The position numbers and the translations under genes were made by a program. Below, in pieces: positions 1-36,547 of a stretch of 36,547 bases of DNA. The notes under the pieces were generated by a model. That model was not told the origin of the DNA, searched no databases, and worked only from the letters and a program-made list of their open reading frames with translations. Location of the stretch: positions 1 to 36,547 of the forward strand of contig CAMWWJ010000002.1 of assembly GCA_947177925.1 (NCBI GenBank). The letters are read 5' to 3'. The stretch comes from an uncultured Lachnospiraceae bacterium (lineage in GTDB: Bacteria > Bacillota > Clostridia > Lachnospirales > Lachnospiraceae). How positions within the stretch are numbered: the first letter of the stretch is position 1; each line of letters begins with the position of its first letter.

Positions 1-42
1 TATTTTAGCCAGAAGAAACGAAATCACACGGAGGTGACAAAA

Positions 43-468
43 ATGGCAATTGAACCATTAGGAAGTGCAATGACGCTGCAGGCGCAGCCCATTCAGAAGA
101 CAGAGGCACCAAAGCCTGTTGCCAGCGGAAAGGAATCTGCAGTACAGGAAATGGGTCAGGCAGCGGATGCAGCTACCCTGAATATTAAAGCTACAGAAGG
201 AAAAGAGAACAATAACGGAGAAAACGGCACCAGAGAACAGGGCCAGCCTTCCAAGGAGCAGCTTAGACAGGCAGTAGAAAAAATCAACAAAAATATGGGC
301 AATTCAGAGGTGTTGTTTGGTATTCATGAAGCGACCAACCGGATTACAATCAAGGTCGTGAATAAAGACACAAAAGAAGTATTAAGAGAGCTTCCGCCGG
401 AAAAGACCCTTGATATGATTGCCAAGGTATGGGAACTGGCGGGTATATTAGTAGATGAAAGACGATAG
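43..468 (+). CDS. flaG: FlaG family flagellar protein
   Basis: ORF track; the ATG at 43 has GGAGGTG 6 nt upstream, a better start than the GTG at 34; FlaG-like C-terminus (VLFGIHEATNRITIKVVNKDTKEVLRELPPEKTLDMIAKVWELAGILVDERR); directly upstream of fliD. Confidence 0.92.
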   Translation: MAIEPLGSAMTLQAQPIQKTEAPKPVASGKESAVQEMGQAADAATLNIKATEGKENNNGENGTREQGQPSKEQLRQAVEKINKNMGNSEVLFGIHEATNRITIKVVNKDTKEVLRELPPEKTLDMIAKVWELAGILVDERR

Positions 469-480
469 GAGGGAACACAT

Positions 481-2538
481 ATGCCAATGCGTATAACAGG
501 TATGAATTCCGGTCTTGACACGGAAAGCATCATAGCAGAATTAGTAAAAGCAAAAAGCCAGAAAAAGGTAAAGCTGCAAAAGTCACAGACAAAGCTTGGT
601 TACAAGCAGGACGCATGGAAGACCTTAAACAGCAAGATTTTAAATTTATATAGTAAGACAATTAATAATATGGCATTTACTACCGCCTACAAACAGCAAA
701 AGACTTCCGTATCCAATGAGTCTGTTGCAAGCGTGATTACTGGTAAGGATGCGGTAAACGGTGTACAGAATCTGCAGGTAACGTCTCTGGCAAAGAGCGG
801 ATATCTGACTGGCGCCCAGTTAAGCACCAATGGGGCATATTCAGGAAGCACCAAGCTGTCCGAGATTGCCGGATCGAGTGTTGCATCGGGAGAGGCTGTG
901 ACATTTTCCGTTACAGTAGGAAGTGAAACAAGGGATATTAAGTTAAATGGCGATTCTACCATTAGCGATGTGGTAAGTCAATTGAAAAATGCAGGCATTA
1001 ATGCCAACTTTGACGAGAGGAATCAAAGGCTTTTTGTCAGCGCAAAAACAACCGGTAAGGATTCAGACTTTGCATTGACAGCAAGCACAGAAGGCGGTTT
1101 TAAAGCGTTATCTGCTCTTGGAATCAATGTAATGGACAAATTGACTGAGGCGCAATATAACGTATATGCGGGATTTGCAGATACAAATGATCCAGAGGCT
1201 CAGGCCCTGATTGAAAAAGAAGTTACAAGACAGGCTGAGGTGCTGAAAAGCCAGATTCTGGATTATAATAGTAAAATTGACGAATATAAAAAGAATATCA
1301 GCGCATTTTTAAAGGATAAAGGCTATGAAGATGAGGACGGCAATGTAAATATTACGAGTCTGGATGCAGATTATCAGCAGCTATTGAAGCAAAAGGAATT
1401 TTTATCCACTGTGCCGGAAGATGAAACGGAAGAGGCAAAAAGGGCAAGAGAAGATGGACTGAAAAAAGTAGAAGATGATATTAAAGCATATGACAGCTAC
1501 AAGGAAGAGCAGGCAAAGCTTGCCCAGACAGAGGCTGATAAGGCAGCAGCAGAAGCGAAGCTTGAAAATGATAATGCTGCAATCCGGTCAAGCGTGACAG
1601 CGGATATGGAAGATAAGATAGATTTTGCAAAAAAAGTAGTAAATGGTCAGATAAGTGGATTTACCCAGACCACAGGTGATGAGACAGGAGCTACCAGAAT
1701 CGAAGGCGATAATGCAGTAATCAGTTTAAACGGAGCAAAATTTACTTCTACCACCAATAACTTTGAAATCAATGGACTTACTATTTCCGTAAAGAATAAG
1801 ACGGCACCGGGAGAAACAGTAACCCTTACTACGGAAAATGATTATGATGCAGTTTATGGCACTATTAAAAATTTCATTAAGGAGTATAATGAACTCATCA
1901 ATGAGATGGATAAACTTTATAATGCCAAGATTACCAGGGGATATGAACCGCTTTCTGATGAAGAGAAAGAGGCTATGAGTGACAGAGATATTGAGAAATA
2001 TGAAGATACCCTGAAAGAATCCATTTTGTATAGGGATTCTACCTTAAATGAGGTTTCCAATATTTTCAAGATGGCTATGATGTCAGGCTTTGAGGTAAAT
2101 GGAAAGACCATGTATCTGTCCGATTTTGGAATTAACAAGCTTGGATATTTCAATGCTGCGGATAATGAGAGAAATGCTTATCACATCGATGGCGATCCGG
2201 ACGATGCAAATACAATGGGAAAATCGGATGTGTTAAAGAGCATGATTGCCAGCGACCCGGATACAGTAGTTTCCTTCTTTACCCAGCTTTCCAAAAAGTT
2301 GTATGCGGATATCGGCAAAAAGATGCAGTCCAATAATTACAGCAGCTACAATAAGGTGTATAACGATAAGCAGATGCAGAAGGAATACGACGATTATACA
2401 AGCAAGATTGCTGCGCAGGAAAAGAAGATTACAGCAGCGGAAGATAAGTACTACAAGCAGTTCGCCGCAATGGAGACAGCGCTTGCAAAGCTTGAGTCAA
2501 AGTCCAATGCCATTGCAGGTTTATTAGGAGGCTCATAA
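481..2538 (+). CDS. fliD: Flagellar hook-associated protein 2 (filament cap) FliD, with a long central coiled-coil-like insertion
   Basis: N-terminus MRITGMNSGLDTESIIAELVKAKSQKKVKLQKSQTKLGYKQDAWKTLNSKI is typical of FliD; flaG-fliD-fliS gene order. Confidence 0.95.
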   Translation: MPMRITGMNSGLDTESIIAELVKAKSQKKVKLQKSQTKLGYKQDAWKTLNSKILNLYSKTINNMAFTTAYKQQKTSVSNESVASVITGKDAVNGVQNLQVTSLAKSGYLTGAQLSTNGAYSGSTKLSEIAGSSVASGEAVTFSVTVGSETRDIKLNGDSTISDVVSQLKNAGINANFDERNQRLFVSAKTTGKDSDFALTASTEGGFKALSALGINVMDKLTEAQYNVYAGFADTNDPEAQALIEKEVTRQAEVLKSQILDYNSKIDEYKKNISAFLKDKGYEDEDGNVNITSLDADYQQLLKQKEFLSTVPEDETEEAKRAREDGLKKVEDDIKAYDSYKEEQAKLAQTEADKAAAEAKLENDNAAIRSSVTADMEDKIDFAKKVVNGQISGFTQTTGDETGATRIEGDNAVISLNGAKFTSTTNNFEINGLTISVKNKTAPGETVTLTTENDYDAVYGTIKNFIKEYNELINEMDKLYNAKITRGYEPLSDEEKEAMSDRDIEKYEDTLKESILYRDSTLNEVSNIFKMAMMSGFEVNGKTMYLSDFGINKLGYFNAADNERNAYHIDGDPDDANTMGKSDVLKSMIASDPDTVVSFFTQLSKKLYADIGKKMQSNNYSSYNKVYNDKQMQKEYDDYTSKIAAQEKKITAAEDKYYKQFAAMETALAKLESKSNAIAGLLGGS

Positions 2539-2539
2539 C

Positions 2540-2917
2540 ATGGCGATACCAAATGCGTATACGAAATACAATGACAGCAAGATACTTACTGCTTCCAAAC
2601 CGGAATTGACTCTTATGCTTTACGAGGGAGCTATTAAATTTTGTAATATTGCAATTCTGGGAATTGAGCAAAATGATATCGAAAAGGCGAATACCAATAT
2701 TAAGAAGGTGCAGAAGATCATTGATGAATTCCGGGCTACTCTTGATATGAAATATCCGGTTGCAGAGGATTTTGACAGAGTGTATGTGTATCTGCTACAG
2801 CGTCTTTTAGAAGCCAACATGAAAAAGGATAAAGAGATTTTGGAGGAAGTGAATACCCATCTTCGTTCCATGCGGGATACATGGAAGGAAGTTATGAAAA
2901 AGGCGCATACGGTTTAA
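2540..2917 (+). CDS. fliS: Flagellar export chaperone FliS
   Basis: NAYTKYNDSKILTASKPELTLMLYEGAIKFCNIA...; size and position after fliD. Confidence 0.95.
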   Translation: MAIPNAYTKYNDSKILTASKPELTLMLYEGAIKFCNIAILGIEQNDIEKANTNIKKVQKIIDEFRATLDMKYPVAEDFDRVYVYLLQRLLEANMKKDKEILEEVNTHLRSMRDTWKEVMKKAHTV

Positions 2918-2939
2918 AATATAACATAAGGAATATGGC

Positions 2940-2972
2940 AAAGAGGATTTCTTAAATCCTCTTTGTTGTTTT
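2940..2972 (+). terminator. Intrinsic terminator/attenuator between fliS and the FlgN-like gene
   Basis: Perfect 11-bp inverted repeat AAAGAGGATTT-ctt-AAATCCTCTTT followed by GTTGTTTT. Confidence 0.75.
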
Positions 2973-3001
2973 ATTACCCGATTGCGGGAAAAGGAGGAAA
3001 A

Positions 3002-3484
3002 ATGACGGATAACTATATACAAATCATGATAGAGAGCCTGGAGAAAAAAGCAGCAAAGCTGGATGAAATCATAGAAAAGAATAAAGAACAGGCAGAACTG
3101 TTAAAGGAAGAGGAGTTTTCTGTTGATCTTTTCGACCGGAATGTGGAGGAAAAAGCAGTGCTGATCCAACAACTGGAAATGCTGGATATTGGCTTTGACA
3201 GAATGTATGAGCGTGTAAAAGAGGAATTGGCTTCAGAGACAGGAAAGGTCACATTTAAAAATGAAATAAAGAAAATGCAGGCGCTGATTTCCCAGCTTAC
3301 AGAAAAGAGTGTTTCCATTCAGGCTCAGGAAAGCAGAAATAAACAAATGGTAGAAACCATATTTAAAAGCGAAAGAGAAAAGATAAGGGCGGTAAAGCTG
3401 GGCTCTAAGGCAGCAATTGATTATTACAAAAATATGAATCATACCAATTTCATATCCCCTCAGTTTGTAGACAAAAAAAATTAG
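3002..3484 (+). CDS. FlgN-like flagellar chaperone (helical)
   Basis: ATG at 3002 preceded by AAAGGAGGAAA; all-helical protein (LEKKAAKLDEIIEKNKEQAELLKEEEFSVDLFDRNVEEKAVLIQQLEMLD); position in the flagellar cluster. Confidence 0.65.
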   Translation: MTDNYIQIMIESLEKKAAKLDEIIEKNKEQAELLKEEEFSVDLFDRNVEEKAVLIQQLEMLDIGFDRMYERVKEELASETGKVTFKNEIKKMQALISQLTEKSVSIQAQESRNKQMVETIFKSEREKIRAVKLGSKAAIDYYKNMNHTNFISPQFVDKKN

Positions 3485-3535
3485 AAAGGCAGATGAAGGC
3501 AGCAGTGCAGGGTGCTCTGCTGTATGAAAGAAAGC

Positions 3536-4099
3536 ATGAAGAAACTAGTAATTGTATTGGAGGAGAAAAATCAGCAGCTTTTCGGTTCCCTGGTGGAACA
3601 AGTAAAGACGGCCGCAAAAGCGCTGGATATGGAAACGCTTTATTTTCTCCAGCGGGATAACGAAAGTAGTCATACATATGAGCAGTTAAGAAACATGGAT
3701 GCAGACTATCTAGTGTCTTTTGATATGGCAGGATTTGAAATGAGTACTCTTACGGAAGATTCCGCATATAATCTGCTTTATGCTAAGCAGATGCATATTC
3801 TTTTTCAAAATGATCAGAAATACCGAAAGTATCTGCAGCAGGATCTGGCAATGAATTTGTTTCTGTTCATAGGAGATGAATGTCTATTCAAGCAATATAA
3901 GCAGGAATATCCCCATATACTGAATCTGGAAGCTATGCCGCCTTTGGCTCTGGGGGAAAAACTGACAGAGGAACAGCAGAGGAAAAATGGAGAGGCATTA
4001 AGATGGGTCATAGAAAAAGTATATAACGAAATAGAAACAGCCGGTATTCTTAAAGACCGGCTGTTTGAAACATCTGGTTTATGCGCATTGGATAAGTGA
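3536..4099 (+). CDS. Conserved small protein of unknown function, paralog of the 8658..9155 product
   Basis: Shares DMAGF(E/Q)M(S/N)TL..(A/G)YNLLYAKQMHI and YPHI.N with 8658..9155; start set at MKKLVIV by alignment with the paralog (MKKAMIV). Confidence 0.75.
   Translation: MKKLVIVLEEKNQQLFGSLVEQVKTAAKALDMETLYFLQRDNESSHTYEQLRNMDADYLVSFDMAGFEMSTLTEDSAYNLLYAKQMHILFQNDQKYRKYLQQDLAMNLFLFIGDECLFKQYKQEYPHILNLEAMPPLALGEKLTEEQQRKNGEALRWVIEKVYNEIETAGILKDRLFETSGLCALDK
4035..4066. terminator. Convergent (bidirectional) hairpin terminator
   Basis: Perfect 11-bp inverted repeat AAACAGCCGGT-attcttaaag-ACCGGCTGTTT at the convergent ends of 3536..4099(+) and 4050..5225(-). Confidence 0.6.
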
Positions 4100-5225
4100 A
4101 ATGGGCATTAAGCACATCAAAAGCATGGTTTATAACTGAATGGCGGGCATCCTCATGGGCAAGATAAAAGTCGGCTTTTGCCAGTGCGTCCGGAATGCTT
4201 TCATATAATATAACATCCCGGTCAGGTACAAAATATTCTGCAAGCTCAGGCTGATAGTTGCTTAGCAGAAACCCGCCGCTGCCCATAATATCCAAAGCTC
4301 GTAAAGGGATTCCGGACTGAATGCTCTTTAAAGTGATATTCAGATTGATTTTGCTAAGCCGAAAGACCTTGGGCATGTCCGACAGATAATTCACAGTTCC
4401 GCAATAGATTACATCCTCTAAGAGTTTTGGACACTCAGGGGAATAATAATTTACGTCATAATACTGGTTTAGTAAATTTAATAATACAATACGCTCTCTG
4501 CGAGTGACTTCCTTATTTATGCTGTGGACCAGACCGCTTTTGCTCAATTCCCCGGAGCCGTCACAGTCTATCTTGATACCAGCATTGGCAAAGCCGGCAG
4601 TTATTCGTTCCGGCAAATCGGATTTTATGGAATCCTCTACAAAATTGTATCCATAAACCTGAAGCTGTGCGTCTACAATTGCCTGAATAAAGCCTTTGTC
4701 ATAGTCCTGTGCCAGACAGAGAAGCTCTTTTAAAGAAGAATCATAAAATTTTCCCACAAAGGAAATATCGCTGCTATAAGCTTCCTTTTCCAAAGGAGAA
4801 GCAGAAAGTGAAGTGGAAGTGAGTCGATTTATGTTTACTGCCAGAGGCATATGAGAGACATGTTCGATGCCCTGGGATTGAAAATATTGAGCTTCCATAC
4901 GATCAAATAAAAATATATAATTGGTAGGATACTGGTAATATTCCATGTAATCCCTGGAAATGGGGCTGTCATAGGACCAGGAAAGATATTTTATCCGGTA
5001 TTGATAACAGATTTTTGCCACTAATGGATGGAAGTTCATGCTGATGACGCAGTCGAAATCCCCATCAGCCAAATATTGTCCAAAACGGTATTCAAAAAAA
5101 TCATCCTCATAAGCATTTCTCATTTTATATAGAATATTCTTGCAATGGTGCCCGGCCTTTTTCAGATAATAGGCAAGATCCTTTTGCGTATAGGAAATGA
5201 AGTCGTAAAACAGAATATTCACCAT
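4050..5225 (-). CDS. CgeB/DUF3880-like glycosyltransferase (subfamily A)
   Basis: KYLSWSYDSPISR...YPTNYIFLFDRMEAQYF and C-terminal SKINLNITLKSIQSGIPLRALDIMGSGGFLLSNYQPELAEYF; ATG at 5225 has GGGAGA upstream on the minus strand. Confidence 0.78.
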   Translation of the reverse strand: MVNILFYDFISYTQKDLAYYLKKAGHHCKNILYKMRNAYEDDFFEYRFGQYLADGDFDCVISMNFHPLVAKICYQYRIKYLSWSYDSPISRDYMEYYQYPTNYIFLFDRMEAQYFQSQGIEHVSHMPLAVNINRLTSTSLSASPLEKEAYSSDISFVGKFYDSSLKELLCLAQDYDKGFIQAIVDAQLQVYGYNFVEDSIKSDLPERITAGFANAGIKIDCDGSGELSKSGLVHSINKEVTRRERIVLLNLLNQYYDVNYYSPECPKLLEDVIYCGTVNYLSDMPKVFRLSKINLNITLKSIQSGIPLRALDIMGSGGFLLSNYQPELAEYFVPDRDVILYESIPDALAKADFYLAHEDARHSVINHAFDVLNAHFTYPMRINQMFQTAGL

Positions 5226-5314
5226 TTGCGTCTCCCTTCGAATTATTTCTGCTGATATTCTAGCATAATCTTTCATTTATTTAAATAAAAAATAATAAAA
5301 AATAAAATAAGGTA

Positions 5315-5341
5315 TAAAGTATCAAAGAAAGATTCCGATAT
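5315..5341 (+). promoter_or_regulatory. Sigma-28/SigD-type promoter of flagellin copy 1
   Basis: TAAA-N15-TCCGATAT against the consensus TAAA-N15-GCCGATAA/T; AT-rich stretch just upstream. Confidence 0.8.
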
Positions 5342-5375
5342 ATAATACAAGTAAAACAGCTTACTTAAACAAACA

Positions 5376-5418
5376 GTAATCCATTCGGAAGAAGCGTACG
5401 GTCGGAAGAAAGGATTAC
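5376..5418 (+). promoter_or_regulatory. Structured 5' leader element of flagellin copy 1 (repeated in copy 2 at about 6511-6553)
   Basis: GTAATCC...GGATTAC closing stem enclosing two TCGGAAGAA direct repeats, each with a GGA core. Confidence 0.55.
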
Positions 5419-5432
5419 AGAAAAACAAGAAA

Positions 5433-5464
5433 GCGGCAGGGAAGCCGCATGAAATTCAAGGAGG
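5433..5464 (+). promoter_or_regulatory. Candidate CsrA-binding hairpin plus SD site in the flagellin 1 leader
   Basis: GCGGC-AGGGAA-GCCGC hairpin with GGA in a 6-nt loop, then AAGGAGG Shine-Dalgarno; same layout as the B. subtilis hag leader. Confidence 0.5.
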
Positions 5465-5472
5465 AATATATT

Positions 5473-6288
5473 ATGGTAGTACAACACAATCTTAGAGCAA
5501 TGAACTCAAACAGAATGTTAGGATTAACAGCATCATCTCAGTCTAAGTCAACAGAGAAATTATCTTCTGGTTATAAGATCAACCGTGCAGCAGACGATGC
5601 AGCAGGATTAGCAATTTCCGAGAAGATGAGACGTCAGATCAGAGGACTTACACAGGCTACTGCAAATGCACAGGATGGTATTTCCATGGTGCAGACAGCA
5701 GAAGGTGCGTTAAACGAAGTTCACGACATGTTACAACGTATGAATGAGCTTGCTGTAAAGGCAGCTACAGGTACAGAGCAGTCTGAAGACCGTTCTTACA
5801 TCAACCAGGAAGTAACTGCATTAAAGGCAGAAATCGACAGAGTTGCAGCAACAACTACTTTCAATGAGTTGAACTTATTGAATCAGACAACTACTTTCAG
5901 TCTTCAGGTTGGTTCTGAAAGCGCTTCTGTAAACCAGATTGATGTAACGGTTGCAGCTATGAACACAACTGGACTTAGCATTAACGGTACAACAGTAGAT
6001 ACTGTAGCCAATGCAAAAACTGCTATTGATTCAGTTAAGAAGGCAATCACAGCATTGAATAAGCAACGTTCCGATCTTGGTGCACAGCAGAACCGTTTAG
6101 AGCATACAGTAAACAACTTGAACAACGTTGTTGAAAACACCACATCAGCAGAATCTGCTATTCGTGATACAGATATGGCAACTGAAATGGTTAGATATGC
6201 AAACAACAACATTCTTGCACAGGCAGGTCAGGCAATGTTGGCACAGTCTAATCAGGCTAACCAGGGCGTATTATCCTTACTTCAGTAA
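5473..6288 (+). CDS. Flagellin, copy 1
   Basis: MVVQHNLRAMNSNRMLGLTASSQSKSTEKLSSGYKINRAADDAAGLAISEKMRRQIRGL and C-terminal MVRYANNNILAQAGQAMLAQSNQANQGVLSLLQ; SD AAGGAGG upstream of the ATG at 5473. Confidence 0.98.
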   Translation: MVVQHNLRAMNSNRMLGLTASSQSKSTEKLSSGYKINRAADDAAGLAISEKMRRQIRGLTQATANAQDGISMVQTAEGALNEVHDMLQRMNELAVKAATGTEQSEDRSYINQEVTALKAEIDRVAATTTFNELNLLNQTTTFSLQVGSESASVNQIDVTVAAMNTTGLSINGTTVDTVANAKTAIDSVKKAITALNKQRSDLGAQQNRLEHTVNNLNNVVENTTSAESAIRDTDMATEMVRYANNNILAQAGQAMLAQSNQANQGVLSLLQ

Positions 6289-6307
6289 TTTATTGCACAA
6301 CTACCAT

Positions 6308-6329
6308 AGGGCTGACATATGTCAGCCCT
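6308..6329 (+). terminator. Flagellin 1 intrinsic terminator
   Basis: Perfect 22-nt palindrome AGGGCTGACATATGTCAGCCCT followed by GTTTTGCGTTTT. Confidence 0.85.
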
Positions 6330-6449
6330 GTTTTGCGTTTTAAAGCCCTGTTGGGATTTTTACGGTAGTGGAATATATGAAAATAGGAATGATATCAGTT
6401 ATACACAATTACGGTTTATAAAAAAATAAAAAAAGTTTTTGTTTTGGTA

Positions 6450-6476
6450 TAAAGTATAAAAAAAACATTCCGATAT
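6450..6476 (+). promoter_or_regulatory. Sigma-28/SigD-type promoter of flagellin copy 2
   Basis: TAAA-N15-TCCGATAT, spacer GTATAAAAAAAACAT. Confidence 0.8.
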
Positions 6477-6567
6477 AATATACAAGTAAAACAACTTACT
6501 TAAACAAACAGTAATCCATTCGGAAGAAGCGTACGGTCGGAAGAAAGGATTACAGAAAAACAAGAAA

Positions 6568-6599
6568 GCGGCAGGGAAGCCGCATGAAATTCAAGGAGG
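6568..6599 (+). promoter_or_regulatory. Candidate CsrA-binding hairpin plus SD site in the flagellin 2 leader
   Basis: Same sequence as 5433-5464 at a constant offset of 1135 nt. Confidence 0.5.
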
Positions 6600-6607
6600 A
6601 ATATATT

Positions 6608-7423
6608 ATGGTAGTACAACACAATCTTAGAGCAATGAACTCAAACAGAATGTTAGGATTAACAGCATCATCTCAGTCTAAGTCAACAGAGAAATTATCT
6701 TCTGGTTATAAGATCAACCGTGCAGCAGACGATGCAGCAGGATTAGCAATTTCCGAGAAGATGAGACGTCAGATCAGAGGACTTACACAGGCTACTGCAA
6801 ATGCACAGGATGGTATTTCCATGGTGCAGACAGCAGAAGGTGCGTTAAACGAAGTTCACGACATGTTACAACGTATGAATGAGCTTGCTGTAAAGGCAGC
6901 TACAGGTACAGAGCAGTCTGAAGACCGTTCTTACATCAACCAGGAAGTAACTGCATTAAAGGCAGAAATCGACAGAGTTGCAGCAACAACTACTTTCAAT
7001 GAGTTGAACTTATTGAATCAGACAACTACTTTCAGTCTTCAGGTTGGTTCTGAAAGCGCTTCTGTAAACCAGATTGATGTAACGGTTGCAGCTATGAACA
7101 CAACTGGACTTAGCATTAACGGTACAACAGTAGATACTGTAGCCAATGCAAAAACTGCTATTGATTCAGTTAAGAAGGCAATCACAGCATTGAATAAGCA
7201 ACGTTCCGATCTTGGTGCACAGCAGAACCGTTTAGAGCATACAGTAAACAACTTGAACAACGTTGTTGAAAACACCACATCAGCAGAATCTGCTATTCGT
7301 GATACAGATATGGCAACTGAAATGGTTAGATATGCAAACAACAACATTCTTGCACAGGCAGGTCAGGCAATGTTGGCACAGTCTAATCAGGCTAACCAGG
7401 GCGTATTATCCTTACTTCAGTAA
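6608..7423 (+). CDS. Flagellin, copy 2 (protein identical to copy 1)
   Basis: Identical translated sequence in the ORF track; own promoter, leader and terminator. Confidence 0.98.
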   Translation: MVVQHNLRAMNSNRMLGLTASSQSKSTEKLSSGYKINRAADDAAGLAISEKMRRQIRGLTQATANAQDGISMVQTAEGALNEVHDMLQRMNELAVKAATGTEQSEDRSYINQEVTALKAEIDRVAATTTFNELNLLNQTTTFSLQVGSESASVNQIDVTVAAMNTTGLSINGTTVDTVANAKTAIDSVKKAITALNKQRSDLGAQQNRLEHTVNNLNNVVENTTSAESAIRDTDMATEMVRYANNNILAQAGQAMLAQSNQANQGVLSLLQ

Positions 7424-7442
7424 TTCATTGTACAACTACCAT

Positions 7443-7464
7443 AGGGCTGACATATGTCAGCCCT
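7443..7464 (+). terminator. Flagellin 2 intrinsic terminator
   Basis: AGGGCTGACATATGTCAGCCCT followed by ATTTTATTT. Confidence 0.8.
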
Positions 7465-7484
7465 ATTTTATTTAGGAGATTTTC

Positions 7485-8657
7485 ATGGGTAAAACTATTT
7501 TATTTTGTAATCATTATCCACCGGGACTGAAGGATGCATGGGAGAAGCAGGGATTTCAAGTAGTTGAAGTCATAGTGAGGACTGATACAATGAAACTGGA
7601 AGAGATCATTTCCTGTTTTCGTGCTTATCGGCAGAAACAGAATCTTACATTTGTATTTTCATGGGACTTCACACCTGACATTTCAGAAGCCTGCCATGAA
7701 CTTGGGATTTGCTATATTAGTTGGATAGTGGATTGTCCTCATACTGCTCTTTGGGCAAAATCCGCAAGGTATCCCGAAAACCGAATTTTTGTATTTGATT
7801 ATAAGCTTTATGAAATGCTGGATCAGAGAGGGCTTAAGCATATTTGGTATCTTCCGCTTTCAGCAGATGTGGATAGTTTTGAAAAGTGCATTCAAATGGC
7901 CGATATGAAAGAAAAAGAAAAATATAGTTCAGAAGTTTCTTTTGTAGGCAATCTTTATAATGATCCGGCGCATAGCCTGTATGACAGCATAACCTATCTG
8001 CCACCATATCTGAAAGGATATTTTGATTCCTTAATCATGATTCAGAGAAAAATGTGGGGAATGAATCTATTTGAAGAGGCAATCAACAATCAGGCATGGG
8101 ACATGCTAAGGAATTATGTGAACTGGGACCTGGGAGATAAGTATGAGGATGCTTATGAATTATCAATGATTAATATGCTTTATCAAAAAGTGGCGCAGCT
8201 AGAGCGTAAAGAAGTTTGCAACTATTTGACGGAACATTTTGATTTTGCACTGTATACCGGAGGCAATACAGATTTTAATCCAGCGTTAAGAAATAGGGGA
8301 AAGGTTGATTATTTATCCCAGATGCCATTAGTGTTCCATTATAGTAAGATAAATATAAACATTACCTTGCGTTCCATTACATCTGGTATTCCATTACGTG
8401 TAATGGACATACTGGCATGTGAAGGATTCTTATTGACAAATTATCAAAGCGAAATAGCAGAATACTTTGAAGATGGCAGGGAATTGGTTATTTATGAAAA
8501 TTTTGAAGATATGTATGAAAAAATAGCATATTATCTTCAACACGAGGACGAACGGAAACAAATTGCCCATGCCGGATATGAAAAGGTAAAGGAACAATTT
8601 AATTATACAAGAGGAATCGATAAAATCGTGCAGGCATTGGATATGGAGACTATGTAA
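7485..8657 (+). CDS. CgeB/DUF3880-like glycosyltransferase (subfamily B)
   Basis: CYISWIVDCPHTA, FALYTGGNTDF, SKININITLRSITSGIPLRVMDILACEGFLLTNYQ; RBS TAGGAG upstream. Confidence 0.75.
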   Translation: MGKTILFCNHYPPGLKDAWEKQGFQVVEVIVRTDTMKLEEIISCFRAYRQKQNLTFVFSWDFTPDISEACHELGICYISWIVDCPHTALWAKSARYPENRIFVFDYKLYEMLDQRGLKHIWYLPLSADVDSFEKCIQMADMKEKEKYSSEVSFVGNLYNDPAHSLYDSITYLPPYLKGYFDSLIMIQRKMWGMNLFEEAINNQAWDMLRNYVNWDLGDKYEDAYELSMINMLYQKVAQLERKEVCNYLTEHFDFALYTGGNTDFNPALRNRGKVDYLSQMPLVFHYSKININITLRSITSGIPLRVMDILACEGFLLTNYQSEIAEYFEDGRELVIYENFEDMYEKIAYYLQHEDERKQIAHAGYEKVKEQFNYTRGIDKIVQALDMETM

Positions 8658-9155
8658 ATGAAAAAGGCAATGATCGTATGGGATAAGACGAAACAAAAGG
8701 AATATGAGAACATTCTTCGTATGCTTACGGAAATCTTTAAAGAAAAGGATTTTCAGGTAAAAACTATCATGTTTGGAGAAATGGGCAGGCCTGATCATGC
8801 ATATTTTGCAGAAATGCAGGAGTATGATGGTGACTATATATGTAGCCTGGATATGGCGGGATTTCAGATGAATACATTGTTAGAATGTACCGGCTACAAT
8901 CTTCTCTATGCCAAGCAGATGCATATTGTAATCGATGAACAATGCTTTGTGAAGTATGCGGAAGGAAAATTTGCTATCAGTTTATATTTTTTTCTGCCGG
9001 GCAGTGTAGGGAAATGGCAGAAACGATATCCACATATATCCAATATAGTTGCATATGAGAAAATGAATCCAAAGGATGCAAATAGAGAAATCCTGCAGAA
9101 CATGATAGACTATTTTCTGGATGAAACCGAAAAAAAGTGGGAGGATGAAAGATGA
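8658..9155 (+). CDS. Conserved small protein of unknown function, paralog of the 3536..4099 product
   Basis: DYICSLDMAGFQMNTLLECTGYNLLYAKQMHIVI; shares the 11-aa block YNLLYAKQMHI with its paralog; start abuts the upstream GT and ATGA overlap with the downstream GT. Confidence 0.8.
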   Translation: MKKAMIVWDKTKQKEYENILRMLTEIFKEKDFQVKTIMFGEMGRPDHAYFAEMQEYDGDYICSLDMAGFQMNTLLECTGYNLLYAKQMHIVIDEQCFVKYAEGKFAISLYFFLPGSVGKWQKRYPHISNIVAYEKMNPKDANREILQNMIDYFLDETEKKWEDER

Positions 9156-10309
9156 AGCTCCTCATTTATCAATGGAATTCCTATTTTCAGTATGATATTT
9201 ATGAAATATGTAAAGAGAGCAATATAACCTTTGAAGTCTTTTCGTGGACATTCCAATCCAAAAATGAAGACGAGAAATTTGAGCAATGGTTTGAGGAACA
9301 CATGGACTGCAGGACATTTGATGCTTTGTTAAGTGTGAATTATTGGCCTTTATTAGCACAAGTATGTCATCGGCATGGAATAAAATACATTGCATGGTGC
9401 TATGATTGTCCGTTAAATGTAGAAAAGATAGAGGAAACATTGGGTCATCCTACTAATCACGTATTCTTTTTTGATAGAATGCAATTTCAAAAATACAGGC
9501 AGGAGGGTTTTGAGACGGTTTATCATCTGCCTATGGGAGTAAACAGTACAAGATTAAGGAATCTTCAAATTTCAAAGGAAGAATACGAAAAATATAAAGC
9601 ACAGGTTTCCTTTATTGGGAATCTATACAATTCCAGGCTGCAGGAAATACTTGCGCCAATGAATGACTATACAAGAGGCTATCTAAAGGCGGTCATGGAT
9701 CTGCAGTCACAGATATATGGATATTATTTCTTTGATGAAGTAATATCGGAAAAATTGATGCAGGATATCAACCGCCAGTATTTGGAGAAAGAGCCTGATA
9801 CGAAATTTCAACTTAGCAGGGAAGCGCTGACCTTTGCCATGGCTAGTGAAATTACAAGGCAGGATAGGATTATATTGCTGAATTTATGCGGCAGAAGGTA
9901 TCATACAAAGTTTTATTCTTATGAAGATAGCGAATTGATTAAAAATATAGAAAAATGCAAAGCATTAGATTATATATGGGAAATGCCTAAAATGTTCTTT
10001 TGTTCTAAAATTAATTTAAATCCATCATTAAGAATCATACAAAGCGGTATTCCTCTTAGAGCATTGGATATTATGGGGGCAGGCGGATTCTTATTGTCCA
10101 ATTACCAGGAAGAATTGGTGGAATTATATGAGAATGAAAAAGAAATGGTAGTCTATGAAAGCATTGAGGATGCCCTGGAAAAAGCGGAGTTCTATTTAAG
10201 GAATGAGGATATTCGTTTAAAAATTGCAGAGAACGGAAGAAAGAAAACATTGGAGCAGCATAGTCTGCAGCAGTGCATGAAAACTATTTTTGAGATATCC
10301 GGACTTTAG
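9152..10309 (+). CDS. CgeB/DUF3880-like glycosyltransferase (subfamily A)
   Basis: KYIAWCYDCPLN...HPTNHVFFFDRMQFQKY; SKINLNPSLRIIQSGIPLRALDIMGAGGFLLSNYQEELVELY. Confidence 0.77.
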   Translation: MKLLIYQWNSYFQYDIYEICKESNITFEVFSWTFQSKNEDEKFEQWFEEHMDCRTFDALLSVNYWPLLAQVCHRHGIKYIAWCYDCPLNVEKIEETLGHPTNHVFFFDRMQFQKYRQEGFETVYHLPMGVNSTRLRNLQISKEEYEKYKAQVSFIGNLYNSRLQEILAPMNDYTRGYLKAVMDLQSQIYGYYFFDEVISEKLMQDINRQYLEKEPDTKFQLSREALTFAMASEITRQDRIILLNLCGRRYHTKFYSYEDSELIKNIEKCKALDYIWEMPKMFFCSKINLNPSLRIIQSGIPLRALDIMGAGGFLLSNYQEELVELYENEKEMVVYESIEDALEKAEFYLRNEDIRLKIAENGRKKTLEQHSLQQCMKTIFEISGL

Positions 10310-10324
10310 GATGAGGTTACATTT

Positions 10325-11488
10325 ATGAAGATTTTATTATATTATTGGAAGGCATACAGCAATTTCTTTTTGCAGATACAGTTGGAAAAACTGGGTTATA
10401 CCGTTATCCCATGGAAGGACGAAGGGCTTATCCGGGATGAGGAAGAATCTCTGGAACGCTTAAGCGAAGAGTTGAAAAAAGGGTATCAGGCGGTTTTTTC
10501 ATATAATTATTTTAAGACAGTTGCGATTGCCTGTAACAGACAGAATACATCTTACATATCGTGGATACAGGATTCTCCCTTATTATCCCTGTATGATAAT
10601 ACTGCTTATCTGGAAACAAATTATTTCTTTTGCTTTGATTATGAGCAATATGAAGCTATGAAAACAAGGGCAGTTACCCATGCTTATTATTTTCCTTTGG
10701 CTACGGATGTGAAAGCATTATCTGAGGCGGCAGATTGTATACCGGAAAAAGAAGAATATTTAGCGGATGTGAGTTTCGTAGGTTCTCTTTACTCAGAAAG
10801 AAATATGTTTTCTGCTCTTAACAATCTTCCAGATTTTCTCAAAGGATATATAGAGGGAATCTGCCAGGCACAGCTTAGGATTCCCGGCATTCGTTTTTCG
10901 GAAGTAAGAGTTCCTGAAAATATTATGGATACATTAAAAAAGATACTGGTGTTTCATGGCATGGAGGAAACCAAGCTGACATATGAGATATTAGTGGAGA
11001 ATCTAATTGATCGGCAAGTAACCGCTGTGGAAAGAAATCAAATGATACAGAGACTTTCTGAACAATTTGATTTCAAATTATATACAGGAGCAGATACTTC
11101 TCACTGTCCTCAAGTAAAAAATTGTGGAACAGTGGATTATTATCAAGAAATGCCAAAGGTATTCCGCCAGTCGAAAATCAATATTAATATTTCCCTGCGC
11201 TCCATACGTACCGGAATCCCTTTAAGGATATTGGATATTCTTGCATCCGGCGGATTTGTGCTTACTAATTATCAGGAAGATTTATATCGGTATTTTGAAG
11301 AGGGAAAAAGCATAGTAACTTTTTATAATCTGGATGATATGATAGAAAAAATACATTATTATTTAGAGCATGAAGAGGAGCGAAAGAGTATTATGGAAGA
11401 GGGCAGGAAAATTGTATGTCAGGAATTTGATTTTCCGATATTGCTTCCGCAAGTACTGGAATTGGCAGGAATCAATCATAGGCTTTAA
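10325..11488 (+). CDS. CgeB/DUF3880-like glycosyltransferase (subfamily B)
   Basis: SYISWIQDSPLLSL; FKLYTGADT; SKININISLRSIRTGIPLRILDILASGGFVLTNYQEDLYRYF. Confidence 0.77.
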   Translation: MKILLYYWKAYSNFFLQIQLEKLGYTVIPWKDEGLIRDEEESLERLSEELKKGYQAVFSYNYFKTVAIACNRQNTSYISWIQDSPLLSLYDNTAYLETNYFFCFDYEQYEAMKTRAVTHAYYFPLATDVKALSEAADCIPEKEEYLADVSFVGSLYSERNMFSALNNLPDFLKGYIEGICQAQLRIPGIRFSEVRVPENIMDTLKKILVFHGMEETKLTYEILVENLIDRQVTAVERNQMIQRLSEQFDFKLYTGADTSHCPQVKNCGTVDYYQEMPKVFRQSKININISLRSIRTGIPLRILDILASGGFVLTNYQEDLYRYFEEGKSIVTFYNLDDMIEKIHYYLEHEEERKSIMEEGRKIVCQEFDFPILLPQVLELAGINHRL

Positions 11489-11518
11489 AAGGCTGATGCT
11501 ATAGGACACCAGCCTTTT
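11487..11518. terminator. Convergent hairpin terminator
   Basis: AAAAGGCTG...CAGCCTTTT perfect 9-bp stem between the convergent ends of 10325..11488(+) and 11499..12653(-). Confidence 0.65.
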
Positions 11519-12653
11519 GGAAAATAGCAGCAATTTTGGGGGGATAAGAAAATTCAGAAACAACTTTTTCATATCCGTTTCTGGCGATTTTCTCCCGTTT
11601 TGCATCGTGCTTTAAGTAATAATCAGCTTTGCATAATGCATCTTCCATGCTTTCATAAAGAATGACATTTTCGCCGTCAGTAAAATATTCAGCAAGTTCA
11701 GGCTGCCAATTGCTGAAGAGAGTGCCGCCACAGCTTAAGATATCCAGTGCCCTTAAGGGAATGCCGGACTGAATGCTTTTTAAGGTTGGATTTAAATTTA
11801 ATTTACTGCACCGGAAGATCTTAGGCATTTCGGTAAAGTAATGGGCAGTACCGCTATAGGTAAGGTGATTTAACAATTCGGACTTGCTGTTAGAATAGTA
11901 AGTTACCTGATGGGTTCGTCCTAACATATTTAAAAGTATAAGGCGCTCTGTGCGGGTAACCTGTTTATTGATATTCCGAATCAGTTCCTCCCTGTTATTG
12001 GTGTCGAACTTGGACTCAAAGCGGGAAAAATATTCATCCATGTGGGCGCTGAAATCATCGGTTATCATTTCCTCAATGAAATTGTAGCCATAAACTCTGA
12101 GCTGGGCTTCTACAATGGCATTGATGTAACCTTTCGTATACTCATTTTGTGCAGATAAAAACTGGGGCAGAAAGGACTCGTATAACTGGCCTACGAAAGC
12201 GATTTCTGCACCATAGCGCTTTTTATCTGCCTGGGAAACAGTAAGCTTCTGAGTGCGTTCCGTATTGACTGCAAGGGGCATGTGATAGGCATGCGCTACC
12301 CCTGATTTATTCAAACGTTCTGTATCCAACCGGTCAAAGAGGAATATATAGTTGGTGGGATATTGATAATATTCAATCCGGGTTGTATTGATGGGACTGT
12401 CATAAATCCAGGAAATATACTTTTTATGAAATTTATGACACAACTTCGCAACCAAAGGATGAAAATTGGTACTCATGACAAAGTCATATTGATGCTCCGT
12501 AAGTTCTATGGAGAATTTTCTTTCAAAGAAGTCATCTTCATAAATGTTGCGGAACTTATACATCAGATTTTTACAGTGGCAGCCTTGTCTTTCCAGACAG
12601 TAAATTAAATCGCCCTGGGTGTAGGAACCCATATCGTACAATAAAATATTCAT
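11499..12653 (-). CDS. CgeB/DUF3880-like glycosyltransferase (subfamily A, very close to 4050..5225)
   Basis: MNILLYDMGSYTQGDLIYCLERQGCHCKNLMYKFRNIYEDDFFE..NFHPLVAKLCHKFHKKYISWIYDSPI.. aligns almost collinearly with the 4050..5225 product. Confidence 0.8.
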   Translation of the reverse strand: MNILLYDMGSYTQGDLIYCLERQGCHCKNLMYKFRNIYEDDFFERKFSIELTEHQYDFVMSTNFHPLVAKLCHKFHKKYISWIYDSPINTTRIEYYQYPTNYIFLFDRLDTERLNKSGVAHAYHMPLAVNTERTQKLTVSQADKKRYGAEIAFVGQLYESFLPQFLSAQNEYTKGYINAIVEAQLRVYGYNFIEEMITDDFSAHMDEYFSRFESKFDTNNREELIRNINKQVTRTERLILLNMLGRTHQVTYYSNSKSELLNHLTYSGTAHYFTEMPKIFRCSKLNLNPTLKSIQSGIPLRALDILSCGGTLFSNWQPELAEYFTDGENVILYESMEDALCKADYYLKHDAKREKIARNGYEKVVSEFSYPPKIAAIFQKAGVL

Positions 12654-12759
12654 GTTGTGCTTTTCACCAGATCGTGTCCTTTCCTATACAAATTAAAAAT
12701 ATTATAGCATGAGGACTAAAGCATGACAATCAAGAAAAATGAAATGAAAGGTAAATATC

Positions 12760-13566
12760 ATGGAAAAAATCAGTGTAGTAATCCCGACTTATAACAGAAG
12801 TACACTTATAGAAAGAGCTGTAAATAGTGTTACCATGCAGACCTATGAAAATCTGGAGATCATCGTGGTGGATGATGGGTCTGCAGATGATACGGAAACA
12901 GTAGTAAATTCCATAAAGGACAGCAGGATACGTTACATAAAGCTGCCTGTCAATGGTGGTGCAGCCAATGCAAGAAATGTTGGGGTAGAACATGCCACAG
13001 GCTCTCTTGTTGCATTTCAGGACAGTGATGATTATTGGAGACCGCAGAAACTGGAAAAGCAGATGGAATATTGGAGGGAGCATCCTGAATTTCAGATGAT
13101 TTATTCTGCTTATTCTTATTCTGTGGGCGAGAATAACCTTGGCAAAACACCTGCCGGTGAGCCAAGGGAAGTTCTGGAAGGGAACATATTTGAACATCTA
13201 TTAGTTCAAAATACCATAGGAACTCCAACGATATTAGTAAACAGGGAATGCTTTCTGGAGTGTGGTGGATTTGATACTACTTTTGACAGTATAGAAGATT
13301 GGGAGTTCGTATTGCGTTTTTCTAAAAAGTACCCAATTGGTTATGTGGATGAAATATTGGTGGATGCGTATTTTACATCGGGAGGTGTAACTACAGGAAT
13401 AAGTGACTTTTTTGAATGCAGGTGCCGGATGATTGCAACATATAAAGAGGAGTTTATGGCATCAAAAACATTTGATCCGGTAGTGGAGGAATTATTTCTA
13501 AGGGCTCAGGAAGCGGGGCTTTTAGACATAGTGAAGAAGATGCTGATGTTGTATTTGCAAGCATAG
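12760..13566 (+). CDS. Glycosyltransferase family 2 (GT-A)
   Basis: ISVVIPTYNRSTLIERAVNSVTMQTYENLEIIVVDDGSADDT...FQDSDDYW. Confidence 0.9.
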   Translation: MEKISVVIPTYNRSTLIERAVNSVTMQTYENLEIIVVDDGSADDTETVVNSIKDSRIRYIKLPVNGGAANARNVGVEHATGSLVAFQDSDDYWRPQKLEKQMEYWREHPEFQMIYSAYSYSVGENNLGKTPAGEPREVLEGNIFEHLLVQNTIGTPTILVNRECFLECGGFDTTFDSIEDWEFVLRFSKKYPIGYVDEILVDAYFTSGGVTTGISDFFECRCRMIATYKEEFMASKTFDPVVEELFLRAQEAGLLDIVKKMLMLYLQA

Positions 13567-13589
13567 CCAACCGAGAGAGCCAATGTCAC

Positions 13590-14315
13590 CTATGCATGCT
13601 TTCGTATATCGGAATAGGATTTACCCAGATAAGGAGCATATTTCTCCATAAAGATTTTGCGGTATTTATTATAATTCCACATAGAGAGAATTCTTCCATC
13701 ATCGTGGACGAACCAAGGTAGTTTTTGTGTAGGTACAACGATACGATAGCCATGAAGAAGAAAATTCATGCTTTGGAAAGCATCGTAAAAATCCCAATCT
13801 TTTAAGAGTTTATCATCCCATTGTAAATCAGCAGAGGTAACCATGATACATCCGTCTATCAAGGCGGCATCTGCGATTCCATCAGAAAGGGAATAGCGGT
13901 ACTGCCGATAGTCAGCATGGGAATAGGCATTAGAATCACTTCCGTACATGGGGTCAGCCCCAATCCGTTTTGAGTGCCACATAATCCCGTTTGCGGATAC
14001 AACAGGATATCCTGCCATGCCAATCATACCGATAGAGGAATCTAATTGAAAAATAGACAATATATCAAATAAGAAATGCCGGTTAATAATAAAAACATCC
14101 TGATGCATATAAATTTTATATTTGGCATCAGTGGATGACATGCCCTCGTTGTATCCGGAAGTCATACTGGCAGAATCATAAATGGTCAGTATATCCATTT
14201 CGTAATTGTCAGGAACGATTAGTTGATTTAAGTAATGAAAGCATTCCTGAAGATAAATATCGTTATTGGTGCAGAGGATAAAAGCAAATTTGTGTTCATT
14301 TATAGTTTTGCACAT
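13590..14315 (-). CDS. StrF-domain-like glycosyltransferase-fold protein
   Basis: KYKIYMHQDVFIINRHFLFDILSIFQLDSSIGMIGMAGYPVVSANGIMW matches the StrF-type GT-A pattern (MHQDV, G.IG..G). Confidence 0.6.
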   Translation of the reverse strand: MCKTINEHKFAFILCTNNDIYLQECFHYLNQLIVPDNYEMDILTIYDSASMTSGYNEGMSSTDAKYKIYMHQDVFIINRHFLFDILSIFQLDSSIGMIGMAGYPVVSANGIMWHSKRIGADPMYGSDSNAYSHADYRQYRYSLSDGIADAALIDGCIMVTSADLQWDDKLLKDWDFYDAFQSMNFLLHGYRIVVPTQKLPWFVHDDGRILSMWNYNKYRKIFMEKYAPYLGKSYSDIRKHA

Positions 14316-14316
14316 A

Positions 14317-15021
14317 TTAAAGTAACTCCTTAAGGGAAGAAATCAGAGCAGCAATATCCTGTGTGGGTGAAGGGATAGCAGTGAGATATTGATATGCTCT
14401 GGAATAATTGTGGACTTCCATATACAGGGAAGCTAATTCTAAAATTACCTGCTGAAAGGATTCTCTTTCGAACAGCCATGTAAGCCATTGAATCTTATCA
14501 CTAATGGTCCAGAAAGGTTTCATACAGGTATATAAATTCCAAAATAAATTTCCGTAATTTTCAAAATATTCATTTTGTGAAATAAACATGGCAGCATAGA
14601 TGGTCAAGGGAATAGAGGTTAAGTATGTGGCTGCTTCCGCCATGGCTTCTTCTGATAGTGCAAGCTCCAGGCGGCGCATTGCAAAAATTGCCAGAAGATA
14701 CTGTTCCATGATGCTGCTATAATCATTTGCCGTAGATAAAAAAGGCGTTTTTTCGTATTTTAACTCAAGCTTTAAAATATTTAGAAGAATATGGATCCTT
14801 TTTGTTTCGGCAGAATTGCGAAACTGTGGATAGGAATCCGGTTCTTCAAAATAAGGAAGCAGGTCAAAAAGCGCTTCATATTGTTTGTTACCAAGACATA
14901 GATCTATATGCTGCTGCATGTTTTTGTATAGGTCAAAGCAATAGGATTTATCTGCGTCGATTTTTTGAAAATCACGTTCCGCTTCCTGCAAAAGTTCGTT
15001 TAAGCTTTGATAAGTAGCCAA
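14317..15021 (-). CDS. Helical (TPR-like) protein of unknown function
   Basis: TTG start with AAAGGAGA upstream on the minus strand; helical repeats (LYTCMKPFW..., LASLYMEVHNYSRAYQYLTAIPS); ends 1 nt before the StrF-like gene. Confidence 0.6.
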   Translation of the reverse strand: MATYQSLNELLQEAERDFQKIDADKSYCFDLYKNMQQHIDLCLGNKQYEALFDLLPYFEEPDSYPQFRNSAETKRIHILLNILKLELKYEKTPFLSTANDYSSIMEQYLLAIFAMRRLELALSEEAMAEAATYLTSIPLTIYAAMFISQNEYFENYGNLFWNLYTCMKPFWTISDKIQWLTWLFERESFQQVILELASLYMEVHNYSRAYQYLTAIPSPTQDIAALISSLKELL

Positions 15022-15190
15022 GTGGATTCTCCTTTAATTTCATAAATGAACGTATATTTAGTGGCTTTTCATGAAAAGTATTATATAATAGTTTCCCAAA
15101 AAAGAAAAGATGGGATTTTCATGGAAAGCGGTTTGCATATGTGATAAAATGATTTTCAGGGGAATCGTAGAAAAGAAAGTAGACATAAAT

Positions 15191-15217
15191 TAAGGATATT
15201 TTAAAATATGCCGATAT
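15191..15217 (+). promoter_or_regulatory. Sigma-28/SigD-type promoter upstream of the sugar/radical SAM operon
   Basis: TAAG-N15-GCCGATAT; perfect -10 and 3/4 match to the -35 at canonical spacing. Confidence 0.7.
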
Positions 15218-15273
15218 ATACTCATATAATATGTTTCATGGATGAAATGAATGAAAAACAGGGAGGTTGCAAT

Positions 15274-15330
15274 ATGGATACGATACAAGAGCAGATAAAA
15301 GAGGGAAAGTAGTTATCTGCTCTTATTTTG
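15274..15330 (+). promoter_or_regulatory. Leader mini-ORF (MDTIQEQIKEGK) overlapping a strong hairpin; candidate attenuator or sRNA 3' end
   Basis: GGGAGG RBS, ATG at 15274, TAG at 15310-15312; perfect 12-bp stem AAGAGCAGATAA (15287-15298)/TTATCTGCTCTT (15313-15324) followed by ATTTTG. Confidence 0.55.
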
Positions 15331-15380
15331 TATATTGCAAATTTTCATAAAAAGAAAAGATATAAAGGAAGAGGAAAAAT

Positions 15381-16205
15381 ATGTGTTTATTTATTACAGC
15401 AGAAATAGGAATTAATCATAATGGTGATTTAAAAATCGCAAAGGAATTGATCGACCTTGCAGTAGAAGCTGGATGTGATGCTGTGAAGTTTCAAAAAAGA
15501 ACCATTGATAAGGTCTATACGCAGGAGTATCTGGCAGGTGAGAGAATCAGCCCATGGGGAACTACTCAAAGGGAACAGAAGGAAGGACTGGAATTTGGGT
15601 TGAAAGAGTATCAGGAAATTGACAGATATTGTAAAGAAAAAGGAATTGAGTGGTTTGCTTCAGCCTGGGATTTGGATTCGCAGAAATTTCTGCAGCAGTT
15701 TGATTTAAAATATAATAAGGTTGCATCAGCCATGTTGGTAAACGACGAGCTGTTAGAAGAGATTGCCAATGAGAAAAAGTATACCTTCATTGCAACCGGA
15801 ATGAGCACTTATGACGAAATCGATCATGTAGTAGATATTTTTAAAAAATATGATTGCCCCTTTGAACTGATGCATTGTAACAGCACCTACCCTATGAAAG
15901 AAGAAGATGCCAATTTAAAGGTAATGTACCAGTTAAAAGAAAGATACGGCTGTAAGGTCGGTTACAGCGGGCATGAGGAAGGAAACTTAGTCTGCACTTG
16001 CGCAGCGGCAATGGGGGCCACATCCATAGAAAGGCATATCACGTTGGACAAGACCATGTATGGAAGCGATCAGAAAGCATCGATTGAGCCAAGGGAGCTT
16101 AAGGAGCTGGTAAGGACGATCAGGGAAGTAGAAAAGATTCTCGGAACTGGAGAAAAGCTTCTGTCAGAGGCAGAGCAGGAAGTAAAGGCAAAGTTAAGAG
16201 GATAA
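15381..16205 (+). CDS. NeuB/LegI/PseI-family ulosonic acid synthase-like protein lacking the C-terminal SAF/antifreeze region
   Basis: FITAEIGINHNGDLKIAKELIDLAVEAGCDAVKFQKRT; ATGMSTYDEI; MHCNSTYPM; GYSGHEEG; ERHITLDKTMYGSDQKAS; only 274 aa. Confidence 0.88.
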   Translation: MCLFITAEIGINHNGDLKIAKELIDLAVEAGCDAVKFQKRTIDKVYTQEYLAGERISPWGTTQREQKEGLEFGLKEYQEIDRYCKEKGIEWFASAWDLDSQKFLQQFDLKYNKVASAMLVNDELLEEIANEKKYTFIATGMSTYDEIDHVVDIFKKYDCPFELMHCNSTYPMKEEDANLKVMYQLKERYGCKVGYSGHEEGNLVCTCAAAMGATSIERHITLDKTMYGSDQKASIEPRELKELVRTIREVEKILGTGEKLLSEAEQEVKAKLRG

Positions 16206-16208
16206 GAC

Positions 16209-17285
16209 ATGATAAAGCTGGTTATTTTTGATATAGATGGAGTCATAACCGATGGCTCCATTATTGTTGATGTAGCAGGAAGAGAGCAAAAAAAAATAAA
16301 TTTAAAAGATGTGGATGCCATTTTCCAGATAAAAAAGGATGGTTATCGGTTGGCTGCCATAACGGGAGAAGATTCAGAGATTGTAAATTATTTTGAGCAG
16401 AGATTCCCGTGGGATTATTTTTACAGAGGCAATAAGAGTAAGACGGATGCCATGAAAGAAATACAGCAGAAAGAGAATCTTTCAAGCAGGGAAATATGCT
16501 ACGTGGGAGATGGAAAGTATGATATAGCCCCCCTTGCTTATGCAGGGCTTGGAATCTGCCCAAGGGATGCCATTGACAAGGCAAAAGAGGCGGCAGATGT
16601 GATTTTACAAAAGGGTGGTGGACAAGGCTGTCTGTGGGAATTGATTGATATCTTAAAAAGATATAATAATAAAGAGGTTCCAGAAAACTATTTTTACCAA
16701 AGACTAGCTGAGCATACGAATATCTTCAAAGAAATGGGCTCTGATATGGAGCTGATACAAAAGGTAATGGGTCTGGCAGAAGATATTTATAACATTCTTC
16801 GAAACGGAGGAAGGCTGTTTTTATGTGGAAATGGAGGAAGTGCAGCAGATGCTCAGCATATTGCCACAGAGTTCATCAGCCGCTTCTTTCATGAGCGGCC
16901 CGCATTGAATGCAGAGGCGCTGACGGTAAATACATCTACCTTGACTGCAATCGGCAATGATTATAGCTATGAACGGATTTTTGTGAGGCAATTGGAAGCA
17001 AAAGCGCAGAAGGGCGATGTGCTGATTGGGATTTCCACCAGTGGGAAATCCAAGAATGTGATGGAAGCATTAAAATATGGAAGAGATCATGGAATGAAGA
17101 CTGCTATGTGGATGGGAAATTTTGATTCTGCACAGGTGAAAGAATTTTGTGATTATGTTATAAGAGTACCTTCTGATATTACCCCAAGGATACAGGAAGC
17201 CCATATTTTTATTGGACATACTCTGGCGGAATTTGTGGAACAGAAGGTTGTTTTGGAGGAAAATCGGGATGGTAAAAGTATCTGA
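16209..17285 (+). CDS. Fusion protein: KdsC/YrbI-like HAD phosphatase + GmhA-like SIS isomerase
   Basis: N-term FDIDGVITDGSIIVD...ITGEDSEIV...CYVGDGKYDIAPLAYAGLGICPRDA; C-term LFLCGNGGSAADAQHIATEFISRF...GISTSGKSKNVMEAL. Confidence 0.88.
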   Translation: MIKLVIFDIDGVITDGSIIVDVAGREQKKINLKDVDAIFQIKKDGYRLAAITGEDSEIVNYFEQRFPWDYFYRGNKSKTDAMKEIQQKENLSSREICYVGDGKYDIAPLAYAGLGICPRDAIDKAKEAADVILQKGGGQGCLWELIDILKRYNNKEVPENYFYQRLAEHTNIFKEMGSDMELIQKVMGLAEDIYNILRNGGRLFLCGNGGSAADAQHIATEFISRFFHERPALNAEALTVNTSTLTAIGNDYSYERIFVRQLEAKAQKGDVLIGISTSGKSKNVMEALKYGRDHGMKTAMWMGNFDSAQVKEFCDYVIRVPSDITPRIQEAHIFIGHTLAEFVEQKVVLEENRDGKSI

Positions 17286-19017
17286 TTATGTCATGGAGTT
17301 TCTAAAGGAAAAGGGGATAAAGGAAATCTTTATGCTGCCGGGTGGCGGCGCTATGCATCTGCTTGACTCTTTGGGAAAATCTGGCATTGAGTATATTTGT
17401 TTTCAACATGAACAGGGAGCTGCCATTGCGGCAGAAGCCTATGGGCAGCATACAAATGAACCGGGGTGTCTTTTGGTCACATCTGGTCCGGGCGCCACAA
17501 ATGCCATAACAGGTGTTACTGCAGGCTGGATCGATTCCACACCGATGTTTGTTATATCAGGGCAATCCAAAAGGGCGGATTTAGTGGGAGACAAGCAGGT
17601 TAGGCAGATTGGCTCGCAAGAAGTTCAGATAATTGATATGGTAAAACCCATTACCAAATATGCAGTGCAGATTATGGAACCGGCAGAGATTCGATATCAT
17701 TTGGAAAGAGCCTATTATGAATGTACTAACGGACGTCCGGGACCTGTATGGCTTTCCATTCCTTTAGATGTACAGGGAGCCATCATTGATGAAGTGAATC
17801 TGAAGGGATTTTTACCAGAGGAAGTCAGAAAAAGCTGTATTTCCAATGATGTTTTGAAGGTAGTGGATTTGTTAAAGGACGCAAAAGCGCCTCTGTTTAT
17901 AGCAGGGAACGGTATTAAGCTTTCTGGAGCAACGGAAATATTCTATCAGCTTTTAGAACAAATAAACGTGCCGGTTTTAACTACGTGGAAGACCATTGAC
18001 ATGTTTGCTGAGGATAATCCGGTTTATGTAGGACATCCGGGCATTATGGGCGATCGAGGAGCAAATAAAATTTTACAGAAAGCCGATTTGCTGATTTCGT
18101 TAGGAAGTCGGTTAGATACCAGCATTACTGCATTTAATGATGCACTTTTTGGAAAGAATGCGAAAAAAGTAATTGTAGATATAGATGTACACGAAATAAA
18201 CCGGATGCAAATGAAAAAGGAAGTGGAAATCGTTTCGGATGCAGGGGAGTTTCTAGCTTGTCTGACAGAGGTCATTGGGAAAGAAAGCTTACCGGACTGG
18301 AATGAATGGCTTACTTCTTGTAAGGAGCTTAGGGCTGGCTATCCACTTGTTACGGATAAGCACAGAGATACAGGAGATTATGTAAGCGCTTATTATTTTA
18401 TTGATGAACTTTGTAAGGTGCTTAGGGCAGATGATGTAATTGTACCGGAAAGCTCCGGTGGAGCAGGAGAAATTACTTATCAGGCATTTCAGATAAAAAA
18501 AGGACAGAAGATGAAAAATGCAGCAGGATTGGGATCTATGGGTTTTGGTCTGCCTTATTCCATTGGTTCCTGTATTGCCAATGACAAAAGGAGAACTGTT
18601 TTAATCAATGGAGATGGTGCGTTTACCTTAAATATTCAGGAATTAGAGACTATGCATCGATTAAAGCTGCCAATTAAGATGTTTATCTTAAGCAACGGCG
18701 GATATGCCAGCATAAGAAGCATGCAGCGGGGAAATTTTGAAGGCAGATATGTGGCGAGCAGTGAGGACAGCGGATTTACGATTCCGGATATCAGTGCAGT
18801 GGCAAAGGCTTATGGCTTTCAAACCTGTTCCATGAAAAGTAATGAAGAAATGCTTCAAATGCTGCCTAAGATTATGGCAGATGATGAGCCGTTGCTTTGT
18901 GAAGTGTTTGTTTCACCGGATGAAACGGTTTGGCCGAGAGTAAAGGCTGTAGTTCTGCCGGACGGGGGCATGAAGTCGGGAGAGCTGGAGAATATGTGGC
19001 CTTATGAAGAAGAATAA
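17269..19017 (+). CDS. Thiamine-pyrophosphate-dependent enzyme, acetolactate synthase-like
   Basis: ATG at 17269 with TTGGAGGAAAA upstream; FQHEQGAAIAAEAYG, LVTSGPGATNAITGV, NGDGAFTLNIQELETMHRLKLPIKMFILSNGGYASIR (TPP motif). Confidence 0.9.
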   Translation: MVKVSDYVMEFLKEKGIKEIFMLPGGGAMHLLDSLGKSGIEYICFQHEQGAAIAAEAYGQHTNEPGCLLVTSGPGATNAITGVTAGWIDSTPMFVISGQSKRADLVGDKQVRQIGSQEVQIIDMVKPITKYAVQIMEPAEIRYHLERAYYECTNGRPGPVWLSIPLDVQGAIIDEVNLKGFLPEEVRKSCISNDVLKVVDLLKDAKAPLFIAGNGIKLSGATEIFYQLLEQINVPVLTTWKTIDMFAEDNPVYVGHPGIMGDRGANKILQKADLLISLGSRLDTSITAFNDALFGKNAKKVIVDIDVHEINRMQMKKEVEIVSDAGEFLACLTEVIGKESLPDWNEWLTSCKELRAGYPLVTDKHRDTGDYVSAYYFIDELCKVLRADDVIVPESSGGAGEITYQAFQIKKGQKMKNAAGLGSMGFGLPYSIGSCIANDKRRTVLINGDGAFTLNIQELETMHRLKLPIKMFILSNGGYASIRSMQRGNFEGRYVASSEDSGFTIPDISAVAKAYGFQTCSMKSNEEMLQMLPKIMADDEPLLCEVFVSPDETVWPRVKAVVLPDGGMKSGELENMWPYEEE

Positions 19018-19030
19018 AAGGAGAAGGAAG

Positions 19031-20113
19031 ATGAAGGCAGATGTACATGGAAGCTGTGTCAGTTTTAGCATATTAAAGAAAGAGACGGAAGAGGGATGTC
19101 AGATTAAGTTAGAATGTTTAGATAATAATTTTTTCTTTTCCCATATTAACATTGCAGGTTCCATGGGAAATAGAATTGATGTAGAGCCTACAGAAGAGGA
19201 GTTATCTGTTTTTGAGGAGCACTTGAGAAGAAATTTGATAACAGATTTAAATAAAACGGTGGTTGAAGAATTATTGCTATCAGATGCAGAGTATCTGCTG
19301 GTAGACTTTTATGATTTTGCCAGAGTGCAATGGGCATACAGGGGAGGCAGCTTTACCCATACCGTTTTCTTAAACGAAGCAAAAGACTATTATCAAAAGG
19401 TCCAGGATCAGATGGAAGGACTGTTTCGCTGGATTAATCTTCCCACGTTTCTTTATTATGATAAGGTAGACGAATACTTCCGGATTATGGTAGAAAAATA
19501 TGGAAAAGAACATATTATTCTGAATCGTATATATTTTAACAGATATTATATAGACGAGAATCATACCTTAAAAGAGATTAGGAAGAATATTGACTGGGTA
19601 GGCAGTTATAGGGACAACGATGTAATACGCAGATTAGAGGAGCATGTGATAAAGAAGTTTGGAATTAAAAGCATAGATGTTTCTAAATATTTTGTTGCAG
19701 ATTACAATTTTGGAAAGGATATTCTGGCTGTGCATTATGAGGAGGAATACTATCATTTGGCAGGAAGGATTATATCCAAACTTATTTTAGGGGAACCGGT
19801 GGCTACAGATAAGCTGGATTTGGAAAGCTTTAAAGCAAAATTAGATTGGAATCAGCAGATTTTAGCAGGAGAATCGAAAGGATATTTGTCCTGTACCCAA
19901 TCAGTTTTTCACTTATATGAGCCATTAGATATGCTGTTGTCAGTACTGGAAAATGATGAAATTAATTCTTGTAAAGATGTAATTATTCGCTTGTATGAAT
20001 GGGTTTTTGAAGAACCGGAATATTTTTACAATCATGAAATTCCTGTAGAAGTTATTCAAAATAGACTTTTGGATAAATTTGACAGTTGGATTGCGGAAAA
20101 AAGTAAAAGCTAA
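19031..20113 (+). CDS. DUF6270-like protein
   Basis: ATG at 19031 with GGAGAAGGAAG upstream; N-terminal DVHGSCVSFSI resembles the GSCVSRD motif of DUF6270. Confidence 0.6.
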   Translation: MKADVHGSCVSFSILKKETEEGCQIKLECLDNNFFFSHINIAGSMGNRIDVEPTEEELSVFEEHLRRNLITDLNKTVVEELLLSDAEYLLVDFYDFARVQWAYRGGSFTHTVFLNEAKDYYQKVQDQMEGLFRWINLPTFLYYDKVDEYFRIMVEKYGKEHIILNRIYFNRYYIDENHTLKEIRKNIDWVGSYRDNDVIRRLEEHVIKKFGIKSIDVSKYFVADYNFGKDILAVHYEEEYYHLAGRIISKLILGEPVATDKLDLESFKAKLDWNQQILAGESKGYLSCTQSVFHLYEPLDMLLSVLENDEINSCKDVIIRLYEWVFEEPEYFYNHEIPVEVIQNRLLDKFDSWIAEKSKS

Positions 20114-20134
20114 CAGAAAAGGAATGCAAAGTCA

Positions 20135-21265
20135 ATGAGAAATGTTGATTCTAAAAACGAAACAGTTATTTTGTATGGGGCAGGTACCCAGAATCTTAGA
20201 ATGGCTTTTCAACCAATTACCTCTGCCGGATTTAAAGTCACGGCTATTGTGGATAAAGATGAAAAGAAACAGGGAACCTTGTTTTATGGCATTAGGATTA
20301 TAGCGCCCGAACAATTGCAGAAGTATGAAGAAAAACGGGAAAAATATCGAATTATTATAACCATACGTACGGAAGAAACAGTTTTGGAAGTGAAGAATGA
20401 GCTTTCCAGATTAAAGTATGCAGAGATTTATTCGTTCCATGAATTCATTGAATCAGAAAAGTTGAACGGCAAGGTAAAAAGATTTGCCTGTATCATGTTC
20501 CATTTGGTTGACCATTGCAATATGAGCTGTGTCCGTTGTTCTCATTTTTCACCCTTAGCGCCTAGAGATGGTTTCTATTTAGAGGAAGGGGTATTTGAAC
20601 GGGACTGCAAAAGATTGTCAGAATTAACAAAAGGAGATATAGACGAGATACAGCTATCAGGAGGAGAGCCTACGCTGCATCCAAAGGTTCATATCTTCCC
20701 ATATATTGTCAGGAAATATTTTCCGATGACGAAAATTATCATGATTACAAATGCAACGAGGATTCAGGATATGCAGGATGAATTTTTTCAGTCTTGTAGA
20801 GAGAATGATGTGGAATTATGGATATCCAAGTATCCGATAAAATTGGATTATAATAGCATTTTCCACAGCTTAAGGTCTAAAGGAATATCAGTTACATTTG
20901 GCAATACCGGCAACTCGGAAGACAAGCCAAAAGAAATGTGGGGGCTTCCTATGAGGTTGGAAGGCGGAATGGATAAACAGCACAATTTTGACTGCTGCCT
21001 TTGCATGCAGTATATTGTAAGAGATGGAATCATATACCCATGTGCGAATAGCGCATATATTGATTTATTTAATAATTATTTTCAAAAAGAGCTTCCCGGC
21101 CCTAAAGTAAATGGTGTAGATATTTATAAGGTAAATGATTTGGAGGAATTGACTGAAAAGATATCACAGGCTATACCTTTATGTGAATTTTGCGATGCAC
21201 AAAACCGTCTGCCGGGCATTCCATGGCGTGTATCCCAAAAAGAGATCAGCGAATGGATTATATAG
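20135..21265 (+). CDS. Radical SAM protein with N-terminal Rossmann-like module
   Basis: N-term VILYGAGTQNLRMA...VTAIVDKDEKKQGTLFYGIRIIAPEQL; CNMSCVRC (CxxxCxxC), QLSGGEPTLHP; C-terminal Cys cluster CCLCMQYI..IYPCANSA. Confidence 0.87.
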   Translation: MRNVDSKNETVILYGAGTQNLRMAFQPITSAGFKVTAIVDKDEKKQGTLFYGIRIIAPEQLQKYEEKREKYRIIITIRTEETVLEVKNELSRLKYAEIYSFHEFIESEKLNGKVKRFACIMFHLVDHCNMSCVRCSHFSPLAPRDGFYLEEGVFERDCKRLSELTKGDIDEIQLSGGEPTLHPKVHIFPYIVRKYFPMTKIIMITNATRIQDMQDEFFQSCRENDVELWISKYPIKLDYNSIFHSLRSKGISVTFGNTGNSEDKPKEMWGLPMRLEGGMDKQHNFDCCLCMQYIVRDGIIYPCANSAYIDLFNNYFQKELPGPKVNGVDIYKVNDLEELTEKISQAIPLCEFCDAQNRLPGIPWRVSQKEISEWII

Positions 21266-21288
21266 CAAATGAAGGGAGAAGCAGGAAC

Positions 21289-22437
21289 GTGAAGAGTTAT
21301 AAAAAAGGACATGAACTGGATGAATTGGCAAAGATTTGGCTGGATGACGATAATATTTTTTATGTATGGGGAGCAGCAATAGCAGGTACAAAATTTTTGC
21401 AGCAATATAAAGATGAAATTTGTATCAGGAAAGTTTTTGACAGTGATCCGGAAAAGCAAGGTAAAATGTTAGAGGACAGGGAGATTGTCCGGTTTGATCA
21501 AAATTGTATGGAGCCGGGCTCCAAGATTATTGTATGTACGAATTTTTACAGGGAAGTAAAGCAGGAATTGTTGCGGTATGGATTCAAGGAAAATATTGAT
21601 TTTATAGAGAGAAAGAAGTTTAAGGGCATAAGGTATTATTATAATGAAAATAAGGTCTATTTATATAGAGTTGACTTATCAGTTACGAATAAATGTACAT
21701 TGCGTTGTGAAAAATGTAATATGCTGATGCCATATTTTCATGCACCTCAGCATAAGAGCCTGGAAACGATAAAACAAGATCTGGATATGCTTTTTCGTTG
21801 GGTAGATGTAGTGGAACTTTTCGATATTTTAGGTGGGGAGCCATTGCTTTATCCTGATTTGGTGGAACTATTGCAATATATAAAAGAACACTATCAGGAA
21901 AAAATCGAAGCGATACATATGTTTACAAATGGCACATGTAATTTGAGTGAAGAGTTATTAAGAATCTCAAGAGAGATGTCAATTATTTACGATATAAGTG
22001 ATTATACTCAGGAGTTGCCACAGTTGACAGAACGAGTGGATGAATTTGAAAGTAAGTTGCAGGAGCATAAAATAGTAGCCAACAGGGATAAGCAGAAAAT
22101 TTGGTTGGATTTTGGTTATCCAGAGGTAAATCATGAAGACTATCCGGAAGAAAAGAGAATAGCCCATTTTCACGGCTGTGAGGCTACTTTTAGAGGACTG
22201 TATGACAAGAAGTTGTATTATTGCCATTTAGAAGCTAGTGCGGTGCAGGCAGGACTTTTTGAAGAAAGTGAAGATGACTTTGTGGAGTTGGACAAGTTAA
22301 GCGAAGAGAATAAGATTGAAGTGGTTGAGCTGGATCAGGGATATAGCCAAAAAGGTTATCCGGGTTTTTGTTTAAGATGCGACGGCTGTGGAAGCAAAAA
22401 GAGAATACCAGTGGCGAAGCAGAAGGGAAAAGGATGA
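21289..22437 (+). CDS. Radical SAM protein with N-terminal Rossmann-like module
   Basis: FYVWGAAIAGTKFLQQY...VFDSDPEKQGKMLEDREIV; CTLRCEKC, ILGGEPLLYPD; likely GTG start at 21289 (upstream GGGAGAAGCAGG), alternative ATG at 21253. Confidence 0.82.
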   Translation: MKSYKKGHELDELAKIWLDDDNIFYVWGAAIAGTKFLQQYKDEICIRKVFDSDPEKQGKMLEDREIVRFDQNCMEPGSKIIVCTNFYREVKQELLRYGFKENIDFIERKKFKGIRYYYNENKVYLYRVDLSVTNKCTLRCEKCNMLMPYFHAPQHKSLETIKQDLDMLFRWVDVVELFDILGGEPLLYPDLVELLQYIKEHYQEKIEAIHMFTNGTCNLSEELLRISREMSIIYDISDYTQELPQLTERVDEFESKLQEHKIVANRDKQKIWLDFGYPEVNHEDYPEEKRIAHFHGCEATFRGLYDKKLYYCHLEASAVQAGLFEESEDDFVELDKLSEENKIEVVELDQGYSQKGYPGFCLRCDGCGSKKRIPVAKQKGKG

Positions 22438-23876
22438 TGACAGAAAGCGAATATATCGTTGATACCTTTCAAAAGGCTTTTGGGAAAGACCGTTCTAAAC
22501 GGATATGTCTTTATGGAACAGGAAGATTTACAAAACTGCTGTTAGAGAGGCTTGAGGGTTTTCATATTGTGGGAGTGGCAGATTTTGGGTATGAAAAAAA
22601 TACGTGGGAGGGTTATCGGATTCTCTCAAAAGAAGATTTGGAAGAATGGATCGATATCCTTGTACTGATTGCGAATCCGGCAAATATACATTTAGTCTAT
22701 AAAAAGGTTAAGCAGCTTCCTGAGAAAATTAAAATCTATACGATAGAAAAAAGGGATGTCAGAGAGGAAGAGCAGTTTCATGAACAAGCAACATTACAGG
22801 AAGCAGCGGAATGTCTGAAGCAATATGCGATTTCAGAAGAAGACAAGCTTGTGTTGGAACGTTTTTTAGGAAAACTGTTATATGACACCGGATGTGAAAT
22901 ACATGATGTGTATTCATTTATAAATATTTTTGTAGCCCCATGGCTATTAAGTTATTTTGCGTGGTTCTTAAATAGAGTAAGAGAATCAAAGGCAGAGATA
23001 GTCCTGTTGCCATCTAGAGATGGCTATTTATTTTACAGGTTGTTTGGGCTTTTGCAGGATTGTGAATCGCTTCCGAAAGCAATATATTTTTATACTTCTA
23101 GAAGGTGCATAGCAGTGGCGTCTATTGAAAATGAACAAGATGTAGAAGTAATTGCCGGGCAGTTGTATAAAGGGAACAAAAGAACTTTTTTAGAAGAAAG
23201 ATTTGGCATTAAGGTTTCCTTGAAGGAGGAAGAACTTTTGCTGGACAATGTAGAACTGGCATTGCGTTATAAAGAGAAGATATTGGAAAAAGCCAGAATG
23301 GAACGGGCATGTTTAGAAACATACCTGCTAAAAGAGGGGATTGATAAAAGCAAAAATATATTGTTGTTTGATTTTGTAGGAAGGGGAACAATTCAGTACT
23401 GTTTGGAAAAAATCATGGGAAGATCACTGGATTGTCTGTATTATTTCAGAGTGCGGGATGAGGGCAGTATAGAAAGAGAACGAACAAATGGAGTTATATC
23501 TTACAGTGGGGAAGGAAGCCTCTATATGACAAAATTGTTCACACAGCGCAATCAAGTATTGTTCGAAGCAATTGTTACAGCACCTCATGGAATGGTAGAG
23601 AGAATTGGAAAAGATGGGAATCCTTTTTTCAGAAGAGAAAAAATTGATAAAAGTTATTTTGCTGAAGTAGAAAAAGCATGCATGGATTATTATAAGGAAA
23701 TGTGTTTGGGAAAAATATTACCGGAAGAAATAAATTTGGAACTGGTAGACCGAATGGTAGAACTGATTGAATACGATTGTATTTTCATTGATGAAAAGGT
23801 AAAGAGGTATTTTACAGTAGATGATCCCTATCAGAACATGCATACAAATCCATTTATGGAAGGGTTCATAAAGTAA
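22437..23876 (+). CDS. Rossmann-like module + uncharacterised 'SRDGY' domain protein
   Basis: ICLYGTGRFTKLLLERL...; LPSRDGYLFYRLFGLLQDC..YTSRRCIAVASI; LLFDFVGRGTIQYCLEK shared with the C-terminal half of 33524..35656. Confidence 0.65.
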   Translation: MTESEYIVDTFQKAFGKDRSKRICLYGTGRFTKLLLERLEGFHIVGVADFGYEKNTWEGYRILSKEDLEEWIDILVLIANPANIHLVYKKVKQLPEKIKIYTIEKRDVREEEQFHEQATLQEAAECLKQYAISEEDKLVLERFLGKLLYDTGCEIHDVYSFINIFVAPWLLSYFAWFLNRVRESKAEIVLLPSRDGYLFYRLFGLLQDCESLPKAIYFYTSRRCIAVASIENEQDVEVIAGQLYKGNKRTFLEERFGIKVSLKEEELLLDNVELALRYKEKILEKARMERACLETYLLKEGIDKSKNILLFDFVGRGTIQYCLEKIMGRSLDCLYYFRVRDEGSIERERTNGVISYSGEGSLYMTKLFTQRNQVLFEAIVTAPHGMVERIGKDGNPFFRREKIDKSYFAEVEKACMDYYKEMCLGKILPEEINLELVDRMVELIEYDCIFIDEKVKRYFTVDDPYQNMHTNPFMEGFIK

Positions 23877-23922
23877 GTACTATTGGATGGAAATAAATGC
23901 CAGGAGCAGAAAGGAAAAGAAA

Positions 23923-25035
23923 ATGGATAGTAAAAGCTTGGAGAAGGTTAAAGTGAGGACCTTGGAAGATGTATACAATTTTTCTTCCATTGTTTTATGG
24001 GGAGCTGGTTTTGCGTATGAGGATACTATTGAGCTAATTGGGAGAGGAAAAATAACTGCAGTTTTTGATAATGATCAAGAGAAGTGGGGAAAGACAATAT
24101 GTGGATTTCCTATTAAGTCTCCTGTGACAGATTTAAAAAAATATGTTACGAGGGATACAGCAGTTATTATTTCAACAAACGGATATCAATATGAGATTGC
24201 AACAGATTTAACAACGAATAAGGGAATCATGGAAAACCAGATTTTTTGTAATTCTAATAAGGTGGTAGAGAAATGGAGATATCGTCCGGAAATTATTTTA
24301 GGACATATGGAGCAGATTCAAAAAGTGTATGATAAATTAGCAGATAAGGAATCAAGAGAATATTATATTAGTTTTTTGAAAGCATGTCTGACAAGAAATC
24401 CATTTTTTTATAAGGATAATCCGAGATGCGTAAATAATTATGAATATAAAACGGAGCTTGCAAATCTGGGTCTGCATGGAGGAGAAGTTATTTTAGATTG
24501 TGGCGCATTCAATGGTGATACTGCAAGACTGTTCAGGAAAATTACAAATAACAATTGCGAAGTATATTGTTTTGAGCCAGTAACAGAAAACTATAATGAA
24601 ATGGTAGAATGGATCAAGAATGAACATATTGAAAAGGTTCATGCTATACATGTGGGAGTTGGTAAGGAAAAGTATGTAGATAAGGTTTATTCTACAGAAG
24701 AAAAAACAACAAAAGGAGCAGTGGGAACAAATCGGTTCAACAGCAATAGCCCGGTAGTCAGTGAAATACAGGTGGATTCCCTGGATAATATGCTGGGGGA
24801 AAAGAAAGTGGACTACATAAAAATGGATATTGAAGGAGCCGAAATGGAGGCATTAAGAGGCGGGACAAAAGTAATCGAAAGGAATCGCCCTCAGATGCTT
24901 ATTAGTGCATATCATAAGATTTCAGATATGTGGGAAGTTCCTGGATTTGTACTGGATCTTCATCCGGATTATCAAGTCTTTTTGGGGCATCAACCGCATG
25001 CGCCATATGAACCCGAATTTTTATTTATTTCATAG
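23923..25035 (+). CDS. FkbM family methyltransferase with N-terminal Rossmann-like module
   Basis: IVLWGAGFAYEDTIELI..AVFDNDQEKWGKTICGFPI; VILDCGAFNGDTARLFRKI...YCFEPV...VDYIKMDIEGAEMEALRGG. Confidence 0.85.
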   Translation: MDSKSLEKVKVRTLEDVYNFSSIVLWGAGFAYEDTIELIGRGKITAVFDNDQEKWGKTICGFPIKSPVTDLKKYVTRDTAVIISTNGYQYEIATDLTTNKGIMENQIFCNSNKVVEKWRYRPEIILGHMEQIQKVYDKLADKESREYYISFLKACLTRNPFFYKDNPRCVNNYEYKTELANLGLHGGEVILDCGAFNGDTARLFRKITNNNCEVYCFEPVTENYNEMVEWIKNEHIEKVHAIHVGVGKEKYVDKVYSTEEKTTKGAVGTNRFNSNSPVVSEIQVDSLDNMLGEKKVDYIKMDIEGAEMEALRGGTKVIERNRPQMLISAYHKISDMWEVPGFVLDLHPDYQVFLGHQPHAPYEPEFLFIS

Positions 25036-25058
25036 AATAGTTGAAAGGATAAAACGAT

Positions 25059-26564
25059 ATGACGGATAATCAGAATAATCCATTGGTAAGTGTAATAATG
25101 CCTTGCTATAATCATGAAAGATATGTGGGGCAATCTATTGAAAGTGTATTAAATCAAACATATGATAATATTGAATTTATTGTTCTGGACAATGGTTCTT
25201 CAGATCATTCTTATGATGTAATTAAAAAGTATGAAAGTCAAATAGATCAGATACTGCAATTTGACAAGAATGATATCAATCAGGCAGGTAGGGTGTTGTT
25301 AGAGCATTGTACGGGAAATTATATAGCCTTTATGACATCGGATGATATTTGGGAAAAAGAAAAAATAGAAAAGCAAATGAGCGTTCTGAAAAGCAATAAA
25401 AAGGTAAAGGCATGCTTTACATGGGTGAACATGGTTGATGAAAACATGAATATAATAGGTCAGGAAGGGGGCAATATATTCAGGCAGGCTAACAGGAGCC
25501 GCTATGAATGGATAAAAAGATTAGTGCTACAAGGCAACTGTTTGGCATTTCCGTCGGCAATAGTTGAGAAAGAGGCTTATTATGCTGCATTTGAAAGAAT
25601 AAAGCCGTTTTACCAGCTGGGTGATTTATTTATGTGGATACAAATGCTTATGGAAAATGATATATATATTGTTGAGGAACCACTGATAAGCTTTCGGTGG
25701 CATGCAAGAGGGGAGAATCAAAATACTAGTTCGCCAAACCAAAAGGTTGACATTAGAACAAGAAACGAGCAGGCTGTTATATTAGAAGCGGTAGTGGAAA
25801 ATATGGATGATGAAATATTTATCCATACCTTTGGTGACTATTTTAGAAATAAGAATGCCTGCTCAAAAGAGGAACTGCTTTGTGAGAAATTTTTTCTGTT
25901 GACTAAATTGGCAGAGAAGGCACCCTGCTATGGGCAATGTGCTATAAACTATTATTTCAGGCACAATAATTATAGTGTGGATAGCGGTTATAGCCTGATA
26001 AATATGCTGGATTCTCTTTATAATTATACGTATCTGGATTTTCAGGAGTATTGTGCAGGAGCAGGTATGAGCGCAATGGATTTTAAGATTCAGTACTTGG
26101 CAGAACAACAAAATTTATATTTAGATCGACAGAATTTGTATTTAGCTGTGATATGCTCATTACAAGAGGCAATGGATACAGATTTCAACAAAGAGCAAAG
26201 AACATTTTTCTATAGGCAGAGAGTCTATCAACGACTTCAGGATGGGCAGAAAAAGATTTTGGAAGTCGTGGCAGATTATTTAAGAGGAGTATTGACATTT
26301 ATTGAAAATGCCAATGATGATATATTAGAGAAAGAATATGGAAGTTTTATTCATAATGTGCAGGAGACGAAGGTTATCCTGCAGGAGTTGTGGAATATGC
26401 TTTTGCAGTTTGATTCTGATATAAATGAAGAAGAATGGAACAGATGTAAGGAAATATTGCAAAGGCAGCAGATAGAGGTTGAAGAATTCTGTGACCTGAT
26501 ACTACCGTTTTTAGTACGTCTGTATAATGTATTGCTTCAATATCTGCCACAACAGTCTGGATAA
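25059..26564 (+). CDS. Glycosyltransferase family 2 with long helical C-terminal extension
   Basis: PLVSVIMPCYNHERYVGQSIESVLNQTYDNIEFIVLDNGSSD...FMTSDDIW. Confidence 0.88.
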   Translation: MTDNQNNPLVSVIMPCYNHERYVGQSIESVLNQTYDNIEFIVLDNGSSDHSYDVIKKYESQIDQILQFDKNDINQAGRVLLEHCTGNYIAFMTSDDIWEKEKIEKQMSVLKSNKKVKACFTWVNMVDENMNIIGQEGGNIFRQANRSRYEWIKRLVLQGNCLAFPSAIVEKEAYYAAFERIKPFYQLGDLFMWIQMLMENDIYIVEEPLISFRWHARGENQNTSSPNQKVDIRTRNEQAVILEAVVENMDDEIFIHTFGDYFRNKNACSKEELLCEKFFLLTKLAEKAPCYGQCAINYYFRHNNYSVDSGYSLINMLDSLYNYTYLDFQEYCAGAGMSAMDFKIQYLAEQQNLYLDRQNLYLAVICSLQEAMDTDFNKEQRTFFYRQRVYQRLQDGQKKILEVVADYLRGVLTFIENANDDILEKEYGSFIHNVQETKVILQELWNMLLQFDSDINEEEWNRCKEILQRQQIEVEEFCDLILPFLVRLYNVLLQYLPQQSG

Positions 26565-26579
26565 TTGGAGTTGAATGAT

Positions 26580-27608
26580 ATGAAAGATGAAATGTGGATA
26601 ACAACCTGGAGCTATGCACAGCGCAGGACAAGTTTTACAAGATGGGAAAATCAAGATTCGTTTCAGATAGATATCCCCAATAATATTTGGGGACATGCAA
26701 TAAAATTAAAATTCAGTAACTGGTATGGAACCCGAAGTATAGGGATTCAGGAGGTAAATTTCTCACTGAAAGGGCATACATATTCCGTATTTGTAAAGGA
26801 ACAACAGGAATTTCAGGTAATGCCCACAAGGGATATTTATTCAGATACTGTTTTTGTAGAACTGGTTCCGGGAGATATTATCCGGATCAGTGTTACCTTT
26901 GTGAACCAGCTTCGGCCGGAATCGGGGAATACGTTTCAAAACGGCATTGCTATGATTTTTCAATCGGTGTTAGTAGCCACCAGCAATAAAGCGGATGTAA
27001 TTGCATTTTTTGGAGACAGTATTACCCATAGACAGAAATGGTCTAAGCCCCTTATCCATAATTGGTATGCAAAGTATCCTGGTAGGCTTGCAGCTTTTGA
27101 AGTTGCAGTGGATGGCTCGAGACTGCTAAATGATTCCCCTAAGGCGGATGATGAAACCTTGGGGTTTCGGGCAGCAAAGCGGTTTCAACATGATATTCTG
27201 GAAAATACAGGAATCAATTATGTGGTATTTGCTTTGGGATTAAATGATCTTGCAATTGAAGAAGGTAAGCATGAGCTAACTCTAAAATCTTATGCAAATG
27301 CGGTTGAGGAAATAGTGGAAGCAGCTCATAAGAAGGACATAAAGGTAATTGGACTAACTATAACTCCAAGACAAATAAATGAATTTTATACAAGTGAAAA
27401 AAATCATTTGAGAAAGGCAATTAATCAGTGGATATTGCAGAATTCCCCTTTTGATGCTGCAGTGGATATAGCTGCGTTAGTCACTAATGAGAATGATACT
27501 GCATTAAAAACGGAATATTCGGATATAGATGGCGTTCATATAAGTCAGGAGGCAGGCAGGGTTATTGCGGAAGCATTAGAAAAGGAAAAGATTTTCGAAT
27601 GGTGTTAA
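26580..27608 (+). CDS. SGNH/GDSL-type hydrolase (candidate carbohydrate esterase)
   Basis: IAFFGDSITHR (block I), ALGLNDLA (block III), DGVHIS (block V). Confidence 0.85.
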   Translation: MKDEMWITTWSYAQRRTSFTRWENQDSFQIDIPNNIWGHAIKLKFSNWYGTRSIGIQEVNFSLKGHTYSVFVKEQQEFQVMPTRDIYSDTVFVELVPGDIIRISVTFVNQLRPESGNTFQNGIAMIFQSVLVATSNKADVIAFFGDSITHRQKWSKPLIHNWYAKYPGRLAAFEVAVDGSRLLNDSPKADDETLGFRAAKRFQHDILENTGINYVVFALGLNDLAIEEGKHELTLKSYANAVEEIVEAAHKKDIKVIGLTITPRQINEFYTSEKNHLRKAINQWILQNSPFDAAVDIAALVTNENDTALKTEYSDIDGVHISQEAGRVIAEALEKEKIFEWC

Positions 27609-27625
27609 CGAAGGGGTGTGGATTC

Positions 27626-28798
27626 ATGGTGTATAGAGATCGTGCAGAACAAGTTATTAAAGAGCAATATGAAAATGGCTTCAGGTTTTATGAAACGGAA
27701 GGAATGAAAAGGTACTTCCAACAGAAGAGAGAGGAGCATAAATATTTCTGCATCTTTGGAGGCGGGGTATTAGGTACGACCTTATGTAACTGGTTAAAAA
27801 AGCATAAAATACAGGTAGACTTTTTTTGTGATAATAATCAGGATAAAATTGACATGATGATTTCAGGAGTGCCATTTATTGATTTTTCAAGTCTTCTTGC
27901 TTTAAAGGATGAAACATTTGTTATGGTATCGGCAACTAATAAGGGAGCAAGACGATGCTATAACAGAGATATTAACCAGCAGTTAAGTGAATTCCCCTAT
28001 GTCATGCCAAATGTTTTGAAATTTATAGCATATTATACAAATGATTACAAGTTATCGTACCGGGAGTGTTTAGACAGTGCGGGCAGGATTATGGAGGCTT
28101 TAGGAGATGAGCATTCCAGAGCTCTTTTTTTGGAATTGTTGAAATTGAAATTTGTTGATAATCCATCTCCGCTTGCGGATAATCCTCTGGAAAAATTTTA
28201 TGAGCCTGTCCAGTATTTTAATTCTGACTATTATAAGCATGTGGAAAATGCGGTTATAGTGGATTGTGGTGCTTATAATGGAGATTCTTTAAAAGAATTT
28301 GTTCAACTGTTTGGGGATGATTTTGAAAGATATCATTGTTTTGAAATGGATTGTGCTGCTTATTCGGAGTTGGAAAAGAATTGTGCACAATTAACGCCTA
28401 ACCTTCAAAATAAAATTGTATTATATCCGTTTGGGGTGTTTTCTGAAAAAGGGATTGCTTATTATAATGCTTTAACAGATACTTTAGGCTCTTCTATTAG
28501 CACTGATGGAAAGAAACAAGCTCAATTGGCAGTTTTGGATCAGATATTGGAGAATGAAAGAGTTACTATGATAAAAATGGATATTGAAGATTCAGAGCTT
28601 CCGGCACTTATGGGTGCAAAAAGGCTGATTGAAAAGAATCACCCTATTCTTGCAATTAGTATTTATCATTCAACGGAACAATTTTTTAAAATTCCTATCC
28701 ATATATTAGATAACTTTCCGTTTTATAAACTGTATCTGGGGTTACATACTACGATAACGGATGATACTGTACTATATGCTATTCCGGAACAGGAATAG
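27626..28798 (+). CDS. FkbM family methyltransferase with N-terminal Rossmann-like module
   Basis: FCIFGGGVLGTTLCNWLKKHKIQVDFFCDNNQDKIDMMISGVPFIDF; VIVDCGAYNGDSLKEFVQLF; MIKMDIEDSELPALMGA; RBS AAGGGG upstream of the ATG at 27626. Confidence 0.83.
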   Translation: MVYRDRAEQVIKEQYENGFRFYETEGMKRYFQQKREEHKYFCIFGGGVLGTTLCNWLKKHKIQVDFFCDNNQDKIDMMISGVPFIDFSSLLALKDETFVMVSATNKGARRCYNRDINQQLSEFPYVMPNVLKFIAYYTNDYKLSYRECLDSAGRIMEALGDEHSRALFLELLKLKFVDNPSPLADNPLEKFYEPVQYFNSDYYKHVENAVIVDCGAYNGDSLKEFVQLFGDDFERYHCFEMDCAAYSELEKNCAQLTPNLQNKIVLYPFGVFSEKGIAYYNALTDTLGSSISTDGKKQAQLAVLDQILENERVTMIKMDIEDSELPALMGAKRLIEKNHPILAISIYHSTEQFFKIPIHILDNFPFYKLYLGLHTTITDDTVLYAIPEQE

Positions 28799-28839
28799 CA
28801 GAAAGACTTATGAAAAACTAGATGAAAGGAGAAACTTCC

Positions 28840-29844
28840 ATGGTAAATAGAGATAGACTTGAGTTTTCAAATGCAAGAACGGATTTAGGAAAGGCAGTAC
28901 CATTATCCACACCATTTGTGGTGTTTCTGGATCCTTGTGGCGCCTGCAATTTTTCATGTAAATTCTGTCCCTGCAATCATAGCGATTTTATGTCCTTGGA
29001 ACGTCATGAAAAGATGAGCATGCAAATATTCGAAAAAGTTTTAGATGATTTAGCGGAATTTTCGGAGCAGATCAAGGTAATTAATTTGTATGGATTTGGA
29101 GAGCCGCTTTTACATCCTCAATATATAGAGATGGTAAAACGAATTAAGGAAAGGAATCTGTGCCGTGAAGTAAGATGTACTACTAACGGATTTTTGCTTA
29201 CACCTAAATTAAATCAACAGCTTGTTTCGGCTGGAATCGATATGGTCAGGATTTCAGTTGAAGCATTGACAGAGCAGGATTATAAGGAAATTTGTGGCAT
29301 AAATATAGATTTAAAAAAGTTTATTAGCAATATTAAAAATCTATATGAGGTAAGCAGGGGAACAAATACAAAGGTGTCTGTAAAGACCTTGAATGTTGCT
29401 TTGGCAGATGATGCAGCTGCTAATCAATTTTATGATATTTTTGAGCCGATTTCTGATTATAGCTATATTCAGGATACTACACAGGCATGGTCTGAATTTG
29501 ATGCATATGTGCCGGAAGGAAATTATGAGGCGGGAAATATTGGTGATATGAAAGATGAGGATAAAATCTGCTCTTTTGCACTTACTAATATGGCAATTCA
29601 TTCCAATGGAAGTGTGGGAGTATGTCCTCAGGATTGGAAATTTGCAACTGAATATGGAAATGTCCGGGATAATTCACTGAAGGATTTGTGGAATTCCAAT
29701 AAACTGAAAGGATTTAGAATTGCACATTTAAGCGGTAACAGAAGAAAAATTCCATATTGCAGGGATTGTGACGTTTGTGTATCCAATGATGATGTTAGGA
29801 AATGTGCCGATCAAATTATACAGAGGCTACAAGAGGGAAAATAA
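28840..29844 (+). CDS. Radical SAM/SPASM-like protein
   Basis: CNFSCKFCPC (CxxxCxxC), NLYGFGEPLLHPQ; C-terminal NGSVGVCPQDWKFATEYGNVRDNSLKDLWNS...CRDCDVC; RBS AAGGAG. Confidence 0.9.
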   Translation: MVNRDRLEFSNARTDLGKAVPLSTPFVVFLDPCGACNFSCKFCPCNHSDFMSLERHEKMSMQIFEKVLDDLAEFSEQIKVINLYGFGEPLLHPQYIEMVKRIKERNLCREVRCTTNGFLLTPKLNQQLVSAGIDMVRISVEALTEQDYKEICGINIDLKKFISNIKNLYEVSRGTNTKVSVKTLNVALADDAAANQFYDIFEPISDYSYIQDTTQAWSEFDAYVPEGNYEAGNIGDMKDEDKICSFALTNMAIHSNGSVGVCPQDWKFATEYGNVRDNSLKDLWNSNKLKGFRIAHLSGNRRKIPYCRDCDVCVSNDDVRKCADQIIQRLQEGK

Positions 29845-30686
29845 TGACAGTAGTTGAAACGATAGAAAAAGTAATCAGTGAACAGTTAGCGCTGGGAAAC
29901 CGGAAATTTATAATTTATCCATACGGAATTGCAGGCTATGCGGTAAGGCGGGTTTTACAAGAAAGGTTTGGAATAGAGCCACTATGCGTTATTGATGATT
30001 ATAAGTGCGGAACTTTGGATTTTATAAAAAATACGAAATATTTATATACTCTGAATAAATCAGGAATAACTATACTGGTAGCAACAAAAAATCCAAAGGT
30101 TCTTATGGAAATACAGGAAATTCTTATGCCGTATCAGGAGCTTAATATTGTTGATGTATTTCCTATGAAAGTTGGAAAGCATACAATAGGAAATAGCATT
30201 CTTGCAAATAATACGGGATATTCCATAGAAAAGATAGGTGCTTATTGCAGCTTTGCAGATGGTTGTAGTGTAGTAGGAAATCATAATTTGAAGGGGGTTT
30301 CTACTTTTGCTCTGTTTCAGGGATTTGATATGGAGGATATTCCCGTTTTCCGGGATAAGGTTAAAAATATTCCCATATCAAATCTGATTAATGGAGAACG
30401 TTGCAGCATTGGAAATGATGTATGGCTGGGAAAGAATGTTACTATTTGCAATGGAGCAAAAATAGGCGATGGAGCAATTGCAGCAGCGGGAGCAGTGATT
30501 ACAAGGGATGTTCCCTGTTATGCAATTGTAGGGGGTGTTCCAGCAAAAGTGCTTAAGTACCGTTACAGTCAGGAACAAATAGAAATGTTGAACAAAATCA
30601 AATGGTGGGAGTGGCCGGATGAAAAGGTAGCAGAGAATTTTGATGATTTTGCAAATATTGAGCGCTTTCTGGAAAAGCATTTTTAA
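29844..30686 (+). CDS. Left-handed beta-helix acyltransferase (CatB/Vat-like hexapeptide repeats) with N-terminal Rossmann-like module
   Basis: N-term FIIYPYGIAGYAVRRVL...CVIDDYKCG; C-term SIGNDVWLGKNVTICNGAKIGDGAIAAAGAVITRDVPCYAIVGGVPAKVLKYRYS; TAATG overlap with the upstream CDS. Confidence 0.85.
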   Translation: MTVVETIEKVISEQLALGNRKFIIYPYGIAGYAVRRVLQERFGIEPLCVIDDYKCGTLDFIKNTKYLYTLNKSGITILVATKNPKVLMEIQEILMPYQELNIVDVFPMKVGKHTIGNSILANNTGYSIEKIGAYCSFADGCSVVGNHNLKGVSTFALFQGFDMEDIPVFRDKVKNIPISNLINGERCSIGNDVWLGKNVTICNGAKIGDGAIAAAGAVITRDVPCYAIVGGVPAKVLKYRYSQEQIEMLNKIKWWEWPDEKVAENFDDFANIERFLEKHF

Positions 30687-30700
30687 ATGGGTGAAGAAAT

Positions 30701-31771
30701 ATGAAAATTGCTATTGTGACATTATTTTTTTATAATAACTTTGGGACAGCACTTCAGGCATTTGCATTGCAAAGGACATTGGAAAGGATTACGGGAGAAA
30801 AGGTTGAAATATTGCCTTATATGCCGGATGTACGTCAATATGAGTATTTTAAATCTTTAGAACTGAAAAAAAAATATGAAGAGAAAAAGGAAATATTTTC
30901 AGCCTTTCGCAGAGAACATCTGGCAGTCAGGGAGCCTTATATTTATGATTCAAGATTGCTTCCAAGGGATTTTGATGTATATATTGTTGGTAGTGATATT
31001 GTATGGGGAAAAGAATTTTCAAATCTTGATCCAGTTTATTTTTTGGATTTTGTTCCAGATGATAAAAAGCGTGTTTCTTATGGGGCGAGTATGATTGTGA
31101 CAAAGGGAAATAATACTGAGGATGATGAAATCTATAAAAGACTGCTTCCTAAAATGGACAGAGTGTCCATAAGGGAAAGGAGCAGCAAAGAGGTATTACA
31201 AAGATTTACTGACAGGCAGGTAATGGATGTTTTAGATCCTACATTACTTCTTAAAAAAGAGGATTATGAGTCCATTATGGTTGAAAATGATATTATGAAA
31301 GGAAGCCCCTATTTGTTATCTTATTTTCTTACCCATGATCCAGCAGTAGTTGATTATACTATTTTGTTGGCTAAAAAGCTTGGATTAAGAATCATACATT
31401 ACTTTGCCGATTATCCGGACCGGGTATTTCCAGAGGGCTCTGAGTGCTTTGCTTTTGCGGGACCAGAAGAATTTTTGGGATATGTGAAAAATGCAGCATG
31501 TATTTTTACCAATTCTTTTCATGGAACGTGTTTTGCTACAATTTTTCGCAAGCCATTTTATACATATACAGCAAAAAGAGCATTACTTACAAGGGTTGCA
31601 GATATGGTTGAAAGATTAGGGCTTCAGGATAGATGTTTTACTGATTTTAGAGACATTGGCAGGGTGACAATGGAGTGTGATTATACAGCAGTTGAGGAAA
31701 AATATAAGCTGGAAAAGAAAAAGTCCATGGAATTTCTTTATGAAGCAGTGGGGGTAAGAGAGCATGTATAA
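30701..31771 (+). CDS. Polysaccharide pyruvyl transferase family protein
   Basis: NNFGTALQAFALQRTL, VGSDIVWG, SIRERSSKEVLQ, FTNSFHGTCFATIFRKPF. Confidence 0.85.
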   Translation: MKIAIVTLFFYNNFGTALQAFALQRTLERITGEKVEILPYMPDVRQYEYFKSLELKKKYEEKKEIFSAFRREHLAVREPYIYDSRLLPRDFDVYIVGSDIVWGKEFSNLDPVYFLDFVPDDKKRVSYGASMIVTKGNNTEDDEIYKRLLPKMDRVSIRERSSKEVLQRFTDRQVMDVLDPTLLLKKEDYESIMVENDIMKGSPYLLSYFLTHDPAVVDYTILLAKKLGLRIIHYFADYPDRVFPEGSECFAFAGPEEFLGYVKNAACIFTNSFHGTCFATIFRKPFYTYTAKRALLTRVADMVERLGLQDRCFTDFRDIGRVTMECDYTAVEEKYKLEKKKSMEFLYEAVGVREHV

Positions 31772-31784
31772 TGGAGTATATGAT

Positions 31785-32165
31785 ATGGAACAGTTTGCAT
31801 ATGTTCATGATACTTTACAAAAATGGCTGCAGCATAAGGTTCAGCACCGTTCTTTGGGGCAATTATTGTTAGAAAAGGAAGCTATGGACATAGCTATTTA
31901 TGGCATTAATGGTATTGGAAAGCTGGTATATGACGATATAAAAAATACAGATGTAAAGGTTCATTTTTTTATTGATAAGAGGTATGAAGAATATCGGGGC
32001 GGTTATGATGGAATTCCAGTTATTGGAATAGAGCAGCTTTGCCTGATTGCAGAAAACACATATATATTAGCTACTCCTGAATTTTATTTTCGAGAGATAA
32101 CAGATGATTTGATGAAAGGAGGCATTCCATTAGAAAGGTTTATTTCGCTTTCAATGGTTGTTTAA
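31785..32165 (+). CDS. Stand-alone Rossmann-like module protein
   Basis: MDIAIYGINGIGKLVYDDIKNTDVKVHFFIDKRYEEYRGGYDGIPVIGIEQL matches the N-terminal module of neighbouring enzymes; alternative upstream start at 31764. Confidence 0.7.
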   Translation: MEQFAYVHDTLQKWLQHKVQHRSLGQLLLEKEAMDIAIYGINGIGKLVYDDIKNTDVKVHFFIDKRYEEYRGGYDGIPVIGIEQLCLIAENTYILATPEFYFREITDDLMKGGIPLERFISLSMVV

Positions 32166-32166
32166 T

Positions 32167-33522
32167 ATGTTTGAGGGTACGCTGAGGGAATTTTTACAAT
32201 ACATTAAAGAAAATAAAAAGAAAATATTATGTTTTGGAACAGGTCTGATGGCAGAGGAAGCTTTGAAGCATAAGGAAATTAGGGAAGCGGTAGTATACTG
32301 TATAGACAATGCTGCCCAAAAGCAGGGGAAGACCATTTTATTGCAGGGAATAGAATATCTGGTTATTAAGCCGGAAGACATTATGCAGCATTTCGATGAT
32401 AAAACCTGTCTTTTGGTGACATCGGGATATTACCGGGATATTATTTATCAGTTAAATCATATGACTCTGCCAGAGGAATTGGAAATATATTCTTATCCGC
32501 ATTTGAAGGTAAATTATGCTTCTGACAGCTGGGAATTTTTCGAAAATAGAATATTAAATGAATGTATCCGGGAATATGAGTCGGTATTGGAACAAAATAA
32601 TATTTTCGGAAAGCAAAGGGAGAAATTAGTCCAGGAGAAAAAAAAGTTCATAATAGGAAAAGAAGGGGAAGAAAGGCCACTAGTATTGCCAAGGGTCATG
32701 ATTATGCCTACAACCAGATGCAATTTAAGGTGTAAAGGATGTTCCTCTTTGCTTCCCATGTTTGAAAGTCCGGCTGATGTGGATATTTCGCAAAACATAA
32801 AGGATTTGGAGATGTTTTTTTCCGCTATTGATGAGTGTATCAGGATTACAATTGGCGGTGAGCCGTTTTTATACCCTCATTTGAAAGAGATGTTGGAATA
32901 TCTCATTCATCAAAAAAAGGTATTGGGTATTATGTTGATTACAAATAGTACGATTATTCCAAGTGAAGATATAGTTGATTTGTTGAAGAATCCTAAAATT
33001 ATGGTAGAAATAAGTGATTATGGACATTTGGAAAGAATGAGCCGGTTGATTGCCTTGTTTGAAAGGCAGGGAATTATTTTTAAAGTATTAACTGAACAGA
33101 CATGGACGGATATGGGAGGAGTTCAATATCGCAATCGTACAAAAGAGGAATTGCAGTTTTCTTATTTGAATTGTGAGCAAAGTAGGTTGATGAAAGGAAT
33201 TCACAATGGAAAGTTCCATACTTGTGCCAGAAGTGCAAGAATGCATGGATTAGGCGCATATGAAGCCGAAGAAGATTATTTTGATTTATCACAGGGAGAA
33301 TCCGTAGACGGTATTAGAGAAAAAATAAAAAAATTATATTACAGTAATTATGCTGAGGCATGTAATTATTGTGATTTAGGGACGTTACCTAACAAAATAA
33401 TAGAAGCTGGCATTCAAATAACCGGCAATATGAAAAAATCGGCATATACAATAGTCAATAGAGAAGAATATGAACATTTGAAACAACAGGCGATATTAAA
33501 AGAAAGTTATGAAAAGGGATAA
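32167..33522 (+). CDS. Radical SAM protein with N-terminal Rossmann-like module
   Basis: KILCFGTGLMAEEALK...CIDNAAQKQGKTILLQGIEYLVIKP; CNLRCKGC, TIGGEPFLYPH; alternative TTG start at 32158. Confidence 0.83.
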   Translation: MFEGTLREFLQYIKENKKKILCFGTGLMAEEALKHKEIREAVVYCIDNAAQKQGKTILLQGIEYLVIKPEDIMQHFDDKTCLLVTSGYYRDIIYQLNHMTLPEELEIYSYPHLKVNYASDSWEFFENRILNECIREYESVLEQNNIFGKQREKLVQEKKKFIIGKEGEERPLVLPRVMIMPTTRCNLRCKGCSSLLPMFESPADVDISQNIKDLEMFFSAIDECIRITIGGEPFLYPHLKEMLEYLIHQKKVLGIMLITNSTIIPSEDIVDLLKNPKIMVEISDYGHLERMSRLIALFERQGIIFKVLTEQTWTDMGGVQYRNRTKEELQFSYLNCEQSRLMKGIHNGKFHTCARSARMHGLGAYEAEEDYFDLSQGESVDGIREKIKKLYYSNYAEACNYCDLGTLPNKIIEAGIQITGNMKKSAYTIVNREEYEHLKQQAILKESYEKG

Positions 33523-33523
33523 T

Positions 33524-35656
33524 ATGCTGGAGACAGAACAGGAAATGATAGTAAGGCTTTTTAAACAGGGGTTTGAGAGCCATAAAAAAGAACCGATTGT
33601 AATTTATGGAATTGGTAAAAATACGGAAGCGGTTTTGTGTGGAGCAAAAGATTATAATATTATTGGATTAATGGACAGCAAAACAGTGGGACAGACTATT
33701 TATGGATTTAAAGTGCTGGATGAACAGGAGGTCATTTCTAATAAACCATTGATTGTCATAATTGCAAGAGATTCTGTTATTAACATTATCTATAAGAGAA
33801 TAGAGCATTTATCATCAGCTCATGGTATTAAGATATTTAATTATAGGGGAGATGAAATTAAAAAGAATGAAAAACCTTTTGATAATAGCTTGTTGGAGTA
33901 TTGGAACTATACCGAAGAAGATTTAAAAAAGGAAATTGAAGCACACGAAGTGATTTCTTTTGATATTTTTGATACGTTAATTATGCGAAAGGTATTGGAA
34001 CCGGAAGATATTTTTGTGCTTGTGGAAGAATGGGGAAGAAACGAAGGGTATGATGTACCATTTAAAAGCTGGAGAATGGAAGCTGAAAAGGCATGTGAGG
34101 GAGTTCCTGACATTGGTGATATTTATAAAAAAATGCAGGAAGATTATCATGTTGATGCCAGACTTATTAACAAATATTGGAAAAAAGAGCTTGAAATTGA
34201 AAAAAAGTGTCTGATTCAAAGAGCAAAAATGGTGGAGATTTATAAATGGTCCATGGATAAAGGAAAAAGAATTTATTTGGTTTCTGATATGTATATACCA
34301 GCAAAATTGCTTGCGGAAATGCTTCAGGATTTGGGAATTACAGGATTCAAAGAATTGTTTGTATCATGTGACTGTAAAAAAGAAAAAAGGACGGGGGAGT
34401 TATTTTCCTGTCTCATAGAAAACGAAAAAAACAGCAAGATTTTACATATAGGGGACAACAGATATAATGACATAGAAAGGGGGAAACAGGCAGGAGTAGA
34501 TGTATTTCACATATATAGCGCTTATGAGTTATTGATGGCATCCAATATGCAGGAAATAATGGCTAAGCTTGATTCAAAAGAAAAACGGGCAATCTTAGGT
34601 TTGATAGCAGCAAAATTATTGAATGATCCATTTGCTTTGACAGAAAGTAAAGGAAAAGTGAGTATTCGTTCTTTGGAAAGTTTGGGGGCATGTTTCGTAG
34701 CTCCAATGATGCTGGAATTTGTCCAATGGTTGATACATAGTGATATTACTGATTATGACATGCTGATATTTCCGTCAAGAGATGGTTATTTTATGAAGAA
34801 ATTGTATGACAGGATATCCAAATATCAGTCTATTCCTCCGAGCTGTTATATAAAGTGTTCGAGAAGGGCAGTTATGGTGCCGGCTATAGAGTCAGAAAGT
34901 GATATTTTACAAATACTGTCAAGAAGTTTCCAAGGGACAATAGGGGAATTATTGGAAAAGCGATTTGGACTTTCGCTGGAAATTGTGGATGAAGAAATGG
35001 AAAAGGATGTGCATGATGTTAATGAACAACAGTTGAAGCATGCTGTGTTAACTCATAAAAATAGAATTTTTCATGAAGCTCAAATAGAAAAAAATAATTA
35101 TCTTGCATATTTGGACAGCCGTAATATAAGTGATGGACATAAATATGTCTTATTTGATTTTGTTGCAGGAGGAACAGTACAATATTATTTACAAAAACTG
35201 TTAGATTCTCAGTTTCAGGGAAGGTATTTTGCCACTATGAATTTGCCAAATGAGATGCTTTCACAGGAAGATGTCCGGACAGCATATGGCAATTTTACCT
35301 CTTATCTTTCGGAATATAACTTGTCTAAATATTATTTAGTACTGGAGTGCATATTGACAGATCCGGATGCTTCTCTGATTTGTGTTGGAGAAGAGGGCAG
35401 ATTTATTTTTGAGGAAAAAGAAAATATTAAATTTTTTTACATGAAAAAAGTACAAGATGCAATCTTAAGCGATTATGCAGAGAATTACTTTGAATTATAT
35501 GGAGAATTTAGGGAATGGAAGCCACAGCTTGAATTTAGTGATAAAATTTATGGATATTTGTTCCAATCGGATACTTTGATTTCAGAACATATGAAATCCG
35601 TATTTAATAATGATGATTATTTTAATGGAATTGCTCAAAGTAATATATGGCCATGA
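33524..35656 (+). CDS. Three-part protein: Rossmann-like module + HAD domain + 'SRDGY' domain (COG5610-like)
   Basis: IVIYGIGKNTEAVL; VISFDIFDTLIMRKVLEPEDIF...YLVSDMYIPAKLL..HIGDNRYNDIERGKQAGV; FPSRDGYFMKKLYDRI..CSRRAVMVPAI; LFDFVAGGTVQYYLQK. Confidence 0.8.
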   Translation: MLETEQEMIVRLFKQGFESHKKEPIVIYGIGKNTEAVLCGAKDYNIIGLMDSKTVGQTIYGFKVLDEQEVISNKPLIVIIARDSVINIIYKRIEHLSSAHGIKIFNYRGDEIKKNEKPFDNSLLEYWNYTEEDLKKEIEAHEVISFDIFDTLIMRKVLEPEDIFVLVEEWGRNEGYDVPFKSWRMEAEKACEGVPDIGDIYKKMQEDYHVDARLINKYWKKELEIEKKCLIQRAKMVEIYKWSMDKGKRIYLVSDMYIPAKLLAEMLQDLGITGFKELFVSCDCKKEKRTGELFSCLIENEKNSKILHIGDNRYNDIERGKQAGVDVFHIYSAYELLMASNMQEIMAKLDSKEKRAILGLIAAKLLNDPFALTESKGKVSIRSLESLGACFVAPMMLEFVQWLIHSDITDYDMLIFPSRDGYFMKKLYDRISKYQSIPPSCYIKCSRRAVMVPAIESESDILQILSRSFQGTIGELLEKRFGLSLEIVDEEMEKDVHDVNEQQLKHAVLTHKNRIFHEAQIEKNNYLAYLDSRNISDGHKYVLFDFVAGGTVQYYLQKLLDSQFQGRYFATMNLPNEMLSQEDVRTAYGNFTSYLSEYNLSKYYLVLECILTDPDASLICVGEEGRFIFEEKENIKFFYMKKVQDAILSDYAENYFELYGEFREWKPQLEFSDKIYGYLFQSDTLISEHMKSVFNNDDYFNGIAQSNIWP

Positions 35657-35689
35657 TGATTTACGAGGAATGCAGATGGGGATGATAGG

Positions 35690-36547
35690 ATGAAAAAAAT
35701 ATTGATTACGGGTGGGAGCGGTTTTATTGGAAGGAATTTAAAAGAACAGTTACAAGATAAATATGTCATAAAGGCACCAACACATGATGAGCTGAATTTA
35801 TTGGATGGGGATGCAGTGTTCAGTTATTTAGAAAAAGAAAAGTTTGATGTTGTCATTCATTCTGCTAATGTTAATACAACCCGTAATAAGCAAAATTCGG
35901 CATATGATTCTTTGAATGGGAATTTACAAATGTTCTTTCATCTTGAAAAAAATCAGAAGCTTTTTGGCAAAATGCTGTATTTCGGAAGTGGGGCAGAATA
36001 TGATATGAACAATTATGTTCCCAGTATGAAAGAAGAATTTTTTGGAACATTTATTCCGCAGGATCCATATGGTTTTTCGAAATACATTATGGCAAAGCAA
36101 ACAAAATATCTGGATAATGTTTATGATTTGCGATTATTTGGTGTGTATGGAAAATATGAAGAATGGGATAGGAGATTTATTTCCAATACAATCTGCAGAG
36201 TTTTAAATGGTGGGCCTATTATCATTCACCAAAATGTAGTATTTGATTATTTATGGATTGATGACCTAGGTGAAATTGTGAAGTGGTTCATTGAAAATGA
36301 ACCTGCCTATAAGCATTACAATGTTTGCAGCGGAAGAAAGATAGACTTATTATCACTGGCTCAAATGATAAAAAGAGTGATGGATGTTTCACAGGACATT
36401 ATAGTAGAAAATGATACACTAAAAAGAGAATATACAGGGGATAATGGCCGCCTATTAAAAGAGATGGGAAAGTTTACTTTTTCTGATTATGAATATACGA
36501 TAAAGGAACTTGTCACATTTTATAAAAGTATATGGAATACCATAGAT
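35690..36547 (+). CDS. NAD-dependent epimerase/dehydratase (SDR), truncated by the window end
   Basis: Manual translation MKKILITGGSGFIGRNLKEQLQDKYVIKAPTHDELNLLD...FGSGAEYD...PYGFSKYIMAKQT; no stop to 36547; absent from the ORF track because it runs off the end. Confidence 0.85.
   Translation, partial: MKKILITGGSGFIGRNLKEQLQDKYVIKAPTHDELNLLDGDAVFSYLEKEKFDVVIHSANVNTTRNKQNSAYDSLNGNLQMFFHLEKNQKLFGKMLYFGSGAEYDMNNYVPSMKEEFFGTFIPQDPYGFSKYIMAKQTKYLDNVYDLRLFGVYGKYEEWDRRFISNTICRVLNGGPIIIHQNVVFDYLWIDDLGEIVKWFIENEPAYKHYNVCSGRKIDLLSLAQMIKRVMDVSQDIIVENDTLKREYTGDNGRLLKEMGKFTFSDYEYTIKELVTFYKSIWNTID

Follow-up and report, generated by a model that had tools for sequence, protein, structure and literature searches.

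A predicted SigD promoter and CsrA-type leader ahead of a sugar gene run in a Lachnospiraceae flagellar locus

A long run of sugar genes beside flagellin raises the question of whether the run is switched on together with the flagellum or is a generic capsule locus. The question arose in a fragmented 3.26-Mb Lachnospiraceae genome (G000, 91.7% complete), one whole contig of which forms the window, that is, the entire stretch of 36,547 nucleotides that was analysed. Upstream of the sugar run the window carries flaG, fliD, fliS and a flgN-like gene (late flagellar genes, 34-3484), two flagellins of identical sequence and several glycosyltransferases, all of the features described here being on the forward strand unless stated otherwise. 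A preliminary description of this DNA had proposed a co-oriented, nearly gapless run reaching the window end, and such a run indeed extends from 15381 to 36547 with gaps of about 0-35 nt. It opens with a NeuB-family synthase without the C-terminal SAF part (15381-16205), a fused KdsC-type phosphatase and GmhA-type sugar-phosphate isomerase (16209-17285) and a thiamine-diphosphate (TPP) enzyme of the acetolactate-synthase type (17272-19017), followed by a DUF6270 protein (19004-20113) and two radical-SAM proteins (20135-22437). Next come a protein without assignment, an FkbM methyltransferase, a GT2 glycosyltransferase, a GDSL esterase, a second FkbM methyltransferase and a radical-SAM/SPASM protein (22434-29844), and lastly a hexapeptide acyltransferase, a pyruvyltransferase-family protein, PglD-N, radical-SAM and HAD proteins and an NAD-epimerase that runs off the contig (29802-36547); in the sister genome G268 the NAD-epimerase is followed by an NTP-transferase, a DegT aminotransferase and a GDP-mannose-dehydratase type enzyme. 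The first enzyme missed both the NeuB and the PseI cut-offs (268.6 of 399.65 and 188.7 of 340.25 bits), and a standard sialic or pseudaminic acid pathway was rejected on these family cut-offs.

The preliminary description had reported a motif, TAAG-N15-GCCGATAT, at 15191-15217 with the spacing of flagellin promoters, and this was confirmed exactly. The full site, TAAGGATATTTTAAAATATGCCGATAT, is a predicted SigD (sigma-28) promoter with a predicted start near 15224, and like it, flagellin 1 (5315-5341) and flagellin 2 (6450-6476) each have a predicted SigD promoter, in both cases TAAA-N15-TCCGATAT. The pattern TAAR-N15-BCCGATAT was matched three times in the window against 0.03 matches expected, while none of 100 shuffles gave three or more, and no match was found on the other strand of the window. 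In other genera of the family many flagellins carry TAAA/TTAA-N15-NCCGATAT 105-190 nt upstream, and the spacing of 15 is the same as in these promoters of relatives (family type TAAA-N13..16-GCCGATAW). Since the site should not be judged by its own window, a scoring matrix of 31 columns was built solely from 13 flagellin promoters of other genera. With this matrix the two flagellin promoters scored 30.3 and 29.4 bits and the 15191-15217 site 17.4 bits, making it the third-best sigma-28 site of the window behind those two; the next window site reached 10.4 bits, and no match in 1.5 Mb of simulated sequence reached 17.4 bits. In the whole genome, the exact pattern occurred nine times as against five for a reversed-pattern control, and since four of the nine matches fall within unrelated coding sequence, on the scale of the genome the motif is weak evidence by itself and needs other support. 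Two other SigD-like sites in this genome are intergenic, one ahead of a protein with EF-hand-like repeats (C287:267-293, L009) and one ahead of a short ABC-ATPase/receiver pair (C104:3949-3975, L008), and the genes behind them are candidate SigD genes.

Among the six genomes of the genus set (G000, G268, G299, G300, G301 and G302) the site is kept in four, namely G000, G268, G299 and G301. The spacer and the -10 are identical in G268, G299 and G301, and the -35 is TAAA in G268 and TAAG in the other three; at the same locus G268 has TAAA-N15-GCCGATAT, which at 24.5 bits is a better match than the window site. The gene behind the site is NeuB in two genomes and the TPP enzyme in the other two (G299 and G301), where this promoter, followed by some 150 nt of the leader, precedes the TPP-enzyme gene, and no close ortholog of the window NeuB was found in either of these genomes. 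Since promoter and leader are kept although the first gene differs, they go with a position within the flagellar locus, whichever gene comes first. In G302 the TPP cassette is present without promoter or leader, and in G300 no cassette was found in the region past the flagellin and glycosyltransferase genes. All six genomes have a FliA/SigD gene that scores above the family cut-off, that of the window genome reaching 259.8 bits (TIGR02479, C8:17459-18121).

A search for the motif upstream of orthologous synthase genes had also been suggested, and the motif was found there within the genus (G268) and not outside it. The site was rejected as a feature of NeuB orthologs in other genera, where none was convincing within 500 nt, and no SigD site of at least 15 bits was found at the cassette heads outside the genus; matches of at least 15 bits around those cassettes were one inside a gene (L023) and one unrelated, on the reverse strand (L013). 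Thus the motif follows the locus of the genus, not the synthase. Since the four leader-bearing genomes are close relatives, part of the conservation is shared descent. An invertible promoter was rejected because the site is not bordered by long inverted repeats.

Between the promoter and the first gene lie a small ORF, a large hairpin and a CsrA-type element, all of which the preliminary description overlooked. The first predicted CsrA-type site is the hairpin TGTTTC-ATGGAT-GAAATG (15232-15249), in which a hexaloop of the ANGGAN form, AUGGAU (15238-15243), is closed by C-G; it resembles both the CsrA SELEX consensus RUACARGGAUGU and the ANGGAN hexaloops (PMC7652899). The hairpin is weak, at -2.5 kcal/mol as against -8.6 for flagellin. 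The second predicted site, AAC-AGGGAG-GTT (15257-15268, letters AACAGGGAGGTT), overlaps the ribosome-binding site of the small ORF, which carries ACAGGGAGG 22 nt past the first GGA; the second GGA thus lies over the ribosome site (AGGGAGG) at a spacing within the range of about 18-22 nt used to define a two-site element. The same two-site layout, with a GGA spacing of 20, is predicted in the leaders of flagellin 1 (5433-5464) and flagellin 2 (6568-6599). The GGA motifs of the window flagellins are at -36 (hexaloop) and -16 (ribosome site) and those of the sugar-operon leader at -37 and -15, positions that fit the CsrA sites of Clostridioides difficile fliC at -45 to -34 and -20 to -9 (PMC11898703); in Campylobacter jejuni flaA the spacing of the CsrA sites is 21 nt (PMC4894983).

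The layout is rare. It was found at three of the 35 window starts examined, the two flagellins and the sugar-operon leader, the other 32 being without it, and simulated sequence gave 0 two-site elements per Mb. In the six genus genomes a pattern search with a stem of at least 5 matched solely flagellin leaders or the sugar-operon leader. A search of both strands of 80 other loci, which amount to 1.4 Mb of DNA or 2.75 Mb counted by strand, gave two matches. One was a flagellin leader (L018), and the other lay at the start of NeuB in L010, the closest ortholog from another genus; there ATTTCATGGATGAAAT, the hairpin, and then CAAGGAGG stand directly ahead of NeuB. A tyrosine-recombinase gene adjoins that CsrA-type leader (L010, 9041-9652, reverse strand), and no clear invertible repeats were found there. 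The leader was rejected as an element extending beyond the genus, a DNA search of 397 family genomes giving only short chance matches, and as a known RNA family, the only Rfam matches being chance ones far below the cut-off.

Downstream of the two sites, the 12-codon leader ORF MDTIQEQIKEGK (15274-15312) lies within a long terminator- or attenuator-like hairpin of 25 pairs (15267-15340). The ORF has 12 codons in G000 and G268 and is in another frame in G301 (27 aa) and G299 (26 aa). A conserved leader peptide was rejected, as a 5-nt indel shifts the frame and alters the end position of the ORF while the pairing is kept. In four genomes the hairpin folds better than shuffled sequence (z of -5.7, -5.5, -5.5 and -4.8), 90 of 90 scored cells pair, and all five stem substitutions give G-U pairs; sliding the hairpin partner, as a control, breaks the pairing. 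As no pair has changed on both sides, this conservation of pairing is support and not proof. The inner 12-bp stem (15287-15298/15313-15324; -12 to -14 kcal/mol) is followed by ATTTTGT, and with this short T-tract it could act as a leaky terminator.

Taken together, the best explanation, and one that we consider probable, is that of a flagellar glycan operon read by SigD and provided with a flagellin-like FliW-CsrA leader, so that it would be tied to filament assembly at two levels. At the sequence level it is based on the promoter, the two-site element, the hairpin, their conservation, the synteny, sigD in all genomes of the genus and fliW and csrA in G301. SigD would transcribe the sugar run from 15191-15217 once the hook is complete, as it does for flagellin, and CsrA, by analogy with flagellin, would bind both GGA sites and keep the leader ORF untranslated until flagellin export frees FliW, which then removes CsrA. 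A ribosome on the leader ORF would then cover the 5' arm of the 15267-15340 hairpin, as it would in every genome that has the leader, and keep the terminator-like structure open, so that transcription could proceed into the sugar genes and these would be expressed together with flagellin. The binding of SigD and CsrA, the attenuation step and flagellin as the glycan acceptor are inferred. Weighing against this reading are the score of the site, which is lower than those of the flagellin promoters, its -35 of TAAG in three of the four genomes, the weak first hairpin, the short T-tract, the indel that moves the end of the leader ORF, the leaderless TPP cassette of G302 and the lack of such a site at the NeuB cassettes searched outside the genus. 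Since the sugar run starts with a flagellin-type on-switch and a predicted RNA brake of the flagellin kind, the cell probably makes its flagellar coat sugars in step with flagellin.

SigD might, on the other hand, transcribe the operon from this promoter while the leader is an ordinary 5' end, its GGA hairpin a by-product of a strong ribosome site without a CsrA role and its long hairpin serving only to protect the mRNA. In favour of this, the promoter evidence stands by itself, the first hairpin is weak, and the ribosome site serves a tiny ORF that does not keep its frame. An ordinary 5' end would leave unexplained, however, why a two-site layout of matching spacing is absent from the other window starts examined, why in six genomes, with a stem of at least 5, it falls only on flagellins and on this leader, and why a similar hairpin lies directly on the NeuB start of another genus; we consider it unlikely.

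It is less likely still that sigma-A transcribes the operon, using overlapping -10-like sequences, and that the SigD-like motif is incidental. Two such sequences pass a loose scan, TTAAAA-N18-TATAAT ending at 15230, whose TATAAT at 15225-15230 could serve sigma-A, and an extended -10 site, TG-TAAAAT, at 15122-15150, which resembles sequence upstream of the G302 cassette. Sites of this kind are no commoner than in shuffles, however (38 found, 40.3 expected), and the 15122 site is absent in G268 and G299, where the SigD motif is invariant save for its -35.

A similarly doubtful suggestion is that the product of the run is a capsule or another surface polymer, its place beside flagellar genes being due to chance. 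The run has the kinds of genes found in surface polysaccharide loci, and the trio of NeuB, phosphatase/isomerase and TPP enzyme is often not near flagellin outside the genus, where a number of trios lie in loci without flagellin in view. Against this, the cassette is within the flagellar locus in all four leader-bearing genomes, the sites sitting just past its flagellin/glycosyltransferase part, and in G301 a single contig carries the order fliW-csrA-flaG-fliD-fliS-flgN-flagellins-glycosyltransferases-leader-TPP cassette. The trio is also found within 10-20 kb of flagellin in L013, L018, L025, L028 and G264, and a Maf-type transferase is present in the same block in G268 and G299, and Maf also occurs in L013. 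The sugar genes of the window adjoin flagellin and filament genes, as expected of a flagellar glycosylation locus; as for a Maf system, no Maf (MptE-like) transferase was found in G000 (91.7% complete). Flagellar control of the sugar run, which the preliminary description had preferred to a generic capsule, is therefore well supported, though short of proof, by the conserved site, the neighbourhood of flagellin, FliD and FliS, the presence of sigD and the CsrA-type leader, all of them read from sequence.

Several other features of the flagellar locus were observed. The two window flagellin genes (5449-6288 and 6584-7423) encode identical proteins and each has its own near-identical leader, and the G268 contig begins just past this two-flagellin point. 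The flagellins are surrounded by DUF3880/Glyco_trans_1_2 glycosyltransferases (4050-5276 and 7485-12653), and in the Maf-less G000 the DUF3880 enzymes may be the flagellin transferases. Small proteins that are paralogs of each other and match no Pfam family (3512-4099 and 8658-9155) each lie beside a DUF3880 transferase and a flagellin. Pfam CsrA and FliW genes adjoin flaG in G301 and were not located in the fragmented G000. A DUF1919 gene is found just ahead of the leader/TPP genes in G301 (C22) and G302 (C1), unlike in the window.

It is also rather improbable that the leader (about 15224-15340) is itself the product of interest, a SigD-driven short RNA with two CsrA sites and a terminator-like hairpin that would mop up CsrA and thereby exert feedback on the translation of flagellin, the sugar operon being expressed by read-through; if true, it would be a CsrA-titrating leader in a FliW-bearing Gram-positive. 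Most improbable of all is that the motif is a piece of a mobile block of sequence and was placed here by an accident of recombination. A 60-bp copy does lie behind an AAA-ATPase/PDDEXK gene at the operon end in G268, and the flanks of this gene match window 15100-15156 and 15159-15219, but in the G268 copy the -10 reads GCCGATAC and no leader follows, while the four cassette-head copies keep GCCGATAT and the full leader. The leader was likewise rejected as a repeated or mobile element, being single-copy in G000, and only the 60-bp promoter part is repeated, in G268. The AAA-ATPase/PDDEXK_9 gene (G268 C42:36917-38756, L121) lies at the far end of the operon and is absent from the window site, and its flanks may be sites of recombination at the two ends of a cassette that can be exchanged.

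The preferred reading, a SigD-read glycan operon with a flagellin-like leader, has relatives among known systems. In C. difficile the flagellar glycosylation genes CD0241-CD0244 belong to the SigD regulon (PMC3865298, PMC7438776), and the SigD dependence of flagellar glycan genes has been established there (PMC3865298). Like CD0241-CD0244, the glycan genes described here adjoin flagellin and have a TAAA and CCGATA-type promoter, with SigD dependence predicted; unlike them, they form a larger, exchangeable cassette preceded by a SigD site of its own and carry a CsrA-type leader, whereas the accessible text on C. difficile describes CsrA sites on fliC only (PMC11898703). An upstream GGA hexaloop hairpin and a GGA at the ribosome site, about 20 nt apart, are shared with the FliW-CsrA flagellin leaders of Bacillus subtilis hag, C. 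difficile fliC (PMC11898703) and C. jejuni flaA (PMC4894983), but the start that would be controlled here is that of a 12-codon ORF ahead of sugar genes. CsrA control through a short upstream ORF is known from Escherichia coli iraD (PMC5574718), where, as predicted here, a CsrA site lies over the ribosome site of the leader ORF. In iraD the ORF stop overlaps the next start, whereas here the long hairpin and about 69 nt lie between, which makes attenuation more likely than direct coupling. In Helicobacter pylori the flagellin glycosylation gene jhp0106 (Maf) is under CsrA/RpoN, CsrA acting indirectly through the sigma factor RpoN (PMC5368276); an effect of CsrA on such a gene is predicted here too, but through a direct leader element. 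A search of the openly accessible literature turned up no direct CsrA leader in front of an operon for flagellar glycans. That SigD controls such genes is already known from C. difficile, and what appears to be new is the predicted CsrA leader of the flagellin kind that follows the promoter.

In glycosylated flagella the supply of sugar has to match that of flagellin. If the leader works as predicted, the FliW-CsrA checkpoint of flagellin export would also set the sugar supply, and this control would persist even as species swap the sugar cassette downstream of it. Motile Lachnospiraceae are abundant gut bacteria, and their flagellins are immune ligands.

Follow-up and report, generated by a model that had tools for sequence, protein, structure and literature searches.

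A putative flagellin-type CsrA site on the mini-ORF of a nonulosonate operon leader in Lachnospiraceae: a possible translation-dependent attenuator

How the supply of flagellin sugars is matched to the synthesis of flagellin is little understood in Clostridia. The question is raised anew by a short leader in the DNA analysed here (the window, a stretch of 36,547 nucleotides from an uncultured Lachnospiraceae bacterium), where a strong ribosome-binding site and a short ORF run into a large hairpin between a flagellar-type promoter and a nonulosonate synthase gene. The original prediction took this arrangement for a translation-coupled attenuator or an sRNA of about 100 nt. What, then, would such a leader respond to, and what would it control? 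The features needed to follow the argument are these:

15190..15217, + strand: SigD-type promoter, TTAA-N16-GCCGATAT, near-identical in the related genomes G002, G003 and G004; a FliA/SigD gene is present in the genome
15233..15248, + strand: putative CsrA-type site BS1, the hairpin GTTTC-AUGGAU-GAAAT with an ANGGAN hexaloop and a C-G closing pair, an exact CANGGANG
15260..15266, + strand: Shine-Dalgarno sequence (SD) of the mini-ORF, AGGGAGG, overlapping a second GGA (BS2); invariant in four genomes
15267..15340, + strand: large hairpin, outer and inner stems; paired in 100% of alignment cells
15274..15312, + strand: mini-ORF of 12 codons, MDTIQEQIKEGK and a stop; start kept, frame and peptide variable
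15341..15345, + strand: AUUUU tail after the large hairpin, terminator-like; the conserved block ends here
15381..16205, + strand: neuB-family nonulosonate synthase (PF03102, E = 4.6e-75), leading the operon in the window genome and G003
17269..19017, + strand: ilvB-like TPP enzyme, third gene of the window's operon and, in G004 and G002, the first to follow the leader

The elements first described at this locus are all there, the SigD-type promoter and the ribosome-binding site with its 12-codon ORF included. The inner stem is a perfect 12-bp helix of AAGAGCAGATAA (15287-15298) with TTATCTGCTCTT (15313-15324), enclosing a 14-nt loop (15299-15312) at whose end the stop codon TAG of the mini-ORF sits (15310-15312), and ATTTTG follows directly 3' of it (15325-15330). 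The outer stem pairs TTGCAATAT (15267-15275) with ATATTGCAA (15332-15340) and takes in part of the mini-ORF AUG. Hairpin, mini-ORF and promoter are thus present beyond chance: the hairpin region (86 nt) has a minimum free energy of -25.2 kcal/mol (z = -5.33), equalled by 0 of 200 shuffles, and only one other perfect hairpin of at least 12 bp (loop up to 20 nt) occurs in the 36.5-kb window, with none in eight dinucleotide shuffles of it. By two simple measures, the leader hairpin and its tail are comparable in strength to the local flagellin terminators (-25.1 kcal/mol and a tail score of -3.3, against -14.7 kcal/mol and -2.8/-3.1). A simple consensus terminator scan made no call at the leader hairpin, the loop being too long for it, and the U-run is short (4-7). 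A search of the leader against Rfam gave no match above the gathering score.

Two other features of the region may be recorded here. Most of the promoter spacer is filled by a perfect 14-nt palindrome, ATATTTTAAAATAT (15196-15209), kept in four genomes and possibly an operator. The operon also encodes a fusion of a HAD phosphatase with a SIS sugar isomerase domain (16209-17285).

Of the six genomes examined in the genus, four carry the leader: that of the window, G002, G003 and G004. The contig scan places three of the relatives as Lachnospiraceae/Robinsoniella MAGs. It stands ahead of neuB in the window genome and G003, and ahead of the ilvB-like gene in the other two. In G001, the ilvB-like gene lies behind a DUF1919 gene and the leader is absent, and therefore the leader is dispensable. 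The DUF1919 gene heads the operon in G001, precedes the leader in G002 and is missing from the window (L054 / L042), so that this part of the operon is often rearranged. G003 has a second copy of the leader's promoter half 26 kb downstream (L011:1501-1561, 97% over 61 nt), which then gives way to unrelated sequence, possibly a recombination footprint of the glycosylation island.

Outside the genus the leader element was not found. A covariance model run over 397 genomes of the family gave one weak match there (G084, L026), an intergenic palindrome that is unrelated and is hit on either strand; an exact-pattern scan of contigs returned three same-genus genomes and two unrelated single matches; and in other genera the relatives of neuB/ilvB had no leader combining a SigD promoter with a CANGGANG hairpin.

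Within the four genomes, conservation starts at the SigD-type -35 element, extends through the hairpin and ends right after AAUUUU. How strong it is depends on the comparison. Against G004, the leader evolves far slower than the neighbouring coding DNA, with 3/108 mismatches as compared with 328/1756 in ilvB (Fisher p = 1.7e-6) and 94/705 in the adjacent divergent gene (p = 7e-4). The contrast is weaker against G002 (10/106, with 316/1756 in ilvB; p = 0.02) and absent against G003, where the leader changes no slower than ilvB. It is worth asking, then, whether this could be a non-regulatory 5' UTR kept simply by recent common descent. The restriction to four genomes of one genus, the G001 operon that does without the leader and the G003 comparison would all suit such an explanation; the G004 contrast and the stems that remain paired speak against it, and we consider it improbable.

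The three helices (BS1, outer and 12-bp) are paired in 100% of the cells of the four-sequence alignment, while slid partners reach 36-51%. BS1 is invariant except for a G-U/A-U change at its outermost pair, and the five substitutions in the stems of the large hairpin all lead to wobble pairs; altogether, six pairs show a one-sided change, every one to G-U or A-U. The original prediction had looked to covariation across relatives as a check. With no two-sided compensatory change among the four sequences, the stem changes appear consistent with pairing and fall short of covariation in the strict sense.

What is conserved about the mini-ORF, judging from the alignment, seems to be its initiation and not its product. 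The SD (GGGAGG), the ATG and the 7-nt spacing between them are unchanged in all four genomes, and conservation in close relatives, by which the original prediction would stand or fall, thus holds for hairpin, SD and start codon but not for frame and peptide. A 5-nt indel (a GATAC tandem repeat) shifts the frame, so that the peptides read MDTIQEQIKEGK in the window, MGTIQEQIKEVK in G003, MGTRADKRGKVVICFYFVYCKFFYCR in G004 and MSIRADERWKVVICSCFVYCEFYCCLH in G002, with lengths of 12, 12, 26 and 27 codons and longer frames that are unrelated in sequence. We therefore rejected a leader-peptide attenuator of the trp/erm type. All four frames traverse the 5' arm and loop of the hairpin.

A strong SD followed by a variable ORF and a conserved hairpin would also fit an effect on mRNA stability that involves no termination: a ribosome or CsrA sitting at the SD near the 5' end, backed by the large stem, would shield the operon mRNA from degradation. 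Stabilisers of this kind with a strong 5' SD are known in Bacillus. We think this explanation quite improbable, as it accounts neither for the AUUUU tail nor for an ORF that runs through the 5' arm in four genomes.

Could translation of the mini-ORF be coupled to that of the next gene, as first supposed? The conserved hairpin and ribosome-binding site are in keeping with a role for translation, but the coupling is not borne out. The mini-ORF ends at 15312, about 70 nt from the neuB ATG at 15381, and the gap to ilvB in the relatives is about 92-110 nt, distances on which translational coupling or reinitiation was rejected; the large hairpin stops at 15340 and leaves the neuB SD (15365-15375) free. 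Attenuation in the opposite sense was also considered: translation of the mini-ORF would release the 3' arm CUCUUAUUUU, allow it to base-pair with the neuB SD (AAGGAAGAGGAAAAAU) and so repress neuB. When the path of the mini-ORF is blocked, the predicted folds of the window and G003 leaders do rearrange downstream of the 3' arm. Complementarity to purine-rich SDs is generic, however, and the SD pairing is lost in the ilvB-led genomes though the hairpin is equally conserved there. Sequestration of the neuB SD by the freed arm was rejected on this last ground, and opposite-sense attenuation as a whole is very improbable.

If the start of translation is what matters, the next question is what could govern it. 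The original prediction had likened the 14-nt loop of the large hairpin to the AGGGAA loop of the flagellin leaders. The likeness pointed to CsrA but to the wrong loop: AGGGAA in the large loop is variable (AGGTAA in G003, with GGA lost, and ATGGAA in G002), and the counterpart of the flagellin hairpin is the hexaloop hairpin at 15233-15248, which sits 26 nt 5' of the mini-ORF ATG. The flagellin leaders in the window are the following:

5433..5468, + strand: flagellin 1 leader, hairpin GCGGC-AGGGAA-GCCGC (CANGGANG) with an SD GGA 20 nt downstream
6568..6603, + strand: flagellin 2 leader, hairpin and SD identical to those of flagellin 1

This hairpin and SD are kept in G002, G004 and G005 and partly in G003, where the contig ends. 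The tandem flagellin genes themselves (5449-6288 and 6584-7423) are identical over 840 nt with near-identical leaders, which suggests a recent duplication or gene conversion.

We scanned for the shared layout, defined as a CANGGANG hexaloop hairpin, an SD GGA 14-30 nt further on and a start codon. The window holds three matches on the + strand (the two flagellin leaders and the leader of the neuB operon) and none on the - strand, and about 363 kb of loci, some of them overlapping, gave only flagellin leaders and copies of the neuB/ilvB-operon leader. As background, the layout occurs 5 times per 3 Mb of Markov sequence and in 0.015% of leader shuffles. By count alone, GGA is not significantly enriched in the leader, and ANGGA is mildly over-represented (p 0.01-0.08). 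When the isolated RNA is folded, part of the SD is base-paired, and the pair that closes the hexaloop forms with a probability of only 0.22-0.74.

The apical hexaloop form CANGGANG has been described for CsrA/RsmE, and the GGA hexaloops of the Campylobacter jejuni flaA leader are 21 nt apart (PMC4894983). In Bacillus subtilis, hag is repressed by CsrA through two leader sites, one of them on the SD (PMC7652899), with BS1 quoted as A51-A55 and BS2 as C75-G82 (as cited in PMC8523840); a hag-like pair of sites has been proposed for Clostridioides difficile fliC (PMC8523840). In our leader, the GGA of the BS1 loop and that of the SD are separated by 21-22 nt, a distance that a CsrA dimer can bridge; a spacing of 22 nt, being near those of flaA and hag, therefore counts for control by CsrA. 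The genome encodes csrA-fliW adjoining flgL, plus FliA/SigD, and the sequence elements of a CsrA-regulated leader of the hag/flaA type are found: a loop GGA, an SD GGA within reach, and both csrA and fliW. The putative CsrA site is well supported by these motifs, and CsrA probably targets the leader in one way or another. Directly upstream of another flagellin gene lies a second csrA-like gene, divergent in sequence (L017:1498-1767).

A conserved hairpin, a conserved start, a variable peptide and a flagellin-type CsrA site together lead us to favour a SigD-driven, CsrA-gated, translation-dependent attenuator, to which we give just short of an even chance. That CsrA binds, that the mini-ORF is translated, that transcription terminates and in which direction the effect runs are here read from sequence features. 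A CsrA dimer would contact both the hairpin with the AUGGAU hexaloop and the mini-ORF SD at its GGA, as on the flagellin leaders, and, to go by the architecture of the site, would block initiation. While FliW holds CsrA, ribosomes would enter the mini-ORF during transcription and cover the 5' arm, whatever the peptide; the large hairpin could then not form and the operon would be transcribed. When flagellin is in excess and occupies FliW, free CsrA would leave the mini-ORF untranslated, and the hairpin would close over the AUG as a terminator-like block, with the short leader RNA accumulating and less of the NeuB/IlvB-type enzyme being made. CsrA on BS1 and the SD should be compatible with the closed hairpin, and a translating ribosome should not. 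By these steps, flagellin sugar synthesis would follow flagellin synthesis. The attenuation output itself is inferred.

The main rival makes the RNA itself the product. The conserved block, found ahead of different genes, corresponds to a transcription unit that begins at the promoter and ends with the AUUUU tail, and would fit a SigD-dependent RNA of about 120 nt ending at the hairpin; both halves of the first suggestion, translation-responsive leader and sRNA, are alive. Acting in trans, such an RNA could titrate CsrA as a sponge; the mini-ORF would then be no more than a side effect of the SD-like GGA, and the operon would be read by leak-through. Three or four ANGGA motifs are found in each of the four leaders, and the C. 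jejuni flaA leader, which titrates CsrA, and the Salmonella fim leader offer precedents (PMC4894983). Only one of the motifs, however, lies in a hexaloop hairpin, where several canonical sites would be expected of a sponge and CsrB/RsmZ have many; a sponge needs neither the full ribosome-binding site nor the constant 7-nt spacing and ATG that are kept; and the leader always heads the same operon and is never free-standing. We regard the sponge as unlikely, and the CsrA-gated attenuator as the better account.

Our literature search, incomplete in its coverage, found no paper that ties CsrA to a uORF preceding a nonulosonate operon, and several known systems resemble the leader in part. Like B. 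subtilis hag, it belongs to a flagellar mRNA that depends on SigD, in a csrA-fliW genome, and has two GGA sites spaced by about 20-23 nt, of which the downstream one lies on the SD; the difference is that the start codon here belongs to a non-conserved mini-ORF followed by a 12-bp plus 9-bp hairpin. The C. jejuni flaA leader is alike in its GGA spacing, its flagellar regulon and a possible titration of CsrA, but it controls flagellin itself, and a mini-ORF with an attenuator-like hairpin is not described there (PMC4894983). With sigma-28-dependent flagellar sRNAs such as CjNC1 and CjNC4 of C. jejuni (PMC4626219), the parallel is that our leader could also yield a short RNA from its flagellar-type promoter; the features conserved in our leader are a CsrA-type site and a ribosome-binding site.

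The closest known mechanism is that of E. coli iraD, in which CsrA represses a short uORF (ORF27/idlP) through sites that include one on its SD, and the output depends on translation of the uORF (PMC5574718). The iraD uORF, however, overlaps the iraD start with its stop and acts by translational coupling, whereas the uORF here ends about 70 nt short of the gene, with a large terminator-like hairpin in between; neither a stop at the next start nor a uORF unwinding an SD-sequestering hairpin is found in our leader. Our broader proposal is that the CsrA-FliW flagellin checkpoint extends to a flagellin-glycosylation operon, through a CsrA site of the flagellin type placed on a mini-ORF that is itself expendable: its translation, and not its product, would control a transcription attenuator. 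This would place a CsrA-gated uORF attenuator outside the Gammaproteobacteria; we hold the proposal tentatively, at somewhat less than even odds. If it is true, the filament protein and the sugars that decorate it come under one checkpoint through one type of RNA site, and the leader is a small and mutable element for testing CsrA-gated control, one in which CsrA governs transcription of an operon by way of a throw-away mini-ORF, near to E. coli iraD and yet distinct from it.

Follow-up and report, generated by a model that had tools for sequence, protein, structure and literature searches.

A flagellar gene cassette predicted to join a short NeuB-type synthase to YerE-like sugar branching

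We analysed a 36,547-nucleotide stretch (the window) of a contig from an uncultured gut bacterium of the Lachnospiraceae. Three of its open reading frames, at 15381-19017, encode a NeuB-like synthase lacking the SAF domain, a fusion of a KdsC-type HAD phosphatase with a GmhA-type SIS isomerase, and a ThDP (TPP) enzyme; this three-gene cassette stands at the head of a tightly packed operon next to FliD, FliS and two flagellin genes (Table 1). An earlier note had picked out the same set from the sequence, as a 274-aa NeuB-like protein, an isomerase-phosphatase fusion and a TPP enzyme, and profile searches located the domains where it had put them. Only 3 bp separate the NeuB gene from the HAD-SIS gene, the ThDP gene (ATG at 17269) overlaps the latter by 17 bp, and operon genes overlap or lie close together throughout, with gaps of -76 to +33 bp. 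At the site matching the tentative promoter, the sister L011 reads TAAA-N15-GCCGATAT; the -10 element on its own is not rare within the window. The order of the cassette genes is far beyond chance, since it is kept in more than 20 genomes. Cultured carriers include Parablautia intestinalis, Eubacterium plexicaudatum ASF492 and [Clostridium] aminophilum. We consider the FliD/FliS/flagellin genes the likely acceptor locus for a glycan, and the genes following the cassette are predicted to serve in its assembly and decoration.

Table 1. Features of the flagellar locus and cassette operon, in window coordinates
Feature	Position	Strand	Remarks
FliD	481-2538		upstream of flagellin genes
FliS	2540-2917		upstream of flagellin genes
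Two flagellin genes	5449..7423	+	identical, 840/840 bases
SigD(FliA)-like promoter (tentative)	15190..15217	+	TTAA-N16-GCCGATAT; 163 bp upstream of NeuB gene
SAF-less NeuB-like PEP-condensing synthase	15381..16205	+	first operon gene; PF03102 4.6e-75
KdsC/YrbI-type HAD phosphatase + GmhA-type SIS sugar-phosphate isomerase	16209..17285	+	one frame; residues 2-154 (HAD) and 181-348 (SIS)
YerE-like ThDP-dependent carboligase	17269..19017	+	PF02776/PF00205/PF02775, all three domains
Remaining operon genes	19004..35656	+	Pfam: DUF6270, four radical-SAM proteins, two FkbM methyltransferases, GT2, GDSL hydrolase, hexapeptide transferase, pyruvyl transferase, PglD_N, HAD-like
NAD-dependent epimerase/dehydratase	35690..36547	+	cut at window end; PF01370 2e-27

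The NeuB-like protein covers its profile completely (1-241 of 241), with no further domain after the barrel, and stops at the linker that precedes the SAF domain in longer homologs. In NeuB the SAF domain brings substrate-binding residues from the partner subunit. Truncation or frameshift was ruled out: more than 20 orthologues share a conserved -KLR(G) terminus at the linker, whereas the full-length NeuBs aligned with them continue for ~55 residues through SAF. The TIM barrel and catalytic residues are those of the NeuB/NANS/PseI/LegI nonulosonate synthases, with E25, K53, K129, S132, H215, H236 and D247 of N. meningitidis NeuB all conserved. The protein nonetheless differs from that family in lacking SAF and in failing to reach the equivalog cut-offs for NeuB and PseI (TIGR03569, 268.6 vs 399.65; TIGR03586, 188.7 vs 340.25). 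Score and missing SAF rule out an ordinary sialic or pseudaminic acid synthase, and the genome's real PseI is elsewhere. AlphaFold models it as a complete TIM barrel (pLDDT 93.5), for which the best Foldseek match in the PDB was the 285-residue chain of 6ncs (TM 0.88). That entry is itself a SAF-less NeuB protein with a solved structure, annotated by similarity only. The gene is predicted to encode a 3-deoxy-2-ulosonate(-phosphate) synthase.

The fusion protein matched TIGR01670 (1.4e-30) and TIGR00441 (2.5e-52) among profiles, and GmhA (3.3e-49) and the HAD entry 3e81 (8.6e-20) in the PDB. Its DIDGV, GNGGS, STSG and QEAH motifs are intact. The HAD domain carries the DxDG motif and falls just under the TIGR01670 cut-off (106.3 bits against 106.95); with the KDN-9-phosphatase model it reached 94.7 bits, again below the curated cut-off. 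The SIS domain did not reach the GmhA equivalog cut-off (TIGR00441, 177 against 209.45), but alignment to GmhA 2x3y/2xbl shows that it carries the GmhA catalytic Glu and His, which we take to have the roles described for them in the GmhA literature. Isomerase, PEP condensation on a phosphosugar and phosphatase follow one another in KDO synthesis (KdsD-KdsA-KdsC) and in the KDN-9-phosphate pathway as they do here. The earlier note had drawn the KDO parallel, which holds well for the pathway logic, even though the isomerase resembles GmhA and not KdsD. The cassette differs from both pathways in fusing that isomerase to the phosphatase, in using a NeuB-type synthase, in the ThDP enzyme that follows, and in having no CMP-transferase.

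For the ThDP enzyme the nearest solved relative is JanthE (8rph, 349 bits, against 259 bits for the best AHAS-type chain), a YerE-like, ketone-accepting carboligase. The tree likewise groups it on the JanthE side, with JanthE as the reference for YerE-like enzymes. Acetolactate synthase proper was ruled out, the protein scoring far under the curated cut-offs and lying nearer to JanthE. No plasmid match was obtained with the ThDP protein as query.

The ThDP enzyme is genomically linked to genes for a CDP-3,6-dideoxy-4-keto-hexose. In a sister contig (L066, 98.7% identical) the operon ends RfbF-RfbH-RfbG, the route to CDP-4-keto-3,6-dideoxyglucose; these genes lie just past the position of the window end, with RfbF adjoining the counterpart of our truncated epimerase/dehydratase, a candidate reductase/epimerase for a branched sugar. 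The window's own genome has RfbF, RfbH and RfbG on contig C337. We found no stretch of exact overlap joining the window end to C337, whose first ~30 bases differ; that the two are continuous is argued from synteny with the sister contig. RfbH was present in 27 of 29 cassette genomes, compared with 69 of 200 sampled family members (Fisher p ~1e-9). The flanks retrieved for 31 loci contained RfbFGH in only 18 cases, in part because contigs end. The suggestion of the earlier note that the set may make a novel higher-carbon or branched sugar is supported; RfbFGH, beyond the window end and recurring beside the cassette, lay outside its view. It had also offered two roles for the TPP enzyme, action on a 2-keto acid or formation of a YerE-type branch; both fit best as a single step, with the keto acid as donor and the CDP-keto sugar as acceptor.

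YerE, ErwE and JanthE (yersiniose, erwiniose and caryophyllose routes) share with the window system both the ThDP decarboxylase family and the RfbF-RfbG-RfbH linkage, with its CDP-4-keto-3,6-dideoxy acceptor. They belong to an LPS context, whereas our cassette is in a flagellar one, and here the donor would apparently be made on site by the NeuB-type synthase, isomerase and phosphatase. We found no such donor route for YerE-like enzymes in the papers we read, nor did literature searches for a NeuB-ThDP-CDP route turn up a published description. ErwE couples 4-hydroxy-2-oxo acids, not pyruvate, to the same CDP-keto sugar (PMC12247030).

The reading we favor, and think probable, is that a 3-deoxy-2-keto sugar acid is both produced and consumed by the cassette, the ThDP enzyme joining its chain to a CDP-keto sugar. 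The chemical steps, donor length and flagellin target that we infer for it run as follows. The SIS domain would convert a ketose phosphate to an aldose phosphate, its substrate perhaps being sedoheptulose-7-phosphate by similarity to GmhA. The SAF-less NeuB would condense the aldose phosphate with PEP to a 3-deoxy-2-ulosonate phosphate, from which the HAD domain would strip the phosphate. The YerE-like enzyme would then decarboxylate the resulting 4-hydroxy-2-oxo acid to an acyl anion and add it by a C-C bond to the 4-keto group of CDP-4-keto-3,6-dideoxyglucose, supplied by RfbF, RfbG and RfbH at the operon end. This would yield a CDP-sugar carrying a long polyhydroxylated C-branch. Other operon genes may reduce, methylate or otherwise decorate it for use on flagellin.

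We surveyed the co-occurrence of the three genes, as the earlier note had proposed. In 28 of 31 related loci no more than 5 kb separates NeuB and HAD phosphatase from the ThDP gene, and the set frequently follows RfbF/G/H directly. The NeuB/HAD/ThDP neighbourhood with Rfb genes also occurs in Lentisphaeria and Olsenella. In a second phylum, a NeuB-linked ThDP clade (SH-aLRT 97) splits in two groups, each beside RfbFGH: one has a short NeuB, the other a NeuB-SAF-cupin/lyxose-isomerase fusion, about half of this group also with a small HAD-like gene. Isomerase, NeuB and ThDP thus recur together despite a non-homologous isomerase. RfbFGH occurs without an adjacent NeuB in a third ThDP group. Of 27 second-phylum loci in the NeuB-linked clade, 26 have a NeuB near the ThDP gene, and the remaining one lies at a contig edge; in the other clade none of 12 loci has an immediately adjacent NeuB. 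Residues at JanthE pocket positions 121/268/293 were S-M-S with short NeuB, I-(V/I)-C with NeuB-cupin and D-L-R without NeuB. Pocket residues track NeuB type, a correspondence confounded by shared ancestry, with about one origin per clade.

Some occurrences weigh against the favored reading and point to other fates for the NeuB product. A short NeuB-HAD pair is found without a ThDP enzyme on an Azospirillum plasmid, and in Nonomuraea a NeuA-like domain is fused with HAD and short NeuB, so the product of such pairs can be used in other ways. A KDN/KDO-type pathway, yielding a CMP-ulosonate transferred as such while the ThDP enzyme does something else, would fit the Nonomuraea fusion and the HAD match to the KDN-9-phosphatase model. 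We judge it very improbable for this cassette: the operon has no CMP-transferase, the HAD and NeuB scores are under curated cut-offs, and the ThDP neighbour is near-constant.

A rather unlikely arrangement, though one to be weighed, is two separate routes in one operon. The ThDP enzyme would then make a yersiniose-like sugar from pyruvate, and the same glycan would receive an unrelated ulosonic acid from NeuB and HAD-SIS. YerE does prefer pyruvate (PMC12247030), and short NeuB-HAD pairs do exist without ThDP. Moreover, three close relatives, sister to the window (L012, L013 and L015), keep the ThDP enzyme and RfbH and lack the cassette NeuB and HAD-SIS, having only another short NeuB far away, which also counts against the reading we favor. 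Their donor pocket is unchanged and so does not decide which donor is used. Against independence, in two phyla the kind of NeuB present goes with the ThDP clade and its pocket, the contrast of 26/27 with 0/12 is hard to explain, and the cassette has no NeuA-like activator.

NeuA, NeuC, PseB and LegB are all absent from the window, as the earlier note said; PseB-, PseF-, PseI- and PseG/H-like genes (named by sequence inspection) are elsewhere in the genome, on contigs C223 and C358. That note had raised the prospect of flagellin carrying only ordinary pseudaminic/legionaminic acid made by genes elsewhere; this is borne out in part, as the genome does have a pseudaminic acid pathway, but that pathway leaves the extra cassette unexplained. 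Shewanella oneidensis sfmABCDE, needed for flagellin modification, includes a NeuB-domain protein of 290 aa and a ThDP enzyme of 581 aa, and the flagellin glycan there consists of a 274-Da nonulosonate and a 236-Da outer unit, the latter unsolved (PMC3765264). By its published description this system resembles ours in setting a short NeuB-domain protein beside a ThDP enzyme in flagellin glycosylation, but it is without HAD-SIS, has an SDR, a methyltransferase and an ATP-grasp protein, and has no reported RfbFGH link. NeuB and ThDP might here similarly furnish a pseudaminic-acid core on flagellin with a polyhydroxy acyl group or an outer residue, the CDP-keto sugar not being the acceptor. Even with a pseudaminic acid pathway in the genome we hold this improbable, as no SfmC or SfmE counterpart was seen beside the cassette and the RfbFGH linkage would go unexplained.

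We interpret the cassette as a variant of YerE-type branching, to which dedicated donor synthesis would be new. The usual assumption is that the sugars from sialic-acid-type synthases undergo CMP activation and then transfer; here a NeuB-type synthase seems instead to be the source of a carbon chain for C-C coupling. We give about even chances to a broader proposal, a general strategy spanning at least three phyla. In it, the dedicated 3-deoxy-2-ulosonic acid from a NeuB-type synthase would serve as acyl donor for a YerE-like ThDP enzyme and not as the final sugar, leading to branched sugars of ~13 to 15 carbons (15 if NeuB accepts a heptose phosphate) on flagella and cell surfaces. A Spirochaeta aurantia glycolipid contains a branched tetradecose, equal in carbons to a C6 unit plus a decarboxylated C9 nonulosonate. 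Two textbook pathways, to nonulosonates and to CDP-dideoxyhexoses, would then be joined into one route to very large branched sugars. If true, this would account for what SAF-less NeuB proteins like 6ncs do, provide a source for the long hydroxylated donors accepted by some YerE-like enzymes, and offer ready enzymes for stereoselective tertiary-alcohol chemistry.

The three-gene cassette described in the earlier note is present as claimed: a NeuB-like synthase gene, then a second ORF joining a YrbI-type HAD to a GmhA-type SIS domain (profile and PDB sequence comparison), then a ThDP enzyme gene (Pfam). Between 15381 and the window end, intergenic gaps are −76 to +33 bp, and the genes there probably form a single operon. 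FliD, FliS and two flagellins adjoin it. The flagellin genes, ∼300 bp apart, are identical at all 840 bases, reflecting recent duplication, gene conversion or an assembly effect. The five DUF3880/CgeB-like proteins around them are candidate flagellin glycosyltransferases. Some of the four radical-SAM proteins inside the glycan operon carry N-terminal Rossmann domains of sugar-acyltransferase type. Elsewhere in this genome, pseudaminic acid pathway genes (PseB-, PseF-, PseI- and PseG/H-like) lie on contigs C223 and C358 (loci L043, L044), with PseI divided between the two.

Coordinates of features in the window and in surveyed loci
Feature	Sequence	Positions	Remark
DUF3880/CgeB-like glycosyltransferases (five)	window	4050-5276, 7485-8657, 9152-10309, 10325-11488, 11499-12653	surround flagellin genes
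Flagellin genes	window	5449-6288, 6584-7423	
SigD-like promoter, putative	window	15190-15217	weak evidence on its own
NeuB-like gene	window	15381-16205	+ strand
HAD-SIS fusion	window	16209-17285	+ strand
ThDP enzyme	window	17269-19017	+ strand
Radical-SAM proteins (four)	window	20135-22437, 28822-29844, 32158-33522	
Second SAF-less NeuB	L042 (contig C60, same genome)	10972-11850	293 aa, 46% identical
NeuA-like, KdsC-like HAD and short NeuB domains, in that order	L076 (Nonomuraea gerenzanensis)	6633-8822	single frame
Short NeuB and HAD-IIIA	L077 (Methylomagnum plasmid)	4847-9852	near split transketolase, aminotransferase, SDR
NeuB-SAF-cupin (lyxose-isomerase-like) fusions	L123-L136; L025	L025: 1037-2560	∼510 aa

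The first ORF encodes a complete NeuB barrel (PF03102, 4.6e-75, profile positions 1–241 of 241) that terminates at residue 274. Its orthologs share a -KLR(G) tail, from whose end full-length NeuB proteins extend ∼55 residues into the SAF domain. AlphaFold predicts an intact TIM barrel (pLDDT 93.5); the closest PDB structure is 6ncs (TM 0.88), a Leptospira protein that likewise lacks SAF, with KDO-8-P and DAHP synthases scoring below it. The residues that serve catalysis in N. meningitidis NeuB are kept, save for E134 (Met here) and S154 (usually replaced by Ala), and substitutions at T110 and N184 are conservative. The second SAF-less NeuB of this genome adjoins a UDP-glucose dehydrogenase-like gene and RmlA/RmlB-like genes, as also in L069–L071. 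On the Methylomagnum plasmid, the ThDP enzyme paired with a short NeuB belongs to another class.

The window is an entire contig. In a sister genome, 98.7% identical across the last 9.6 kb, RfbF, RfbH and RfbG follow beyond the window end. The same three genes occur in the window's own genome on a 3.5-kb contig (C337), where RfbG and RfbH score well above curated cut-offs. No exact sequence overlap was found between the window end and C337; we infer their junction from synteny with the sister genome. RfbF, RfbG and RfbH produce CDP-4-keto-3,6-dideoxyglucose. This is the known acceptor of YerE (PMC12247030). Seven loci (L013, L014, L018, L019, L021, L025, L029) hold an RfbF-like gene with a degenerate GGxGTR signature (e.g., GGLPSTL, GGMQSTI), accompanying a normal RfbF at all except L029; its product is possibly a non-catalytic paralog.

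With the ThDP protein as query, a scan of genome contigs recovered 29 loci, mainly from Lachnospiraceae and relatives but also Olsenella and two Lentisphaeria; two loci from the family sample brought the survey to 31. The co-occurrence check proposed earlier placed both NeuB and HAD no more than 5 kb from the ThDP gene in 28 of the 31, and at least one of RfbF/G/H lay in the fetched flank of 18. RfbH was found in 27/29 cassette genomes versus 69/200 sampled family members. When the HAD-SIS protein was used as a separate query of the family and class samples, the full fusion was found only with NeuB and a ThDP gene; in Lentisphaeria, the HAD is not joined to a SIS domain. In Olsenella, the neighbors of the ThDP enzyme (60% identical) are another short NeuB and another HAD, at 38% and 26% respectively.

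The phylum to which the Lentisphaeria genome belongs has homologs of this ThDP enzyme in 78 of 388 genomes. The 40 loci inspected there fell mainly into three operon types, all with RfbF-G-H, followed in type 1 by short NeuB, ThDP and HAD; in type 2 by a NeuB-SAF-cupin fusion (Pfam-confirmed), sometimes a small HAD-like gene (sub-threshold NT5C match only), then ThDP and a methyltransferase; and in type 3 by ThDP, with no adjacent NeuB. The fusions adjoin YerE-like ThDP enzymes in most of L123–L136. On the ThDP tree, types 1 and 2 form one clade (SH-aLRT 97) separate from type 3 and JanthE, and the cupin type a single clade (support 95); deep splits are provisional, since the tree was quick and its branches long. 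The three labels require 4 changes versus a shuffled mean of 24.6, counting as short one NeuB (L146) that is actually full-length and three genes away. With SIS in one lineage and cupin in another, an isomerase thus accompanies NeuB twice.

The top solved relative of the ThDP enzyme is 8rph (349 bits), which is JanthE, a YerE-like enzyme coupling keto acids to ketones (PMC12188165). The catalytically important JanthE residues V121, Y268 and P293 align with S116, M260 and S285. Across loci, short NeuB goes with S-M-S at these positions and NeuB-cupin with I-(V/I)-C, and the NeuB-less group has D-L-R; this is a sequence pattern that differing donors would predict, although shared descent alone could produce it.

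We propose that a NeuB-derived ulosonate would be the donor for the ThDP enzyme, because synthase, isomerase and ThDP gene are linked near-constantly even as parts are replaced, and because the acceptor pathway sits in the same operon. To our knowledge all NeuB products are 4-hydroxy-2-oxo acids, which argues for such a donor. By analogy, so does ErwE, which favors 4-hydroxy-2-oxo acids longer than C4 and leaves pyruvate unused (PMC12247030). Against a ulosonate donor, three relatives (the L012/L013/L015 clade) have lost both NeuB and HAD-SIS yet retain the ThDP enzyme, and NeuB-HAD pairs exist without a ThDP partner. Shewanella sfmAB has been described as a short NeuB and ThDP pair for flagellin modification, and the outer 236-Da unit of its glycan was left unsolved there (PMC3765264). 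Among the open-access papers covered, we found none that brings NeuB and a ThDP carboligase together with the CDP-dideoxyhexose route; a cited in-silico survey of >200 YerE-like clusters lies outside that set. The earlier suggestion of a ulosonic-acid-like set making a novel higher-carbon or branched sugar is partly supported, and is extended here to a concrete, testable mechanism; in its least certain part, a SIS domain producing heptose-7-phosphate would give a branch of nine carbons and a sugar of fifteen.
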